NCBI GenBank assembly: GCA_015067435.1
Contig: SVMM01000008.1
Coordinates: 1-64,000 of the forward strand
Origin: Oscillospiraceae bacterium
GTDB taxonomy: Bacteria; Bacillota; Clostridia; Oscillospirales; Oscillospiraceae
Reading direction: 5' to 3'
Length of the DNA stretch: 64,000 nt
Notes under the pieces: generated by a model
The model's input: the letters and a program-made list of their open reading frames with translations, nothing else
The model's database searches: none
Told to the model about the DNA's origin: nothing
In this document: piece after piece, positions 1 through 64,000 of the stretch
How positions within the stretch are numbered: the first letter of the stretch is position 1
Layout: every line of letters begins with the position of its first letter
Position numbers and translations under genes: made by a program

Positions 1-58
1 AGAAAACATTGGCAAATCAAGGCATTTGCAAACAGCCGCAAGGCAATCTCGGGATAAC

Positions 59-1429
59 TCAATCCTCGGGATTAGACCACTTATCTGGAGATCCAGATAA
101 GTGATCCGTGGCGGTAAGGGTATATGCCAAGTCCTCCTGATATCCCTTGCCGTTGCCGCCGTTTTCCGGCTGGCGGTCGATGACGTTGCCGACGATGCAG
201 TACGTTTCGGGTTCTCCCTGTTCGATGAGCGGCACATTGTTGCCGCCTGTACCGTAGCGCGCGGACATCGTCGGCGCGACGGGATGCGGTCCGGTATAGC
301 GGCTGTCGATCCCGTGGTTTTCATATAGAAGCGGATCGCCTTGCCCAATGAGAGGAATGTTGCCACCGCCCATTCCCGCCGCCGAGGAAAGCGTGGGCGA
401 GACCGTCATCGGTTTATACCGCTGGTCATGGCCATGCCCCTCGTAAAGCACGGGCTGATTATTTCCACTGGTTCCTGCCGCCGAGGTGATGGTCGGGCAC
501 AAGTCCTCTGCAATTTCCGCGCCGCCCTGCTGTGTTGCCATAACAAGCGGCTGGTGTCCCTTCTCCTGTGAACGCAGCGAGCCGGAGACGCCTTCGGACA
601 CGTCCATGCGCCTGCCGCCCTGGTCGTTGAGGCAGAGGACGGCGGGAACCATGTTCGTTCCGCTTTCGGATGCCTTGAGCGTGGGGGAACCGTCCTCGGT
701 ATAGCCAATGCCGCCAGCGGACGAGCCCGCTCCTGCGCAGAACGCGGCGACAAAGGTCTGTTGCTTCATTCCCGGCTGCGCTCCAAGGGCTCCTGCGATA
801 TCGTGGAGATCCCGCACCTCGTCCCGCTGGTTGGCGGCAAAGGCAATCGATTCTTCCGGCTGCGTAACAAATGTCTGCATTTGTATATTCTGCGTATGCA
901 TTAACGCGCCGCTGACGCCGCCGAGGTCGATGCCCTCGTTGCGCTGGTTGATATGATAGGCATCACCTGTCGGGATCATCGTCCGCTTCAGCGGGGGCAG
1001 TCCCGCTTGTATCCGCAATGCCGATTCCAGCGTAAGCGGGAGCGGCTTCCCGCGCTCCTTCGCCCTGCGGAGAATACCGAGGCATGCGACGGCGCTCAAA
1101 TAGTATCGCGGGTGCGGTGCGGCCTCCAAAATCTGCGACAAGGAAGATACGACGGCGTCGCTGGGCGAGACCCCAGTGTTGAGCGTCGAGGACGCGCCAC
1201 GCCAGGGAGAAATCAGCTCCCAATAGAATTCGCCCAGCAGGTTCCCACTTCCCGGCGTCAGGTCGAGGGACATGAACGGTATCGCACTTAATTCGGCAGA
1301 TTTCCTCCAGGACAATGCGGAAGTCCTCGCCCTTTGGTTCTCCCGAGCTGAAGGCGCCTGGGACATTCTCCCAGCACATCCATCGGGGACGAACAAACTG
1401 AGCTGGCTGTCCATCTCGTATATCTGCAT
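59..1429 (-). CDS. Second-frame protein overlapping the C5 methyltransferase; repeat-rich methyltransferase-like C-terminus
   Basis: This 456-residue protein is read one frame away from the C5 methyltransferase gene and shares about 467 bases (963-1429) with it. Its N-terminal third begins MQIYEMDSQLSLF and carries a conserved-looking stretch, LSQILE...YYLS..AC.GILRRA..RGK, which I recall from phage and ICE proteins encoded with such methyltransferases. The rest repeats a theme (YENHG-DSRY...PT-SARYGTGGNNVPL and variants) that normally forms the variable part of phage C5 methyltransferases. The start is supported by a perfect AAAGGAG at 1437-1443, seven bases before the ATG and lying inside the methyltransferase codons. 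The usual methyltransferase C-terminus (motif X) is absent: the frame stops just after an 11-bp hairpin at 78-103. It may be a separate subunit or a frameshift extension of the methyltransferase. The biochemical role is not known to me. Confidence 0.72.
   Translation of the reverse strand: MQIYEMDSQLSLFVPDGCAGRMSQAPSARENQRARTSALSWRKSAELSAIPFMSLDLTPGSGNLLGEFYWELISPWRGASSTLNTGVSPSDAVVSSLSQILEAAPHPRYYLSAVACLGILRRAKERGKPLPLTLESALRIQAGLPPLKRTMIPTGDAYHINQRNEGIDLGGVSGALMHTQNIQMQTFVTQPEESIAFAANQRDEVRDLHDIAGALGAQPGMKQQTFVAAFCAGAGSSAGGIGYTEDGSPTLKASESGTNMVPAVLCLNDQGGRRMDVSEGVSGSLRSQEKGHQPLVMATQQGGAEIAEDLCPTITSAAGTSGNNQPVLYEGHGHDQRYKPMTVSPTLSSAAGMGGGNIPLIGQGDPLLYENHGIDSRYTGPHPVAPTMSARYGTGGNNVPLIEQGEPETYCIVGNVIDRQPENGGNGKGYQEDLAYTLTATDHLSGSPDKWSNPED
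78..103. repeat. Perfect 11-bp inverted repeat with a four-base loop
   Basis: CACTTATCTGG (78-88) and CCAGATAAGTG (93-103) flank AGAT. It lies in the last codons of the overlapping methyltransferase frame, where homologues I remember continue into a longer C-terminus. No T-run follows on either strand, so it is not an obvious terminator. It may mark where other DNA joined the gene. Confidence 0.6.
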
Positions 1430-1739
1430 CTCTCATCTCCTTTACGATGCGGACCTGCTCCATAAAAAGGCCGGAACGCTCACCGGCAAGCCCGGCGCGC
1501 GCTCCGGCGACGGAGAGGTCCTGGCACGGGCTGCCGCCGCAGACGATGTCCACGGGCGGCAGAAACGCGCCATTGAGCTTTGTGATATCCCCGACGTGGA
1601 TCATGTCGGGAAAGTGATACTTCGTTACTTCGATGGGAAAGGCTTCGATCTCGCTCGCCCACAGCGGCACGATGCCATATCGCACCGCGGCCAGCGGGAA
1701 GCCCCCGATCCCATCAAAGAGGCTGCCCATTGTGAGCAT
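963..1739 (-). CDS. DNA (cytosine-5) methyltransferase, catalytic part
   Basis: This 258-residue protein transfers a methyl group from SAM to cytosine C5 in DNA. Motif I (GSLFDGIGG, residues 5-13), the catalytic PCQ (71-73), ENV (124-126) and QRRRR (193-197) are all visible, so the catalytic half is complete. The target-recognition half and motif X are missing from this frame, which stops at 963. Similar-looking sequence continues in the overlapping frame. The start ATG at 1739 follows AGGAGG at the usual distance, just downstream of the TrbL-like gene. No partner endonuclease is nearby. An orphan methyltransferase beside ArdA-like genes suggests protection of the ICE from restriction in new hosts; that role is inferred. 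Confidence 0.85.
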   Translation of the reverse strand: MLTMGSLFDGIGGFPLAAVRYGIVPLWASEIEAFPIEVTKYHFPDMIHVGDITKLNGAFLPPVDIVCGGSPCQDLSVAGARAGLAGERSGLFMEQVRIVKEMRDADIRDGQPAQFVRPRWMCWENVPGAFSSGEPKGEDFRIVLEEICRIKCDTVHVPRPDAGKWEPAGRILLGADFSLAWRVLDAQHWGLAQRRRRIFLVADFGGRTAPAILFERRRMPRYSPQGEGAREAAPAYAGIGIADTSGTAPAEADDDPDR

Positions 1740-1756
1740 TTTCTTTTCCTCCTGCG

Positions 1757-2653
1757 TTATTTCGCCGCCGCGAGGATCGTGCGCGTTGTGTTGACGGCGG
1801 TCTGCGCGGTGTAGACGGCGGACATGATGTTCGCCCTGGTGCTGGTGTCGAGCCCGAACGCTCCGGCGATCCTCGGCACCTCCGTCGCCGAGAGCATGAG
1901 TCCGAGTCCCAGCAGCGCGTGGTCGCGGAACGCCATGAGCCCCGCGACGAGGATGGTGGATTGCAAAAACGCCGTGAGGCACAAGCCGATGACCTGCTTC
2001 ATCCACTGCATAAACCCGTCGAGGTAGCCGCGCGGGATGCTGAACATATAGAGCGAGCCCACGGCAATCTGGATGAGCAGGATGCCGCCGCGCTTGAGGT
2101 TGGCGAAAAACACCTTTATCACGGCATACGCCATAAGAATGATACAAAACAACAGCATGATTGGGCTGGTCAGTACGCCGAGGCCGAAGTGCGCGTTCGA
2201 GAGCGCGTCGGCAAGGCCGTCCGCCGTCGTAAACTCGTCCACGATCTGCTGCCCGACCGAGCCGATGCTCGTCCCCGCGCCCGTGATGCCGTAGGCAAGC
2301 GTCCCCTGCAAGGAGACGGAGAGCGCATAGAGGCGCACGGGTACGGTGGTGAACAGCGAGACCGCCAGAAAGCCCTTGAGCGCGTTGATCGCCGCCTGCC
2401 GCACGTTTCCTCTGCCAGAGGAGTATTCGATGCCGCACTCAAAGGCGCATACGATAAGGCTTACCGCATAGAGCGCCCAGCCGAGCTTTGAGAAAAAGCC
2501 CACAACGCCCTGCACCCACGGAAGATCAAAGACCTCGACGCCCATATTGCCCATCGCCGCGAAGAAGTTGGCGAGGAAACCCATGATCTGCGCGAAGATC
2601 CAGTCCAGAATGCTGTCCAGCACCGTGGACGCGACAAAATCCCAAATGAAAAT
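1757..2653 (-). CDS. TrbL/VirB6-like conjugal transfer membrane protein
   Basis: This is a polytopic membrane protein of about 298 residues with at least five or six hydrophobic segments. It starts around FIWDFVASTVLDSILDWIF and contains the GNMGVEVFDLPWVQ and ECGIEYSSGRGN blocks typical of TrbL-like proteins in Clostridia ICEs. Such proteins form part of the inner-membrane channel of the mating apparatus. The frame is open up to an ATG at 2749, but that lies inside the divergent antitoxin start region. A strong AGGAGG at about 2661-2666 lies seven bases before an ATT codon at 2653, so I place the start there. It precedes the methyltransferase with a short gap, as in one operon. Confidence 0.75.
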   Translation of the reverse strand: MFIWDFVASTVLDSILDWIFAQIMGFLANFFAAMGNMGVEVFDLPWVQGVVGFFSKLGWALYAVSLIVCAFECGIEYSSGRGNVRQAAINALKGFLAVSLFTTVPVRLYALSVSLQGTLAYGITGAGTSIGSVGQQIVDEFTTADGLADALSNAHFGLGVLTSPIMLLFCIILMAYAVIKVFFANLKRGGILLIQIAVGSLYMFSIPRGYLDGFMQWMKQVIGLCLTAFLQSTILVAGLMAFRDHALLGLGLMLSATEVPRIAGAFGLDTSTRANIMSAVYTAQTAVNTTRTILAAAK

Positions 2654-2691
2654 GCTATCACCTCCTGATTGCAAGCGATTGCAAGCAACTG

Positions 2692-2734
2692 TTGATTTTT
2701 TTCTGTTTTTGGTGTACACTATCGCCAAAGGAGG
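2692..2734 (+). promoter_or_regulatory. Promoter and RBS of the toxin-antitoxin pair
   Basis: TTGATT (2692-2697), a 17-base spacer and TACACT (2715-2720) form a plausible sigma-A promoter, followed by AAAGGAGG (2727-2734) eight bases before the antitoxin ATG. It overlaps the leader of the oppositely oriented TrbL-like gene. Confidence 0.55.
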
Positions 2735-2742
2735 CGATTCTG

Positions 2743-3048
2743 ATGTCAAACACTTCGCCCGTTTATGCGCGTATTGACTCCGCGCTCAAAGAGGACGCGG
2801 AAGGAATTCTTGCCCAGCTCGGCATTTCTCCGTCCAGCATGATCCAGATGCTCTACAGCCAGATCGTCATGCAGCGCGGCATCCCGTTCGACGTGAAGCT
2901 TTCCACGGCGAAGCCCGTTGCCGCGGGTTCCCTCACGCGCGAAGAGCTTGACGCGGAGCTATGGAAGGGCATCCGTTCTCTGGAAGCTGGGCGCGCCCGC
3001 TCCGCCGATGAGGTCGACGCCATGTTTGAGAGGAAATACGGAGGATGA
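2743..3048 (+). CDS. RelB/DinJ-family antitoxin
   Basis: This 101-residue protein has the ribbon-helix-helix-like start VYARIDSALKEDAEGILAQLGIS...MLYSQIVMQRGIPFDVK, the hallmark of RelB/DinJ antitoxins. Its C-terminal tail (DAMFERKYGG) would wrap the toxin. It should neutralise the ParE/RelE-like toxin and repress their shared promoter. The ATG at 2743 follows AAAGGAGG, and the stop overlaps the toxin ATG by four bases. The pair points against the surrounding transfer genes and has its own promoter, so it looks inserted between two transfer genes. It probably helps keep the ICE in the host. Confidence 0.88.
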   Translation: MSNTSPVYARIDSALKEDAEGILAQLGISPSSMIQMLYSQIVMQRGIPFDVKLSTAKPVAAGSLTREELDAELWKGIRSLEAGRARSADEVDAMFERKYGG

Positions 3049-3374
3049 AGAAGTATTCCGTCATTTACTCGGACGAAGCGATTGCGGATCTGGATGATAT
3101 CTACTGCTACATTGCGTTCCATCTGAAAGAGCGCAAGACGGCATGGGATCTGACCGCTCGGATTCGTAAGAGCATACGCGATCTTGCCGTTCAAGCAGAG
3201 ATGTGCGAGGGCGTTGATTGGGAACCGTGGCACAGCATGGACGTCCGCAAAATGCCTGTGGAGAACTACGTCGTCTACTACCTGCCGGACGCAAAGACAC
3301 ATAAGGTGCAGATTATCCGTATTTTTTACGGCGGCAGGGACGTCGAGCATATTGTCAATTCGAGCGAGGATTAA
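3045..3374 (+). CDS. ParE/RelE-superfamily toxin
   Basis: This 109-residue protein starts MKKYSVIYSDEAIADLDDIYCYI and ends with a VENYVVYYLPD...VQIIRIFYGGRDVEHIV strand pair, the usual ParE/RelE toxin layout. ParE members poison gyrase and RelE members cut mRNA on the ribosome; which applies here cannot be read from the sequence, though the long N-terminal helices favour ParE. It overlaps the antitoxin stop by four bases, which favours coupled translation. A hairpin terminator follows at once (3380-3408). Confidence 0.88.
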   Translation: MKKYSVIYSDEAIADLDDIYCYIAFHLKERKTAWDLTARIRKSIRDLAVQAEMCEGVDWEPWHSMDVRKMPVENYVVYYLPDAKTHKVQIIRIFYGGRDVEHIVNSSED

Positions 3375-3379
3375 ATCAT

Positions 3380-3408
3380 GCGGGACGGCACTGCCGTCCC
3401 GCACTTTT
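3380..3408 (+). terminator. Terminator of the toxin-antitoxin operon
   Basis: A ten-base-pair stem GCGGGACGGC / GCCGTCCCGC (3380-3389, 3393-3402) with a three-base loop is followed by ACTTTTAC. It separates the plus-strand pair from the convergent DUF3852 gene. Confidence 0.75.
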
Positions 3409-3748
3409 ACTGCCCGATGATGCCCCAGATGTAGTTGGGCGCGGTCAGCGTGAAGATGAGACACGCCAGCAGGATCGCCGGGGCCGCCCACTCAAACTGG
3501 CCGTGCTTGCGGTAGTCGAAGTAGGCGGAGCCCACCTTGACGAAGAACGCGATCACGAGGATCATGTCCAGCGCCGGGAACACGACGTTGTTGACGATGG
3601 TCTTGAGCTGGCCTGCCGCAGCAGTCCAGGTCTGCTCCACCGCGCCGGACACGTCGCCGGAACCGCCCGCCGCGAGCGCGGGGACGCACAGCAGCGCAAA
3701 CGCCGCCGCGAGCGTCAGGATCATGCAAAGGATTCTTTTGCGTTTCAT
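3407..3748 (-). CDS. DUF3852-type small membrane protein, pilin-like (VirB2/TrbC role)
   Basis: This 113-residue protein has a signal peptide (MKRKRILCMILTLAAAFALLCVPALAA), then a short linker, and two membrane segments around LDMILVIAFFVKVGSAYF and AAPAILLACLIFTLTAPNY. The YFDYRKHGQFEW block between them is the signature I associate with DUF3852 proteins of ICEs. Size and layout match VirB2/TrbC pilin subunits, so a structural role in the mating channel is likely, though inferred. The ATG at 3748 follows CGGAGG. In ICEs of this kind it sits next to the TrbL-like gene; here the toxin-antitoxin pair separates them. Confidence 0.78.
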   Translation of the reverse strand: MKRKRILCMILTLAAAFALLCVPALAAGGSGDVSGAVEQTWTAAAGQLKTIVNNVVFPALDMILVIAFFVKVGSAYFDYRKHGQFEWAAPAILLACLIFTLTAPNYIWGIIGQ

Positions 3749-3770
3749 TCAGATACCTCCGTAAAGTCTT

Positions 3771-3798
3771 GGGAGCGCCACCTTGCGATGGCGCTCCC
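3771..3798. repeat. Perfect ten-base inverted repeat between two ICE genes
   Basis: GGGAGCGCCA (3771-3780) pairs with TGGCGCTCCC (3789-3798). It lies in the 66-base gap between the 183-residue gene and the DUF3852 gene. No T-run follows, so an mRNA-stabilising or attenuating hairpin is more likely than a terminator. Confidence 0.6.
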
Positions 3799-3814
3799 GT
3801 AATGGTTGATTCGG

Positions 3815-4366
3815 TTACATGGTGAGTTCGGGCGCTTGGGACTGCGGCTCGGCAGGAGCGTAATACTCCGGCTCCATCTCGTAATCCGCCTCAGCGTCCT
3901 GCCGGTCACGAAGCTCCCACAGGATGTGACTCATATCGTCGTCTACGACGGTGCCGGAGCCGTTCATGCTCGTCCAATAGTCGCTGACCACCTCCAGCGG
4001 GTTCTTGAACCGCAGGAGATACGCCGCGTCCTCGTCCGTGACCGCTTCGGGCAGCTCCTTGAACATCCTCTGGACCGAGGCGATCTCCTCCGCGTCCTCA
4101 ATGAGCGCGGCGACGGGCTTCTGGAGCCATTCCGCCTTGTACTGCTCGAAGCAGTCCCTGAGCTTCTGCTCAAACCGTGCGCGAACATCATCTTCCTGTA
4201 AGAAATACTGGTCAAGGTTTCTGACACCGTGCTCACGGAGTTCTTCCTTGCTCATGCCAAAATGATCATGCAGGGTGGTGAACAGATCATCTTCGTTGTG
4301 GATTTGCTCACAAATCCAGCCGAACATTTCGTTATAGAGCTGGTCTTTTCTCTCTTGAGTCATCAT
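3815..4366 (-). CDS. Conserved ICE protein of unknown function (183 aa)
   Basis: An acidic, soluble protein with no signal peptide. Features include the N-terminal NEMFGWICEQIHNEDDLFTTLHDHFGMSKEELREHG region, a central KNPLEVVSDYW block and a C-terminal DDDMSHILWELRDRQDAE block. I recognise the pattern from Clostridia ICEs, possibly the DUF3848 group, but cannot assign a function. The ATG at 4366 lies three bases after the surface-protein stop with only a weak ribosome site, which suggests coupled translation. It is followed by the pilin-like and TrbL-like transfer genes. Confidence 0.7.
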   Translation of the reverse strand: MMTQERKDQLYNEMFGWICEQIHNEDDLFTTLHDHFGMSKEELREHGVRNLDQYFLQEDDVRARFEQKLRDCFEQYKAEWLQKPVAALIEDAEEIASVQRMFKELPEAVTDEDAAYLLRFKNPLEVVSDYWTSMNGSGTVVDDDMSHILWELRDRQDAEADYEMEPEYYAPAEPQSQAPELTM

Positions 4367-4369
4367 AGC

Positions 4370-6945
4370 TCAATACCCCGTGCGCGGCAGGGGCTTCGCG
4401 GGCTTGTACACCCGAGTCACCCAACGGTCCACCGCCATAATCCACTGACCGTTGTACAGACCGCCGACGTCCGCCGTGTTGCAGAACTCCGCGCCGCCGA
4501 CCAGCGTATCCAGCACCGTGCAGTAGACCTGCGGCGCTTCCACCTGACGGAAGTTCGCGGGCACAACGCCGAAGACCGCCATAAACTCCGTCACATACTC
4601 GCCGCTGCCGAGGCCGAGCGCGGCGGGGCTGGCGTTGAGCACATAGTTCTTATTTGTTGCCAGATTGTCCGCAAGGACGCGGTACTCCTCGCCGCTGTAG
4701 TTCGTCTTGTAGACGATCTTATAATTCCCGCGCGCGTTCCAGGTGCCGGTGACGATCTTATCGAGGCGGACAGCGTTCGTCGGGAGCGTATCGCGCCAAT
4801 AGAACGATTCGAGCGCCGTGTTGGAGTTGTTGGCAATGTTCGAGAAGTCATAGCGGATGCTCTGACCGGGCATGACCTCGACGTAGCCGCGCTTGGTGAT
4901 GCTGACGTTGGTATAGAGCGACTTATTGGTCATGGCCGCCCTGACGATCTGGCCCGCGAATCCGATCTCCACCTCGATGGGCGTCTTATCCAGCGCGTAG
5001 AAGTCCGCCGCCTTGGATTCGACCAGCTTGTAGCGGCCGAGCGGCAGGGGCTTGGTGGCGGCGACGCCGTTTTTGTCGGTCTTGATCGTATGGACCAGCT
5101 TGCCCGCGCGGTTATAGACCTCGAAGACGGTGTTCGGGATCGGCGTGCCCTCCGGCCAGCCGTTCATGGAGTTGTAGTCCGCGCTGGTCTTGGTGATCTG
5201 GATCTGGCCGGTAATCGGGGTGTTCTTCCAATCCACCAGCGTCACCTCGCCGCTCTTGACCACGACAGTCTTGAGCTGGGTATCCACGATATAGCCGGGA
5301 TTCTCCAGCTCCCGCAGCCGGTAAGTCCCCGCGTCGATCTCCTCGATGCGGACATAGCCGCGGTCATCCGAGGTATACTGCCCGACCACGTTGTTCTTGC
5401 TGTCGTAGAGGAGGAAGCTCACGCCGTAGATACCGTCCCCGGTGACGGCGTCGGTCTTGTGGATCTCGATGCCGCACATCGGCTTATTCGCCACGGTGAG
5501 AACCGTGGTTTTGCCGCCCTTGACCTCAAAATAATTGGGGGTGCTGTCGAGTTTGTAGTTCTTGGCGGCCACGGTCTCGACCGCGTAGTATCCGCCATCC
5601 TCCAGCGAGGCGAACGCGCGGCCGTTCGCGTCCGTGGTGACGGTGCTCACGAGAGCGCCGTCCAGCTTGCGGATCTCAAACGTGGTGTTGGGGATACGCA
5701 CGGCGCGGTTATCCGCGTTGACCTTGATGAGCTCGACGCCGCCAATGGGATAGTTGTAAAAGGTCAGCGTCTGCGTATCGTCGGGGTTGACCACGACCGT
5801 CTGCGTCTGCGTCGCCTCGTCGATGGTATAGCCGTCGATGCTCGACACCTCGGTCGCAACGATTGTCCCGACGATGCCGGAGAGCGTTATGAGGCCGTTC
5901 TTGTCGGTGGCGTACAGGCCGTCGCTCGAACGCTTGCCGCCGTCAGCGTCGACAAAGCTGCCGTCCGCGTAAATGATCTTGAAGCGGACACCCTCCAGCG
6001 GCGTTTTCCTGTCGCTGCCGTCCAGCTTGCGGATGATGAGGTTGCCAAGGGGCTTGTTGCGGAACTCCAGCTCCACGGTCTTGCCCGCCTGAATGGTGGC
6101 GACCTGCGCCGTATCGTCCAACAGATACCCCTGCTTCGCGCGAGTCTCCTTGATGACCAGCGTCGTGCCGGGTTCCATGTTCTCGATGAGGAACGTGCCG
6201 TCGCTCGCGGTCTTAAACTTTCCGTTGGCCGTTCCGACGAGCGTGCCCTCCTTCGTGGTAACGAGGAACTCGGTGTCCGCGAGCGGCTCGCCGTTGGCGG
6301 TCGACACCTTCTTGACGAGGAGGCTGCCCTTGGGGGTGTTGCCGAAGTAGAGCTGAACAACGTCCTGATCCTCGCCGGAGAGGAACGCCGTCTGCGGCGC
6401 GGAATCGATGACATGACCGTTGTCGCTGGCAAGCTCCTCGACGATATAGGTGCCGCGGATGAGTCCGGTGACCGTGAAGCTGCCGTTTGCGCCGGTCTTG
6501 TAGCGGCCGATGGCCGTGCCGCCTGTGCCGGAGGTGTCGGTCAGATAGCGGATCTCAAAGACGGCGTCGCGCACCGCCTCGCCGGTGACAGTATCGTACT
6601 TATAGACTGTGATGGCAGAGAGCGGGACGTTCTCGAATGTCATCACGGCATTGGAGCCGCCGCCGACATAGAGCGTCTGCACGGCATTGCCGTCCGGGGG
6701 CTGATAGCCGGGGACGCTCGCCAGCTCCTCTACCTTGTACCAGCCGTCGCGGAGGCGCGTCAGTGTGAACTGACCGTTCTCATCGGTATAGAACGTGCCG
6801 AGATCGTTGATCTCGCCGGTATCCGTATCGTTGGAGGAGTAGGTGACGTTGAACTTCGCGCCCTCCAGCGGCTTTCCGGTCACGGAAGAGACCTTGTTGA
6901 CCGTGAGCGTGGGCTTGCGGTGATTCTCGAAGTAGATGGTATTCC
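4370..6945 (-). pseudogene. SpaA/Cna-B repeat surface protein, front end missing
   Basis: About 855 residues of a wall-type adhesin or pilin-like stalk remain. I count seven tandem SpaA/Cna-B domains, each opening with a lysine strand (LTVNKVSS, ITVYKYDT, LLVKKVST, LIIRKLDG, VELIKVNA, IEIHKTDA, IQITKTSA) and closing near a ...NKP/NYP/NTP turn. A C-terminal domain follows, ending in LPRTGY, a sortase-like motif with no membrane anchor after it. No signal peptide, start codon or ribosome site exists: upstream of about 6,935 the frame runs through the DUF3849 gene in a different frame. Full-length relatives have a secreted N-terminus, so I read this as a deletion remnant. It could have mediated cell contact during mating. 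Confidence 0.8.
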
Positions 6946-7643
6946 AGCTTTTCCAGCGCCCATTCGGGGAGATACTGCCCGTCCAGTACGCCGCAGAAGT
7001 CCTCGCGGTTCCAGCGCGTCTCTGTTCCGTCGCCGAGGCAGGTGGCGTAGATTGCTCTGCCGCTGGCTTTCGGATCACAGCCGAAGCCGCCCGTCGCCAG
7101 CCAGAGCTGGTTCTCCGGCGACCACGCGGTTTCCTTGAGCGTTTCCGGCGAGAGGACGAGCACCTTGCCCTCCACGTTTTCATCGTACATTCCCAAGGCG
7201 CAATGCTCGCGGTCAAACAGGCCAAGCGCCTGATATGCCTCCTGCACCTGCCGCACCAGCCGGTTGACGTCCACGATTGCCGCGTCGATTTCGTAATAGC
7301 GGCCATAGTCGGAGTCCGGTATCACGTTCTGGCGGTTTGCCCACTCGCGCGCTTCGTCGTTGACGAGGCTGCGGAGCGCGGGTATCGCGTCGTTTTCTTT
7401 TACCGTATGCGCCAGCACATAGCTCACACGCTTGAATCCGTACTGCTCCAATACGGGCGCGATGTAGTCATCGGGGAGAAACGACGGATCGTTGTGGTCG
7501 GCGCGTTGGCGGATCTCCTTCTCAATGGCGCGGGCACAGCAGACGTTCTCCCGAAAACTCTTTTCCCACAGCTCCTCCTCATGTAACCGCGCGGCGTCGC
7601 CGCCGGAGCCGCGGTAAAGATACGGATAATCAGGCGTTGCCAT
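6780..7643 (-). pseudogene. DUF3849-type ICE protein, back end replaced out of frame
   Basis: The N-terminal 235 or so residues look normal: MATPDYPYLY...EEELWEKSFRENVCCARAIEKEI and YGFKRVSYVLAHTV are typical of DUF3849 proteins of Clostridia ICEs. At QYLPEWALEKLEYHLLRE (about 6,935) the frame enters surface-protein DNA in the wrong frame and reads meaningless sequence to a stop at 6780. The start ATG at 7643 follows GAGGAG and overlaps the previous gene by 14 bases. Function of the family is unknown to me. The lost back end and the lost front end of the surface gene meet at one junction, so a single deletion explains both. Confidence 0.75.
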
Positions 7644-8151
7644 AGACGATCTCCTCATCCATGAGGAGGCATTCCAGCGTTTCGAGGCAGACGCCCCTGC
7701 ACTTGAACACCTCCATCAGCGTCGGCGGCACGTCGGTCAGGTCGTGCTCGTAGTCCGCCTGCATGACCGTGACGGCGCCGGTGTCCTGATCGGGTATCGC
7801 GGTCACCTTCGCGTCCGCGGGAATGCCCGCCTGCTCGCGCAGCTCGTCCGGCAGGAAGACGTAGCCGAAGTTGTTCTCCTCGGTGAGCCCACATTGCTCG
7901 TCGCAGTCGTCGCAATAGCCTATGGTATCCGCAAGGTCGGCAAACAGTGCCGACGCGCAGCGGTTCAGCGCATGGATCGTGTCAATGAGCTCCATTGCCG
8001 TCATCTGGCTTTTGAACGCGACGATCGCGCCGGGGAGCGCGCGGTACTCCAGCGGAGTGCCGTCGATGCCGCTGACGATCAGCGCCGTGGGCGGGATATG
8101 CAGTCCGTTTTTCGTGTTTTCCTTGATGAAAGAAAGATGATTGCTGTTCAT
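7630..8151 (-). CDS. Conserved ICE protein of unknown function with a Cys cluster (173 aa)
   Basis: The protein has an N-terminal region with PTALIVSGIDGTPLEYRALPGAIVAFKSQMTAMELIDTIHAL, a YCDDCDEQC cluster that could bind a metal, a FLPDELREQAGIPADAKV segment reminiscent of AbrB-type strands, and a second CRGVC pair. No catalytic motif is evident. Its ATG overlaps the stop of the D12 methyltransferase (ATGA) and its end overlaps the DUF3849 start, so all three are translated from one message. I do not recognise a function. Confidence 0.65.
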   Translation of the reverse strand: MNSNHLSFIKENTKNGLHIPPTALIVSGIDGTPLEYRALPGAIVAFKSQMTAMELIDTIHALNRCASALFADLADTIGYCDDCDEQCGLTEENNFGYVFLPDELREQAGIPADAKVTAIPDQDTGAVTVMQADYEHDLTDVPPTLMEVFKCRGVCLETLECLLMDEEIVYGNA

Positions 8152-8999
8152 GGCTGTAAAAGCCCTCCATTCATATTAAAGAGTGTGGTTTGTCCCATCA
8201 GAAGCTGGGACGGATCGTTAAGATCATAGTTGGCGATGAGCAGCTCCGGGAACTCCGCGCCGCTCTCGAAACGCTGGCGCATATTGTGCGGACGTTTTTT
8301 CTCCAGCAGGTAGATGCCCTTGCAGTCATAGAGCTTCCTCACAAATTCATCGTCGTTGTATGAGAGCAGGAACAGTCCGTTTATACTCAGAAGCGTATCC
8401 CGCAAAAGGATGTGCTTTCTAATGTCGAAGCCGCCGACATTCTTATAGAACTTTTCCGAATCGTGATACGGCGGATCGCAGTAGAAGAAGCTGGTCGGGC
8501 GGTCGTAGTGCCGGATCACGCGCTCGAAGCTCCCGTGCTCGACCACGACGTTCGCAAGCCGCGCCGTCGCCATGTCGATGATCGGAAAATCGGAGCGGAT
8601 ATCGTGCGGCTGGGCTGCAAAGCTGTCGAGGCCGGATGCGTAGGAATAGCGGATGAGCTGGTAGTAATACGCCGCCCTGCGGTAGTCCGCCATCCGCGCG
8701 TTGGGATCGTTCATCACCTTGCGGATACGGTCAAACTCCTGCCGGGAGTTGAGCGAGTATTTGAGGAGCTTTTTCATCCGGCGCGCCTTGCTCCGATTCT
8801 GCACGCAGCGGAAGAGATTGACCAGCAGGCCGTTGAAGTCGTTGTAGACTTCAAAATCGCCTCTCGGCTGCTTGTGGAAGAGCACCCAGCCTCCGCCGCC
8901 GAAGACCTCGATATAGCGGTCATAGTGGAACGGGAAGTGCTGCACGATCTCGTCGCGCAGCGCCTTTTTGCCGCCCACCCAGCTAATAAAGCTGTTCAC
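8148..8999 (-). CDS. D12-class DNA adenine N6-methyltransferase (Dam-like)
   Basis: This 283-residue enzyme should methylate adenine N6 in a specific DNA site using SAM. The motif I region FISWVGGKKALRDEI and EVFGGGGWVLF sit at the N-terminus, and the catalytic DPPY is in SFFYCDPPYHDSE, followed by SYNDDEFVRKLY. This order is typical of the D12 class. I place the start at the GTG at 8999, which overlaps the stop of the upstream gene (GTGA) and follows GGAGGGGG. No restriction partner is adjacent, so it is an orphan methyltransferase, likely shielding the ICE from host restriction. The target site cannot be read from the sequence. Confidence 0.9.
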   Translation of the reverse strand: MNSFISWVGGKKALRDEIVQHFPFHYDRYIEVFGGGGWVLFHKQPRGDFEVYNDFNGLLVNLFRCVQNRSKARRMKKLLKYSLNSRQEFDRIRKVMNDPNARMADYRRAAYYYQLIRYSYASGLDSFAAQPHDIRSDFPIIDMATARLANVVVEHGSFERVIRHYDRPTSFFYCDPPYHDSEKFYKNVGGFDIRKHILLRDTLLSINGLFLLSYNDDEFVRKLYDCKGIYLLEKKRPHNMRQRFESGAEFPELLIANYDLNDPSQLLMGQTTLFNMNGGLLQP

Positions 9000-9367
9000 G
9001 GCGGGCCACCCCCTCCGCTCTTGCTGGGGACGGTCGGGGAACGTATCCGCTCCTCCGGCAGCAGCGTCGTCTGCGCCGTATCGAACTGCTCCAGCGCCTG
9101 CGTGAGCCCGCGGATAGCGGCGGCGATGCCGCCGATGCGGTGCGTCATGTGCGCGATGGTCGCGCGCACCTCCTGCTCGGTCGCGGCGTAGAAGTAGCCC
9201 GCACCGCTGCTGGCAATGGGGACGCCGCTGCGCCGCAGGGTATTGACGAGGTCGCGCAGTTCCTTGCCGCGGATATCGAACGCCGTTTCCAGATCGCGGC
9301 TGGTGGCGGCGTTCCGCTCGCCAAGGTGGTATCGTTTGAGATGCTCCGCGATGGTTTCTTTTTCCAT
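8996..9367 (-). CDS. Small ICE protein, probable winged-helix DNA-binding fold
   Basis: A 123-residue protein: MEKETIAEHLKRYHLGERNAATSRDLETAFDIRGKELRDLVNTLRRSGVPIASSGAGYFYA has the helix-turn-helix and wing pattern of small phage or ICE DNA-binding proteins. A helical stretch (VRATIAHMTHRIGGIAAAIRGL) follows. The ATG at 9367 follows AAAGGAG. The longer frame to 9463 would run through a strong terminator, so I reject that start. It is coupled to the adenine methyltransferase by a GTGA overlap, so it may regulate or assist it. That link is inferred. Confidence 0.68.
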   Translation of the reverse strand: MEKETIAEHLKRYHLGERNAATSRDLETAFDIRGKELRDLVNTLRRSGVPIASSGAGYFYAATEQEVRATIAHMTHRIGGIAAAIRGLTQALEQFDTAQTTLLPEERIRSPTVPSKSGGGGPP

Positions 9368-9416
9368 TTCGCTCCTTTCCGGGGCGTGTTTTCCCGAAAA
9401 GGGCGCAAATAGGCAT

Positions 9417-9456
9417 AAAAAACAGGGGCCGCTGTCCCCATCGGGAAACGGCCCCT
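9417..9456 (-). terminator. Strong minus-strand terminator ahead of the methyltransferase operon
   Basis: Read on the minus strand, AGGGGCCG (9456-9449) pairs with CGGCCCCT (9431-9424), followed by GTTTTTT (9423-9417). It would stop transcripts arriving from the ArdA-like operon, so the genes from 9367 onward need a promoter of their own or read-through. Confidence 0.75.
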
Positions 9457-9487
9457 TGTTCAAAATGTCGATTTTAACTGTTTGCTC

Positions 9488-9516
9488 TTGCGCCTGCCTT
9501 ATGGATGAGCTATACT
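9488..9516 (+). promoter_or_regulatory. Promoter of the 89-residue plus-strand gene
   Basis: TTGCGC (9488-9493), 17 bases, TATACT (9511-9516), followed by GGGAGG (9531-9536) and a GTG at 9544. This supports the plus-strand gene being real in an otherwise minus-strand region. Confidence 0.6.
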
Positions 9517-9543
9517 ACCCCTTGTGTGATGGGAGGGGTTCAA

Positions 9544-9813
9544 GTGCCATATCTGCCGGAGGAAGCCGCCGTCATCGACGGTCTGATCTGCGATTATCTG
9601 ATTTCGCCGCGCCTTGAGAGCGGTATCCGGGACGGGTATCGTTCGGTGCATGAGCATCTTCAGAGCAACGATCTGACAAGCGCGGATTATCAGCGTATTC
9701 TCTCGGCAATCGACTTTCTGCTCCCCACGCGGCGTGACGATCCGACTGAGTATCGGATCATGGTCAGCGCCCTTGCCAAAACCAGCGCGGTGCTGTCCGG
9801 CGTCATAGAGTAA
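9544..9813 (+). CDS. Small ICE protein of unknown function (89 aa)
   Basis: The product begins VPYLPEEAAVIDGLICDYLISPRLESGIRDGYRSVHEHL and ends in a helical segment, all soluble and helix-rich, with no motif I can name. It has its own promoter, a GTG start eight bases behind GGGAGG, and its own terminator, all in a stretch where neighbours run the other way. That independence suggests a small regulator or a cargo gene. The function is unknown. Confidence 0.6.
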   Translation: MPYLPEEAAVIDGLICDYLISPRLESGIRDGYRSVHEHLQSNDLTSADYQRILSAIDFLLPTRRDDPTEYRIMVSALAKTSAVLSGVIE

Positions 9814-9818
9814 GCGCG

Positions 9819-9852
9819 AACCGGCGTGAGCGATCTGCTCCGCCGGTTTTTA
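9819..9852 (+). terminator. Terminator after the 89-residue gene
   Basis: AACCGGCG (9819-9826) pairs with CGCCGGTT (9841-9848) and is followed by a T-run to 9851. It overlaps the stop of the convergent ArdA-like gene. Confidence 0.7.
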
Positions 9853-10869
9853 TATGATCTGCTCCATTGACATTGCGCTCTGCGTCATCTGCTGCTCCTG
9901 CTGCCGGGGCTTGAGATAGACGCTCTCCGTGCGGTCGAGGCGGTATCCGCTCCGTTCGAGGGAGTCCTCGGCGAAGCCGGTCAGGTCAAACAGTCCCGCC
10001 TCAATGAGCGCCTCCGGTGCGCCCGCTTTTTTCAGTTCGGTTTTCGCGTAGTCCTCCAGCTTGTCAACCATGACGAAGCTGAACCGTCTGATCTCCTCAG
10101 CGCAGCCGATCACATCCTTGAGCGTGCGGCAGTCGTCGTACTCCATCGCCGCGGCGAGCTTCCGCTCGAAGCCCTGCATCCCCTGCGCACGCTCGTCCAG
10201 AAGGAAGCCGAGGTTGTTACCGTCGTAGATCAGATCCACGGGATCGTCATACTGTTCCATGAGATTTCCTGCTTCGGGGAAGATGCATTTGGCGTCTGCC
10301 AGAGTGCATTTGCTCACGCTCTGGACGCCGAGTTCCCGAAGCGCGAGGGCGGCTTCGTCGGGAGCGCCGTCGTTGGCGTCCGAATAATCAGGCAGGCGCA
10401 GCCAGACGCCCTCCGGCTTGGCGGGGGAGGCCAGCTTGACTTTGACGCTCCAATCCTCGTCCTTGAGAGTTGCGAGATTTGTGCCGTCATATGGTTTCTG
10501 CTGCTCTCCGGTCGGGTACATGACGTAGCAGTCGTCGATGAACAGTCCGGGGTGACTGTCCTCAAAGGCAACGCCCAGCGCCTCCATATCCGTGTGCGCC
10601 AGCACCAGCTCCGGGAGATCCAGATTTGCGTCGGTGAGATAGAACCTTCCCAAGTCCTCGTAGCCATGAGCGGGAAAGCATATCTCGTAGTCCTGCAAGC
10701 TCGCCAGCAGATTGATCGCGTCCAAGGCGGTTTCGGGCGGGGTGTGCTGCCGCGCCGCGGCGAGGATAATGGATTCTTTTGCCGAGAGCGTCGAGAGGCG
10801 TTCCTCCATCCAGTCGCCCTCGGCACGGGTATGCGGAAGGTGGAAGAATTCGTTGTTGTCGGTGTTCAT
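9850..10869 (-). CDS. ArdA-like antirestriction family protein (339 aa)
   Basis: Last of four coupled, related genes. ArdA proteins are acidic DNA mimics that bind and block type I restriction enzymes. This member is acidic and contains the segments LADAKCIFPEAGNLMEQYDD, CRTLKDVIGCAEEIRRFSFVMVDKLEDYAKTEL and a C-terminal ALIEAGLFDLTGFAEDSLERSGYRL that parallels the ArdA 'tyrosine...glycine-tyrosine' ending. It closes with a glutamine/methionine-rich tail. ATGA overlap with the previous gene shows coupled translation. Assignment is by resemblance to its neighbours and to large ArdA-like proteins of Clostridia ICEs; direct similarity to classical ArdA is weak. Confidence 0.6.
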   Translation of the reverse strand: MNTDNNEFFHLPHTRAEGDWMEERLSTLSAKESIILAAARQHTPPETALDAINLLASLQDYEICFPAHGYEDLGRFYLTDANLDLPELVLAHTDMEALGVAFEDSHPGLFIDDCYVMYPTGEQQKPYDGTNLATLKDEDWSVKVKLASPAKPEGVWLRLPDYSDANDGAPDEAALALRELGVQSVSKCTLADAKCIFPEAGNLMEQYDDPVDLIYDGNNLGFLLDERAQGMQGFERKLAAAMEYDDCRTLKDVIGCAEEIRRFSFVMVDKLEDYAKTELKKAGAPEALIEAGLFDLTGFAEDSLERSGYRLDRTESVYLKPRQQEQQMTQSAMSMEQII

Positions 10870-11531
10870 CCCTGCGTCATCTCCATTCCGCCCATCGTGG
10901 GCTGTTCCTTCTGGTTTTCCGCCATGAGCGGCTGGCAGTCCACGCGCTGCACCCTGCCGTAGTCGGTGAGCGCGAATTGTTCCCTTTCCTGCAGCGCGCG
11001 TCCGTACTGGTAGAGGTTCACATGAGGGAGGAGCACCTCCGCTGCCTCGTCGCCGAGACAGAAGCGCAGGTCGTATTCCGCGGTTTCCTCAAAGGTGCGC
11101 ATCTCCGGGGAGAGAAGATACTCGTCGATCCGCTCGGCGAAGTCGAGCGCCGCGCCCAGCTCCGTGACCTCCATTGCCGTTATAAGCGCGCGGAAGATTT
11201 TGAGCTGGCTTTCTGTCAGCGTCGCAAGCTGGTCGGCGGCGCGGCAGGCGTCGGCAAGGCTGTTCGCGTCGGTGAGCGCGTCCCGCAGCGCCGGGGCGCG
11301 GCAGTCGAGGCAGAGGCACGGGACTTCGCTCAAATCACGCGCGCCCGTGAGCGCCATTGCCGCGTCCAGCTCTGCGGGCGGGGCGGGCAGCGCCAGCGTC
11401 ACGTTGTCGTTCGGGTCCGGCGCAATCAGCTCCACGAGAATGGCGTAGTCCGGTTTGCGCGGCGTCAAGTCCAGCGATTTCCAGACGTCCTGTGCCAGGT
11501 CGCCGTCCTGGGCAACATAGCCGCCCCTCAC
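10866..11531 (-). CDS. ArdA-like antirestriction family protein (221 aa)
   Basis: An acidic protein with two internal helical parts (ITAMEVTELGAALDFAERIDEYLL) and the ArdA-like ending VNLYQYGRALQEREQFALTDYGRVQR, followed by a Q/M-rich tail (EQPTMGGMEM). Start and stop overlap the neighbouring genes by ATGA, so it is translated with them. Expected role is decoying type I restriction enzymes during entry into a new host; this is inferred from the family. Confidence 0.65.
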   Translation of the reverse strand: MRGGYVAQDGDLAQDVWKSLDLTPRKPDYAILVELIAPDPNDNVTLALPAPPAELDAAMALTGARDLSEVPCLCLDCRAPALRDALTDANSLADACRAADQLATLTESQLKIFRALITAMEVTELGAALDFAERIDEYLLSPEMRTFEETAEYDLRFCLGDEAAEVLLPHVNLYQYGRALQEREQFALTDYGRVQRVDCQPLMAENQKEQPTMGGMEMTQG

Positions 11532-12145
11532 AATGACGCCGCCCTCGCCATCTGCATATTGCCCATCGTCTGCTCCGGCGTGACTTGCCTTTCCTGCTCG
11601 GCGAGCATCGGCTCCGCGGAGCCGCGGCGCAGGGTGTACCCGTCGCCGGTGAACGCGCCGCCGCGCTCGGCGTAGTATTCGATGCCGATTGCCTCGTAGT
11701 CGAGATACGGCTTGACGCTTTCGGGAAAGTCCTTGTAGCCGGTGTCCACGAGGAATCTACCCAGCTCCTTTTCGGTCGTGACGCCGTGGATGAAGATATA
11801 TTCGCCCAGCGAGTCGGCGATCCGCAGGACGTCGGCGACGCTGCCAAACGCCGCTCCTGCCAGCGCGCCGTCAAAGGTCTTGCGCTGCTGTTCGTTCATC
11901 TGGCCGATCTTCTCCGCAAGCTCGCCCAGCTCGATGTAATCGCCGGGGCGGTCCATCTTCCGGTCGCGGAGCCAGCAATCCAGCGAGCCGACGCCTGTGT
12001 CCGCTCTGAGGATGCGGGTTTGGCGGTCGTTCGTGCTGACGGCATCCAGCTTTTCATATGCCGCGGCGATGTCTGCAGGCTCCGCGGGCAGTTGCAGGCC
12101 GACACAGCGCCCGCTGTTGTCCCTCGCCAGTGTCAGGATCATCAC
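11528..12145 (-). CDS. ArdA-like antirestriction family protein (205 aa)
   Basis: An acidic protein ending with TTEKELGRFLVDTG...PYLDYEAIGIEYYAERGGAFTGDGYTLRR, the clearest ArdA-like pattern of the four, in which a Tyr/Gly ladder closes the domain. A Q/M-rich tail (EQTMGNMQM) follows. ATGA overlaps on both sides. Likely an inhibitor of restriction endonucleases that acts soon after conjugative entry. That role comes from family knowledge and is not visible in the sequence. Confidence 0.7.
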   Translation of the reverse strand: MMILTLARDNSGRCVGLQLPAEPADIAAAYEKLDAVSTNDRQTRILRADTGVGSLDCWLRDRKMDRPGDYIELGELAEKIGQMNEQQRKTFDGALAGAAFGSVADVLRIADSLGEYIFIHGVTTEKELGRFLVDTGYKDFPESVKPYLDYEAIGIEYYAERGGAFTGDGYTLRRGSAEPMLAEQERQVTPEQTMGNMQMARAASL

Positions 12146-13341
12146 ATCATGCCTCCCATCATCTGTCCCTGTTCTTCCTTCTGCTCCCGCTGATACGCCT
12201 CGGCGGGATCTTCCATCATCAACTCGTCGAGGCTCATCGCGCCGGTATAGCCGATATAGCCCAGCTCGTTGAACGCGCCAGCCTGCTCCCGGACTCGCTG
12301 TTCGCCATACTTGGCGTAGTCGTAAAACCCGTCGAGGTTCGGATCGAACTCAAAGCGCCCGGACTGTTGGATCATGAATCTGCCGAGTTCCTCCGGCGTT
12401 TTGATGTTCGGGACGAACTCGAAGAGGTCGAGGTTTTCTGCCAAGCGTCGCACCTGCATGGCATATTCCGGCTCCGCCAACAGCACAGCAGCGGCGAGAC
12501 GGTCCATAGAAGCGTCGTCCAGCTTTTCAACCGCTTGGAACATTCTGTTCAGCTCAATCAAGCCTTCGTGCGCCATATTGAGCCGATCCTCAATCTGTTT
12601 CGGCAAATCGCTCCGCCATGTGGCGATCTGAACGTCCTCCGCAGACCGATAGCCGCCACGCTCCAACAGACGCTCCAACCTCTTTTCTGGCGTTGGCAGG
12701 AGCAGCACCGTTGGCTGCGTGCCCTCCGACAGCGGCGTGAGTTCCATTTCCATGAGATATGCCTTGTCATAGTAGACGGGGAAGTTCTGTCCCGTGTAGC
12801 TCGGTTCAAGCTGAAAGCCGTTGTCGAAGACAACGCCGCTCGGCGTGACCGTGCCTTTGCCCGTGGCAATGAGGTCGCGGATGAGCTTCTCGCCACCCAG
12901 CGATTCCAGCACACTCACCGGCTCACCACCGCCGTGTGTGTCCATGTAGTGGTCTTTTCCGGCTCTGTTGAGATCCTCAAAGTTGGTGATGACCGTCGCC
13001 TGCTCACAGCCGAAAGACAGGTTGATAAAGCCTTGGATGTCCTTGATCCCCAGCTTGTACGCCATGCCTTCGAACTTGTCCTGCTCGTTGCCCCAATACC
13101 GCTCGATGCTCCGGGCGAGGAAGTCCAGCTCGTCGATGTTGACCTCCTGTCCCTCCAGCACATCCAGCGCGGCGGGGGAGCGGTCGAGCCTGTCAATGTG
13201 GCAGTCTCTTTCCGTAACGCCGCCGATTCCTAACTGCTCCAGCAGCTCCATGCTGTGGGCGTACTCCTCGTCCGGGATGGGCAGCGGGATCGTGGCGCAG
13301 CCCCAATCGGGGTGCTGCCCGTTACAGATGATTGCGTTCAT
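12142..13341 (-). CDS. Large ArdA-like antirestriction protein (399 aa)
   Basis: The N-terminal 230 or so residues resemble other ICE 'antirestriction' proteins (MNAIICNGQHPDWGCATIPLPIPDEEY...LDFLARSIERYWGNEQDKFEGMAYKLGI). The C-terminal part carries FVPNIKTPEELGRFMIQQSGRFEFDPNLDGFYDYAKYGEQ and GAFNELGYIGYTG, the ArdA-like ending. The tail is GQMMGGMM. It heads the run of four coupled genes, and its start overlaps the Cys-rich small gene by 20 bases. It probably mimics DNA to block restriction enzymes. The larger N-terminal part has no function I can name. Confidence 0.7.
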   Translation of the reverse strand: MNAIICNGQHPDWGCATIPLPIPDEEYAHSMELLEQLGIGGVTERDCHIDRLDRSPAALDVLEGQEVNIDELDFLARSIERYWGNEQDKFEGMAYKLGIKDIQGFINLSFGCEQATVITNFEDLNRAGKDHYMDTHGGGEPVSVLESLGGEKLIRDLIATGKGTVTPSGVVFDNGFQLEPSYTGQNFPVYYDKAYLMEMELTPLSEGTQPTVLLLPTPEKRLERLLERGGYRSAEDVQIATWRSDLPKQIEDRLNMAHEGLIELNRMFQAVEKLDDASMDRLAAAVLLAEPEYAMQVRRLAENLDLFEFVPNIKTPEELGRFMIQQSGRFEFDPNLDGFYDYAKYGEQRVREQAGAFNELGYIGYTGAMSLDELMMEDPAEAYQREQKEEQGQMMGGMM

Positions 13342-13597
13342 TTTTCCGTTTCTTCTCCTTTTCTGCGATTTCTCGCACCTCCGTTAATAGGCAATGCTCC
13401 TCGTCGTGCCAGCAGATGAACCCGTCAGACGTATACGGACAGCCCTCACATCGTTCAAATTTGGTGCAAACGGGCTTTTCGGGCTCATCCCGCCTTGTTT
13501 CCGGCGCATGACAGGTCGTGAAGTATTCTCTGCCGCTTGCAAAGAGGTGGTAGCTTGTTTGGTGATATTTCAGTCGTTCCACACATTTTTCCTCCAA
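13322..13597 (-). CDS. Small Cys-rich ICE protein (91 aa)
   Basis: A basic-to-acidic 91-residue protein with seven cysteines, most in the C-terminal half (KPVCTKFERCEGCPY...GFICWHDEEHC), suggesting a zinc or iron-sulphur site. The ATG at 13597 follows GGAGG at a short spacing. It overlaps the 399-residue gene, which it precedes in the operon. A strong terminator lies immediately upstream (13612-13658), so this operon either depends on read-through or starts inside the upstream gene. The function is unknown to me. Confidence 0.65.
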   Translation of the reverse strand: MEEKCVERLKYHQTSYHLFASGREYFTTCHAPETRRDEPEKPVCTKFERCEGCPYTSDGFICWHDEEHCLLTEVREIAEKEKKRKNERNHL

Positions 13598-13611
13598 AAG
13601 CTCCGAAAATG

Positions 13612-13658
13612 AAAAAAGAGCCGGGGCTTTCCGATTGTGGTTCGGAAAACCTCGGCTC
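13612..13658 (-). terminator. Long-stem terminator between the 235-residue gene and the ArdA-like operon
   Basis: On the minus strand GAGCCGAGGTTTTCCGAA pairs with TCGGAAAGCCCCGGCTC, a near-perfect stem of about 17 pairs, followed by TTTTTT (13617-13612). It ends the 235-residue gene. Only 14 bases separate it from the next start, which leaves no room for a promoter. Confidence 0.8.
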
Positions 13659-14366
13659 TCAGTACATGGTCTGGGTCTGTGATTGATATTGTCTGCTCAG
13701 TTCCAGCTCCCGCTGGTTGGATAGATTCACGCGCTGCTCCAGATCGGGGACCGTCCGCTCGATCTGCTCCGCCGCCGCTTGCAGCAGCTTTTCGCGTTCT
13801 GCCGTGATGGGATAGGTGCTCTCCAGCGTTTCGTGAATACATCGGTAGACCTCCGTGAGCTGATCTTTGGAAAAAAGCTGGTCGCGCTCGATCAGCCCCG
13901 CCCTCATGCAGAAGTCGCGCTTGGCGTTGGCGTACTCGTCCTCAAAGTAGTGTCCCGCCCATACGCCGGTGCGGTCAAAGTTCCACTCCCACGTGACGAA
14001 CTTGACGCCATGCGAGGTGGGATGCCCCGCCAGCACCGCGCCGCCAAAGTCGGCGAGGAGCTTGTAGTTCTCGTCCAGCCCGCTTGCTTTGAGGACAGGT
14101 GCGGCGTCCATGAGTTCCATGTACTGTCTAACCTCTCTTGCAATGTCGACCGCGCGGTCGAATGCCTCGCGCCCGCCGTCGCGGTCAAGCTCCTCCTCGC
14201 GGAACTGCGCGCCGCCGCCCGCGGTCACGCGGCAGAGCGGTTCGCCAAGCCAGGTCACGGGGAGGAGGCCGTCCTTCATCGGCCCAACGCCGTAGCCTTC
14301 TCCGGCAAGCCGGATCGCCAACTCCTTGTAGTATCTGTCGCAGGATTCGATGTTGATTTCGCTCAT
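13659..14366 (-). CDS. Conserved ICE protein of unknown function (235 aa)
   Basis: Starts MSEINIESCDRYYKELAIRLAGEGYGVGP and carries LLADFGGAVLAGHPTSHGVKFVTWEW...GHYFEDEYANAKRDFCMRAGL, a block I associate with ICE accessory proteins of unknown role. The second half is helical and ends in a short Q-rich tail. The start ATG at 14366 follows AAAAAGGAG at a normal distance; the longer frame to 14405 lacks one. A degenerate copy of its first codons lies on the far side of the ATPase-nuclease cassette (16,558-16,596). Confidence 0.68.
   Translation of the reverse strand: MSEINIESCDRYYKELAIRLAGEGYGVGPMKDGLLPVTWLGEPLCRVTAGGGAQFREEELDRDGGREAFDRAVDIAREVRQYMELMDAAPVLKASGLDENYKLLADFGGAVLAGHPTSHGVKFVTWEWNFDRTGVWAGHYFEDEYANAKRDFCMRAGLIERDQLFSKDQLTEVYRCIHETLESTYPITAEREKLLQAAAEQIERTVPDLEQRVNLSNQRELELSRQYQSQTQTMY
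14343..14357. repeat. 15-bp direct repeat, copy 1 (flanks the ATPase-nuclease cassette)
   Basis: GGATTCGATGTTGAT is identical to 16573-16587 and in the same orientation. Similarity extends over about 29 bases on one side with five differences. It falls in the first codons (INIES) of the 235-residue gene. Confidence 0.8.
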
Positions 14367-14423
14367 GTTGTTCTCCTTTTTGGAATTTGCTGTGTTCTTG
14401 CCCATATGTGTGTTAAAATAGGC

Positions 14424-14452
14424 TTGTATCTATTATTCTGCTGTGGTATACT
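14424..14452 (+). promoter_or_regulatory. Promoter of the ATPase-nuclease cassette
   Basis: TTGTAT (14424-14429), 17 bases, TATACT (14447-14452). It lies about 95 bases before the ATPase start, giving a leader of roughly 85 bases. Confidence 0.6.
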
Positions 14453-14546
14453 TAATAAAATGCGAGATAATTCGAAAATGATAAAGGATACTTTTAACTG
14501 TAGCAGTATTCTGATAGTTATAATGATGTTTGAGGGAGCTGATGCT

Positions 14547-15914
14547 ATGACTGAAATAACAAACAGTCAGGATCTGTCCAATAATCGAGTGGCGGTAAGG
14601 CGGATCAGTATTGATAACTTTGGCGCTTTGGGAAGAATTTCGTTACGATTAGATCGCCCGCTTCAGGTGATCATTGGACCTCAGGCATCCGGAAAGAGTA
14701 CGCTCGGAAAGTCGATTTATTTTTGCAGAAAAATTCGTGACTATCTTTCTGACTATGCCCGAGAAGTATTAAATGGGCAAATCCAAAGTGAATACTACAC
14801 TAATTTTCTAAAGTATCTCAGAAACCCTTTTATGGGATGCTTTGGAACAACAAAGCATATGGACCGGTTCACTATCCGGTTCACTTATGATGAGATAGCC
14901 AATAAATATGTATCAATTAGTCTTGACAAGGATCGCTATGCTTCATTTCAGTTTAGCGATAGTCTTCGAGTAGAAATCGAGAATCTGTTCCGTGAACTAG
15001 TTCACACGGCGGAGCGTATTCCAGACTCTATCACAGATGCATATTTTGCTCAACGTGATATTCTTGAATTAATAAAGCGGCAGGCCAAAAAAATTTTCGC
15101 AGATGATGAAAACCTCCTTTATATTCCGGCAGGTCGCAATCTGCTGGCAACAGTTCCGGATTTGATCCAGCCTGATCCAGATGCAACAAGAAGTATGCTG
15201 CATATAGATTTCAGCCGCACGGATTTGATTACGCAGGAGTTTATTAGATACATTCAACAAATGCGGGCAAGATTTGGTTCTAAGTTGGAGGAAATAACAC
15301 AAAACTATCTAAAAACCGTCAAGGGACAGATTCGAAACAAAGACGTTGAGCTTGCGTGTGATCTTGTAAAGAAGATACTAAAGGCTGAGTATGTCTGCGA
15401 TAGGGACGGAGAAAAGCTGTATTACGAGGACAACAAGTGGGTCAAGCTGATGTTCGGCTCATCTGGCCAGCAGGAGGTCTTGTGGGCTCTAAACTGTATT
15501 TTCCTTGCCATATTGCAGAACGAAAAAACATTTTTAGTGTTTGAAGAACCTGAATCACACATTTTTCCAGATGCACAAGAGCTAATCGCCGAGCTAGTTT
15601 CTTTAATGATTCATTCCAGTGGAAGCGAGGTTTTGTTGACAACACACAGCCCATATATGCTCACGGCTATCAATCTCTTGATCTATTCTGGTAAAGTGGA
15701 AAAAAGCAATGAGTCTGCTATCGTGGAGCGCCAGTTCCGCATGAAATCAGGCTCTGTAGCTGCATACTTGCTTCCCGGTAGCAAGAAGAACGCAATTAAC
15801 TTGATCGATCCCACCCGGGGGCTTATTGATGCGCTGCAAATAGATGGCGTCTCTGATCGAATAAATGAACGGATGGATGAACTTCTCAACAGGCAGATTG
15901 CACAGAAAGAATAA
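14547..15914 (+). CDS. OLD/ABC-type AAA ATPase, probable defence-system sensor
   Basis: This 455-residue ATPase has Walker A GPQASGKST (44-52), an ABC-like signature SSGQQE (about 305-310), Walker B with FLVFEEPESH (333-334 are the catalytic EE) and a THSPYML switch near 365. That order is typical of AAA_15/AAA_21 ATPases in OLD, Gabija, PARIS and Septu-like immunity. There is no Toprim domain, so a separate effector is expected; the next gene fits. The ATG at 14547 follows GGGAG. The cassette is visibly AT-rich: one line counted by hand (15061-15120) has 21 G/C of 60, against 39 of 60 at 17221-17280. It sits at the ICE end, a common cargo site. The defence role is inferred. Confidence 0.82.
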   Translation: MTEITNSQDLSNNRVAVRRISIDNFGALGRISLRLDRPLQVIIGPQASGKSTLGKSIYFCRKIRDYLSDYAREVLNGQIQSEYYTNFLKYLRNPFMGCFGTTKHMDRFTIRFTYDEIANKYVSISLDKDRYASFQFSDSLRVEIENLFRELVHTAERIPDSITDAYFAQRDILELIKRQAKKIFADDENLLYIPAGRNLLATVPDLIQPDPDATRSMLHIDFSRTDLITQEFIRYIQQMRARFGSKLEEITQNYLKTVKGQIRNKDVELACDLVKKILKAEYVCDRDGEKLYYEDNKWVKLMFGSSGQQEVLWALNCIFLAILQNEKTFLVFEEPESHIFPDAQELIAELVSLMIHSSGSEVLLTTHSPYMLTAINLLIYSGKVEKSNESAIVERQFRMKSGSVAAYLLPGSKKNAINLIDPTRGLIDALQIDGVSDRINERMDELLNRQIAQKE

Positions 15915-15926
15915 GGTGACTGAGAA

Positions 15927-16553
15927 ATGATGTGTGGACAGTTTCCTACATGCGTAGAGACATTCAAGCATGAAGAAAAACCTGTGAAAGTCAAGGGCTT
16001 AAATAAAAGCAAAAAGAAAGCGAATACCACTGAGATAAAGCATATTTACACAGGCTATCCATGCGGAGACGCAAACAAAAGGGAGCGCTGTGTCTGCTTC
16101 TCAGATACTCGTTCAAAACCGAGTTGCACAGAGAACGGAAAAACCTATACACTTGACCATGGCGGAGCAAATGTTGAGGTTTTGTGTATGCATATTGATG
16201 GCGGAGTAGTAGATGATGCTGAATCCCAAAGATGTGACTATGCTTATTTCGTAAGGGATAAAGTAGATCACGGTCACGGACGAGCAATTTTTATTGAATT
16301 GAAAGGTAGCAATACACGAACAGCACTAAAGCAGTTAATCGTAACGCTTGATATGCCGGAAGTCAATGCGCTAAAAAGAAGTTATAAAAGGATATACGGT
16401 AGGGTGGTCAATACGTCCAGCGTGCCGAGGATTCAGAATACTGGCTTATATATGGATTTGAAAGAGAAATTGAAGCGCATGGGTGGCAATTTGAAAATCG
16501 GTGAGTGGAATCTCGTTGAACCCTATAATAAACTTGATATTGCAAATGGGTGA
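15927..16553 (+). CDS. Small PD-(D/E)xK-like nuclease paired with the ATPase
   Basis: A 208-residue protein. Its core reads RCDYAYFV, then 17 or so residues, then AIFIELKGSNTRTALKQL: D104, E124 and K126 match the D...ExK metal-binding triad of PD-(D/E)xK nucleases, with a following helix containing Q. A basic YKRIYGRVVNTSSVPRIQNT segment and an LKEKLKRMGGNLKI ending follow. The N-terminal third holds several Cys (YPCGDANKRERCVC...KPSC), possibly a metal site. It starts 12 bases after the ATPase stop with AAGGTG before the ATG (15927 or 15930), so the two are one operon. I read it as the effector nuclease. I do not know a named system with this exact pair. Confidence 0.7.
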   Translation: MMCGQFPTCVETFKHEEKPVKVKGLNKSKKKANTTEIKHIYTGYPCGDANKRERCVCFSDTRSKPSCTENGKTYTLDHGGANVEVLCMHIDGGVVDDAESQRCDYAYFVRDKVDHGHGRAIFIELKGSNTRTALKQLIVTLDMPEVNALKRSYKRIYGRVVNTSSVPRIQNTGLYMDLKEKLKRMGGNLKIGEWNLVEPYNKLDIANG

Positions 16554-16557
16554 GATG

Positions 16558-16596
16558 ATAGTATCCGCCTCGGGATTCGATGTTGATCTTTTCCAC
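16558..16596 (-). pseudogene. Severed start of a gene related to the 235-residue ICE protein
   Basis: A perfect AAGGAGG (16610-16604) stands seven bases before a GTG at 16596. The next codons read VEKINIESRGGYY, matching MSEINIESCDRYY at the start of the gene at 14366. The match stops at about 16558, next to the nuclease stop, so only about 13 codons remain. It suggests the cassette entered, or recombined at, the start of a duplicate of that gene. Confidence 0.6.
16573..16587. repeat. 15-bp direct repeat, copy 2
   Basis: Identical to 14343-14357 and in the same orientation. It lies within the severed gene start just beyond the nuclease gene, so the two copies bracket the ATPase-nuclease cassette. 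Confidence 0.8.
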
Positions 16597-16619
16597 TTGA
16601 TGACCTCCTTGAAAATAAT

Positions 16620-16668
16620 AACGCTTTGCCTCGCCATGAAATAAGAATAGAATGACGAGCAAAGCGTT
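16620..16668. repeat. Inverted repeat in the ICE terminal non-coding region
   Basis: AACGCTTTGCCTCG (16620-16633) and CGAGCAAAGCGTT (16656-16668) pair apart from one bulged base, with a 22-base loop. It precedes the ribosome site of the severed gene start. It could be a leader hairpin or part of the recombination region; I cannot tell which. Confidence 0.55.
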
Positions 16669-16770
16669 GTCGGCTAAGTATTGACTTTTTGCGGATATGT
16701 AGTATGTGATGCTAATGCACGGATGAAGCAAGATTTGGGCTGTTTTTGATAGGGACTTGTGGCATTTTTA

Positions 16771-16810
16771 GGAGCACATCAGGAGCACGGGCGCACAAAA
16801 AGCGCACAAC
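16771..16810. repeat. Cluster of four short GAGCAC/GCGCAC direct repeats near the ICE end
   Basis: GGAGCACATCAGGAGCACGG is followed by GCGCACAAAAAGCGCAC. The spacing and the position, about 115-150 bases inside the attachment site, resemble arm-type sites of tyrosine integrases. This reading is inferred. The rest of 16,669-16,924 is AT-rich and holds no gene that I can see. Confidence 0.4.
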
Positions 16811-16924
16811 GCTTTGGTACGGCGCTCAACAATACATGACAATAAGTTAAGATAATCTCGATGATATTAGATTATATCAGACTTTCTTAACAAAATTGTT
16901 AGAAATTCTCGGCAAGATGGCCCG

Positions 16925-16969
16925 TTCGGGACCAAGAGGCCGTGGGTTCAAATCCCGCCACTCGGACCA
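16925..16969 (+). other. ICE attachment site: 3' fragment of tRNA-Pro(CGG)
   Basis: The fragment reads from the anticodon loop TTCGGGA (16925-16931, anticodon CGG at 16927-16929) through the 3' anticodon strand CCAAG, the T-arm (16942-16958), the 3' acceptor strand CACTCGG (16959-16965), discriminator A and an encoded CCA (16967-16969). No D-arm or 5' acceptor strand lies upstream, so it is not a whole tRNA. Integration into a tRNA leaves a whole gene at one end and such a fragment at the other. The original tRNA terminator follows, so this is the chromosomal 3' half. The element side ends at about 16,924. Confidence 0.85.
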
Positions 16970-16977
16970 TAAAAAAA

Positions 16978-17001
16978 GACGGGCATCGCCCGTCTTTTTT
17001 T
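16978..17001 (+). terminator. Former tRNA-Pro terminator
   Basis: GACGGGC (16978-16984), loop ATC, GCCCGTC (16988-16994), then a run of seven T. It directly follows the tRNA-Pro CCA end. Confidence 0.85.
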
Positions 17002-17060
17002 GTGGTCCGAATCGTTGTTGCTGCACCGCAGAAAGATCAAGGTATGGGCGGTGATGCGAC

Positions 17061-17768
17061 TTGGCAGATCAATATTCCCGCACGCGGATGTTGCTGGGCG
17101 ACGAGGCGATGGCGCGGCTGCGCGCATCGCGCGTGGCGGTGTTCGGCGTCGGCGGCGTCGGCAGCTATGTGGTGGAGGCGCTGGCCCGCAGCGGCGTGGG
17201 CGCGCTGGATCTGATCGACAACGACGAGGTGTGCCTGACGAACCTCAACCGCCAGCTCATCGCAACGCACCGCACCGTCGGCCGCGCGAAGGTCGACGCC
17301 GCGGCGGAGCGCATCGCCGAGATCGCGCCCGACTGCACCGTGCGCACGTACCGGACGTTTTTCCTGCCGGAGAACGCGGAGCAGTTCGATTTCACGCAAT
17401 ACGACTACGTTGTCGACGCCATCGACACCGTGGCGGGAAAGCTCGCGCTGGTGCTGTGCGCGCAGCGCGCGGGGACGCCGATCATCAGCGCGCTGGGTAC
17501 CGGCAACAAGCTTGACGCGACGAAGCTGGAGATCGGGGATATCTATGCCACCTCGGTCTGTCCGCTGGCGCGGGTGATGCGCCGGGAGCTGCGCCGCCGC
17601 GGCGTGGAGCGGTTGAAGGTGCTCTGGTCGCGCGAGGAACCGATCGTGCCGCTTGCCGCGGACGAGGAGACGGAGCGCCGCGCGCTGCCCGGCTCGACGG
17701 CGTTTGTGCCCGGCGCGGGTGGCCTGATGATCGCGGGCGAGGTCGTGCGCGACCTGATCGGAAAATGA
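17061..17768 (+). CDS. tcdA: tRNA threonylcarbamoyladenosine dehydratase (TcdA/CsdL, ThiF family)
   Basis: This 235-residue E1-like enzyme uses ATP to cyclise t6A37 of tRNA to ct6A. The nucleotide site is VAVFGVGGVGSYVVEALARSGVG (about residues 25-47), followed by DLIDNDEVCLTNLNRQLIA and the conserved DAIDTVAGKLAL. SVCPLARVMRRELRRRG is the family's C-terminal signature and holds the conserved Cys. No ATG suits the frame: TTG at 17061 is the best start, preceded by a weak GGGCGGTGA. It is the first chromosomal gene after the ICE attachment site. Confidence 0.88.
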   Translation: MADQYSRTRMLLGDEAMARLRASRVAVFGVGGVGSYVVEALARSGVGALDLIDNDEVCLTNLNRQLIATHRTVGRAKVDAAAERIAEIAPDCTVRTYRTFFLPENAEQFDFTQYDYVVDAIDTVAGKLALVLCAQRAGTPIISALGTGNKLDATKLEIGDIYATSVCPLARVMRRELRRRGVERLKVLWSREEPIVPLAADEETERRALPGSTAFVPGAGGLMIAGEVVRDLIGK

Positions 17769-17772
17769 AACA

Positions 17773-17808
17773 CTCCCGCTCCATTCATCCGGAGCGGGAG
17801 CAATTTTT
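17773..17808. terminator. Terminator between convergent tcdA and rhomboid genes
   Basis: CTCCCGCTCC (17773-17782) pairs with GGAGCGGGAG (17791-17800), followed on the plus strand by CAATTTTT. Confidence 0.8.
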
Positions 17809-17811
17809 AAC

Positions 17812-18369
17812 CTATTTTTCGCGCAGAACGTAGCCGGACGCGATGCCGCACAGGCCGCCGACGATGTGCGCAAGCTGCGAGACGTTGTCCGGCCCCGCGA
17901 GCCCCGCGGCAACCTCGCCGCCGAGGTAGAGGATGACCACAAGAATCAGCGTCAGCGGGATGGTGCCGCGCTCCGCGCCGGTGAACGAGGACAGCACGAT
18001 CATCATAAAGACCACGCCGGACGCGCCGAGCAGCGCGCAGCCGGGGAAGAACAGGAACTCAACCAGTCCCGTGGCGAGCGCCGTCGCCCCGATACAGAGG
18101 AGCAGCGGGCGGCTGCCGTACTTTTCCTCCAGCGGGGGCCCGACGAGCAGCAGCAGCGTCATGTTGCTCATGTAGTGGCTCAGCCCCGAATGGCCCAGCA
18201 CATGGCCGAGGAAGCGGAAGTAGGCGAGCGGATCGAGCAGGGAGCAGCGGTACACGCTGAACAGGTGCCGCGTCGTCCAGCCGCCGGTCAGCGCGTCCAG
18301 CGGCAGCGTGAGCAGCGCAATCAGCGCGAAGGTCAGCGTGAGCGGCGCGTTGTAGCTGATGCGTTTCAT
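17812..18369 (-). CDS. Rhomboid-family intramembrane serine protease
   Basis: A 185-residue membrane protein of about six segments. The catalytic serine lies in LLGASGVVFMM (GASG) and the histidine in QLAHIVGGLCG, with HYMSNM two segments earlier as in other rhomboids. Rhomboids cut single-pass proteins within the membrane; the substrate here is unknown. The ATG at 18369 follows AAGAGG. It runs against tcdA and is divergent from the ACT gene, which shares its upstream region. Confidence 0.9.
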   Translation of the reverse strand: MKRISYNAPLTLTFALIALLTLPLDALTGGWTTRHLFSVYRCSLLDPLAYFRFLGHVLGHSGLSHYMSNMTLLLLVGPPLEEKYGSRPLLLCIGATALATGLVEFLFFPGCALLGASGVVFMMIVLSSFTGAERGTIPLTLILVVILYLGGEVAAGLAGPDNVSQLAHIVGGLCGIASGYVLREK

Positions 18370-18392
18370 GGCAGATACCTCTTTTTCTGTGC

Positions 18393-18421
18393 TTTACTTT
18401 TTGCCCTGTTGTCGCTATAAT
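18393..18421 (+). promoter_or_regulatory. Promoter of the ACT-domain/PFL pair
   Basis: TTTACT (18393-18398), 17 bases, TATAAT (18416-18421), then AAGGAG (18444-18449) nine bases before the ACT gene ATG. Confidence 0.6.
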
Positions 18422-18458
18422 AACATAGATTCTTTGAAAAACCAAGGAGAATGTGCCT

Positions 18459-18728
18459 ATGAACGCAGTTGTGAGCGTCGTCGGACGCAATCAGGTCGGC
18501 ATCTGCGCCGCCGTGTGCACCAGAATGGCGGACTATCAGATCAATATCCTCGATATCTCCCAGACCATTGTGCGCGGCAACTTCACCATGATGATGGTCG
18601 TTTCACTGGAGAAGGCGACGGCGCCCTTTGCGGAGATCAGCGATGCGCTGACCGAACTCGGTGAGAAGATGGGCATCACCATCCACATCCAGCGCCAGGA
18701 GATCTTCGACGCGATGTATACAATATAA
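18459..18728 (+). CDS. ACT-domain protein (UPF0237 family)
   Basis: An 89-residue single ACT domain: MNAVVSVVGRNQVGICAAVCTRMADYQINILDISQTIVRGNFTMMMVVSL is the usual beta-alpha-beta start with the ligand loop GRNQVGI. ACT domains bind amino acids or similar small molecules. The family is almost always paired with the UPF0210/PFL-like protein, as here. The ATG at 18459 is chosen over an upstream GTG because AAGGAG is nine bases away from it and only three from the GTG. Confidence 0.9.
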   Translation: MNAVVSVVGRNQVGICAAVCTRMADYQINILDISQTIVRGNFTMMMVVSLEKATAPFAEISDALTELGEKMGITIHIQRQEIFDAMYTI

Positions 18729-18747
18729 GGAACCGAAAAATTTGGCT

Positions 18748-18784
18748 GACGCGTCACAACGGCACGATGCGCCTGTGATGCGTC
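18748..18784 (+). repeat. Hairpin between the ACT and PFL-like genes
   Basis: GACGCGTCACA (18748-18758) pairs with TGTGATGCGTC (18774-18784) with one G-T pair. No T-run follows, so it may set the ratio of the two products or process the message. Confidence 0.55.
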
Positions 18785-18809
18785 ATAGCAGGAAACTTGG
18801 GAGGAGCAT

Positions 18810-20168
18810 ATGCTCACACAGAAGGAAATACAATCCACCATTGACATGATCGACCGGCAGCATCTCGACATCCGCACGGTGACGATGGGCATTTCGCTGC
18901 TCTCGTGCGCGGACGCGGACGCGAAGACCGCCTGCGACAAGGTATACGAGAAGATCTGCCGCTACGCGGAGAATCTGGTGCGCGTGGGCGTGGACATCGA
19001 GCGGGAGTTCGGCATCCCCATCGTCAACAAGCGCATTTCCGTCACGCCGATGGCGCTTGTCGCCGCGGCGAGCGCGTGCGAGGACTATGTGCCCTTCGCC
19101 CTCGCGCTGGACCGCGCGGCGAAGACCTGCGGCGTCAACTTCATCGGCGGCTACAGCGCGCTGGTGCAAAAGGGCATGACCAAGGCGGACGAAAAGCTCA
19201 TCCGTTCGATCCCGGAGGCGCTCGACCGCACGGAGCTGGTCTGCTCCTCGGTCAACGTCGGCTCGACGCGCGCGGGCATCAACATGGACGCCGTGGCGCT
19301 GATGGGCAGCGTGATCAAGGAGACGGCGGAGCGCACGAAGGATCGCGACGGTCTCGGCTGCGCGAAGCTGGTGGTGTTCTGCAACGCGGTGGAGGACAAC
19401 CCCTTCATGGCGGGAGCGTTCCACGGCGTCGGCGAGGCGGAGAAGGTCATCAACGTCGGCGTTTCCGGCCCGGGCGTCGTTTACCACGCGCTGCAAAGCG
19501 TCAAGGGTGAGCCCTTCGACGTGGTGGCGGAGACGGTGAAGAAGACCGCGTTCCGCGTCACGCGCATGGGGCAGCTCGTCGCGCAGGAGGCGTCGAAGCG
19601 GCTCGACACGCCGTTCGGCATCGTGGACTTGAGCCTTGCGCCCACGCCCGCCGTCGGCGACAGCGTGGCGCGCATTCTGGAGGAGATGGGGCTTGAGACC
19701 TGCGGCACACACGGCACCACCGCCGCGCTGGCGCTCCTCAACGACGCGGTCAAGAAGGGCGGCGTCATGGCGTCGAGCAGCGTGGGCGGCCTCTCCGGCG
19801 CGTTCATCCCCGTCAGCGAGGACGAGGGCATGATCGCCGCTGCGCTCTCCGGCACGCTGACGCTGGATAAGCTGGAGGCGATGACCTGCGTGTGCTCCGT
19901 GGGGCTGGATATGATCGCCGTGCCCGGCGACACCAGCGCGGAGACCGTCGCCGCCATCATCGCGGATGAGGCGGCGATCGGCATGGTGAACAACAAGACC
20001 ACCGCCGTGCGCGTGCTGCCCGTGCCCGGCAAGCAGGTGGGCGACTCCATCGAGATGGGCGGGCTGCTCGGCTCCGCGCCGGTGATGCCGGTGCACCCTG
20101 AGAGCGCGGCGGCGTTCATTGCCCGCGGCGGACGCATCCCCGCGCCGCTGAACAGCCTGAAAAACTGA
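18810..20168 (+). CDS. UPF0210/PFL-like protein (DUF711)
   Basis: A 452-residue protein matching the UPF0210 family full length: [31 protein letters not shown] and [15 protein letters not shown] blocks are visible. The fold resembles pyruvate formate-lyase, but I see no glycyl-radical loop and the reaction is unknown. The ATG at 18810 follows GGGAGGAG. It forms a conserved pair with the ACT protein, so regulation by an amino acid is likely (inference). Confidence 0.9.
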
Positions 20169-20180
20169 TCCGAAACCGCG

Positions 20181-20215
20181 CGGAACGCTTCCGGAGCCTG
20201 TTCGGGAGCGTTCCG
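20181..20215 (+). terminator. Terminator after the PFL-like gene
   Basis: CGGAACGCT (20181-20189) pairs with AGCGTTCCG (20207-20215), followed by TTTGGCTT, a modest T-tract. Confidence 0.6.
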
Positions 20216-20259
20216 TTTGGCTTGCCCGCAAAAAAAGATACAAAAATGCAAAATACCTC

Positions 20260-20293
20260 TTGACATATAATACTATGCGATGTATAGTATTAT
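20260..20293 (+). promoter_or_regulatory. PadR promoter with overlapping operator palindrome
   Basis: TTGACA (20260-20265), 17 bases, TATAGT (20283-20288). A perfect inverted repeat, ATAATACTAT (20267-20276) and ATAGTATTAT (20284-20293) with a seven-base gap, covers the spacer and the -10. A PadR dimer bound there would block RNA polymerase, so autorepression is likely. Confidence 0.8.
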
Positions 20294-20312
20294 GCGAAAG
20301 GGGGTATTTGAC

Positions 20313-20648
20313 TTGGATATACAGATCAAGCGCGGGCTGCTGGACGTGTGCGTGCTTGCCGCAATCAAGAACGGCGATTCCTACGGCTATCAGATCGTCA
20401 AGGACATCAAGCCGTATGTCGAGGTCTCCGAGTCGACGCTCTATCCGATCCTGCGGCGGCTGGAAACGGCGGAATGCCTGAGCGTGCGCGGCGTGGAGCA
20501 CAACGGGCGGCTGCGGAAGTACTATCACATCCTGCCCGCGGGACTGGAGCGCATTGCTCAGTTCACGGAGGAGTGGCAGGAGATTCTTTCCATCTATCAA
20601 TTTATCATAAGAGAGGATGAAAGACATGTGGAAGCATCAGGATCATAA
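20313..20648 (+). CDS. PadR-family transcriptional repressor
   Basis: About 111 residues from a TTG start. The winged helix is clear: IKRGLLDVCVLAAIKNGDSYGYQIVKDI...VSESTLYPILRRLE, then the wing ...GRLRKYYHILPAG. A C-terminal helix for dimerisation follows. The TTG at 20313 sits downstream of AAAGGGGG; upstream ATGs at 20280 and 20292 would fall inside the operator and promoter. PadR genes ahead of DUF1700/DUF4097 genes commonly report envelope stress, and the palindrome at 20267-20293 fits autoregulation. Confidence 0.85.
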   Translation: MDIQIKRGLLDVCVLAAIKNGDSYGYQIVKDIKPYVEVSESTLYPILRRLETAECLSVRGVEHNGRLRKYYHILPAGLERIAQFTEEWQEILSIYQFIIREDERHVEASGS

Positions 20649-20748
20649 TTATAAAGATGTCACGCGCTGGAGCGCGGAGAGCGTCGTGCGCTCCGCGACC
20701 TGCCTGAGCTACAGCGACTATGTCGACGTGCAGCGCCCGCTTCGCTGA
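20626..20748 (+). CDS. Small ORF (40 aa) between padR and the DUF4097 gene
   Basis: Begins MWKHQDHNYKDVTRW and ends DYVDVQRPLR. The ATG follows GAGAGGATG and overlaps the last 23 bases of padR. No membrane segment or known motif is present. The overlapping start suggests coupled translation. Whether it is a real protein is uncertain, and its function is unknown. Confidence 0.45.
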   Translation: MWKHQDHNYKDVTRWSAESVVRSATCLSYSDYVDVQRPLR

Positions 20749-20792
20749 CGGGCGGCGCGATCAAAAATGATTTTGGACGGAGGAATCGGACA

Positions 20793-22013
20793 ATGACCAA
20801 GATGGAATTCATCGCGGAGATGGCCGCCGCGCTGCGCGACCTTTCCAAGAACGACATCGCGCGGCTGCTGGAATACTACGGCGAGATGGTTGACGAGCGC
20901 GTCGAGGACGGTATGAGCGAGAGCGAGGCGGTCGCGGCGCTGGGCAGCGTCGAGGATATCGCGGCGCAGATCATGAAGGATATTCCGCGCGAGCGGCGGG
21001 AGGCCGGCGTGCTGCGCAGCGGCATGGACAAGACGCTTGACGCGGCAGAGAGGGGCATGGACAAGGCAATCGACGCGGCGGACAAAGGCATCGATGCGCT
21101 GAGCAGAGAGATGAACGCTCTGGGCGATCGGATGGACGAGCTGGGCCGCGAGATTGGGAAAAAGTACGGAAGCGGCAGCGTCGAGTTCCGCGACGAGGAC
21201 GAGAGCGAGGACAGAGGCGAGTACCACATCGACGAGCCGTTTGACGCGCTGGATGTGCGCGTCGGCATGGCGGATGTGCGCGTTTTGGGCACCCGCGGCG
21301 GGGAGACGCGCATCGAGACGGAACACGACGAGAACGTGGAGGAGACGGTTGAGGTCTGCGACGGCGTTTTGACCGTTATCCTCGGCGAGCCGCACGGACA
21401 GCGCACGGGCATCGGCGCGATCCTCGGCGCCCTCGGCGGGGGCTTCGGCGGCGGCGAGGTAACGATCTATCTCTCGGACAAGCAGTGGGACACCGTCCAC
21501 ATCACCACGCTCAGCGGCGACGTGGAGGTGCAGGACTTCAAGGCGCGCGCGGTGACGCTCTCCACCAAGAGCGGCGACGTGGACGCGCGGCATCTGGAGG
21601 CTGAGGAGCGTGTCGACGCGGACAGCCTCAGCGGCGACGTCAGGTTTGCGACGATGCAGGCGGGCGACGTCACGATGCGCAGCCTCAGCGGCAATTTGGA
21701 GATGAACTACCTGCGCGCGGGAAACCTCTCCGCGAAGGGGAAGAGCGGCGACATCGAGATCGAGGATACGATCGTGGACGGCATGATGAGCGCGGAGACG
21801 ACGAGCGGCGACGTCGCGCTGCGGCGCTCCGACGCGCAGGAGCTGCGGCTTGTCAGCGTCAGCGGCGACGTCAGCGGCACGCTGCTGTCCCCCAAGACGT
21901 TTTACGCCCACAGCATCAGCGGCGACGTGCGCGTGCCGGAGAGCGATGCCGGCGCGGGGCGCTGCGACGCCCGCACGACCAGCGGCGACGTGTCGCTTCG
22001 CATCGCGCCGTAA
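20793..22013 (+). CDS. DUF1700/DUF4097 fusion protein, probable envelope-stress component
   Basis: A 406-residue protein. Residues 1-65 are the DUF1700-like helical part (EFIAEMAAALRDLSKNDIARLLEYY..EMVDER...SESEAVAALGS). A helical linker of about 50 residues follows. The last 220 residues are a DUF4097 beta-repeat domain with nine SGD/SGN turns (TLSGDVEV, TKSGDVDA, SLSGDVRF, SLSGNLEM, GKSGDIEI, TTSGDVAL, SVSGDVSG, SISGDVRV, TTSGDVSL) spaced about 20 residues apart, consistent with a beta-solenoid. It has no signal peptide or membrane segment. It lies in the PadR-controlled operon. Confidence 0.85.
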   Translation: MTKMEFIAEMAAALRDLSKNDIARLLEYYGEMVDERVEDGMSESEAVAALGSVEDIAAQIMKDIPRERREAGVLRSGMDKTLDAAERGMDKAIDAADKGIDALSREMNALGDRMDELGREIGKKYGSGSVEFRDEDESEDRGEYHIDEPFDALDVRVGMADVRVLGTRGGETRIETEHDENVEETVEVCDGVLTVILGEPHGQRTGIGAILGALGGGFGGGEVTIYLSDKQWDTVHITTLSGDVEVQDFKARAVTLSTKSGDVDARHLEAEERVDADSLSGDVRFATMQAGDVTMRSLSGNLEMNYLRAGNLSAKGKSGDIEIEDTIVDGMMSAETTSGDVALRRSDAQELRLVSVSGDVSGTLLSPKTFYAHSISGDVRVPESDAGAGRCDARTTSGDVSLRIAP

Positions 22014-22030
22014 TTTGAACGTATAGGAGA

Positions 22031-22071
22031 ATACCCGCTGTGCCGGACGAAAAATCCGGTGCAGCGGGTAT
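22031..22071. terminator. Terminator between the DUF4097 gene and the convergent ABC operon
   Basis: ATACCCGCTG-TGCCGGA pairs with TCCGGTG-CAGCGGGTAT, a long stem around 22031-22071, followed by TTTCG on the plus strand. Confidence 0.7.
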
Positions 22072-22089
22072 TTCGCGCGTTATTCGGCG

Positions 22090-24030
22090 TTATTCCAGCT
22101 CGAACGCTCCGGTGTAGAGACGGTAATACGTGCCCTTCTCGGCAATCAGCTCCTCGTGGGAGCCGCGCTCGATGATCTTTCCATGGTCGAGCACCATGAT
22201 GACGTCGGAGTCCATGACGGTCGAGAGCCGGTGGGCGATGACGAAGACCGTGCGGTCCTCCATCAGCTTGTCCATGCCGCGCTGGACGATCGCCTCGGTG
22301 CGCGTGTCGATGGAGCTGGTCGCCTCGTCGAGGATCATGACCGGCGGGTCCGCGACCGCGGCGCGCGCGATGGCGAGCAGCTGGCGCTGGCCCTGCGAGA
22401 GATTGGAGCCGTTGCCCGTGAGCGGCGTGTTGTAGCCCTGCGGCAGGCGCGTGATGAAGTCGTCCGCGCCCGCGAGACGGGCCGCCGCGCGGCACTCCTC
22501 GTCGGTGGCGTCGAGCTTGCCGTAGCGGATGTTGTCCATGACCGTGCCGGTGAAGAGGTTCGTCTCCTGAAGGACAAGCCCCAGCGAGCGGCGGAGGTCC
22601 GCCTTCCTGATTTTGTTGATGTTGATGCCGTCGTAGCGGATCTTGCCGTCCTCAATGTCGTAGAAGCGGTTGATGAGGTTGGTGATGGTCGTCTTGCCCG
22701 CGCCGGTCGCGCCGACGAAGGCGACCTTCTGACCCGGCTCCGCGAACACGTTGACGTCGGTGAGCACCTGCTTGCCCTCAACGTAGGAGAAGTCCACGTC
22801 CACGAGCCGCACGTCGCCCTTGAGCTCCGTGTAGGTCAGCGTACCGTCGCCGTGGGGGTGCTTCCACGCCCAATGCCCCGTGTGGTGATCCGTCTCGGAC
22901 ACCGTGCCGTCCGGCGCGATCTCCGCGTTGACAAGCGTGACGTAGCCGTTGTCGGTTTCCGGCTCCTCGTCCATGAGCTGGAACACGCGGCCCGCGCCCG
23001 CCATGCCCATGACGACGGCGTTGACCTGCTGCGTGAGCTGGTTGACGTTGCCGGTGAACTGCTTGGTCATGTTGAGGAAGGCGACGAGGATGGAAATGTC
23101 CAGCGCCATGCCGGAGATCGACGGGTTCGGCAGCCCCGCGAGCAGATACGCGCCGCCGAGCACCGCGATGAGCACGTAGAGGATGTTGCCGATGTTCATG
23201 ATGATGGGGGCGAGCGTGTTGGCGTAGGCGTGCGCCCTGCGCGCGTTCTCGCACAGCTCCTCGTTGAGCCGGTCGAAGTCCGCGGCGGCCTGCGCTTCGT
23301 GGTTGAAGACCTTGACGACCTTCTGGCCCGCCATCATCTCCTGAATGAAGCCCTCGGTCGCGGCGACGGACTTCTGCTGCGCCACGAAGAAGCGCGCGCT
23401 GCCGCCGCCGAGCTTGCCGGAGACGAGCATCATCGCGGCTACGCCGAGCACGATCATCCCCGTCAGCGGCAGGCTGTACCACAGCATGATGCAGAACACG
23501 ACCACCACGATCGAGCCGGAGCGCAGCACCGCCGGGATCGACTGCGACACCAGCTCGCGCAGCGTGTCGATGTCGTTGGTGTAGTGGCTCATGATATCGC
23601 CGTGCTTGTGCGAGTCAAAGTAGCGGATGGGGAGGTCCTGCATCCGGTCAAAGAGCCTGCGGCGCAGCTTGGAGAGGAAGCCCTGCGTCAGGATGGCGCT
23701 GAGCTGCGTTTGCAGCACCACGGCGATGAGGGAGAGAACGTAGAGCACGATCAGCGGCGTGATCTGCGCCACGATCAGACCCTTTGCCGTCGCCCAGTCG
23801 CCGCCGTCCATCCACTCGCCGATGATGGCGATGACCTTCTGCGTGAAGATCGACGGAATGGCGGAGACGGCGGAGGAGAAGATGGTCAGAATGCAAACGG
23901 CGGGAAAGAGGCGGGGATAGAATTCCATCACCAGCCCCACCGTGCGCTTGACGGCGGAGAGGTTGAAGGGCGGCCGGCCGCGCTTGTCGAGCGGGGTGTC
24001 GGCGCTGATCCTTGGATTATTCCGCGGCAT
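22090..24030 (-). CDS. ABC exporter half-transporter, canonical ATP site (heterodimer subunit B)
   Basis: A 646-residue permease-ATPase fusion with six membrane segments (about 35-330) and a C-terminal ATPase: Walker A GATGAGKTT, signature LSQGQ, Walker B VMILDEATSSID with the catalytic Glu, and IAHRLSTV with the switch His. An extra stretch of about 60 residues before the ATPase domain (AEIAPDGTVSETDHHTGHWAWKHPHGD) is unusual. The start ATG at 24030 follows GGGAGG by eight bases and overlaps the partner gene. It pairs with the next gene as a heterodimeric multidrug-type or lipid exporter; the substrate is unknown. Confidence 0.9.
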   Translation of the reverse strand: MPRNNPRISADTPLDKRGRPPFNLSAVKRTVGLVMEFYPRLFPAVCILTIFSSAVSAIPSIFTQKVIAIIGEWMDGGDWATAKGLIVAQITPLIVLYVLSLIAVVLQTQLSAILTQGFLSKLRRRLFDRMQDLPIRYFDSHKHGDIMSHYTNDIDTLRELVSQSIPAVLRSGSIVVVVFCIMLWYSLPLTGMIVLGVAAMMLVSGKLGGGSARFFVAQQKSVAATEGFIQEMMAGQKVVKVFNHEAQAAADFDRLNEELCENARRAHAYANTLAPIIMNIGNILYVLIAVLGGAYLLAGLPNPSISGMALDISILVAFLNMTKQFTGNVNQLTQQVNAVVMGMAGAGRVFQLMDEEPETDNGYVTLVNAEIAPDGTVSETDHHTGHWAWKHPHGDGTLTYTELKGDVRLVDVDFSYVEGKQVLTDVNVFAEPGQKVAFVGATGAGKTTITNLINRFYDIEDGKIRYDGININKIRKADLRRSLGLVLQETNLFTGTVMDNIRYGKLDATDEECRAAARLAGADDFITRLPQGYNTPLTGNGSNLSQGQRQLLAIARAAVADPPVMILDEATSSIDTRTEAIVQRGMDKLMEDRTVFVIAHRLSTVMDSDVIMVLDHGKIIERGSHEELIAEKGTYYRLYTGAFELE

Positions 24031-25765
24031 CCGCGTCACCTCCCTTCGTCTGCTGCTCCCAGGTCTCGCGGTAGATGTCGCTCGACGCGAGCAGCTCGTC
24101 GTGCGTGCCGGCGGCGGCGATCCGCCCGCCGTCCATCACGAGGATGAGGTCGGCGTCCTTGACCGAGGCGACGCGCTGGGCGATGATGAGCTTGGTCGTC
24201 TCGGCGATGTAATCGCGGAAGCCCTGACGGATGAGCGCGTCGGTGCGCGTGTCCACCGCGCTGGTCGAGTCGTCAAGGATCAGGATCTTCGGTTTTTTGA
24301 GCAGCGCGCGCGCAATGCACAGGCGCTGCTTCTGCCCGCCGGAGACGTTGGTGCCGCCCTGCTCGATGTGGGTCTCATACCCGTCGGGGAAGGCACGGAT
24401 AAAGTCGTCCGCCTGCGCGAGACGGCACGCCGCGGCGAGCTCGTCGTCGCTCGCGTCGGCGTTGCCCCAGCGCAGATTCTCCGCGATGGTGCCGGAGAAC
24501 AGCTCGTTCTTTTGCAGCACAATCGCCACCGCGTCGCGCAGCGTCTTGAGCGAGTAGCTGCGCACGTCGACGCCGCCGACGCGGACGGTGCCCTCCGTCG
24601 CGTCATAGAGGCGCGGAATGAGCTGCACGAGCGTCGACTTGCCGACGCCGGTGCCGCCGAGGATGCCGACGGTCATGCCGGACTCGATGCGGATGTTGAT
24701 GTCCTCGAGCGCGCAGCGTTCCGCCGCGGCGGAGTACTTGAAGCGCACGTTCTCGAATTCGATGGAGCCGTCCCGCACATCGGTGACGGGCTCGGCGGGG
24801 TCGTGCAGCGCGCTTTCCTCGCGCAGCACCTCGTAAATGCGCTTGGCGCTCTCGGCGGACATCGTCAGCATGACGTAGATCATCGAGAGCATCATCAGCG
24901 ACATGAGGATCTGCATGCCGTAGGTCAGCATGGCGGAGATCTGGCCGACGTCCAGCAGCGCGCCGCGCGAGGTGATGACCAGCCTGGAGCCGACGAGAAG
25001 CACGAAGACCATGTTCCCGTAGATACAAAGCTGCATCAGCGGCATGTTGCAGGCGACGATGCGCTCGGCGCGGGTGAAGTCGCTGCGGATGTCGTCGGAC
25101 GCCTTGCCGAACTTCTCTTTTTCATATTGCTCGCGCGCGAAGCCCTTGACCACGCGCATGGCGCGGACGTTTTCCTCAATGGACTCGTTGAGCCGGTCGT
25201 ACTTCTTGAAGACCGCGCGGAACGCGGGCATCGCGTGACGCGCGATCATCACGAGACCGAGCACGAGCACGGGGATGATGACGACGAAGCTGGTCGCGAG
25301 CGCGCCGCCCATGATGTACGCCATGATGATCGAGAAAATGAGCATCAGCGGTGAGCGGACGGCGATGCGGATGAGCATCATGAACGCCATCTGCACGTTG
25401 TTGATGTCGGTGGTCATGCGCGTGACAAGGGACGACGAGGAGAACTTGTCGATGTTCTCGAACGAGAACTCCTGCACCTTGTGGAAAATGTCGTGGCGCA
25501 CGTTCTTCGCGAAGCCGGACGCCGCCCGTGCGGAGGTGAAGCCCGCGAGTCCGCCGCAGGCGAGCGAGGAGAGCGCCAGCACGATGAGCACCGCGCCGAG
25601 CCGCAGCACCTCTCCCATGTCGATGCCGCCCTTGATCTCGTTGACGAGCCGTGCCGTCAGAAACGGGATCAGCGCCTCGATGACCGCCTCGCCGACGATG
25701 AACAGCAGCGTCAGCAGGGCGGGCGTCTTGTATTCGCGGACACACTCTGCAAGTCTTTTGAGCAT
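24017..25765 (-). CDS. ABC exporter half-transporter, degenerate ATP site (heterodimer subunit A)
   Basis: A 582-residue permease-ATPase fusion: six membrane segments, then Walker A GGTGVGKST, signature VSGGQKQR and Walker B ILILDDSTSAVD. The residue after Walker B is Asp rather than Glu, and the switch reads IAQRVASV with Gln in place of His, so this site should hydrolyse ATP poorly. That is the known asymmetry of heterodimeric exporters such as BmrCD and TM287/288. The partner gene overlaps by 14 bases and has the intact residues. The ATG at 25765 follows GGAGG. Confidence 0.92.
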   Translation of the reverse strand: MLKRLAECVREYKTPALLTLLFIVGEAVIEALIPFLTARLVNEIKGGIDMGEVLRLGAVLIVLALSSLACGGLAGFTSARAASGFAKNVRHDIFHKVQEFSFENIDKFSSSSLVTRMTTDINNVQMAFMMLIRIAVRSPLMLIFSIIMAYIMGGALATSFVVIIPVLVLGLVMIARHAMPAFRAVFKKYDRLNESIEENVRAMRVVKGFAREQYEKEKFGKASDDIRSDFTRAERIVACNMPLMQLCIYGNMVFVLLVGSRLVITSRGALLDVGQISAMLTYGMQILMSLMMLSMIYVMLTMSAESAKRIYEVLREESALHDPAEPVTDVRDGSIEFENVRFKYSAAAERCALEDINIRIESGMTVGILGGTGVGKSTLVQLIPRLYDATEGTVRVGGVDVRSYSLKTLRDAVAIVLQKNELFSGTIAENLRWGNADASDDELAAACRLAQADDFIRAFPDGYETHIEQGGTNVSGGQKQRLCIARALLKKPKILILDDSTSAVDTRTDALIRQGFRDYIAETTKLIIAQRVASVKDADLILVMDGGRIAAAGTHDELLASSDIYRETWEQQTKGGDADAAE

Positions 25766-25857
25766 GTGCCGCCTCCTTCCTGAATTGAAATGTCCGAATA
25801 CCTATTATAAGTCCCAAAAGTCGGTTTGCAAGCAAACAAATTGTAAACGATGGACAC

Positions 25858-28470
25858 CTACTCGCGGAACGTTGCGACGTCGCGGAGCCTGTTGCGCCGC
25901 CGGTTCTGCTCGTTGTACCGTTCCAGCAGCGCGGCGATCTCGCTGTCGGCGGAGACGATCTCGGCGTGGAAGGCGGAGGCGGAGATGCGCTGCGCGCCGT
26001 GGCCGAGGATGATGACCTGCTCCAGATTGTCGCTGGTGGCGACGCGGACGCGGCGCTCGCGCCGCAGCTCGTAGGTCGCGCGCTCGATGTAGGCGTCGGC
26101 GGTCTGCGCCTCCCTGGTGTAGACGACCTTCACGCCGTCGACGGTCTCCACCGAGCCGGGGTTGCCCTTGACCTTGTAGGCGTCGAACACCAGAATGACG
26201 ACGCATTTGCGGAAGCCCTGATAGTTTGCGAGAATGTCGGTCAGCGCGGCGCGCGCCGCGGCAATGTCCTGCGCGGCGAGGCTCTTGAGCTCGTCCCACG
26301 CGAAAATGACGTTGTAGCCGTCCACCAGCAGATATTCCGTCCCGCCGGTTTGCAGCTCCACATTGTAGCGCCGGTCGTCGAGCGAGGTGCGGGCGGGGGG
26401 CTTTGCCGGCTCGAACGCCTTGCGCTCGACCTTGCCGTAGGTGCGCTCGAAGATGCCTTGCAGCTCCTTGTCGTTTTCAAAGGAGCCCGCCTCACGGCTC
26501 CTGCGCGGCGCGGCTTCCGCCGGTTCGTCGGGGGTGCCGGAGCGGACGCCGCTGTCGAGGTGCATGCGCGCGCCCGCCTCGTTCCACGGCACCGTGACGC
26601 TGCCGCCGTGCTCGCAGAAAACGGACGAGGAGGGGTTGTCCACATCGCGCTCCGCGTCGTAGCCGAGCTGTTCGATCACGGATTTCGCGTCGGCGCAGGG
26701 TCCGTAGCCGCGCACGGTGCAGCTCAGCCGTCCCGCACCGTGGGTGTACGCCGAGAGCGTCTGCGCGTAGTCCCGCAGCCCCGCCACCGGCGCATAGCCG
26801 GTCAGCAGCGCCTGATCGTCCTCGCTCTCCGGCGCGTCCACCGTGCCGCCCATGCCCTGAATGTCCGTCATGGCGCGGCCGACGTTCTCCGGCGGCAGGC
26901 TCAGACGGAAGTCGTAGTAGGGCTCCAGCAGCACGGACTCCGCCTGCATCAGCCCCTGCCGGATCGCGCGGTAGGTCGCCTGCCGGAAGTCTCCGCCCTC
27001 CGTGTGCTTGAGGTGCGCGCGCCCCGCGACGAGCGTGATTTTAACGTCGGTGAGCGGGGAGCCGGTCAGGACGCCGGGGTGCTCGCGCTCGAAGATGTGG
27101 GTGAAAATGAGACGCTGCCAGTTGAGCGCCAGATCGTCGGTGGACACCGCGGACGCGGCGCGAACGCCGCTGCCGCGCTCGCCGGGCTCCATCAGCAGGT
27201 GTACCTCCGCATAGTGGCGCAGCGGCTCAAAGTGTCCCATGCCGAGCACGGGTGCGGCGATGGTCTCGCGGTAGACGACGTGTCCCGCGCCGAACGTGAC
27301 GGCGATGCCGAAGCGGTCGGCGATCAGCCGCTGAAGGATCTCCAGCTGGATCGGGCCCATCAGCCGGACGTGGATCTCGCGCAGCCGCTCGTCCCAGACG
27401 AGTTGAAGCATCGGGTCCTCGTCCTCCAGCTCGCGCAGCTTCGGCAGCACGGCGTGGGCGTCCGTGCCCTCCGGCAGGATGATCTGATACGTCAGCACCG
27501 GCTCCAGAAGCGGCTGCTCCGCCTCCGCGGCGGCGCCGAGCGCCTGTCCCGGCCGCGTGTGGACAAGTCCGGTGACGGCGGCGACCATGCCGGCGCACAG
27601 CTCGTCCGCCGGGCGGAATTTTTCGCCGGAATAGAGCCGCAGCTGGTCCGCCTTCTCCGCGTAGTCCGCGCCGCCGGAGGCATAGGAAAGGAGCGCTTTG
27701 CTTTTGAGCGTGCCGCCCGTGACGCGCAGCCACGTCAGACGCGCGCCCTGCGCGTCCCGGCTGATTTTGAACACCCGCGCACCGAACGCACCGTCGTCCT
27801 CCGCAGCGGGCGCATAGGCCGCGAGCGCGTCCAGCAGCGGCGCGACGCCGTCCAGTTTGAGCGCCGAGCCGAAAAAGACGGGGAAGAGCTTTCGCGCGCG
27901 GATCAGGCCGGAGAGCGTGCCCTCGTCGAGCCGCCCCGATTCAAGGTACTGCTCCAGCGCGGCCTCGTCGCACATGGCGGCGTTTTCGTCCCGGTCGGCG
28001 GCGGCGAAATCGACGCAGCCGGACAGCGCGGCGGAGAGCTGCGCAAGCAGCGCACCGCGGTCGGCTCCGGCGAGGTCGAGCTTGTTGACGAACACAAAGG
28101 CCGGCACGCGGTAGCGGTCGAGCAGGCGCAGCAGCGTGCGGGTGTGGCTCTGGATGCCGTCCGTGCCGCTGACGACGAGCACGGCGCAGTCCAGCACGGA
28201 GAGCGTCCGCTCCATTTCCGCGGAAAAGTCCGTGTGGCCGGGGGTGTCGACCAGCGTGAAGTCCGTATCTCCGGCGGAAAAGAGCGCTGTTTTGCCGTAG
28301 ATGGTGATGCCGCGCTCGCGCTCCAGCGCGTCGGTGTCGAGAAAGGCGTCGCCGTGGTCGACGCGCCCGAGCGTATGCCGCGCGCCGGCGGTGTAAAGAA
28401 GCGCCTCCGACAGCGTGGTCTTGCCCGCGTCAACGTGGGCGAGGATACCGATGACAATACGTTTGCGCAC
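25858..28470 (-). CDS. TetM-like translational GTPase fused to an NYN (Rae1/YacP-type) nuclease domain
   Basis: An 870-residue protein. Residues 1-650 are an EF-G/TetM-type GTPase: AHVDAGKTT (11-19), the switch RGITI, DTPGHTDF, NKLDLAG, then TetM-like domains II-V. After a linker with PRRSREAGSFENDKELQGIFERTYGKVERKAF, residues from about 708 onward form an NYN domain: EYLLVDGYNVIFAWDELK, VILVFDAYKVKG, TADAYIERATYEL and VATSDNLEQ are the acidic blocks of YacP/Rae1, the ribosome A-site mRNA endonuclease of B. subtilis. The GTG start at 28470 follows AAAGGAGG. The fusion suggests a GTPase that clears or rescues ribosomes and cuts the mRNA. I do not infer tetracycline resistance. Confidence 0.88.
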   Translation of the reverse strand: MRKRIVIGILAHVDAGKTTLSEALLYTAGARHTLGRVDHGDAFLDTDALERERGITIYGKTALFSAGDTDFTLVDTPGHTDFSAEMERTLSVLDCAVLVVSGTDGIQSHTRTLLRLLDRYRVPAFVFVNKLDLAGADRGALLAQLSAALSGCVDFAAADRDENAAMCDEAALEQYLESGRLDEGTLSGLIRARKLFPVFFGSALKLDGVAPLLDALAAYAPAAEDDGAFGARVFKISRDAQGARLTWLRVTGGTLKSKALLSYASGGADYAEKADQLRLYSGEKFRPADELCAGMVAAVTGLVHTRPGQALGAAAEAEQPLLEPVLTYQIILPEGTDAHAVLPKLRELEDEDPMLQLVWDERLREIHVRLMGPIQLEILQRLIADRFGIAVTFGAGHVVYRETIAAPVLGMGHFEPLRHYAEVHLLMEPGERGSGVRAASAVSTDDLALNWQRLIFTHIFEREHPGVLTGSPLTDVKITLVAGRAHLKHTEGGDFRQATYRAIRQGLMQAESVLLEPYYDFRLSLPPENVGRAMTDIQGMGGTVDAPESEDDQALLTGYAPVAGLRDYAQTLSAYTHGAGRLSCTVRGYGPCADAKSVIEQLGYDAERDVDNPSSSVFCEHGGSVTVPWNEAGARMHLDSGVRSGTPDEPAEAAPRRSREAGSFENDKELQGIFERTYGKVERKAFEPAKPPARTSLDDRRYNVELQTGGTEYLLVDGYNVIFAWDELKSLAAQDIAAARAALTDILANYQGFRKCVVILVFDAYKVKGNPGSVETVDGVKVVYTREAQTADAYIERATYELRRERRVRVATSDNLEQVIILGHGAQRISASAFHAEIVSADSEIAALLERYNEQNRRRNRLRDVATFRE

Positions 28471-28648
28471 GGAAGCACCTCCTTTGCACAAAATATCACA
28501 GCCATGTGCAAAACGCGACAAAGCGCGTAAAATAGGGCGTTTCCAGCCATGGCTGAAACTGAAAATCACTCCAAATAGTATAGAAAGCGGCCAGCATTTG
28601 CGGTATATTTTTGTTGCAAGAAAACCAAACCGAAAGGGGCTGACCGCT

Positions 28649-29197
28649 ATCTACCGGCAGGAAATCATCCGCGACATCACCCTGTTTACGTCCCAGGGCG
28701 CTGCGTCGTTCTATGATAAACTCTTTACCTCGCTTGACTTTGAGTTGCTGCGTGCCAGGACGGGGCGCACGGGATTCCCGAAAGAAGCTATGCTGTGCGC
28801 GGTCATTGTCATGAAATGCGAGGGCTTCGGCTATATCACCGATTTGCGGGATTATCTCGACAACAACCGCCTCATCGCGCATTACCGCGGTTTCGATATC
28901 ACCAAACCGCTGCCGTCCTATTGGACGTTCGAGCGATTCATCAAGGAAACAAACAACGGTGCTCTGAAAGGCGTCATGGCGTCGCTTGTGCGCAAGCTCT
29001 ATGATCTGGGCGTAGTGGACGCCTCGTTTTTCGGGTTGGATTCCACGCCCAACATGGCAAATACCGCGCAGAACAATCCCAAGTCCTTTCAGAAAAACAA
29101 GTTCAGCAAGGATAACCATCCCAAAGCCGATCCGGATTGCGCTCTCGGTGTCCACACCGCGTCAAACCAGCACAATGAGAAGAATTACGAATTCTAG
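28649..29197 (+). pseudogene. Truncated transposase (IS4/IS5-superfamily, DUF772-like N-terminus)
   Basis: About 182 residues of a transposase remain: IYRQEIIRDITLFTSQGAASFYDKLF...AVIVMKCEGFGYITDLRDYL..NRLIAHY...LPSYWTFERFI matches the N-terminal DUF772-like part, and FFGLDSTPNMANTAQNNPKSF holds the first catalytic Asp. The frame stops at KNYEF, before the remaining catalytic residues, and there is no ATG where homologues start (the codon is ATC). It is a dead fragment. I see no clear terminal inverted repeats, so its exact limits are uncertain. Confidence 0.75.
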
Positions 29198-29221
29198 AAA
29201 AATGTTAGAAAAAAGTGCGCG

Positions 29222-29240
29222 GACGCGCCGGATTTAGGTT
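29222..29240. repeat. Inverted copy of the tRNA-Leu anticodon arm
   Basis: GACGCGCCGGATTTAGGTT equals the tRNA-Leu segment at 29342-29360 read on the other strand. It sits between the transposase fragment and the tRNA 3' end, within what would be the tRNA trailer, and is followed on the minus strand by CTTTTTT. It may be a relic attachment site or part of a long-range terminator. Confidence 0.65.
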
Positions 29241-29298
29241 TCGCCGGAAAGAGCGAAAAGCCCTAAAATCCACTGATTTCAAGGCTTCCCGCTCTCCA

Positions 29299-29381
29299 TG
29301 GTGCGGGTAACAGGACTCGAACCTGCACGGTCGCCCACCGGAACCTAAATCCGGCGCGTCTGCCAATTCCGCCATACCCGC
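29299..29381 (-). tRNA. tRNA-Leu(TAG)
   Basis: On the minus strand it starts GCGGGTATGGCGGAATTGGC, has an anticodon loop ATTTAGG (anticodon TAG), a long variable arm, the T-arm CAGGTTCGAGTCCTG and an encoded CCA. The acceptor stem GCGGGTA/TACCCGC is perfect. The promoter reads TTGACG (29422-29417), 17 bases, TAAAAA (29399-29394). Confidence 0.95.
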
Positions 29382-29577
29382 GTGACCACATTGTTTTTAG
29401 CATAAATCGGCCGGTTCGTCAAGGCATGCCGCTCAAAAATGCTTCTGGATGCCGCAAAAATGTTTCTGCATGGCATGGAAGCATGATTCGCAAGGCACGG
29501 GCAACCGGAAAAACCGTCTTGCCCGTCCTCACAAAAAATGGTATGATGAACCAAACCATAACAGGGAGGGCGTCGTC

Positions 29578-31176
29578 ATGTTGGTGTTCAACTATCAGAT
29601 CGGCGTGGCAGAGCAGGACGGGCCAAGCATGCTGACAGGCAGCTTCGAGCTGAGAGGAGGGGAAGCGCGCGTCGTGTGCTTGCTGCCGAAAGGCCATTTG
29701 CAGTCGGTGAGCGCGACGGCGCCGCTGCACATCGAAGCGGATGAGAAAATCTTCATGAACGGCTTCCAGACATGGACGTACTGTCCGGAGTACACCGCAA
29801 AGTCCGCCATTCGCCCTTACGCGCCGCTGCCGAAGGCAGCGGTGGAGAAGTTCAAGCTCGACCGCTACGGCGACTATCACTTCGTCGACTACCCGAACGA
29901 GCCGGGGCTGACGCACGGCTTTTCCTACTGCTACTTCCGCCGGGGGAGCGCCTACCGCCTGATCGCCTCGCTGGACGAGCGCCCGGGCTACACGATCTTC
30001 CGCTACGACGCGAACCGGGGCGAGCTGTCGATCGAGCGCGACTGCAAGGGCGTGAAGTGCGAGGGCGATTTCCACGCCTTTGACCTCTTCTACGCCGAGG
30101 GCGGCGAGGACGAGGTGTTCGACGCGTGGTTCGCGGCGATGGGCGTCCGTCCGCGGACGCAGGAGAAGATTGCAGGCTATTCCAGCTGGTACAACCGCTA
30201 TCAGGACATCAACGAGCAGTCGATCATGGAGGATCTGGCGGGCTGCGCCGACCTGCTGGAGAAGGGTGACCTCTTCCAGATCGACGACGGCTGGGAGCCG
30301 TTTGTCGGCGACTGGCTGGAGCCGGACGCGCAGAAGTTCCCCAAGGGCATGAAGGCCGCCGTTGACGCTATCCACGAAAAGGGCTTCGAGGCGGGATTGT
30401 GGCTGGCGCCCTTTGTGGCGCAGGAGGGTTCCGCCCTGCTGCGGGAGCATCCTGACTGGTTTTTCCTCCACGATGGGGAAATGTGGTCGGACGGCGTCAA
30501 CTGGGGCGGGTTCTACTCGCTGGATATCGACAAGCCGGCGGTCGTGGACTATCTGCGCCGGACATTTCGCTGCGTCTTCGACGAATGGGGCTTCGACCTT
30601 GTCAAGCTGGACTTCCTCTACGGCGCCGCGCCGTTCGGCACGGAGAATGAGAGCCGCGCGGGCCGTATGATCCGCGCGATGGAGCTGCTGCGCGAGTTTT
30701 GCGGCGACAAGAAAATCCTTGGCTGCGGCGTGCCGGTCATGCCCGCGTTTGGTCTTGTGGAATACTGCCGCGTCAGCTGCGATGTGACGCTTGACTGGGA
30801 CGACAAACTCTACATGCGCCTGATCCACCGCGAGCGTCCGTCCACACGGCAGGCGATCGGCAACTCGGTCTTCCGCCGCCAGCTCAACGGCCGCGCGTAT
30901 CTGAGCGACCCCGACGTATTCTTCCTGCGCGATTACAATATGAAGCTGAACAAGAAGCAAAAGGACATGCTCGCGGTGCTGGACGCCGTGATCGGCGGCG
31001 TATTCCTGCACTCGGACGACATGTCCCGCTACACGGAGGACGCGAAGAAGCAGTACCGCGCGCTGCGGCACTTGCGCGGCGCGACCGACGTGCGTGTGGA
31101 CACAGACGGGCGGTGGGTGCTGCGCTGCACCGTCGACGGTGCGCCGTACGAACTGGCTCTGGACAATCTTCCGTAG
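29578..31176 (+). CDS. GH36 alpha-galactosidase (compact, 532 aa)
   Basis: A cytoplasmic glycoside hydrolase that removes terminal alpha-galactose from sugars such as melibiose or raffinose. The nucleophile Asp lies in LVKLDFLYGAAPFG and the acid/base Asp in CRVSCDVTLDW; LFQIDDGWEPFVGDW and AGLWLAPFVA are the GH36 strands. At 532 residues it is shorter than the common 700-residue enzymes. There is no signal peptide. The ATG at 29578 follows GGGAGG. A promoter is visible: TTGCCC (29519-29524), 17 bases, TATGAT (29542-29547). Confidence 0.85.
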   Translation: MLVFNYQIGVAEQDGPSMLTGSFELRGGEARVVCLLPKGHLQSVSATAPLHIEADEKIFMNGFQTWTYCPEYTAKSAIRPYAPLPKAAVEKFKLDRYGDYHFVDYPNEPGLTHGFSYCYFRRGSAYRLIASLDERPGYTIFRYDANRGELSIERDCKGVKCEGDFHAFDLFYAEGGEDEVFDAWFAAMGVRPRTQEKIAGYSSWYNRYQDINEQSIMEDLAGCADLLEKGDLFQIDDGWEPFVGDWLEPDAQKFPKGMKAAVDAIHEKGFEAGLWLAPFVAQEGSALLREHPDWFFLHDGEMWSDGVNWGGFYSLDIDKPAVVDYLRRTFRCVFDEWGFDLVKLDFLYGAAPFGTENESRAGRMIRAMELLREFCGDKKILGCGVPVMPAFGLVEYCRVSCDVTLDWDDKLYMRLIHRERPSTRQAIGNSVFRRQLNGRAYLSDPDVFFLRDYNMKLNKKQKDMLAVLDAVIGGVFLHSDDMSRYTEDAKKQYRALRHLRGATDVRVDTDGRWVLRCTVDGAPYELALDNLP

Positions 31177-31217
31177 GGGGGCGCTGGTGCGCTCCCCAAA
31201 TTTTTTCAAAAAAAGGC

Positions 31218-31274
31218 TTGACAAAATCAAATTGCCGTGTATAATGAATTTAGTCAAATCAAATTAAACTAAAT
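31218..31274 (+). promoter_or_regulatory. Promoter and operator-like palindrome of the glutathione peroxidase gene
   Basis: TTGACA (31218-31223), 16 bases, TATAAT (31240-31245). Just downstream, ATTTAGT (31248-31254) and ACTAAAT (31268-31274) form an inverted repeat, and CAAATCAAATT-like runs repeat nearby. A MarR/OhrR-type peroxide repressor could bind here; that is inferred. Confidence 0.65.
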
Positions 31275-31293
31275 ATATGAAAGGGGAAACAAC

Positions 31294-31836
31294 ATGAACG
31301 TTTACGATTTTACTGTTAAGACGCGCAAGGGGGAGGACGTCGCGCTCTCCGATTTCAAGGGCAAGGTCCTGCTGATCGTCAATACCGCCACCGGCTGCGG
31401 CTTTACCCCGCAGTACAAGGAGCTGCAGGAGATCTACGACGCGGACAAGGACAAGGGGCTGGAGATCCTCGACTTCCCGTGCAACCAGTTCGCGAATCAG
31501 GCGCCCGGCGACGACGAGGAGATCCACACCTTCTGCACGGGACGCTTCGGAATCACCTTCCCGCAGTACGCCAAGGTTGACGTCAACGGCGAGAACGCGA
31601 TCCCGCTGTATAAGTGGCTGACCGAGAACACTAAGTTCGAGGGCTTCGGCAAGGGCCCGCAGGCGCTGATGATGAGCGGCGTTGTCAAAACGATGGACAA
31701 GGACTACAAGAACAACGGCAACATCAAGTGGAACTTCACGAAGATCCTCATCGACCGCGAGGGGAACATCGTCTCCCGCTTCGAGCCGACGGCCTCAATG
31801 GACAAGGTCAAGGCGGCGGTGGAAGAACTGCTGTAA
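31294..31836 (+). CDS. Glutathione peroxidase-family thiol peroxidase
   Basis: A 180-residue peroxidase that reduces peroxides. The peroxidatic residue is Cys, in NTATGCGFTPQYKELQ (a few relatives have selenocysteine), with the partner Gln in FPCNQFANQAPG and Trp in IKWNFTKILID. In bacteria lacking glutathione such proteins usually draw electrons from thioredoxin. It has a near-consensus promoter with a palindrome, so peroxide-dependent control is plausible. Confidence 0.92.
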   Translation: MNVYDFTVKTRKGEDVALSDFKGKVLLIVNTATGCGFTPQYKELQEIYDADKDKGLEILDFPCNQFANQAPGDDEEIHTFCTGRFGITFPQYAKVDVNGENAIPLYKWLTENTKFEGFGKGPQALMMSGVVKTMDKDYKNNGNIKWNFTKILIDREGNIVSRFEPTASMDKVKAAVEELL

Positions 31837-31840
31837 AATG

Positions 31841-31881
31841 CAAAAACAGAGCCTCCGGCACCGCCGGAGGCTCTGTTTTTG
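31841..31881. terminator. Bidirectional terminator between the peroxidase and enolase genes
   Basis: CAAAAACAGAGCCTCCGGC (31841-31859), loop ACC, then its exact complement (31863-31881). The A and T ends serve both strands. Confidence 0.9.
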
Positions 31882-31889
31882 CGTAATGA

Positions 31890-33920
<2,031 letters not shown>

Positions 33921-33924
<4 letters not shown>

Positions 33925-35408
33925 GAAAGCTTTTCAATGCCCGCACGCACACGGCGGAGCGTTTCGTCCTTGCCGAGAATGTGGCAGAGCTCCACCGCGC
34001 CGCCGGGCGTGACCAGCTTGCCCGCCACGGCGATGCGCAGCGGCCACATGAGCGTCGCGTTCTTGACGCCGAGCTCCTCCGCGAAGGCGACGAGCGTGTC
34101 GTGGATCGCGTCGTTTGTCCAGTCGGCGATGCCCTCCAGCTTCGGCAGCACCTTTTGCAGCATGTCGAGCGACACGGCGGCGTCGGTCTTGGACTTCTTG
34201 TTGGTGTAGAACGCGACGTCGTAATCGGGCAGCGCATCGAAGAAATCGACCTTCTCCGGGATGTCGGTCAGCTTTTCGCAACGCGCCTGCAACAGCGCGG
34301 CGATCTCGGAGACGGAGTATGCCTCGTTTTTGACGCTCTGCCGAATGTAAGGCTCAGCTTCTTTACAGAAATCCTCCGGCGGCATGGAGCGGATGTAGTT
34401 GGCGTTGAAATAGGTCAGCTTCTCAATGTCGAAGATGGCGGGGGACTTGGAGATGCCCGCGAGGTCGAAGGACTCCACCAGCTCCGGCAGCGTGAAGAAC
34501 TCCTGCTCCGCCTTGTCGCCGCGCGGCGACCAGCCGAGCAGCGCCACATAGTTGAGGATGGCGGGGGTCAGATAGCCCTGCGCCTTGAGGTCCTCGTAGC
34601 TCGGGTCGCCGTTGCGCTTGGACATCTTGTGCTGCGCGTCGCGCATGACGGGGGAGCAGTGGACGTAGGTCGGAACCTCCCAGCCGAACGCCTCATAGAG
34701 CAGATTGTACTTGGGCGCGGAGGACAGGTACTCGCTGCCGCGCACGACGTGGGTGATGCCCATGAGGTGGTCGTCGATGACGTTGGCGAAGTTGTAGGTC
34801 GGCATCCCGTCGCGCTTTAAGAGCACCTGATCGTCCAGCGTGGCGTTCTCCACGGTCACGTCGCCGAAGGAGGCGTCGTGGAAGGTCGTCGTGCCCTCGT
34901 GGGGGATGCGCTGGCGCACGACGTAGGGCTCGCCCGCGGCGACGCGCGCCTTGGCCTCGTCGAGCGAGAGGCTGCGGCAGGGGTCGTCCGCGCGGTCGAA
35001 CTCGCCCGTGTCCTCCGCCGATTCGGTCTTCTCGCAGAAGCAGTAGTAGGCGTGGCCGCGCTCGCAAAGAAGCTCGGCGTATTTGCCGTAGGTGTCGCGC
35101 CGCTCGGACTGGATGTACGGCGCGACCGGACCGCCGACGTCGGGGCCTTCGTCGTGGTCGAGAGAGCATTCCTCCATCGTGCGGTAGATGACGTCGGTCG
35201 CGCCCTCGACGAGGCGGCCCTGATCGGTGTCCTCGATGCGGAGGATGAACGTGCCGTTCTCGTGGCGCGCGATGAGGTAGGTGTAGAGCGCCGTGCGCAG
35301 ATTGCCCACGTGCATGTAGCCGGTGGGCGAGGGGGCGAAGCGCGTGCGTACCTTGCCGTGCGGGATCTTGCGCTCCATGATGTCAAAGTATTCCATATCC
35401 AGAGACAT
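33921..35408 (-). CDS. gltX: Glutamate-tRNA ligase
   Basis: A 495-residue class I synthetase that charges tRNA with glutamate. The HIGH-type motif is in RFAPSPTGYMHVGNLRTALY and the KMSKS-type motif in HKMSKRNGD. The C-terminal helical anticodon-binding region follows. An extra N-terminal 18 residues (MSLDMEYFDIMERKIPHGK) precede the catalytic start. The ATG at 35408 follows CAGGAGG. The SpoIIM-like gene follows, coupled by four bases. Confidence 0.95.
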
Positions 35409-35438
35409 AGGATGAACCTCCTGAAAAATATCCCTGAC

Positions 35439-35467
35439 AGTTTATCGTTTTCATGCCCGGTTGTCAA
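35439..35467 (-). promoter_or_regulatory. gltX promoter
   Basis: Read on the minus strand: TTGACA (35467-35462), 17 bases, TAAACT (35444-35439). Confidence 0.65.
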
Positions 35468-35507
35468 GGCTTCCGGCGCGGAACGGCGCCGCCGCGCGAA
35501 ATCGGAA

Positions 35508-35530
35508 GAGGCTTGCCGGAGACAAGCCTC
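35508..35530 (-). terminator. Terminator of the EAL gene
   Basis: GAGGCTTG (35508-35515) and CAAGCCTC (35523-35530) form an eight-pair stem; on the minus strand it is followed by TTCCGATTT. The T-tract is weak. Confidence 0.5.
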
Positions 35531-35556
35531 TCAACTGGTGAAATATGCGCTTCGGC

Positions 35557-37500
35557 TCACTCCGCCGCGCCGACGGGGACCGCCTTCTGGAAGAAATCCC
35601 GCAGCTTTGTGATGGGGATGGGCGCGGAGAACTTGTAGCCCTGCAAATACTCCGCGTACATGGCCGCGCAGCGCTCCTGATCGGATTCCGTCTCGACGCC
35701 CTCGTAGAGCACGGAGTAGTGCATTTCGCTGAACATCTGCGCGAGGTACGACACCATCGTCCGCTTTTCGGCGTCCGTGCCGCTGGCAATGACGAGCGAG
35801 CGGTCGAACTTGATGATGTCGAAGGGAAGCTGCATGATGCGGTCAAAGTTGGAGTAACCGGTGCCGAAGTCGTCCAGATAGAACTTGATGCCGCTCTCGC
35901 GCAGCTCGCTGATCCTCTCCTTGACGAGCATGAAGTCCCGCTCGTTCTGGCTTTCGGTCAGCTCAATGGCGATCTTTTCGCTGGGGATGCCGCATTTCCG
36001 GATGGTTTCCTCGATATTTTGGCTGAAAGCGGGGTCGCGCAGGTCGAGCATGGAGAAGTTGACCGAGATGCGCCGCACGAAAAAGCCCTCGTCCATCAGC
36101 TGCCGGACCTGCTCGCAGGTCTTGGTGAGGATGATCATGCTCAGCACGGAGATGTAGCTGTACTCCTCCGCGAGCGGAATGAACTTCGTCGGGTTGACAA
36201 GACCGACCTTGTCCAGATCCAGCCGCATCAGCGCCTCCGCCGTGTCGTAGTGCCCCGTGCGCAGGTTGAACACCGGCTGACAGTAGACCTGCACGCGCTC
36301 GTCGTCCATATTCTGTTTGGCGCTGATGTCGCCCAGCTCGCTGATGATGTAGCAGTAGTCGCGGTATTCCGCGATGTCGCCCTCCGGAACGCGGCGGATG
36401 GAGTTGACGGGCATGTTCTCCTCGACAAACTGGATGAGATTGACGTAGTTGAACTCACCGTCCTCCTGTTCAGGGGTCAGCGTGGTCGTGATGACGATCT
36501 TGTAATCGAGGCGGAATTTTTCATGCTCCTTGTCAAACTTGCCAAGAGCATTGCGGATGGTCTCCTCGAAATCGGGGTTTTTCGCAGTCTCCGCCGCAAG
36601 GATCATGCGCCCGCTCGTGACCTGAAAGAGCACGGCGCCGCGGAAAAAGCGCGAGGAAAACTGACGGATCGTCCATTGCAGCTCGGCGGGGTATTTCCGC
36701 CCGTTCTCGTCATACTCCGGCAGGAACAGGCTCATGAGCAGCAGCTCCTTGACGTTCTTGCGGTGATATTTGATGAAATCCTCAAAGCCGGAGATATTGA
36801 CCGCGCCGATGTCGAGATCGTAAGGATTGGCGTGAACCAGATACAGCAGCGAGATGGCGGGGAAGAGGAAGGAGGCGACGGTGTAGGAGCTCTGGGAGTG
36901 ATACGCCTGCAAAATCAGCAGCAAAAAGGCGATGCTGCTGCTGGCGAGCACGCCGAGCGACACCTGCCGGTAGATCCTGCCGCGGTAGCGGAACGCCATA
37001 TACACGATGATGCAGGCGAAGAACAGGTAGCCCACGGTGAAGACCTGCATCCACGCCTGCGCGCGCGTCTGCGCGTTGTGGAGGCGGCCGGTGTTTATGG
37101 TTGATTCCACCACCATGTATATGAGCAACCCCGCCAGTCCCGCTGCGCCTGTGGCCAAGTAGCGCCGGCTGTGCCGCGCGTCGACGTGCATGGTCATGGT
37201 GAAGTAGATCATGAAGAGAAACAGGTTGGAGAACAGCGAGGTATAGTGCAGGATGCGCAGCGCGGAGAGCAAAACCCCCGGCGCTTTGGCGGAATCCGAG
37301 AGGACGTGGAGGATCATGTTGGAATACGCGGCGATTGCCATCATGGCCAGCATCAGCTTGAAGACGGCATAGCTGCGCGTCCGGTTGACGAAGGACGCGC
37401 GGAGCAGGAACGTGAACAGAATACACATCGCGACCACGATGATATCGCCGATTTGGGTATACTCCAGCGTGGCGGCGGTAAATGCCTCCGGCTTGAACAT
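35557..37500 (-). CDS. Membrane-bound EAL-domain cyclic-di-GMP phosphodiesterase
   Basis: A 647-residue protein with seven membrane segments in the first 230 residues, a degenerate GGDEF-like middle (no GGDEF motif seen) and a C-terminal EAL domain. Catalytic residues are present: AEALMRL (EAL), NFSML, IELTESQNE, LDDFGTGYSNFD, IKFDRS and EGVETESDQ, ending QGYKFSAPIP. It should hydrolyse cyclic-di-GMP in response to a membrane signal. I choose the ATG at 37500 over the TTG at 37518 because GGGGAGG lies nine bases before it. Confidence 0.88.
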   Translation of the reverse strand: MFKPEAFTAATLEYTQIGDIIVVAMCILFTFLLRASFVNRTRSYAVFKLMLAMMAIAAYSNMILHVLSDSAKAPGVLLSALRILHYTSLFSNLFLFMIYFTMTMHVDARHSRRYLATGAAGLAGLLIYMVVESTINTGRLHNAQTRAQAWMQVFTVGYLFFACIIVYMAFRYRGRIYRQVSLGVLASSSIAFLLLILQAYHSQSSYTVASFLFPAISLLYLVHANPYDLDIGAVNISGFEDFIKYHRKNVKELLLMSLFLPEYDENGRKYPAELQWTIRQFSSRFFRGAVLFQVTSGRMILAAETAKNPDFEETIRNALGKFDKEHEKFRLDYKIVITTTLTPEQEDGEFNYVNLIQFVEENMPVNSIRRVPEGDIAEYRDYCYIISELGDISAKQNMDDERVQVYCQPVFNLRTGHYDTAEALMRLDLDKVGLVNPTKFIPLAEEYSYISVLSMIILTKTCEQVRQLMDEGFFVRRISVNFSMLDLRDPAFSQNIEETIRKCGIPSEKIAIELTESQNERDFMLVKERISELRESGIKFYLDDFGTGYSNFDRIMQLPFDIIKFDRSLVIASGTDAEKRTMVSYLAQMFSEMHYSVLYEGVETESDQERCAAMYAEYLQGYKFSAPIPITKLRDFFQKAVPVGAAE

Positions 37501-37684
37501 GAGCGGCGTCCTCCCCAATCATCTGCTTTTCCCGATACGTTATAGTTCTACCAAAATATAATTGTACCACAGGTCTTTGCGGGAATCTACCTTTTTTTGC
37601 ACATTTTCGCTGCGGCGGCGGCAAAAAGCCCGCAAGCTCCGCCAAAATGCCAAAAAGAAAGCCGAAAAGAGGCGGAAATTCTAC

Positions 37685-37713
37685 TCGACACGGAAATGGA
37701 CGCGTGCTATAAT
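37685..37713 (+). promoter_or_regulatory. Promoter of the CofE-like gene
   Basis: TCGACA (37685-37690), 17 bases, TATAAT (37708-37713), then GAGGAGG before the ATG at 37773. The intergenic stretch also carries the unresolved promoter of the divergent EAL gene. Confidence 0.6.
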
Positions 37714-37772
37714 GCCGTCGTAATGCGGAAATAATCAGCGGGCGACGCCCGCCGTGAGGAGGAACTTCAACT

Positions 37773-38972
37773 ATGGGTACTGAGGAAAGACGCGTCGGCA
37801 CCGTATCCCGCGGCATTCGCTGCCCCATCATCCGGCAGGGCGACGATATCGCCGCCATCGTGGCGCAGAGCGTGCTGGAGGCGGCGGAGAGCGAGGGCTT
37901 TTCGCTGCGCGACCGTGACGTGATCGCCGTCACCGAGTCGGTGGTGGCGCGCGCGCAGGGCAACTACGCGAGCGTGGACGCGATCGCTGAGGACGTGCGC
38001 GCGAAGCTCGGCGGCGGCACGGTGGGCGTGGTGTTCCCGATCCTCTCGCGCAACCGCTTCGCCATATTGCTGCGCGGCATCGCGAAGGGCTGCAAGAAGG
38101 TCGTTGTCCTGCTCAGCTATCCCTCCGACGAGGTGGGCAACGCGCTGGTCAGCCTCGACGCCGTGGACGAGGCGGGCGTCAACCCCTACTCCGACGTGCT
38201 GAGCGCTGAGAGGTTCACGGAGCTGTTCGGCGAACCGAAGCACGAGTTCACCGGCGTCAACTACGTCGCCTACTATACCGAGCTGGTGCGGGGCGCGGGA
38301 GCGGAGTGCGAGATCCTTTTCGCCAACCACGCGACGGATATCCTCAAGTATACCGACTGCGTTCTTGCCTGCGACATCCACACCCGCGCGCGCACCAAGC
38401 GGCTTTTGAAGGCGGCGGGCGCGAAGGTCGTCTGCGGGCTCGACGAAATTCTCTCCGCGCCGGTCAACGGCAGCGGCTACAACGAGAAGTACGGCCTGCT
38501 CGGTTCGAACAAGTCCACCGAGGACACGGTCAAGCTGTTCCCGCGCGACTGCCAGGGTGTGGTCGAGGACGTGCAGAAGCGCATTCTGGATGCCACGGGC
38601 AAACACGTCGAGGTCATGATTTACGGCGACGGCGCGTTCAAGGACCCGCAGGGCAAGATCTGGGAGCTCGCCGACCCCGTCACCTCGCCCGCGTACACCG
38701 GCGGACTGGTCGGCACGCCGAGCGAGCTCAAGCTCAAGTATCTTGCGGACGACAAGTACAAAGACTTGTCGGGGCAGGCGCTCAAAGACGCCATCAGCGC
38801 CGACATCCGCGCCAAGCAGGGCGAGCTGGTCGGCAAGATGGCGTCCGAGGGGACGACGCCGCGCCAGCTGACGGATCTGATCGCCTCGCTGTGCGACCTC
38901 ACGAGCGGCAGCGGCGACAAGGGCACGCCCGTCGTGCTGGTGCAGGGCTATTTCGACAACTACACGACCTGA
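37773..38972 (+). CDS. CofE-like (F420-0:gamma-glutamyl ligase family) protein
   Basis: A 399-residue protein with the family signatures VIAVTESVVARAQGNY, PILSRNRFA, DIHTRARTKRLLKAAG and YGDGAFKDP. CofE adds glutamate to coenzyme F420, but no other F420 gene is here and Clostridia of this type generally lack F420. The real substrate is therefore probably another acid, and the name should not be taken as function. The ATG follows GAGGAGG. rarA follows after 37 bases. Confidence 0.8.
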   Translation: MGTEERRVGTVSRGIRCPIIRQGDDIAAIVAQSVLEAAESEGFSLRDRDVIAVTESVVARAQGNYASVDAIAEDVRAKLGGGTVGVVFPILSRNRFAILLRGIAKGCKKVVVLLSYPSDEVGNALVSLDAVDEAGVNPYSDVLSAERFTELFGEPKHEFTGVNYVAYYTELVRGAGAECEILFANHATDILKYTDCVLACDIHTRARTKRLLKAAGAKVVCGLDEILSAPVNGSGYNEKYGLLGSNKSTEDTVKLFPRDCQGVVEDVQKRILDATGKHVEVMIYGDGAFKDPQGKIWELADPVTSPAYTGGLVGTPSELKLKYLADDKYKDLSGQALKDAISADIRAKQGELVGKMASEGTTPRQLTDLIASLCDLTSGSGDKGTPVVLVQGYFDNYTT

Positions 38973-39009
38973 TTGACGCGCCCGCTGGCGCGAAGGGAGG
39001 TGACGCAGC

Positions 39010-40290
39010 ATGGACAGGCCGCTGGCGGACGAGATACGCCCGCAGTCGCTCGACGAGGTGGTCGGGCAGAGACATCTGATCGGCAAGGGCGGGATGCTGC
39101 GCCGCCTGATCGAGTCGGGCACGAGCGCGAACATGATCTTTTACGGTCCGTCGGGCACGGGGAAGACGACGATCGCGAACATCATCGCCTCGCGCACGAA
39201 CAAGACGCTGCACAAGCTCAACGCGACGACGGCGTCACTCTCCGACGTCAAGGACATCATCGCGGACGTGGGGACGCTGCTCGCCCCGGGCGGCGTGCTG
39301 CTTTACCTCGACGAGATCCAGTATTTCAACAAAAAGCAGCAGCAGAGCCTGCTGGAGTTCATGGAAAACGGTTCCATCACGCTCATCGCCTCGACCACGG
39401 AGAACCCGTATTTCTACGTCTACGGCGCGCTGCTCTCGCGCTCGACGGTGTTTGAGTTCAAGGCGGTAACGCCGGAGGAGACCGAGCCCGCCGTGCTGCG
39501 CGCGCTGAACATTCTCCGCGAGCGCAGCGAGCTGCCGCTTTCGTGGGAGGACGGCGTGCCGGAGCATATCGCGACGAGCTGCGGCGGCGACGTGCGCAAG
39601 TCCATCAACGCCTGCGAGCTGCTGTACGACGCCGCGGAGGTCAGGCACGGCGAGATTGTGCTGACGATGGACGACGCGAAGCAGCTTGCGCAGAAAAGCG
39701 CCATGCGCTACGACAAGGGCGGCGACGCCATGTACGACTGCGCGAGCGCGCTGATGAAGAGCCTGCGCGGCAGCGACCCGGACGCAGCGCTGCACTATCT
39801 GGCGCGCTTTCTGGAGGCGGGCGACCTCATCACGCCCTGCCGGCGGCTGCTGTGCTCCGCCAGCGAGGACGTGGGGATGGCGTATCCGCAGGCGGTCGCC
39901 ATCGTGAAGGCCTGCGTCGACACGGCGATGCAGCTGGGGCTTCCGGAGGCGCAGCTTCCGCTGGCGCAGGCGGCGATCCTGCTCGCGACCGCGCCAAAGT
40001 CCAACAGCGTCGTCGAGGGGATCGGCGCGGCATGGGCGGACGTCCGCGCGGGCCGCACGGGCGACGTGCCGCGCCAGCTGCAAAACGTCCACGCGGATAC
40101 GACGGGGACGGACAACCGCCAGAACTACCTGTATCCGCACAACTATCCGAACCACTGGGTGCGCCAGCAGTACCTGCCGGACGCGCTCCGGGACAAGAAG
40201 TATTACCGCTTCGGCGACAACAAGAACGAACAGGCGGCCGCACAGTATTGGGAGAAGATCAAAAATGCCGATGGATCTGAGGGTCAATGA
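39010..40290 (+). CDS. rarA: Replication-associated recombination protein A (RarA/MgsA, AAA+ ATPase)
   Basis: A 426-residue clamp-loader-like ATPase that acts at stalled forks. Walker A FYGPSGTGKTT, Walker B LLYLDEIQYFNKKQQQ, sensor STTENPYF and the C-terminal region PCRRLLCSASEDVGMAYPQA match the family. The N-terminus is ADEIRPQSLDEVVGQRHLIG. AGGGAGG precedes the ATG. The 3' end overlaps the DUF951 gene by 26 bases. Confidence 0.96.
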   Translation: MDRPLADEIRPQSLDEVVGQRHLIGKGGMLRRLIESGTSANMIFYGPSGTGKTTIANIIASRTNKTLHKLNATTASLSDVKDIIADVGTLLAPGGVLLYLDEIQYFNKKQQQSLLEFMENGSITLIASTTENPYFYVYGALLSRSTVFEFKAVTPEETEPAVLRALNILRERSELPLSWEDGVPEHIATSCGGDVRKSINACELLYDAAEVRHGEIVLTMDDAKQLAQKSAMRYDKGGDAMYDCASALMKSLRGSDPDAALHYLARFLEAGDLITPCRRLLCSASEDVGMAYPQAVAIVKACVDTAMQLGLPEAQLPLAQAAILLATAPKSNSVVEGIGAAWADVRAGRTGDVPRQLQNVHADTTGTDNRQNYLYPHNYPNHWVRQQYLPDALRDKKYYRFGDNKNEQAAAQYWEKIKNADGSEGQ

Positions 40291-40459
40291 CCGCGTCGAG
40301 ATGAAAAAGCCGCACCCCTGCGGCGGCAGGACATGGCTGCTCACACGCGTCGGCATGGACGTCAAGCTCCGGTGCGAGAGCTGCGGGCGGGAGGTGATGC
40401 TCCCGCGCGCAAAGGCGGAAAAGGGCATCAAATCGATCACAAGGGAGGGTGGAGCATGA
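40265..40459 (+). CDS. DUF951-family small protein
   Basis: A 64-residue protein: DLRVNDRVEMKKPHPCGGRTWLLTRVGMDVKLRCESCGREVMLPR with two Cys pairs, probably a zinc-binding OB-like fold, is the DUF951 pattern. The function is unknown. It starts inside rarA (ATG 40265 or 40271) and its stop overlaps the next small gene. Confidence 0.85.
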   Translation: MPMDLRVNDRVEMKKPHPCGGRTWLLTRVGMDVKLRCESCGREVMLPRAKAEKGIKSITREGGA

Positions 40460-40551
40460 ACAGAAAGACCACGCGAGTCATCGCGATCATCATTGTTGCG
40501 GTGATGGTGCTGTCGTTTTTGGGATCGATGATTATCCCGTATCTTTTCTAA
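40456..40551 (+). CDS. Single-pass membrane miniprotein (31 aa)
   Basis: MNRKTTRVIAIIIVAVMVLS and the rest form a short basic head and one membrane segment. GGGAGGGTGGAG precedes the ATG, which overlaps the DUF951 stop (ATGA), so coupled translation is likely. A strong terminator follows. Similar miniproteins occur in Clostridia at this position; the role is unknown. Confidence 0.7.
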   Translation: MNRKTTRVIAIIIVAVMVLSFLGSMIIPYLF

Positions 40552-40575
40552 CAACGGAGAACCGTGAAGAAACAC

Positions 40576-40610
40576 GCGCCCTGCGGCTGCTTGCCGCAAG
40601 GCGCTTTTTT
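40576..40610 (+). terminator. Terminator of the rarA operon
   Basis: GCGCC-CT-GCGGC (40576-40587) pairs with GCCGC-AA-GGCGC (40593-40604), followed by TTTTTT (40605-40610). Confidence 0.85.
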
Positions 40611-40656
40611 CGCGCATTTTTGTGCGGCGGCACGGCTATAATGCGGACAAAGGGCG

Positions 40657-41493
40657 GTGAGAACGGTGATCGTATACTGGGATCTGGTCGCGCTGTGGAA
40701 CTTCGCGCTGGACTATCTGCTGCTGCTCGGTACGCTGCGCCTCGACGGACGCGGTGTGCGCCGGCGGCGCATCGCCGCGGCGGCGGGGCTCGGCGCGGCA
40801 TACTCCGCCGCGGCGCTTACGGCGCCGTTTTCGCCGTGGACGCTCGCCGCCGCGCTGATCGTCATGTGCGCCGCCGCCTTCGCCGGCACGGGGCGCTGCA
40901 TCAGATTGACGCTGCTGTTTCTGCTGCTCGCCTGCGGGTTCGGCGGGCTCGTGCTGCTGCTCGGGCGCGTGAGCGGCGGCATGGAACGCCTTGCGCGCGC
41001 CCTGCTGTGGGCCAGACTGCCGTGGGGGGTGTTCTGCGCCGCGGCGGGGCTCTCCTATGTGCTGCTGACGCTGGTGTTCCGCGGCGGCGCACGCCACACG
41101 GCGGACGAGCTGATCCGCGCGCAGATCGAGTACGGCGGCCGGCGCGTGGAACTGACGCTCTATCGCGACACGGGCAACCTGCTGACCGACCCCATGACGG
41201 GCGAGGGCGTGCCGGTGATCGAAAAATCGGCGCTTGCGCCGCTTTTTTCGGGAGGAAAAGGGGAGGACGCGGCGTATAAGACCGTTACGGCGCTGCCCTG
41301 CCGCACGGTGAGCGGCGGGGAAACGGAGCTCGACGCGTTCCGCTGCGACGCGCTGACCGTCGACGGGCGCGCGCTCGGCGCGCGGCTCATCGCCGTGTCG
41401 GATCAGGCGTTCGGGGACCGGTATCAGGGCTTGTGGTATTCGGAAGACAGGGAGGAAATGAGAGAGCATGGATTGGAAACGGCTGTGGGATAA
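40657..41493 (+). CDS. spoIIGA: Sigma-E processing peptidase SpoIIGA
   Basis: A 278-residue membrane aspartic protease that cleaves pro-sigma-E in the mother cell. Five membrane segments occupy the first 150 residues; the protease domain holds [15 protein letters not shown], the DTGN active-site loop, and [25 protein letters not shown] near the end. Starts GTG at 40657 (or GTG 40666). It overlaps sigE by 26 bases, the standard pair in spore formers. Confidence 0.92.
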
Positions 41494-42184
41494 ACTGCGC
41501 GATTTTCTGGCGCGGCAGGGCTTTCTGCCGCGTGAGGGCATCCACTACATCGGCGGGAGCGACACGCTGCCCCCGCCGGTCACGCGCGAGCGGGAGGCGG
41601 AGCTGCTGGCGCGGCTGGAAACCGGAGACGAGTCGGTGCGCAAGGAGCTGATCGAGCACAATCTGCGCCTTGTGGCGTACATCGCGCGGCGCTTTGAGAA
41701 CACGGGCGTCAATATCGAGGACCTGATCTCCATCGGCACCATCGGGCTCATCAAGGCGATCAACACCTACCGCAGCGACAAGAATATCAAGCTCGCGACC
41801 TACGCCTCGCGCTGCATCGAGAATGAAATACTGATGTATCTGCGCAAGATCTCCGGCCAGAAGGCGGAGGTCAGCCTTGACGAGCCGCTGGGCTCCGACT
41901 GGGACGGCAACGAGCTGTTGCTCTCCGACATCCTCGGCACGGAGGAGGACGTCGTGCTCAAGCCCATCGAGGACGACGTCGACCGGACGCTGCTGCGCGA
42001 CGCGATCTCCACGCTCACCGGGCGGGAGCGTGAGATCATCACGCTGCGCTTCGGCCTCGACGGGCGGGAGGAGCGGACGCAGAAGGAGGTCGCCGACCTG
42101 CTGGGCATTTCCCAGAGCTACATCTCGCGCCTCGAAAAGCGCATCATCGCGCGGCTGAAGAAAGAAATCCTGCGAATGAGTTGA
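41468..42184 (+). CDS. sigE: RNA polymerase sporulation sigma factor SigE
   Basis: A 238-residue sigma-70 family factor for the early mother cell. The N-terminal pro-sequence (about 29 residues, [25 protein letters not shown]) is the SpoIIGA substrate region. Region 2 ([36 protein letters not shown]) and region 4 ([24 protein letters not shown]) are intact. The stop overlaps the valS-operon promoter. Confidence 0.95.
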
Positions 42185-42209
42185 CAAACGCCGCGAAAGC
42201 GTGTAGAAT
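42181..42209 (+). promoter_or_regulatory. Promoter of the T-box/valS operon
   Basis: TTGACA (42181-42186), 17 bases, TAGAAT (42204-42209). The -35 covers the sigE stop codon. Confidence 0.8.
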
Positions 42210-42229
42210 ACGCGCGTTACATGCGAGGA

Positions 42230-42459
42230 AGAGGAGCAGTACGCAAGGCTTGATGCGAAGAGAGGGGACGGACGGTGCAAGTCCCCGTGAGAGCGTGCGG
42301 AAGTCGCCTCGGAGCGGCCGTGCCGAAGCGGAGACGCCTAAGCCGGACGGGAGCGCCCGTTACAGCGCGCAAGAGTGCCGCGGAGGGAAGACCCTCGCGG
42401 AATTCGGGTGGTAACACGGATTTGATCCGCCCCGAACCGATTTCGGTTCGGGGCGTTTT
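42230..42459 (+). promoter_or_regulatory. T-box riboswitch, probably valine-specific
   Basis: The leader has the conserved T-box core CGGGTGGTAACACG (about 42405-42418) and a terminator stem CGCCCCGAACCGA / TCGGTTCGGGGCG (42428-42440, 42443-42455) with TTTT. Upstream lies a Stem I with AGAGAG and a GGGGAC...GTCCCC arm. In the 3' side of the specifier loop, GCGGAAGTCGCC suggests GTC (Val codon, 42303-42305), in line with valS downstream. Uncharged tRNA-Val would favour the antiterminator and turn on the operon. Confidence 0.85.
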
Positions 42460-42476
42460 GATTTGGGAGGATAGAA

Positions 42477-42986
42477 ATGTTTCGGGTAGAACAGACTTAT
42501 GATTATGCGTCGCTGACGGTACTGTGCCGCGCGGCGCGCAAGACGGTACGGCGCGGATGGAAGATCATGCGCATCGCTATGTGGGTGCTTCTTGCCGTGG
42601 AGTGTCTGCTGATCGCGGTGCTGCTGGCGATTGGCTCCACGGTCGAGCCGTGGATGATCGCCGTGACCGTCATGCTGCTGTTGCTGCTTGTCTTTGACGA
42701 CAAGATCAACGCGTGGGCGGCGAAGCGGCAGATGATCCCCGGCACGGCGCACTCGGTCACGGTATTCGAGGATGCCGCCTACACGGTAAAAACGGACTCG
42801 ACCGAGACGTGCTGGCAGTATGAAAACATCACGGGCCTGTGCGAGACGGAGCGCTACTTCCTGTTCTTCATCGGCAGGCGGCACGGCCAGTGCTTCGACA
42901 AGCAGGGCTTTCAGGTTGGCGATCCGGAGGAGTTCCGCGGCTTTATCGAGGGAAAAACCGGATTGACGTTTACAAAAATGAAATGA
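42477..42986 (+). CDS. YcxB-like membrane protein
   Basis: A 169-residue protein with two adjacent membrane segments (MRIAMWVLLAVECLLIAVLLAIG and MIAVTVMLLLLLVF) and a C-terminal domain ending GQCFDKQGFQVGDPEEFRGFIEGKTGL, the YcxB-like pattern. The function is unknown. It is the first gene behind the T-box, so it is induced with valS, which begins 21 bases later. Confidence 0.75.
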   Translation: MFRVEQTYDYASLTVLCRAARKTVRRGWKIMRIAMWVLLAVECLLIAVLLAIGSTVEPWMIAVTVMLLLLLVFDDKINAWAAKRQMIPGTAHSVTVFEDAAYTVKTDSTETCWQYENITGLCETERYFLFFIGRRHGQCFDKQGFQVGDPEEFRGFIEGKTGLTFTKMK

Positions 42987-43007
42987 TTTTCAGATAAGGA
43001 GAGCACC

Positions 43008-45653
43008 ATGAAAGAATTACCGAAGGTCTACGAGCCCCAACAGGTGGAGGGGCGCATCTATCAGATGTGGGAGGACAACAACTGCTTTCGCGCCGAGATC
43101 GATGCGGACAAGAAGCCGTTTTCCATCGTCATGCCGCCGCCGAACGTCACCGGCCAGCTCCATATGGGCCACGCCATGGACGCGACCCTGCAGGACATCC
43201 TGACGCGCTTTAAGCGGATGCAGGGCTACAGCGCCCTGTGGCTCCCCGGCACCGACCACGCGGGCATCGCCACGCAGATCAAGGTCGAGGAGGACTTACG
43301 CGTCAACGAGGGCAAGACCCGCTATGACCTCGGGCGCGAGAAGTTCCTCCAGCGCGTGTGGCAGTGGAAGGAGAAGTACGGCAACCGCATCGTCGAGCAG
43401 CAGAAGAAGATGGGCGCGAGCTGCGATTGGTCGCGCTCCCGCTTCACGATGGACGAGGGCTGCTCGAAGGCGGTGCGCGAGACGTTCTGCGAGCTCTATG
43501 ACAAGGGACTTATCTACAAGGGCAGCCGCATCATCAACTGGTGCCCGCACTGCCTGACCGCGCTTTCGGACGCGGAGGTCGAGTATGTGGACAAGCCCGG
43601 CCACCTGTGGTACATCCGCTACCCGCTCTCGGACGGCAGCGGCGACATCGTGGTCGCGACGACGCGTCCGGAGACGATGCTCGGCGACTCCGGTGTCGCG
43701 GTCAATCCGGAGGACGAGAAGTTCAAGCACCTGATTGGCAAGACCTGCATCCTGCCGCTCGTGAACCGTGAAATGCCCATCGTGGGCGACGAATACTGCG
43801 AGATTGGCTTCGGCACCGGCGCGGTGAAGATGACGCCCGCGCACGACCCCAACGACTTCGAGGTCGGCCTGCGTCACAACCTTGAGGTCATCCGCGTCAT
43901 CGCCGACGACGGTACGATCAACGAAAACGGCGGCAAGTACGAGGGCCTCGACCGCTACGAGTGCCGCAAGCAGATCGTGAAGGATCTGGAGGAGCAGGGC
44001 TATCTCGTCAAGACCGAGGACTACAGCCACAACGTCGGCACCTGCTACCGCTGCCACAACGACGTCGAGCCGCTGATCTCCGCGCAGTGGTTCGTCAAGA
44101 TGGAGCCGCTGGCGAAGGAGGCGCTGCGCGTCGTGAACGACGGCACGATCAAGTTCGTGCCCGAGCGCTTCGCCAAGATCTACACGAACTGGATGGAGAA
44201 CTGCCACGACTGGTGCATCTCGCGCCAGCTCTGGTGGGGCCACCAGATCCCCGCTTGGTACTGCGACGAGTGCGGCCACATCAATGTTTCCCGCGAAGAC
44301 CCCACCAAGTGCGAAAAGTGCGGCAGCGACAAGCTGACGCGCGAGGAGGATGTGCTTGACACGTGGTTCTCCTCCGCGCTCTGGCCGTTCTCGACCATGG
44401 GCTGGCCCGACAAGGACGCCGCCGACTTGGGCTACTGGTATCCCACGTCCGTCATGGTCACGGGCTACGACATCATCTTCTTCTGGGTCGCGCGCATGAT
44501 CTTCTCCGGTATGGAGCAGATGAAGAAGGAGCCGTTCAAGACCGTGCTGATCCACGGCCTCGTCCGCGACGACAAGGGCCGCAAGATGTCCAAATCCCTC
44601 GGCAACGGCATCGACCCGCTGGAGATGGCGGAAAAGTACGGCGCGGACGCGCTGCGCTTCAACCTCATCACCGGCAACAGCCCCGGCAACGACATGCGCT
44701 TCTACGTCGAGAAGTGCGAGGCGATGCGCAACTTCGCGAACAAGATCTGGAACGCCAGCCGCTTCGTGATGATGAACCTCACCATCGACCGCGTGGAGCT
44801 GCCGGAGAAGCTGGAACTGGAGGACAAGTGGATCCTCTCCAAGCTCAACACGCTGATCCGCGAGGTCACGGACAACATGGACGCGTTCGAGCTGGGCGTC
44901 GCGTCCGCGAAGCTCTATGACTTCATCTGGGACAACTACTGCGACTGGTATATCGAGCTGACGAAGGCGCGCCTCAACGGCACGGACGAGCAGGCGAAGG
45001 TGAACGCGCAGAACGTCCTGTGCTACGTCCTGACCGAAACGCTCAAGCTGCTGCACCCGTTCATGCCGTTCATCACCGAGGAGATCTGGCAGGCGCTGCC
45101 GCACGGCAAGCGCGACGAGGGCGTGCGGTTCCTGATGAAATCGAAGTGGCCGGAGTGGGACGACGCAATGTCCTTCCCCGCGGAGGAGCAGGCGATGGGC
45201 ATGGTTATCGAGGCGATCTCCGCCGTCCGCGCACGCCGCAACGAGATGAACGTCGCCCCGTCGAAGAAGGTGCACTACACCGTCGCCACCGCGCACGACG
45301 ATACGTTCCGCGCAGGCATTCCGTTCTTCCTGCGCCTTGCCTCGGCATCCGAGGTGACGCTCGCCGCGGCGGACGCGCCGAGCGCCGACGGCATGGTCGA
45401 GGTCGTGACTCACGCCGCGCGCGTGCTCATGCCGCTTTCCGAGCTGGTCGACTTTGAAAAGGAGCTCGCGCGCATCGCTAAGGAAAAGGCGAACGCGGAA
45501 AAGCAGCTCGCGGGCATCGAGGGCAAGCTCAAGAACGAGAACTTCGTCTCCAAGGCGCCCGAGGCGGTCGTCAACGCCGAGCGCGAGAAGGCGGAGAAGC
45601 TGCGCGCGCTGCTGGAAAAGCTGGAAGCCAGCGAGAAGGCAATGAAGAAATAA
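43008..45653 (+). CDS. valS: Valine-tRNA ligase
   Basis: An 881-residue class I synthetase. HIGH motif as [26 protein letters not shown] as [13 protein letters not shown], the editing domain around [16 protein letters not shown], and the C-terminal coiled-coil ([18 protein letters not shown]). SD AAGGAG precedes the ATG. It is controlled by the T-box leader through the YcxB-like gene. Confidence 0.98.
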
Positions 45654-45678
45654 ATCACAATATCAGGGAGGGCATGAC

Positions 45679-46698
45679 ATGAAACGCATCTTACTCGGCT
45701 CCACCGGCATTGAGATCGAGAAAAACGGCTTTGGCGCGCTCCCCATCCAGCGCATCACACGCGACGAGGCGGCACATCTGCTGCGAAAGGCGTACGACGG
45801 CGGCATCAACTACTTCGACACCGCCCGCGCATACACCGACAGCGAGGAGAAGATGGGCTACGCCTTCGTGGGGATGCGCGACAAGATCATCATCGCCACC
45901 AAGTCCGGCGCGAAGGAGGCCGCAGCGCTGCGCAAGGACCTTGAAACCAGCCTGCGGACGCTGGGGACGGACTACATCGACGTCTACCAGTTCCACAACC
46001 CGCCGTTCTGCCCGAAGCCCGGCGGCGAGGACGGCCTCTACGACGAGGCGCTCAAGATGAAAGCGGAGGGCAAGATCCGCCACATCTCCATCACCAACCA
46101 CCGCCTTGCCGTGGCGCGGGAGGCGATCGAATCCGGCCTGTACGCGACGCTGCAATTCCCGTTCAGCTACCTCTCCGGCGAGCAGGAGCTGGGGCTTGTC
46201 GCGGGCTGCCGCGCAAAGGGCATGGGCTTCATCGCCATGAAAGCGATGGCGGGTGGCCTGATCCGCGACGGCTATGCCGCCGCCGCGTTCATGGAGACGC
46301 AGGACGACGTCGTGCCCATCTGGGGCGTGCAGCACGAGTGGGAGCTGGATCAGTTCCTCGACTGCGTGAAGAACGGCGCGGAGCTGACCGATGAGCGCCG
46401 CGCGATCATCGAAAAGGACCGCGGGGAGCTCAGCGGCGAATTCTGCCGCGGCTGCGGCTACTGTATGCCGTGTCCGCAGGGCATCCAGATCAACCAATGC
46501 GCGCGCATGGTGCTGATGGCGCGGCGCGCCGGAGAGCGGGACTGGAAGACCGAATACTGGCAGCAGGAGATGAAGAAGGTGGAGAACTGCGTCCGCTGCG
46601 GCCAGTGCGCGGCAAAGTGCCCCTACGGCCTCAACACGCCGGAGCTGCTGCGCGAGAACTACGAGGAATACTGGAAGATCCTCGCGGAGAGCAAGTGA
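45679..46698 (+). CDS. Aldo/keto reductase with two [4Fe-4S] clusters
   Basis: A 339-residue protein: an aldo/keto reductase barrel (GTDYIDVYQFHN, DTARAYTDSEEKMGYAF, Asp and Tyr of the active site present) followed by a ferredoxin-like part with CRGCGYCMPCP and CVRCGQCAAKCPYG. Members occur in many anaerobes; the substrate is unknown. The ATG at 45679 follows GGGAGG. It is 25 bases from valS and may be read from the same message. Confidence 0.9.
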   Translation: MKRILLGSTGIEIEKNGFGALPIQRITRDEAAHLLRKAYDGGINYFDTARAYTDSEEKMGYAFVGMRDKIIIATKSGAKEAAALRKDLETSLRTLGTDYIDVYQFHNPPFCPKPGGEDGLYDEALKMKAEGKIRHISITNHRLAVAREAIESGLYATLQFPFSYLSGEQELGLVAGCRAKGMGFIAMKAMAGGLIRDGYAAAAFMETQDDVVPIWGVQHEWELDQFLDCVKNGAELTDERRAIIEKDRGELSGEFCRGCGYCMPCPQGIQINQCARMVLMARRAGERDWKTEYWQQEMKKVENCVRCGQCAAKCPYGLNTPELLRENYEEYWKILAESK

Positions 46699-46760
46699 GC
46701 GAAAAAGAAAAGCCGTCCGGCGCGCGTTTCGACGACTTCGGACAGGCGGAACAAACTATA

Positions 46761-46793
46761 ATCATCCTGCACGCTCGTGCAGGATGATTTTTT
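46761..46793 (+). terminator. Terminator before the spoIIA operon
   Basis: ATCATCCTGCACG (46761-46773), loop CT, CGTGCAGGATGAT (46776-46788), then TTTTTTA. It separates valS/reductase transcripts from spoIIAA. Confidence 0.85.
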
Positions 46794-46832
46794 ATGCCGA
46801 CGGAAGGGCGGCTTCACGAAGGAGGGCACAGG

Positions 46833-47156
46833 ATGGATGTGCAGACAAGATCGGAAGGGCGGGAGCTGACCGTTCTCTTCCGCGGCGAGCTGGATCACCA
46901 CGCCGCACAGGAGACCGTGACGGCGCTGGAACGGGCGGTGGACGCGGCGCTGCCGCAGAGGCTTGTGTTGGATTTCCGCGGCGTGACGTTCATGGACAGC
47001 TCCGGCCTCGCGGTGGTGATGCGCGCGCACCGACGCATGACGGCGCTGGGCGGGAGCCTTGTGCTCGTCAACGTGCCGAAGCAGGCGAAAAAGGTATTCG
47101 ACGCGGCGGGGATCTCAAGCCGCGTTGCAATGGAGGGATCGGAACATGAAGGTTAA
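46833..47156 (+). CDS. spoIIAA: Anti-sigma-F factor antagonist SpoIIAA
   Basis: A 107-residue STAS-domain protein. The phospho-acceptor serine lies in TFMDSSGLAVV. Dephosphorylated, it binds SpoIIAB and frees sigma-F in the forespore. The ATG at 46833 follows AAGGAGG; the longer frame to 46794 runs through the terminator and lacks a good ribosome site. The end overlaps spoIIAB by 11 bases. Confidence 0.92.
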   Translation: MDVQTRSEGRELTVLFRGELDHHAAQETVTALERAVDAALPQRLVLDFRGVTFMDSSGLAVVMRAHRRMTALGGSLVLVNVPKQAKKVFDAAGISSRVAMEGSEHEG

Positions 47157-47592
47157 GCCGGAGAATTACATAGCGATCGAACTGCTCAGCCGCAGTGCCA
47201 ACGAGGCGTTTGCCCGAACGGCGGTCGCGGCGTTCGCCGCGCAGCTTGACCCGACGCTCGACGAGCTGGGCGACATCAGAACCGCGGTCAGCGAGGCGGT
47301 GACAAACGCCATCGTCCACGCCTATCCCGACGCGCTCGGTAAGATTTCGCTGCGCGCGAGCGTGTTTGACGGCAACATGCTGGAAATCGTCGTGCGGGAC
47401 TGGGGCTGCGGCATCGCGGACGTGGAGAAGGCGCGCGAACCGCTCTACACCACCGGCGGCGAGGAGCGCAGCGGCATGGGCTTCACCATCATGGAGAGCT
47501 TCATGGACTCGCTCGCCGTGCGCTCGAAGCCGGGCAGGGGCACCGTCATCACGATGAAGCGCCGGATCGCGCAGCGCGGCGGGAGAAGATGA
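47146..47592 (+). CDS. spoIIAB: Anti-sigma-F factor SpoIIAB (serine kinase)
   Basis: A 148-residue GHKL kinase. Motifs: RTAVSEAVTNAIVHAYP (N box), RDWGCGIADVEKA (G1) and TTGGEERSGMGFTIMESFMD (G2). It holds sigma-F inactive and phosphorylates SpoIIAA. The ATG at 47146 is preceded by GGAGG and overlaps spoIIAA. Confidence 0.95.
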   Translation: MKVKPENYIAIELLSRSANEAFARTAVAAFAAQLDPTLDELGDIRTAVSEAVTNAIVHAYPDALGKISLRASVFDGNMLEIVVRDWGCGIADVEKAREPLYTTGGEERSGMGFTIMESFMDSLAVRSKPGRGTVITMKRRIAQRGGRR

Positions 47593-48296
47593 GCGCGGAG
47601 ACCCTGTCGCTGCTGGAAATGGCGCAGCAGGGCAACGAGGAAGCCTGCGAACGCGTGCTCCGCGAGAACACGGGCCTTATCTGGAGCGTTGTGCGGCGCT
47701 TTTTCGGACGCGGTGTCGAGACGGACGACCTCTATCAGCTCGGATGTCTTGGATTCTTCAAGGCTGTCAAGGGATTCGACCTTACATATGGGACACAGTT
47801 CTCAACCTACGCGGTGCCGAAGATCGCGGGCGAGATCCGCCGCTTTCTGCGGGACGACGGGCCCGTCAAGGTCGAACGGAGCGTGCGCGAGCGCGCGCTT
47901 GCAGTCTGCGGCGCGCGGGATCGGCTGCGCGCCGCGCTGGGGCGGGAACCGGCGCTGTCCGAGCTGGCGGAGGAGACCGGCTTTGCCGTCGAGGAGCTGG
48001 CGGAGCTGGAACTCGCCGCCGCCGCGCCGGAATCGCTGCAACAGGAATTTGGCGACGGTCTGGCGCTGGAGGATATCCTCAGCTCCGGCACAACGGAGGA
48101 GGGAATGGTCGAGCGCATCGCCCTGCGCGCGGGCATCGACGCGCTGCCGCGGCAGGAAAAGCTGACGGTGCTGCTGCGCTTCTACAAGGGGCTGACGCAG
48201 GATCAGACCGCGCGCGTGCTGGGCGTGTCGCAGGTGCAGGTGTCGCGGCTGGAGCGCCGCGCGCTGCAAAATCTGAAAAAGGAACTGGAAGCCTGA
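47589..48296 (+). CDS. sigF: RNA polymerase sporulation sigma factor SigF
   Basis: A 235-residue sigma factor for the early forespore. Region 2 (ENTGLIWSVVRRFFGRGVETDDLYQLGCLGFFKAVKGFD), region 3 (REPALSELAEETG) and region 4 (LTQDQTARVLGVSQVQVSRLERRAL) are intact. Its ATG overlaps the spoIIAB stop (ATGA), the classical spoIIA operon order. Confidence 0.95.
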   Translation: MSAETLSLLEMAQQGNEEACERVLRENTGLIWSVVRRFFGRGVETDDLYQLGCLGFFKAVKGFDLTYGTQFSTYAVPKIAGEIRRFLRDDGPVKVERSVRERALAVCGARDRLRAALGREPALSELAEETGFAVEELAELELAAAAPESLQQEFGDGLALEDILSSGTTEEGMVERIALRAGIDALPRQEKLTVLLRFYKGLTQDQTARVLGVSQVQVSRLERRALQNLKKELEA

Positions 48297-48297
48297 G

Positions 48298-48330
48298 CGG
48301 CTCCGCGGGGATCACCCGGCGGAGCCGTTT
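48298..48330 (+). terminator. Terminator of the spoIIA operon
   Basis: CGGCTCCGC (48298-48306) pairs with GCGGAGCCG (48319-48327), followed by TTT. It faces the convergent GNAT gene. Confidence 0.7.
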
Positions 48331-48334
48331 GCTG

Positions 48335-48889
48335 TCAGCCAACCGGGACCCAGTAACGCTTCATTCTGGTCCCGTCGACGTCAATGGCTTTTTCAAATAC
48401 GCCACCGTTGGCGATAATCGTCTTTTCGCTCGCAAAATTGTCCTCATCGCATACGACAAGCATCCTGTCGATGCCGAGCTTCTTCGCATTTGACCGATTG
48501 AGACGCAGCATTTCTTTTGCATATCCCTTTCCGCGCTCGGAAGGTCGGACCGAATAGCCGCAATGCCCGCCCCATGTACCGAGGATCGGATGATTGATAT
48601 GGTGCCGCAGGTCAATGATCCCCACGATGCGGTTGTCGCTCTTCCTGACAGCCAGAAACATATGCGAAGGAACGGAAGTTCCGACAGAGCCGCAGGTTTC
48701 TTCGCTCTTTCGCAATCTGCATATCTCGATCCATTCTTCCGCGGAGCTGCTCGAATTCAGCGACATGCACCCGGCAAACTGATCGTTGCTGCCGGCGTCG
48801 AAATCCAGTATTTCCTGCCGAAAGGCCCAGATATCTTCCGCGTATTCCGCGCATGGCTCCAGCAAAAAGAGTTCTTCCACGGTTCTCAC
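48335..48889 (-). CDS. GNAT-family N-acetyltransferase
   Basis: A 184-residue protein with the acetyl-CoA loop GYSVRPSERGKGYAKEMLRLN and the preceding strand VGIIDLRHHIN. The substrate is unknown. Its ATG overlaps the TIGR03915 stop by ATGA, so it is likely translated with the SOS-controlled genes upstream. Confidence 0.88.
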   Translation of the reverse strand: MRTVEELFLLEPCAEYAEDIWAFRQEILDFDAGSNDQFAGCMSLNSSSSAEEWIEICRLRKSEETCGSVGTSVPSHMFLAVRKSDNRIVGIIDLRHHINHPILGTWGGHCGYSVRPSERGKGYAKEMLRLNRSNAKKLGIDRMLVVCDEDNFASEKTIIANGGVFEKAIDVDGTRMKRYWVPVG

Positions 48890-49725
48890 CCCATTCTTAA
48901 TCGTTCCGTATGATCCTCCGGTAACATATCACATTTTCCTTTCGGCGGCAAGGCTGTTTCACCGTCGACGCTGAGCGCCTCGTCCGGCTGGAATTCCGTC
49001 ATCGTGCTCCGGTAGCGCAGGGGCAGATGCGTCATTTGGAGCTTGGAATTTTCCCGCTCGCGGATGGCGACAGAGTCGTAGAACCGGCGCCAGAGACGGC
49101 GGTATTCCGTCTCCTCTCCGTCCGGCTGCGCCATTTCAAAGGCGTCGAGCGGCACGATGCGCGAAACGCCGCCCGCGTAGAGCAGTGCCTCGCGGTGGGT
49201 GCGGTCGTAGATGAAGAACGTCTCGTTGTAGCAGCGGTCGCAGAAGTGGCCGCGCAGCAGCGGCAGCACGCGGTTTTTCGGTTCGATCTCCGCGCCGAGC
49301 ATCCCGTCGAACACCGAGAAGCGCAGAAAACCGCGCAGGTGCTCCACCTCGCCGGACATGTGCCGCACGGCGCGCAGCAGCGGCTGGTAATCCTCGTCCG
49401 ACAACCGCGAGAGGTACTGCGGACCCTCGCGGTAGAGCTTGGCGACAAAGCGGTAGATCGCCAGCTCCTTATCGGGCAGACAGGTGAGGAACGCACGCTG
49501 CAAAAACGGCACGACTTCGCCCGAAATCTTGCGCAGGCTGCGCAGCACCCGCTGCGCGTGCGCGCGGTCGGTCGGAACCGTGCGCACGTCGAATATGCAC
49601 GGTTCAGCGTCCCCAGCGTCGACGATGGCGGTGGGACGTTCTTTTTGCGTGTAGCTTTCGTAGATACAGCTCAAAAGCCCGTCGAAGCTGCCATCGTACT
49701 GATAGATGATCTCGCGCCATGCCAT
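48886..49725 (-). CDS. TIGR03915-family protein, partner of the radical SAM protein
   Basis: A 279-residue protein starting MAWREIIYQYDGSFDGLLSCIYESY, with ENRVLPLL-like NRVLPLLRGHFCDRCYNETFFIYDRTH and a C-terminal ...LWRRFYDSVAIRERENSKLQMTHLPLRY. That pattern is the TIGR03915 family, found almost always next to TIGR03916. A role in DNA repair or modification is suspected but unproven. The ATG at 49725 follows AAGGAG. It follows the radical SAM gene in the SOS operon. Confidence 0.85.
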   Translation of the reverse strand: MAWREIIYQYDGSFDGLLSCIYESYTQKERPTAIVDAGDAEPCIFDVRTVPTDRAHAQRVLRSLRKISGEVVPFLQRAFLTCLPDKELAIYRFVAKLYREGPQYLSRLSDEDYQPLLRAVRHMSGEVEHLRGFLRFSVFDGMLGAEIEPKNRVLPLLRGHFCDRCYNETFFIYDRTHREALLYAGGVSRIVPLDAFEMAQPDGEETEYRRLWRRFYDSVAIRERENSKLQMTHLPLRYRSTMTEFQPDEALSVDGETALPPKGKCDMLPEDHTERLRMG

Positions 49726-49786
49726 GTTACGCTCCTTGCAGTTGCTCATATGCCGCGCCGCGGAACCGACGGGCGCTGCTGACGGT

Positions 49787-51055
49787 TCAGCCGACGCGGT
49801 CGAACAGGGAAAGCTGTTCAAACTGCGCCGCGGGCAGGGCGGCGCGCTCGGCCGCCATCAGGCTTGCCATGACGCCCGCCGCGGACAGGCGGAGCGGGGA
49901 GACAAGCCGCCCCTGACAGGTGAGAAAGTATTGCGCGCGCTTGAGCACGACGCCGAGCTTCTTCAGATCGTCGACATGCAGCGCGCCCGCGCGGCGCGCC
50001 GTCAGGATGCGCCGCGCCGAAACAACGCCGACGCCGGGCACGCGCAGCAGCGCTTCGTAGTCCGCGCGGTTGACCTCCACGGGGAAGAACTCCGGGTGCC
50101 GCAGCGCCCAGCAGCACTTGGGGTCGAGCCTCGGGTCGAAGTCCGGCGCGTCCTCGCTGAGCAGCTCTTCGGCGCGGAAGCCGTAGAACCGCAGCAGCCA
50201 GTCCGCCTGATAGAGCCGGTGCTCCCGCAGCAGCGGCGGCTTGGTTTCAAGCGACGGCAGCATCGTGTTTTCCACGACCGGCACATAGGCGGAGTAGAAC
50301 ACGCGGCGGAGCCGATACCGCTCGTAGAGCGATTCGGTCAGGTGCAGGATGTGGCGGTCGCTCTCTCCGGTGGCGCCGACGATGAGCTGCGTCGCCTGTC
50401 CGGCGGGGGCGAAGTGCGGCGCGGAGCGGTATTTTGCCAGCGCCTCCCGGTTTTCGACGACCTGATCGCGAATCTGCCGCATGGGGGCGAGGATCGCGCG
50501 CTTCGTCTTGTTCGGCGCGAGGCTCCTGAGCGACGCTTCGCTCGGCAGCTCGATGTTCACGCTCAGACGGTCGGCAAGCAGGCCGAGCTGTTCGATAAGC
50601 TCCGGCGACGTGCCGGGGATCGCCTTGGCGTGAATATAGCCGTTGAAGCGGTACTCCTCCCGCAGCAGCCGCAGCGCGCGAATCATCAGCTCCGTCGTCC
50701 GGTCGGGCGAGCCGAGGACGGCGGAGGAAAGGAACAGCCCCTCGATGTAGTTGCGCCGATAGAAGCCGATGGTCAGTTCGGCAAGCTCGCGCGGCTCGAA
50801 GGTGGCGCGCCGCGTCTCGTTCGTGCGCCGGTTGACGCAGTACTTGCAGTCGTAACAGCAGTCGTTGGAGAGCAGCACCTTCAACAGCGTGATGCAGCGC
50901 CCGTCCGCGGAGAAGCTGTGGCAGCAGCCGGCGAGGGAGGACGAGGTGTTGCCGATCATCCCCTCCCGATGGGAACGGCGCGCGCCGCTCGACGTGCACG
51001 CCGCGTCGTATTTCGCGGCGTCGGCGAGGATGGCGAGCTTGTCCGCCAGCTCCAT
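49787..51055 (-). CDS. TIGR03916-family radical SAM protein, putative DNA repair
   Basis: A 422-residue protein. The iron-sulphur motif is CCYDCKYC (Cys-x3-Cys-x2-Cys read as C-CYDC-KYC), followed by VNRRTNETRRATF and GLFLSSAV. Near the C-terminus, LLRVPGVGVVSARRILTARRAG is a helix-hairpin-helix DNA-binding motif. These fit a radical SAM enzyme working on DNA. I use the ATG at 51055 (MELADKLAILADAAKYD), the family's usual start. It follows a 43-residue ORF by five bases and lies in an operon with three LexA-like boxes. Confidence 0.88.
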   Translation of the reverse strand: MELADKLAILADAAKYDAACTSSGARRSHREGMIGNTSSSLAGCCHSFSADGRCITLLKVLLSNDCCYDCKYCVNRRTNETRRATFEPRELAELTIGFYRRNYIEGLFLSSAVLGSPDRTTELMIRALRLLREEYRFNGYIHAKAIPGTSPELIEQLGLLADRLSVNIELPSEASLRSLAPNKTKRAILAPMRQIRDQVVENREALAKYRSAPHFAPAGQATQLIVGATGESDRHILHLTESLYERYRLRRVFYSAYVPVVENTMLPSLETKPPLLREHRLYQADWLLRFYGFRAEELLSEDAPDFDPRLDPKCCWALRHPEFFPVEVNRADYEALLRVPGVGVVSARRILTARRAGALHVDDLKKLGVVLKRAQYFLTCQGRLVSPLRLSAAGVMASLMAAERAALPAAQFEQLSLFDRVG

Positions 51056-51060
51056 GGCAA

Positions 51061-51192
51061 TTATGCGGCGCGGCTGACGCTGCGCTCCCGATGCGCATCG
51101 CGCGGCGTATCCAGCCATTCGATGACGCGCATGAGATTTGCGGACGCAACGCCCACGCCGATGAAAACGAAGAGCAAAGCAGAACCTGTCAT
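51061..51192 (-). CDS. SOS-controlled membrane miniprotein (43 aa)
   Basis: MTGSALLFVFIGVGVASANL holds one membrane segment, followed by a charged tail (VIEWLDTPRDAHRERS). The ATG at 51192 follows GGAGGG at a good distance, a much stronger ribosome site than the radical SAM gene has. It is the first gene behind a consensus promoter flanked by LexA boxes. The size and layout recall SOS-induced division inhibitors (YneA, SidA), but there is no sequence similarity I can claim. It might also serve only as a translational leader. Confidence 0.6.
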   Translation of the reverse strand: MTGSALLFVFIGVGVASANLMRVIEWLDTPRDAHRERSVSRAA

Positions 51193-51208
51193 GATCGATC
51201 CCTCCATA

Positions 51209-51276
51209 GAACTAATGTTCGATACGGATTATAACTCGAACAAACGTACTTGTCAATACAAATCGAACAAAATTTC
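51209..51276 (-). promoter_or_regulatory. SOS promoter with three LexA-type boxes
   Basis: On the minus strand TTGACA (51256-51251), 17 bases, TATAAT (51233-51228) is fully consensus. LexA boxes (GAAC-N4-GTTC): GAACTAATGTTC (51209-51220, perfect, just downstream of the -10); GAACAAACGTAC (51238-51249, one mismatch, within the spacer); GAACAAAATTTC (51265-51276, one mismatch, upstream of the -35). Starts are 29 and 27 bases apart. Strong repression relieved by DNA damage is expected. Confidence 0.88.
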
Positions 51277-51307
51277 TAAATAATATGCCGAAACGGGAAA
51301 AAGAGGC

Positions 51308-51336
51308 TTGTATTCAAACGCGCTTTCCTCTATAAT
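51308..51336 (+). promoter_or_regulatory. Promoter of the pcrA/uvrD gene
   Basis: TTGTAT (51308-51313), 17 bases, TATAAT (51331-51336). It lies about 30 bases from the third LexA box of the divergent operon, so LexA might also affect it. Confidence 0.65.
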
Positions 51337-51364
51337 GTGTCGGAGAAAGAGAGGATTACCGGAT

Positions 51365-53839
51365 ATGGATGATTTTACCTCCTGCTATGTGAAGGCGCGG
51401 CGTGCCTTGATCGCGCGGGACTTTGCACGATTGAACCCGGAGCAGAGGCGCGGCGTGCTGGCGACCGAGGGGCCGCTTCTGCTGCTCGCCGGCGCGGGCA
51501 GCGGGAAGACGACGGTGCTCATCAACCGCGTCGCCAACATTCTGACCTACGGACGCGGCAGCGACTGCGAGGAGGTGCCGGAGCGGGCGACGGAGGAGGA
51601 CCTTGCGTTTCTGGAGAGCTATCCCAAGCACCCGACGCCGGAGGAACGCGAGCGCATGATACACCTGTGCGCGGTCGAGCCGGCGCGGGCGTGGCAGGTG
51701 CTCGCGGTGACGTTCACCAACAAGGCGGCGGGCGAGCTGCGCGACCGTCTGGACGCCTTCGGCATCCGCGGCGCGCAGGACGTGTGGGCGCTGACGTTCC
51801 ACTCCGCCTGCGTGCGCATCCTTCGCCGCGACATCGACAAGCTGGGTTTCTCGCTGGACTTCACCATATACGATACCGACGATTCCCGCCGCGTCGTGCG
51901 CGACGTCGTGCGCGAGATGGAACTGGACGAAAAGGCGTTCGCGCCGCGCGAGGTGCTGAGCGTCATTTCCCGGGCGAAGGACGCCATGGAGACCGCCCGC
52001 GACTTCGCCGCCCACTGGTCGGGCAGCGGCGACTGGCGCAAGGAGCGCATCGCGAAGATCTACACCCGCTACGACCAGATCCTGCACGAGGCGAACGCGC
52101 TGGACTTCGACGATATCCTGCTCCACGCGGTGACGCTGCTGCAATCGTACCCGGAGGTGCGTGATTACTACCGCCGCAAGTTCCGCTACGTGCTCATCGA
52201 CGAGTATCAGGACACGAACCGGCTGCAATACCTGCTGATGAAGCAGCTGGTCGGAAAGGGCGGCAACATCTGCGTCGTGGGCGACGACGACCAGAGCATC
52301 TACCGCTTCCGCGGCGCGGACATCACCAACATCCTCAACTTTGAAAAGGAATTCCCCGACACGCGCACCATCCGTCTGGAGCAGAACTACCGCTCGACGC
52401 AGCACATTCTGAGCGCGGCGAACGCGGTTATCCAAAACAACGCCGGACGCAAGGGCAAGACGCTGTGGACCGACGCGGGCGACGGCAGCAAGGTGACGAT
52501 CAAGACCGTGTTCAATGAGGCGGACGAGGCGAACTTCGTCGTCTCGTCGATCATGAGCGACTACAGCCGCGGCCGGAAGTGGAGCGAAAACGCGATATTG
52601 TACCGCATGAACGCCCAGTCCAACGCGCTGGAATACGCGTTCAAGCGCAACGGCGTGCCGTATCAGGTCATCGGCGGCATGAAGTTCTTCGAGCGCGCCG
52701 AGGTCAAGGACATGCTCTCGTATCTCGCGGTCGTCAATAACCCATCCGACGACCTGCGCCTGCGCCGCATCATCAACAACCCGCCGCGCGGCATCGGCGC
52801 GACGAGCGTCGAGAGCGTGCAGCGTCTGGCGGCGGAGCAGGGCGTGCCGATGGTCGAGATCATCCGCGCCGCCGACGAATACGCCGAGCTGAGCCGCGGC
52901 GCGGCGAAGCTGCGCCAGTTTGCCGCGATGCTCGACGACCTGCGCGAGGCGGCGGAGGACACGGAGCTGCCGGATTTTTACGATCTGGTGTGCCAGAAGA
53001 GCGGCTACGCGCGCGCGTTGGAGGAGAAGAACGATATGGAGAGCCGGGGACGGCTCGAAAACGTGAGGGAGCTCAAATCCAACATCCTCGCGTTCCTTGA
53101 AAACGATCCGGAGGACGCGACGCTCAGCGGCTTTCTCAATGAGATCGCGCTTTACACCGACCTCGACAGCGCCAGGACGGACAACGCCGTGACGATGATG
53201 ACCATGCACAGCGCGAAGGGGCTTGAATTCCCCAGCGTCTACGTCGTCGGCATGGAGGAGGGCGTGTTCCCCGGCCAGCGCGTGTTCGCCGACGAGGAGG
53301 AGCTGGAGGAGGAGCGCCGCCTCTGCTACGTCGCCATGACGCGGGCGAAGGAGAAGCTGACGCTGACCAACGCGCGCCAGCGCATGCTGTTCGGCCACAC
53401 GACGGCGAACGCACCCTCGCGCTTTTTAAGCGAGGTGCCGGAGGAGAACGCCGACTGGTACGGGCGTCCGGAGGCAAAAACCGGCGGCTTCGGCGGCGAG
53501 GACTTCGGCGACGGTTACGGTTCCTTCGGCGCGCCGTCCGGCTTCGGATCGGCGCACGGCGCGTCGACCAGCGCGCACACGGCGCGGACGGGCGCCGTGC
53601 GCGCCTCGGCCTACGGCGCGACGCCGGCCGCGAAGCGCCCGACGGTCGTCAAGCGCGCGCCGGCCGCCATGCCGGAGCTCAAGCCCGGCGACCGCATCAA
53701 CCACAAGAGCTTCGGCGACGGCATGGTGACGGCGGTGACGCCCGTGGGCGGCGATGCGCTCGTCGAGGTCGCCTTCGACTCCGTCGGCACGAAAAAGCTG
53801 CTGCTCAAGACGGCGGGGGTGCACATCACCAAGCTGTGA
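51365..53839 (+). CDS. pcrA: PcrA/UvrD-type DNA helicase
   Basis: An 824-residue superfamily 1 helicase that unwinds DNA in repair. Motifs: GAGSGKTT, VLIDEYQDTN, VVGDDDQSIYRFRGAD, MTMHSAKGLEFPSVYVVGMEEG, ERRLCYVAMTRA. An extra stretch of about 50 residues lies between Walker A and TFTNKAAGELR, a variation I recall in relatives. A flexible G/S/A linker precedes a C-terminal Tudor-like domain (LKPGDRINHKSFGDGMVTAVT) that binds RNA polymerase. The ATG at 51365 follows GAGAGG. Confidence 0.92.
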   Translation: MDDFTSCYVKARRALIARDFARLNPEQRRGVLATEGPLLLLAGAGSGKTTVLINRVANILTYGRGSDCEEVPERATEEDLAFLESYPKHPTPEERERMIHLCAVEPARAWQVLAVTFTNKAAGELRDRLDAFGIRGAQDVWALTFHSACVRILRRDIDKLGFSLDFTIYDTDDSRRVVRDVVREMELDEKAFAPREVLSVISRAKDAMETARDFAAHWSGSGDWRKERIAKIYTRYDQILHEANALDFDDILLHAVTLLQSYPEVRDYYRRKFRYVLIDEYQDTNRLQYLLMKQLVGKGGNICVVGDDDQSIYRFRGADITNILNFEKEFPDTRTIRLEQNYRSTQHILSAANAVIQNNAGRKGKTLWTDAGDGSKVTIKTVFNEADEANFVVSSIMSDYSRGRKWSENAILYRMNAQSNALEYAFKRNGVPYQVIGGMKFFERAEVKDMLSYLAVVNNPSDDLRLRRIINNPPRGIGATSVESVQRLAAEQGVPMVEIIRAADEYAELSRGAAKLRQFAAMLDDLREAAEDTELPDFYDLVCQKSGYARALEEKNDMESRGRLENVRELKSNILAFLENDPEDATLSGFLNEIALYTDLDSARTDNAVTMMTMHSAKGLEFPSVYVVGMEEGVFPGQRVFADEEELEEERRLCYVAMTRAKEKLTLTNARQRMLFGHTTANAPSRFLSEVPEENADWYGRPEAKTGGFGGEDFGDGYGSFGAPSGFGSAHGASTSAHTARTGAVRASAYGATPAAKRPTVVKRAPAAMPELKPGDRINHKSFGDGMVTAVTPVGGDALVEVAFDSVGTKKLLLKTAGVHITKL

Positions 53840-53858
53840 CGCGGCGCGCGCCCCGCGG

Positions 53859-53887
53859 TTGACCGGACGGGGACGGACTGCTATAAT
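53859..53887 (+). promoter_or_regulatory. Plus-strand promoter reading into an antisense region
   Basis: TTGACC (53859-53864), 17 bases, TATAAT (53882-53887). The next plus-strand gene is 520 bases away, and the gene in between is on the minus strand, so the transcript would be antisense to it or a long leader for the DUF5662 gene. Confidence 0.6.
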
Positions 53888-53894
53888 GGACGTG

Positions 53895-54329
53895 CTATCC
53901 GGCGAGCAGGCGGATGCCCGCGACGAGCAGCGCCTGTTCCTCGGAGAGAAAGGCGAGCGCGGGCGGCAGCGGCAGCTCCTGCGGCTCCAGCAGCGCGCCG
54001 CCGAGCGTCAGCACGCTGCGCTGGAGACACAGCAGGCGCTCCGCGCCGGAAAAGCTGGAGAGCGTGAGCGTGTCCCGCGGCGAGAAGCCGTAGCCGACGA
54101 CCTGCTGTGCCTGCGCCCGCAGGGCGATCGACGGCTCGCTGTCACCCGGCAGGAGCAGGGTGCGCGTGCGCAGTCCGGAGGGAAACGGAGACTGCGCGGC
54201 GCTCTGATCCAGCGCCAGCAGATCCCATCCGTGTCCCGCCGCGTCCGCGGGGGACGAAAAAGCCGCCGCGCCGAGGGCGGCGCAGCGGCACAGCGCTTTT
54301 GCCTCCGCGCAGACGAGCGCGATTTCCAT
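53895..54329 (-). CDS. Conserved Clostridia protein of unknown function (144 aa)
   Basis: A 144-residue soluble protein. TLLLPGDSEPSIALRAQAQQVVGYGFSPRDTLTLSSF and LLCLQRSVLTLGGALLEPQELPLP are blocks I recall from uncharacterised proteins of this bacterial group. No catalytic motif is visible. The ATG at 54329 follows GAGGTGA. A plus-strand promoter at 53859 reads through it in antisense. Confidence 0.65.
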   Translation of the reverse strand: MEIALVCAEAKALCRCAALGAAAFSSPADAAGHGWDLLALDQSAAQSPFPSGLRTRTLLLPGDSEPSIALRAQAQQVVGYGFSPRDTLTLSSFSGAERLLCLQRSVLTLGGALLEPQELPLPPALAFLSEEQALLVAGIRLLAG

Positions 54330-54410
54330 GGTCCATCACCTCGGCTGTATTGTTTGCGGAAAGCGGGAAAATATGATTTTTGCCGGAATCTTGGGGGAAG
54401 GGGCGGAGCT

Positions 54411-54950
54411 ATGCACCCGTTGGCGCATTTGAAAACCATCACGCAGCACAGAAACCTCGTGTGCCGCTACTGCTTCCGTCTGGGGCTGTACCGGCAGGGA
54501 CTGACGCATGATCTGAGCAAGTATTCCCCGATAGAGTTCTGGCGCGGCGCGAAGTACTATCAGGGCTACCGCAGCCCGAACGACGCGGAGCGGCGGGAAA
54601 ACGGCGTGTCGCTTGCGTGGCTGCACCACAAGGGGCGCAACCGGCACCACTTCGAGTACTGGATCGACTACTGCCTGCGCGAGGACGGCAGCGTGTACAT
54701 GGGCGGTTGCAAGATGCCGATCCGCTACGTTGCCGAGATGTTTTGCGACCGCGTGGCGGCGTGCCGCATCTATCTGGGCGAGAAGTACACGGACGCCTCG
54801 GCGTACGAATACTACATGCGCTCGAAGAACCACATCCTGATCCACCCGGAGACGAGCGACGAGATCGAGAAGATGCTGCTGGTGCTCAAGGAGCGGGGCG
54901 AGGATGCAGCATTTGCCTATGTACGGGAGAGACTTCAACAAGAAAGCTGA
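54411..54950 (+). CDS. DUF5662-family protein
   Basis: A 179-residue protein with many conserved His and acidic residues: HPLAHLKTITQHRNLV, GLYRQGLTHDLSKYSPIEFW and LAWLHHKGRNRHHFEYWID. The HD.SK and HH..RN..H..YW pattern resembles a metal-dependent HD-type site. It is known as DUF5662; no function is assigned. The ATG at 54411 follows GGGGCGGAG. Confidence 0.85.
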   Translation: MHPLAHLKTITQHRNLVCRYCFRLGLYRQGLTHDLSKYSPIEFWRGAKYYQGYRSPNDAERRENGVSLAWLHHKGRNRHHFEYWIDYCLREDGSVYMGGCKMPIRYVAEMFCDRVAACRIYLGEKYTDASAYEYYMRSKNHILIHPETSDEIEKMLLVLKERGEDAAFAYVRERLQQES

Positions 54951-54986
54951 AATTTCACGGATTTTCCGTGGAATTTCGGCTTTTTT
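54945..54986 (+). terminator. Terminator overlapping the DUF5662 stop codon
   Basis: AGCTGAAATTTCACGGA (54945-54961) pairs with TCCGTGGAATTTCGGCT (54965-54981), then TTTTTT. Confidence 0.85.
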
Positions 54987-55064
54987 GCCCTTGCAAAACA
55001 GATGGCGATGTGGTAAACTAGCCTAGATTTTTAGCTACAATTGACCAAAGGACGGAAAGTGCAT

Positions 55065-55952
55065 ATGAGCCATCCCTATAAGACCCGCGAGGGCGGCGCC
55101 ACCGTAACGGTGTTTGTGCCCTACGACTGCCTCAACAATTGCCCCTTCTGCGTCAATAAGCAGGAATACGCCAACTGTTCCGGCTTTTCCGTAGATAAGA
55201 TCATCGAAAGCATCCACACGCTCGACGCGATCACGCCGGCGTGCGACTTCGTGTTCACCGGCGGCGAGCCGTTTGCAAACCTTGCCTCGCTTCAGCGGAT
55301 GCTGGACGCCGTGCCGGCGACGCATCATGTGTACATCAACACGACCTTCCCGGTGCAGCCCGGATGCAGCGCGGAGGAGATGCTCGCATTCACGGAAAAG
55401 AACAAGGATAAGATCAGCTGCATCAACGTCTCCCGCCATGTCTACCCGTACGTCGAGGAGTCGCCGGACGACGTTGTGGGCCGCATCGCCACGCCGAAGC
55501 GCATCAACTGCGTGCTGTACAAGGACTATCCGTCCGACCAGCTGCCGGACTTCGCGGAGCGCTGGCGCAAATACGGCATTCCCATCCAGTTCCGCTACGA
55601 CTACACCGTGACGACACCGGAGAACCTCTATGAGGAGGACAACGATCCGATCCTGCAGGATCTCCGCGCGCGGTTCAAGTACATGGGCCTCGACGGCTGC
55701 CGGATGCGCAACGGTTTCCACTTCCTCTACAAGGACCTGCACATGACCTACCACAAGACGCTGCCGTACTCCACCATCGTGGAGACGGACGAGAACGGCG
55801 TGACGTGGGACATCCTCTACGACCTGCTCATCAAGCAGAACGGCGACCTCCAGTCCGACTGGACGGGCGAGCCGCTGGACGTCGAGAAGTACCGCAACGT
55901 GGTGTTCGAGCCCTACGACCTGCACGTCATCAACGGCGTCGTCGATTATTGA
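55065..55952 (+). CDS. Radical SAM protein of unknown substrate
   Basis: A 295-residue protein. The iron-sulphur motif CLNNCPFC (Cys-x3-Cys-x2-Cys) follows VTVFVPYD, with the SAM-binding TGGEPFAN next. The C-terminal half (YTVTTPENLYEEDNDP..., LHMTYHKTLPYSTIV) has no domain I recognise. I take the ATG at 55065, which follows GGACGGAAA; a TTG at 55041 is possible. It is monocistronic. Confidence 0.85.
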   Translation: MSHPYKTREGGATVTVFVPYDCLNNCPFCVNKQEYANCSGFSVDKIIESIHTLDAITPACDFVFTGGEPFANLASLQRMLDAVPATHHVYINTTFPVQPGCSAEEMLAFTEKNKDKISCINVSRHVYPYVEESPDDVVGRIATPKRINCVLYKDYPSDQLPDFAERWRKYGIPIQFRYDYTVTTPENLYEEDNDPILQDLRARFKYMGLDGCRMRNGFHFLYKDLHMTYHKTLPYSTIVETDENGVTWDILYDLLIKQNGDLQSDWTGEPLDVEKYRNVVFEPYDLHVINGVVDY

Positions 55953-55958
55953 GCAACA

Positions 55959-55995
55959 AAAAAACACGTGTCACATCATGTGGCACGTGTTTTTT
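55959..55995. terminator. Bidirectional terminator after the radical SAM gene
   Basis: AAAAACACGTGTCACA pairs with TGTGGCACGTGTTTTT around 55960-55995, with one bulge. A- and T-tracts serve both strands; the convergent M56 gene ends at 56011. Confidence 0.8.
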
Positions 55996-56010
55996 GCATG
56001 ACAGGGGAGG

Positions 56011-57453
56011 TCAGAGCGCCGCCGCGAGGAGCAGCGCGTTCCGGTCCGGCTCCTCCGCAAACGCGAAACAGCGCTGAAGCACTTGCCTGCTCCGCTCCTT
56101 TTCCGCGTCAAAGCGATAGACCTCAACGTAAACATAGCGTCCCGCACAGGCAATGTCGACCCATTGCTCGTCCATATGTCCGTGGAGCCAGGAATCGGCG
56201 TCCGGCCGATAGTTGCCGGAGAGCTGATAGACCTCGCGGGAACGCAGCGCCTCCCACAGTGCGGCGCCGTCCGGGTACGGCGTACTTGTAAGATCGTTGC
56301 CCGGATTATAATACCACTCCCCCGCGTCCGTGCCGATGCCTGCCGCCTCGTCCAGCCGCTGCGGCGCGTAGGCAATGGCAAGCGAGCCGCTGAAAACGAC
56401 CAGCGCAAGCGCCACAATACCAAGCATCATGCCGCCGAGCAGTTTATTCTTCGGATGCAGGACGTTCTCCAGACGATAGCGCAGCGCCTCCGCCGTGGCG
56501 GACAGGCAGGTCGTGAAGCCGCGCTCGTCGCCCGCGGTTTTCAGCAGCAGGTTGGCATAGCGCCCGCACTCGGTCTCCGGCTCGTCGAGCAGTACGAATT
56601 CGTCGCAGCCCAGCTCCAGATCGTCGGCGCAGCGGCGCATGGCGAGCCACATCAGCGGGTTCCACCACATGAGCGCGGTACAGCAGGCCATAAACAGCTT
56701 CGTGCCCGCGTCCTGCCGCACGATGTGGATCAGCTCGTGCCGGAAGATCAGGCGCAGCTCATCGGGCGTATAGCGGCGCTCCGGCAGCACGACGCGCAGC
56801 GACTTGCGCGTAAGACCAACGCTCAGCGGCGTGTCGGTATTCGGCGAAATCAGGAGCGGCAGCGGATCTTTGAGCGTGGCTTCCGTCTCCATCTCCTCAC
56901 GCACACTCCGGAAAATCGCAAGCGTCTCCTCGTCCGGCTCGCGGGCGTCGCGCAGCAGCTTGCGGCGAAAGCGAATGTGCTCCGCGACCTTCCATGCCAT
57001 CACGACAACCGCGCCGGCGAGCCAGACCCAGAGCAGCCAATCCAGCTTTGCACGGACGGGCAGCACAGCGAACGGCTTGCTCCGACCCAGAGAATCGTAG
57101 ATCACAAAGTACAGCACGTTCGGCAGCAGCCAAAGCATCGCGCAGGCGCGCGCGCTGAAAGCGCGCCGCAGCAGCGGCAGAAGCGGAAGCAGGATGGCAA
57201 AGTAGACGGCGGTGGTCAGCATTGTCTCGGCAAGAGCATTACTGACAATACGAAATCTTTCGGTGCCGTTCAGGATCAGCGCCGCCGCGAAAATGATCGG
57301 GACTACCGTCACCAGAAAGGTCGGATCGAATACGGGACGCCAGCGGTCACTGCCGCAGTCGCTGTCCTTACGGTTGCGGTCGGTGAAGCGGAACCAAATG
57401 AGCACGGTAATAAACGCCCCTATGATTAGGCGCGGCGTGTCAAAAAGCCTCAT
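56011..57453 (-). CDS. BlaR1/MecR1-type M56 membrane metallopeptidase
   Basis: A 480-residue membrane protein with about four N-terminal segments and the zinc-protease motif RHELIHIVRQD (HExxH), then CDEFVLLDE and a further segment (GGMMLGIVALALVVFSG). The remaining extracytoplasmic part of about 130 residues is not a penicillin-binding-type sensor domain, so the signal is probably not a beta-lactam. It overlaps the BlaI gene (ATGA). The protease likely inactivates the BlaI repressor. Confidence 0.88.
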   Translation of the reverse strand: MRLFDTPRLIIGAFITVLIWFRFTDRNRKDSDCGSDRWRPVFDPTFLVTVVPIIFAAALILNGTERFRIVSNALAETMLTTAVYFAILLPLLPLLRRAFSARACAMLWLLPNVLYFVIYDSLGRSKPFAVLPVRAKLDWLLWVWLAGAVVVMAWKVAEHIRFRRKLLRDAREPDEETLAIFRSVREEMETEATLKDPLPLLISPNTDTPLSVGLTRKSLRVVLPERRYTPDELRLIFRHELIHIVRQDAGTKLFMACCTALMWWNPLMWLAMRRCADDLELGCDEFVLLDEPETECGRYANLLLKTAGDERGFTTCLSATAEALRYRLENVLHPKNKLLGGMMLGIVALALVVFSGSLAIAYAPQRLDEAAGIGTDAGEWYYNPGNDLTSTPYPDGAALWEALRSREVYQLSGNYRPDADSWLHGHMDEQWVDIACAGRYVYVEVYRFDAEKERSRQVLQRCFAFAEEPDRNALLLAAAL

Positions 57454-57827
57454 TCCGCGTCCCTCCCCAGCAGCCTGCGCAGCTCGTCCAGCTCGTCGCG
57501 GGAAAGCCCGCTGTCGCAAAGGGCGCTCGCGAACGCGCTCATGCTGCCGCCAAAGAGGGAATCCACGAAGCGGCGGCTCTGCGACGCGCGGTAATCACGC
57601 TCAGACACGAGCGGCGTGTAGACGCTGCCGCGCCCCTGCTTTTCGATGCGCAGAAAGCCCTTCTCGGCGAGGCGGGAGAGCAGCGTCAACAGCGTGGTCT
57701 GCGCCATGGGTCGGGTTTCGCCCACGGCGCGCTCGATCTCCGCGCGCGGAACGGGCGGGTCAAAACGCCAGACCGCCTGCATGACCTCCAGCTCGGCGTC
57801 GGGCAGGCGGCGGATCGGTTCGGACAT
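57450..57827 (-). CDS. BlaI/MecI/CopY-family repressor
   Basis: A 125-residue winged-helix repressor: PDAELEVMQAVWRFDPPVPRAEIERAV...TTLLTLLSRLAEKGFLRIEKQGRGSVYTP, then the dimerisation helices. It precedes the M56 gene by an ATGA overlap. Operator-like palindromes lie directly upstream. No beta-lactamase gene is near, so its regulon is unknown beyond itself. Confidence 0.92.
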   Translation of the reverse strand: MSEPIRRLPDAELEVMQAVWRFDPPVPRAEIERAVGETRPMAQTTLLTLLSRLAEKGFLRIEKQGRGSVYTPLVSERDYRASQSRRFVDSLFGGSMSAFASALCDSGLSRDELDELRRLLGRDAE

Positions 57828-57844
57828 CGGCGCACTTCCTTTCT

Positions 57845-57882
57845 CTACACTTGTAGTATAAACAAACTCTACACCTGTAGAG
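57845..57882 (-). promoter_or_regulatory. Two BlaI-type operator palindromes
   Basis: CTACACTTGTAG (57845-57856) and CTCTACACCTGTAGAG (57867-57882) share the TACA-N2-TGTA core of BlaI/MecI operators. They lie between the BlaI start and its probable promoter, so autoregulation is expected. Confidence 0.82.
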
Positions 57883-57943
57883 AAAAAATTTCAAGAGGCA
57901 AAATCGCAAAGAAAAATGTAGAAAAGCACGGAGAAAAGGCAGT

Positions 57944-57974
57944 CGGATCGGTTCAAAAGATGTGAACCGATCCG
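57944..57974 (-). terminator. Hairpin after asd
   Basis: CGGATCGGTTCA (57944-57955) and TGAACCGATCCG (57963-57974) form a perfect 12-pair stem. On the minus strand it is followed by a weak CTGCCTTTTC, so termination is likely but partial. Confidence 0.55.
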
Positions 57975-58009
57975 GCTTTACAGCTATCTGATTTTAAATG
58001 CTTTCCGCG

Positions 58010-59011
58010 TCAGTGAAGCAGCAGCTCCGCAATCTGGATGGTGTTGGTCGCGGCGCCCTTGCGGATCTGGTCGCCGCAGCACCAGAGGTTGAGGCCACGC
58101 TCGTCGGTGAGGTCGTCGCGGATGCGTCCGACGAAGACGATGTCCTGATCCGAGGTGTCCAGCGGCATGGGGTAGACCTTGTTTTTGAGGTCGTCGACGA
58201 GCTTGCAGCCCGGCGCGGCGGCAATCAGCTCGCGCGCGCGCTCGACGCTGATCTTCTCCTTCGTGCGCAGCACGACGGAGACGCTGTGGCTGCGGAACAC
58301 GGGCACGCGCACGCAGGTGCAGGAGACCTTCATCTCAGGCAGGTGGAGGATCTTGCGGCCCTCGTTCTGCATCTTCATCTCCTCGCTGGTGTAGCCCATG
58401 TACTGCTCGCCGCCGATCTGCGGGATGACGTTGAACGCCAGCTGATAGGCGAACGCCCGCGGCTCCACGGTTTCGCCCTTGGCGTAGGCGAGCGTCTCGG
58501 CCTCCAACTCGTCGAGACCCGCCTTGCCCGCGCCGCTCGCCGCCTGATAGGACGAGGCGACGATCGTCTCCACGGGGCTTTCCTTGGCGAGAGCCGCGAT
58601 GGCGACCATCGTGATGATGGTCGTGCAGTTGGGGTTCGAGATGATGCCGCTGTGCCACTTGACATCCTCCGGGTTGATCTCCGGCACGACCAGCGGCACC
58701 TTGGGGTCGAGGCGGAAGGCGCTGGAGTTGTCGACAAAGGTCGCGCCCGCCTTGACGATGGACGGCGCAAAACGCTCCGCGATGTCGTTTTCCGCCGCGC
58801 CGAGCACGATGTCCAGCCCGTCGAAGGCGCTGTCCGACGCCTCGACGATGGTGACGTCCTCACCCTTGAACTTGAGGGCGGTGCCGGCGCTGCGCGCGGA
58901 GGCGATGGGGCGGAGGGACGCGACGGGGAAGTCGCGCTCCGCGAGGATCTTCATCATTTCCTGACCGACGGCGCCCGTTGCGCCGAGGATACCGACGTTT
59001 ACCTGCTTCAT
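58010..59011 (-). CDS. asd: Aspartate-semialdehyde dehydrogenase
   Basis: A 333-residue NADP-dependent enzyme that makes aspartate semialdehyde. GILGATGAVGQEM is the nucleotide site, SNPNCTT holds the active Cys, and RVPVFRSHSVSV the substrate residues. The ATG at 59011 follows AAAGGAG, five bases after lysC. Confidence 0.97.
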   Translation of the reverse strand: MKQVNVGILGATGAVGQEMMKILAERDFPVASLRPIASARSAGTALKFKGEDVTIVEASDSAFDGLDIVLGAAENDIAERFAPSIVKAGATFVDNSSAFRLDPKVPLVVPEINPEDVKWHSGIISNPNCTTIITMVAIAALAKESPVETIVASSYQAASGAGKAGLDELEAETLAYAKGETVEPRAFAYQLAFNVIPQIGGEQYMGYTSEEMKMQNEGRKILHLPEMKVSCTCVRVPVFRSHSVSVVLRTKEKISVERARELIAAAPGCKLVDDLKNKVYPMPLDTSDQDIVFVGRIRDDLTDERGLNLWCCGDQIRKGAATNTIQIAELLLH

Positions 59012-59016
59012 GGCTA

Positions 59017-60336
59017 TTACTCCTTTACAAAACTGTCATACAGGACACGGATGGCCTGTTCAAAGTCCTTTTCCTCCACGCCGACGATGATGTTCAGCTC
59101 ATCGGGGCCCTGCGTGATCATGCGGACGTTGACGCCGTGCTCGCCCAGCGTGGCAAACAGCTTGCCGGACGTGCCGAGACGGTTGGCCATCTTCCGGCCG
59201 ACGGCGGCGACGATGGCGATGTTCTCCGCCACGGTAATACTATTCGGCTTGAGCTTCTTTTGCAACTCGCCGAGCACCTCGTAGAGCCGGTTGCTCACCT
59301 CCGCGGCGCTGACCATCAGCGAAACCGTGTCGATGCCGGAGAGGATGAACTCGACGTTGACCTTGTGCTTTTCCAGCACCTCCATGATTTGCAGCAGGAC
59401 GCCGTGCTCGGAGGAGAGGCTTGTTCTGGCGATGGTGATGATCGAAAAGCCCTTCTTGCCCGCAATGCCGGTGATGAAGGTGTCGCTGTTGTCCTGCGTG
59501 TCGTCCACGGTCTCCATGATCATCGTGCCGGGATGGTCGGGCTCGTTCGTGTTGCGGATGTTGAGCGGGATGCTCTTCTCGCGGACGGGGTAGACCGCGC
59601 CCTCGTGCAGCACCTGCGCGCCGACGTAGCTCAGCTCCCGCAGCTCGCTGTAGGTGACGTAGCGAATCGGCGCGGGGTCCTTGACGATGCGCGGGTCCGC
59701 CATCAGGATGCCGGACACATCCGTCCAGTTCTCGTAGACGTCGGCGTCCAGCGCCGCCGCCGCGAGCGCGCCCGTGATGTCGCTGCCGCCGCGGGTGAAG
59801 GTCTTGATGTGGCCGTCCGGCATGACGCCGTAGAAGCCGGGGATGACGACGCCGCGCCCGTCCGCCGCCTGCCGCAGCGCCTCGTAGCTGGCCTCCTGAT
59901 CCACGCTGCCGTCGAAGCGGAACTTGACCCAGAGCGCGGAATCGACGAAGTCGAAGCCCAGATAGTTCGCCATGAGCTTGGCGGAGAAGTACTCGCCGCG
60001 GGAGGCGAGCTCGTCCGCAGAGATGCCGCTGCGCATCTTTTCCCACAGCGCGTCGAACTCGCTGTCCAGATCGATCGAGAGCCGGCAGCCGCGCACGATA
60101 TCGTTGTAGCGGCCACGGATGATGCTGAAGATGTCCTCGCAGCCGACGCCGTATTTGATGTGCGCGGCGCAGAGATACAGAAGATCGGTGATCTTATGGT
60201 CGTCCTTGAAGCGCTTGCCCGGCGCGGAGACGACCACGACGCGGCGGGCGGGATCGGACTGGATGATGGATTTGACCTTGGCGAACTGCGTCGCGTCCGC
60301 GCACGACGAGCCGCCGAATTTGACAACCTTTACCAT
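59017..60336 (-). CDS. lysC: Aspartate kinase
   Basis: A 439-residue kinase: VKVVKFGGSSCADATQFAKV, GRGSDITGA-like TRGGSDITGALAAA, and two C-terminal ACT domains (GFSIITIARTSLSSEHGVLLQIMEVLEKH and NIAIVAAVGRKMANRLGTSGKLFATL). ACT domains confer feedback by lysine or threonine. The ATG at 60336 follows AGGAGG and overlaps hom by seven bases. Confidence 0.95.
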   Translation of the reverse strand: MVKVVKFGGSSCADATQFAKVKSIIQSDPARRVVVVSAPGKRFKDDHKITDLLYLCAAHIKYGVGCEDIFSIIRGRYNDIVRGCRLSIDLDSEFDALWEKMRSGISADELASRGEYFSAKLMANYLGFDFVDSALWVKFRFDGSVDQEASYEALRQAADGRGVVIPGFYGVMPDGHIKTFTRGGSDITGALAAAALDADVYENWTDVSGILMADPRIVKDPAPIRYVTYSELRELSYVGAQVLHEGAVYPVREKSIPLNIRNTNEPDHPGTMIMETVDDTQDNSDTFITGIAGKKGFSIITIARTSLSSEHGVLLQIMEVLEKHKVNVEFILSGIDTVSLMVSAAEVSNRLYEVLGELQKKLKPNSITVAENIAIVAAVGRKMANRLGTSGKLFATLGEHGVNVRMITQGPDELNIIVGVEEKDFEQAIRVLYDSFVKE

Positions 60337-61442
60337 TTGGCACCTCCTGCGAGCCTCGCCAGCAGCGGCGTGCTCGAATCGCCGGCCTTTCGCTCCGCGA
60401 ACGCGGCGAACGCTTCGCCCGCGCTCTTCTCCGCCTGCATGAATCCGGATTCGGAGCGCAGCAACCAACCGGTCGGTGCGCCGTCATTGTCCACCTCGCA
60501 GGGCTCGTGCCGATCGGTGTAGTAGCTGCCGCAGCCGCGCAGCACGCTCAGACAGTCGAACAGTACGCTGGAGGCGGTGGGGTAGCCGCCGGCGCCCGAG
60601 CCCGCAAAGCTCTGCTTGCCGATCCGCTCGCTGTACAGCGAGACCAGATTCGCCGCGGCGTCCGTGTGCGCCTCCGCCGTGGCGTCGGGGAAGAGGGTGG
60701 GGCAGACGTAGGCGGAGACCTTGTCGCCGCAGCGCTCCGCGCGGGCGATCAGCTTCCACGTCAGGCCGCGCGATTTCGCGAGCCGGATCTCCTGCTTGCC
60801 GATCTGCGTGATGCCGATGCAGGGGACGTCCTCCTCGCGCAGTGAGACGCCGAAGGCGAGGTTGGCGGAAAGCACCAGCTTGCGCCGCGCGTCGTAGCCC
60901 TCCACGTCGGCGGTGGGATCAGCCTCGGCGATGCCGAGCTCCTGTGCGCGCGCGAGCGCCTCGTCATAGCTTGCGCCCTCCGCCGTCATGGACGAGAGGA
61001 TATAGTTGGTCGTGCCGTTCAGGATGCCCTCAACCGCAGTGACGCGATCCATCTCCGCTGCGCGCGCGAGCGACGTGAGCCACGGGATGCCGCCGCCCGC
61101 CGCCGCCGTGCAGCGCAGCGAGACACCGCTTTCCTTCGCCAGCTCCAACAGCTCGTCATAGTGCGCGCAGACCAGCAGCTTGTTCGCGGTGACGACGTTC
61201 TTTCCGGCGCGCATCGCCGCCGTGACATAGGAATACGCGGGCTCGTCGCCGCCGATCAGCTCCACAACGGTATCGATGCTCTGATCACGCATGATCTCGT
61301 CATAATCCGAGGTAACGGTACAGGTGAGCTCCGGACGGGGGCGCCGCGAGAGCACCGCGGTCACATTCAGCTCGCCGTGTTCTTCGGCCAGCTTGTAAAA
61401 ATGTGAGCCGACGGTGCCGAAACCCAACAGGGCAATGTTCAT
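60330..61442 (-). CDS. hom: Homoserine dehydrogenase
   Basis: A 370-residue enzyme reducing aspartate semialdehyde to homoserine. ALLGFGTVGSHFYKL binds NAD(P); GILNGTTNYIL, EADPTADVEGYDARRKL and the later FAGSGAGGYPTASSV are family blocks. It lacks a C-terminal ACT domain. The ATG at 61442 follows AGAGGG. It is the first gene of the hom-lysC-asd operon. Confidence 0.95.
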   Translation of the reverse strand: MNIALLGFGTVGSHFYKLAEEHGELNVTAVLSRRPRPELTCTVTSDYDEIMRDQSIDTVVELIGGDEPAYSYVTAAMRAGKNVVTANKLLVCAHYDELLELAKESGVSLRCTAAAGGGIPWLTSLARAAEMDRVTAVEGILNGTTNYILSSMTAEGASYDEALARAQELGIAEADPTADVEGYDARRKLVLSANLAFGVSLREEDVPCIGITQIGKQEIRLAKSRGLTWKLIARAERCGDKVSAYVCPTLFPDATAEAHTDAAANLVSLYSERIGKQSFAGSGAGGYPTASSVLFDCLSVLRGCGSYYTDRHEPCEVDNDGAPTGWLLRSESGFMQAEKSAGEAFAAFAERKAGDSSTPLLARLAGGAKW

Positions 61443-61509
61443 GGCTGTATCCCTCTTTTCTTCGTTCAAGCCTGTGATCTATCGACAATTGTCCACGACA
61501 GAAAAACAC

Positions 61510-61557
61510 TTGACTTTTCTATGAAAACAATATAACATAGGGACGTTCAAATTACAA
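61510..61557. promoter_or_regulatory. Divergent promoters of hom and thrC
   Basis: Minus strand: TTGTAA (61557-61552), 17 bases, TATATT (61534-61529) for hom. Plus strand: TTGACT (61510-61515) with a -10 TATAAC (61531-61536) at 15 bases, or TAACAT at 17, for thrC. The -10 regions overlap, so the two directions may compete. Confidence 0.45.
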
Positions 61558-61627
61558 TCCCTCATAACCCGAACAAAAAAGACAAAATTCTGCGAGAATC
61601 GCACAAAAAACTTGGAGGAACTGCACA

Positions 61628-63118
61628 ATGGATTATCAAAGCACCCGTAATCCGGAGCTTCGTGCATCGTCTGCCGAGGCGGTGCTCAACGGTCTGGCAC
61701 CGGATGGCGGACTTTACAGCATGGCGTCTCTGGGAGAGATCCCTTTTGACTGGAAACAGACGCTTTCACTCGACACACAGGGCATGGCGACCGAGATCCT
61801 CTCCGCGCTGCTGCCATCCTTTACAAAAGAGGAGATGCGCGCGCTGGTGCGGCGCGCCTACGCCGGAAAGTTCGAGACCGAGGATCTCACGCCCACCGTG
61901 CAGGTGGGGGACGACACGGTTCTGGAGCTGTTCCGCGGCCCCACCAGCGCGTTCAAGGACGTGGCGCTCTCCATGCTGCCGCAGCTGATGACGGCGGCGC
62001 GGGAGAAGTGCGGCGTCGACGACGAGATATTGATCCTCACCGCGACGAGCGGCGACACGGGCAAGGCGGCGATGGAGGGCTTCTGCGACGTGCCGGGCAC
62101 GAAGATCATCGTGTTCTATCCCGACGGCGGCGTCAGTCCCGTGCAGAAGGCGCAGATGGTCACGCAGGCGGGAAAGAACACCTGCGTCTGCGCGGTGCGC
62201 GGCAACTTTGACGACGCGCAGACCGGCGTGAAGAACGTCTTTGCCGCCGTGAACGACCGGAATCTGCTGTCGGGCAAGGGAATCCGCCTGTCAAGCGCCA
62301 ACTCGATCAATATCGGCCGTCTCGCGCCGCAGGTGGTGTATTATTTCCGCGCGTACGCGAATCTGGTGGGCGAGGGACGCATCAAGCTGGGCGACAAGGT
62401 GGACTACGTCGTGCCGACGGGCAACTTCGGCGACATCCTCGCGGGTTACTTTGCGCGCGAGATGGGGCTGCCGGTGGGAAAGCTCGTCTGCGCCTCGAAC
62501 GCGAACAACGTGCTCACCGATTTTCTGGAGACCGGGCGCTACGACAAGAACCGCCCGTTCTACAAGACCGTGTCCCCGTCGATGGATATTCTGGTGTCGA
62601 GCAATCTGGAACGGCTGCTGTTCCTGCTCTCCGGCGACGCGGAGCTGGTGAAGACGCTGATGGAGGAGCTCAAGGAGACGGGCGTGTATCAGGTGCCCAT
62701 CGACCTGCTGCGCGCGCTGCACGAGGTGTTCTGGCAGGGCTATTGCGACGACCTCGACACGAAAAAGGCGATCGGCATGGTCTGGCGGGAGTACGGCTAC
62801 CTCTGTGACACGCACACCGCGGTGGCGTGGGACGTGGCGCAGCAGTACAAGGCGGCGCATCCGGAGCACAACCCCGTCGTCATCCTCTCCACGGCGTCGC
62901 CGTACAAATTCCCGGCGGCGGTGCTGGAGGGTCTCGGCCACGCGGCAAAGGGCGACGAGTTCGACGTGATGGAGCAGGTGCGCAACGAGACCGGCGTGCC
63001 GATCCCGAAGAACCTCACCGGCCTGCGCGAGCGCGAGGCGCGCCACAAGGACGTCATCGACCGCGAGCAGATGCTCGATTACGTGCTCAAAAAAGCATCG
63101 CAGAAGGAGTGGTTTTAA
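61628..63118 (+). CDS. thrC: Threonine synthase
   Basis: A 496-residue PLP enzyme making threonine from O-phosphohomoserine. The PLP lysine is in PTSAFKDVALSMLPQL; TATSGDTGKAAMEGF and PTGNFGDILAGY bind phosphate and PLP. The N-terminus MDYQSTRNPELRASSAEAVLNGLAPDGGLY is the long bacterial type. TTGGAGG precedes the ATG. thrH follows after two bases. Confidence 0.97.
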   Translation: MDYQSTRNPELRASSAEAVLNGLAPDGGLYSMASLGEIPFDWKQTLSLDTQGMATEILSALLPSFTKEEMRALVRRAYAGKFETEDLTPTVQVGDDTVLELFRGPTSAFKDVALSMLPQLMTAAREKCGVDDEILILTATSGDTGKAAMEGFCDVPGTKIIVFYPDGGVSPVQKAQMVTQAGKNTCVCAVRGNFDDAQTGVKNVFAAVNDRNLLSGKGIRLSSANSINIGRLAPQVVYYFRAYANLVGEGRIKLGDKVDYVVPTGNFGDILAGYFAREMGLPVGKLVCASNANNVLTDFLETGRYDKNRPFYKTVSPSMDILVSSNLERLLFLLSGDAELVKTLMEELKETGVYQVPIDLLRALHEVFWQGYCDDLDTKKAIGMVWREYGYLCDTHTAVAWDVAQQYKAAHPEHNPVVILSTASPYKFPAAVLEGLGHAAKGDEFDVMEQVRNETGVPIPKNLTGLREREARHKDVIDREQMLDYVLKKASQKEWF

Positions 63119-63120
63119 CA

Positions 63121-63720
63121 ATGAACATCGTTTGCCTCGATATGGAGGGCGTCATCACGCCGGAAATCTGGATCGAGTTTTCCAAGGTCAGCGGTATCCC
63201 CGAGCTCAAGCGCACCACGCGCGACGAGCCGGATTACAATAAGCTCATGCGTTTCCGCATGGACATCCTGCGCGAGCACGGGCTCGGGCTGAAGGAAATT
63301 CAGGAGGTCATCGCGCAGATCGACCCGATGCCCGGCGCGAAGGAGTTCATGGACGAGCTGCGCGCGACGACGCAGACGGTCATCCTCTCCGACACGTTCG
63401 AGGAGTTCGCCAAGCCGCTGCTCAAAAAGCTCGGCTGGCCGACGATCTTCTGCAACGCATTGGAAACGGATGAAAAGGGGATGCTCACGGGCGTCAAAAT
63501 GCGCTGCGAGAAGTCGAAGCTCACCACGGTGAAGGGCCTGCAGGCCATCGGCTTCGAGACCATCGCCGCGGGCGACAGTTACAACGACCTCGATATGATC
63601 CTCGCGTCCAAGGCGGGTTTCCTGTTCCGCACGACGGAGAAGATCAAGGCGGATCATCCGGAGCTTCCCGCGTACGAGGAGTACGACGATCTGCTCCGCG
63701 CGATCAAGGGCGCGCTTTGA
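63121..63720 (+). CDS. thrH: ThrH: phosphoserine phosphatase/homoserine phosphotransferase
   Basis: A 199-residue HAD-family enzyme. MNIVCLDMEGVITPEIWIEF is the ThrH-type start (DxE in place of the common DxD), and GDSYNDLDMI holds the last acidic motif. ThrH can move phosphate from phosphoserine to homoserine, giving the substrate of ThrC. No thrB lies in this cluster, so ThrH probably replaces homoserine kinase. It starts right after thrC, with GAAGGAG inside the end of thrC. Confidence 0.88.
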   Translation: MNIVCLDMEGVITPEIWIEFSKVSGIPELKRTTRDEPDYNKLMRFRMDILREHGLGLKEIQEVIAQIDPMPGAKEFMDELRATTQTVILSDTFEEFAKPLLKKLGWPTIFCNALETDEKGMLTGVKMRCEKSKLTTVKGLQAIGFETIAAGDSYNDLDMILASKAGFLFRTTEKIKADHPELPAYEEYDDLLRAIKGAL

Positions 63721-63738
63721 CGAAAATGACATAGAATG

Positions 63739-63768
63739 AACCGCCTCCCGGCGACGGGAGGCGGTTTT
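63739..63768 (+). terminator. Terminator of thrC-thrH
   Basis: AACCGCCTCCCG (63739-63750), loop GCGA, CGGGAGGCGGTT (63755-63766), then TT. Confidence 0.85.
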
Positions 63769-63782
63769 GCCGTATGTTGGGG

Positions 63783-64000
63783 TCAGACGAGCTCCTGAAA
63801 GTTGTCCAGCTGCGTTTTGCAGGAGAGGACGTGGTCGATGAACAGCTTTGTGATCGAGGATGGCACGGCGCCCTTTTTCACCGCGATGCCCACGTCGCGG
63901 AACTGCGTGATGTCCAGCGGCAGGCGCGCGACGCGGTAGTGGCGCGGATAGAGGATCAGGTCGTGTACGATGCTCACGCCGAGCCCGCGCTCCACCATGG
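63783..64000 (-). CDS. LysR-type regulator, C-terminal part only (runs off the right edge)
   Basis: The visible 72 or so residues (MVERGLGVSIVHDLILYPRHYRVARLPLD... ending LDNFQELV) match the end of a LysR substrate-binding domain: 'VERGLGVSIVHDL' is the usual VAAGLGI-like loop. The DNA-binding part is outside the window, so the start and target are unknown. Confidence 0.75.
   Translation of the reverse strand, partial: MVERGLGVSIVHDLILYPRHYRVARLPLDITQFRDVGIAVKKGAVPSSITKLFIDHVLSCKTQLDNFQELV

Follow-up and report, generated by a model that had tools for sequence, protein, structure and literature searches.

A divergent WonAB-like ATPase and nuclease gene pair at the end of an ICE in an Oscillospiraceae bacterium

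Introduction

The 64,000-nt stretch of Oscillospiraceae DNA analysed here (contig SVMM01000008.1, positions 1 to 64,000; hereafter the window) carries an AT-rich cassette of two genes, an OLD/ABC-type ATPase and a small nuclease, which a preliminary description presented as a candidate new defence system. The locus raises the question of whether this pair is a new kind of system or a further form of a known one. A Toprim-less ATPase paired with a PD-(D/E)xK-type nuclease does lie at the end of the ICE and most likely serves phage defence; the proposed novelty was not upheld. The pair adds no new kind of system; it is a well-conserved representative of a recently described type.

The ATPase and nuclease genes

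The ATPase gene (14547..15914, plus strand) was recognized from its open reading frame, Pfam matches and motifs, and encodes a WonA-like protein of 455 residues. ATG 14547, preceded by GAGGGAG, was chosen as the best start because it has a good ribosome site and agrees with the length of relatives. The protein matches AAA_15 (4.2e-22) and AAA_21 (5.8e-17) and contains Walker A K50, R197 of PAGR, SSGQQE at 305-310, EEPE at 333-336, and H367 of THSPY. Neither the ATPase nor the nuclease gave a Pfam match to Toprim, and the ATPase is therefore, as proposed, of the AAA_15/AAA_21 kind without a Toprim domain.

The nuclease gene (15927..16553, plus strand), identified as an open reading frame with a conserved motif, follows after a 12-base gap (15915-15926) and encodes a WonB-like protein of 208 residues; open reading frames and alignment confirm this layout together with the D104...E124-x-K126 triad. 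Further residues of interest are D91, Q136, and an N-terminal extension (1-56) with cysteines at 3, 9, 46 and 55. D91, G92, D104, E124, L125, K126, G127, A133 and Q136 are invariant in all ten rows of an alignment of the window nuclease with nine relatives, which are 20-38% identical to it, and D104, E124, L125, K126, G127 and Q136 are invariant in a partly overlapping set of 12 rows (the window and 11 relatives). The window nuclease has no credible match in Pfam, none in NCBIfam, and none in PADLOC at E 1 or E 0.1. Its PD-(D/E)xK fold is predicted from the motif and a model, and a structure search gave no strong structural match among the matches listed. A hexokinase identity (Pfam 0.013; PDB chains down to 5.8e-4) was rejected: the matches are short and below the family cut-off, and a hexokinase match is present in one of ten nuclease family members, which we judge to be chance.

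Position of the cassette in the ICE

The GC content of the cassette is 41.3%, versus 59.8% in the part of the ICE left of it and 62.9% in 16975-64000. Over the whole window, GC is lowest in the 2 kb that begin at 14401 (0.413; window mean 0.614, sd 0.043), so the cassette is indeed more AT-rich than its surroundings. A promoter of its own, claimed for it earlier, is plausible. A fair candidate seen by eye is the extended -10 promoter TTGTAT-17-TATACT at 14424..14452 (plus strand), with TG before the -10 element; it lies below the scan threshold, and a consensus promoter scan of 14300-14546 reported none.

Positions 1..16974 represent the distal part of the ICE, with Pfam matches to TrbL, a D12 adenine methylase, a C5 methylase and, weakly, ArdA (1.1e-4, under the Pfam cut-off). 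The C5 methylase apparently extends across two overlapping frames on the minus strand (59-2438), perhaps owing to a frame break or an assembly slip. The attachment end of the element (16924..16974, plus strand) consists of the 3' 51 nt of tRNA-Pro and matches at 98% the 3' end of the intact tRNA-Pro(CGG) of contig C36, which is adjoined by an integrase. This 51-bp repeat supports the placement of the cassette at the end of the ICE; tRNA-Leu, also considered as the attachment site, proved wrong. C36 and the window are likely the two ends of one element. A MazF-like ORF was noticed by eye near the C36 integrase (L113:5617-5985). In a scan of 13 loci for a possible empty ICE site beside tcdA, including SIG461 and the second copy in the bacterium's own genome, an intact tRNA-Pro was found near tcdA in three; its orientation is that of the window in L121 and the opposite in L117 and L123.

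The genome has another ICE end (G000:C10, L091), which shares 90% identity over 784 nt that reach slightly beyond the flanking gene's start. The 6 kb read past this match contain no cassette, which identifies the cassette as optional ICE cargo. The ICE end at 13010-16978 is 99.6% identical in a genus mate, the MAG SIG461 (L002), which represents a second species, and the cassette (14406-16553) is identical there base for base, which implies recent transfer.

The gene adjoining the cassette (13659..14366, minus strand; 235 aa) is a conserved ICE gene: 30 of the 200 genomes searched in the family contain a match at E 1e-10, while Pfam gave none at E 0.001. The 15-bp direct repeats said to bracket the cassette are present in exactly two copies in the window, at 14343 and 16573, and sit inside a 29-nt, 86% repeat (14329-14357 and 16559-16587). 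A 53-nt stretch at 16558..16610 (minus strand) matches at 77% the start of the flanking gene at the second ICE end. Sequence comparison identifies one repeat as the flanking gene's own start and the other as what is left of a further copy of that start; both derive from one ICE gene and neither is an insertion repeat of the cassette. Boundaries of the transposon type were ruled out on this ground.

Relatives of the pair and their co-occurrence

The nuclease occurs in 2 of 18 genomes of the genus. Wider draws, which overlap one another and count the bacterium's own genome, gave real, though distant, relatives in 3 of 394 order genomes, 3 of 391 class genomes, 5 of 398 phylum genomes and 4 of 200 family genomes. 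The searches gave matches in 11 genomes outside the genus; nine are real, each with an ATPase. The other two were excluded: L007 from the order draw (E 0.0016) has an internal stop and overlaps a 424-residue ORF, and L011 from the class draw (E 0.005) lies inside a 917-residue frame. As a single query, the window nuclease recovered just its copy among genome contigs and nothing from viral contigs, plasmids or phages, and the first nuclease alignment had no match in viral contigs; the distant relatives were obtained by whole-genome searches and ATPase alignments.

A ten-row ATPase alignment retrieved 27 loci from viral contigs, and in 12 of them a nuclease adjoins the ATPase. These 12 are exactly the loci with an ATPase profile score of at least 207 bits, although four of them sit in the profile by construction. 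The remaining 15 have ATPase scores of at most 131 bits and no nuclease-profile match; by eye, five of them have Gabija-type helicases as neighbours, and the others have unrelated neighbours or no near ORFs. A further pair was found in one phage record (L016). The gene upstream of this pair in the faecal phage record (L016:2682-4004) is presumably SIR2-like, as judged by eye.

The nuclease family has thus been seen in 24 distinct places (12 in the viral-contig collection, one in the phage record, nine in genomes outside the genus, the window and the SIG461 copy), and the ATPase lies upstream on the same strand in all 24. Thirteen of these places were fetched via the ATPase and show only that the ATPase has a nuclease beside it, while the nine in genomes outside the genus were fetched via the nuclease and show that the nuclease has an ATPase beside it. 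Damage is seen at two of the places: stops interrupt L046, and the ATPase frame of L025 is short. The stop-broken pair (L046/L056) lies inside an apparent run of glycosyltransferase genes, identified by eye. The survey of co-occurrence suggested in the preliminary description hence revealed a conserved pairing.

The distances among 20 ATPases correlate with those among their 20 nucleases (r 0.879; reached by none of 9999 permutations in a Mantel test), which indicates that the two genes travel together, though shared host ancestry may contribute part of this correlation. The test and the tree include 20 of the 24 pairs, with omission of the identical SIG461 copy, the broken L046 and two near-duplicates of L020 (L021 and L026); the deep order of the pair tree is unsure, with long branches. 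The nuclease profile of the window clade (three rows) aligns in hhalign with that of ten relatives from viral contigs at 98.4% (E 6.9e-15) and with the other clostridial clade at 98.7%.

Relation to known systems

WonAB, as described in the accessible text of PMC12137116, is a two-gene operon of the V. cholerae WASA-1 prophage that encodes an OLD-ABC ATPase and a PD-(D/E)xK nuclease. It defends V. cholerae against ICP1, and in E. coli it acts against Vequintavirinae. Neither gene is dispensable for defence, which also needs the motifs of the ATPase (WonA K34, R182, E300 and H333) and the catalytic Lys of the nuclease (WonB K71). Overproduction of WonB stops translation and arrests growth with the chromosomal DNA intact, and WonB is toxic only together with the ATPase. 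The same text places all WonAB homologues detected, in 0.96% of genomes, within an 'OLD-ABC ATPase + Novel REase' family. The in-silico survey of such operons is cited there as ref. 33 and, in the available part of PMC12409358, as Krishnan et al.; these operons have the architecture seen in the window, their membership being taken from the description in the citing papers. PMC12409358 agrees with PMC12137116 in its account of WonAB. BREX contexts in which OLD-ABC ATPases are coupled to HNH, PD-(D/E)XK or PIN nucleases are described in the accessible part of PMC12839542.

The window pair shares with WonAB the order of a Toprim-less OLD-ABC ATPase and a small PD-(D/E)xK nuclease, the two-gene operon, the location on mobile DNA and the kind of catalytic motifs. 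The two differ in their carriers, a Vibrio prophage for WonAB and an ICE of a clostridial host for the window pair, and in the nuclease, 16.1 kDa for WonB versus 208 residues with a Cys-bearing N-terminal extension. The WonA residues have putative counterparts in Walker A K50, R197, EEPE and H367 of the window ATPase, assigned by motif and position, and WonB K71 is likened by description, with WonB itself left unaligned, to the invariant K126 (ELKG). A search with a published primer did not retrieve WonAB itself; the label 'WonAB-like' is used because the comparison was made by description and not by alignment. The nucleases of L020, L021 and L026 have the motif Lys at 71 and a mass of 16.1 kDa, as printed for WonB, although the numbering of the L020 ATPase differs from that of WonA. 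The window pair is 24% (ATPase) and 22% (nuclease) identical to L020, the relative most WonB-like in size and Lys position.

The earlier claim that no named system combines such an ATPase with such a nuclease fails, since WonAB has been published with tested anti-phage activity (accessible text of PMC12137116) and part of its family corresponds to PDC-M29, a candidate system in PADLOC. The match to a named system holds for architecture and family, with WonAB itself compared by description. Judged by sequence, the window pair looks like a divergent, ICE-borne distant relative of WonAB with an already published architecture.

A PADLOC run on both proteins gave matches for the ATPase. The window ATPase matches, in this order, AriA, NsnB, PD-T4-4_A (1.2e-15) and PDC-M29A (1.6e-15). 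PDC-M29A is matched by all ten ATPase rows and scores highest of the PADLOC models for the ATPases of L020 and L028, but for the window ATPase the match is unspecific, as AriA, NsnB and PD-T4-4_A score equal or better; the PADLOC evidence on the ATPase side is not decisive. The window nuclease matches no model, PDC-M29B included at E 0.1, whereas PDC-M29B does detect the nucleases of its nearest relatives, L005 (6.4e-4) and L006 (4.6e-8). Sixteen nucleases of the family were scanned in all, and it recognizes six of them (L005, L006, L010, L013, L020 and L023). Current PADLOC models thus catch the nearest relatives and miss the window nuclease. PDC-M29 is named in no paper found by our literature search.

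PD-T4-4, which lies in an ICE-like element (accessible part of PMC9519451), is likewise an operon of an ATPase and a nuclease, and its PD-T4-4_A model fits the window ATPase as well as PDC-M29A does. However, PD-T4-4_A matches the ATPases of L041 (2.8e-43), L033 (4.9e-36) and L030 (1.7e-23) far better, and these lie on another side of the tree. By profile, the ELKS/EMKS partners of PD-T4-4_A-like ATPases are unlike the window nuclease: they gave no match to the window clade (E 0.018) or to the ten viral-contig nucleases (E 0.33), in a comparison made with such partners and not with a PD-T4-4 sequence itself.

Six loci show an AAA_15 ATPase followed by a protein of about 200 residues with D...ELKS or EMKS (L030:2460-4498, L031:1307-3357, L032:4903-6956, L041:4960-6978, L042:4960-7002 and L033:5266-7201). 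The three ATPases scanned (L030, L041 and L033) all score highest in PADLOC with PD-T4-4_A, and among their partners that of L033 alone has a match, a weak one to PDC-M47B (0.0092). At L029:5965-7883, a 433-residue ATPase relative without PAGR or SSGQQE has a 203-residue partner with no ExK visible by eye.

The partner of the Septu ATPase PtuA, PtuB, is an HNH protein. The window nuclease and its relatives have no HNH match and carry the invariant D...ExK instead. OLD uses a Toprim nuclease and, as far as the available sources describe them, PARIS AriA has a Toprim partner and Gabija GajA a fused Toprim with a helicase partner; the window pair has no Toprim match in Pfam.

Proposed function

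We consider the window pair to be a WonAB-like anti-phage module carried as ICE cargo, with a probability of about 0.8. This reading is supported by the constant pairing, the co-divergence of the two genes and the presence of relatives on viral contigs; for the window pair itself we infer that it is active, what triggers it, what it cuts and that it is kin to WonAB. Abortive defence by an ATPase-controlled RNA-cutting nuclease would, by analogy, be its most likely mode of action. The ATPase would dimerize around ATP, and its C-terminal extension may hold or stabilize the small nuclease, much as the published model of WonAB docks the nuclease on the extensions of the ATPase dimer. A trigger arising after entry or replication of the phage genome would change the state of the ATPase and license the nuclease to cut nucleic acid, most likely host tRNA or rRNA. 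Translation would then stop and the infection would be aborted without phage release.

The PD-(D/E)xK fold does not tell whether DNA or RNA is the target, and a Gabija- or restriction-like defence is conceivable as a minority reading, in which the ATPase would recognize foreign DNA, the nuclease would cut phage or plasmid DNA, and the host would survive. The intact chromosomal DNA and arrested translation on WonB overproduction (accessible text of PMC12137116) argue against it, as does PARIS, with its related ATPase, which cuts tRNA according to the available sources. We regard as unlikely that the pair mainly serves the ICE itself, as an addiction module or to exclude rival plasmids and ICEs, and not the defence against phages. 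The pair does hold the last position of the ICE, and the same genome has a 90% identical ICE end without it; nevertheless, its relatives occur on viral contigs and in a range of other contexts, and a simple toxin-antitoxin mode of WonAB was argued against because the nuclease is non-toxic without the ATPase (accessible text of PMC12137116). Very improbable, finally, is a degraded or non-functional remnant. The duplicated and truncated start of the flanking gene beside the cassette means that the site has been rearranged, and one relative (L046/L056) is stop-broken, but both open reading frames of the window pair are open with all motifs, and the identity of 14406-16553 in a second species points to recent transfer.

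With the WonAB-like module, a recently described type of defence whose reports come mainly from Gram-negatives is extended to an ICE of the Oscillospiraceae group; our limited literature search found no tested pair of such type from a Gram-positive bacterium. The 20 diverse pairs offer a choice of tractable homologues for finding the trigger and the nuclease target.

The sole unusual trait of the window nuclease is its Cys-bearing N-terminal stretch. M-x-C-x5-C opens the nucleases of the window, L005 and L006 (3/3), and we tentatively note that these three may form a separate Gram-positive WonAB-type subtype whose nuclease gained this stretch, possibly as a zinc module that directs it to a different target (e.g., another RNA) or binds the phage trigger. 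This is doubtful: it concerns three sequences, the grouping with L006 lacks firm support (89/94), and one to three N-terminal cysteines occur in several other nuclease relatives as well. The L006 ATPase (L006:1793-2728, also recorded as L053) has 311 residues; about 126 residues are absent between Walker A and PAGR, while the motifs and the nuclease are kept, and it is possibly a minimal form.
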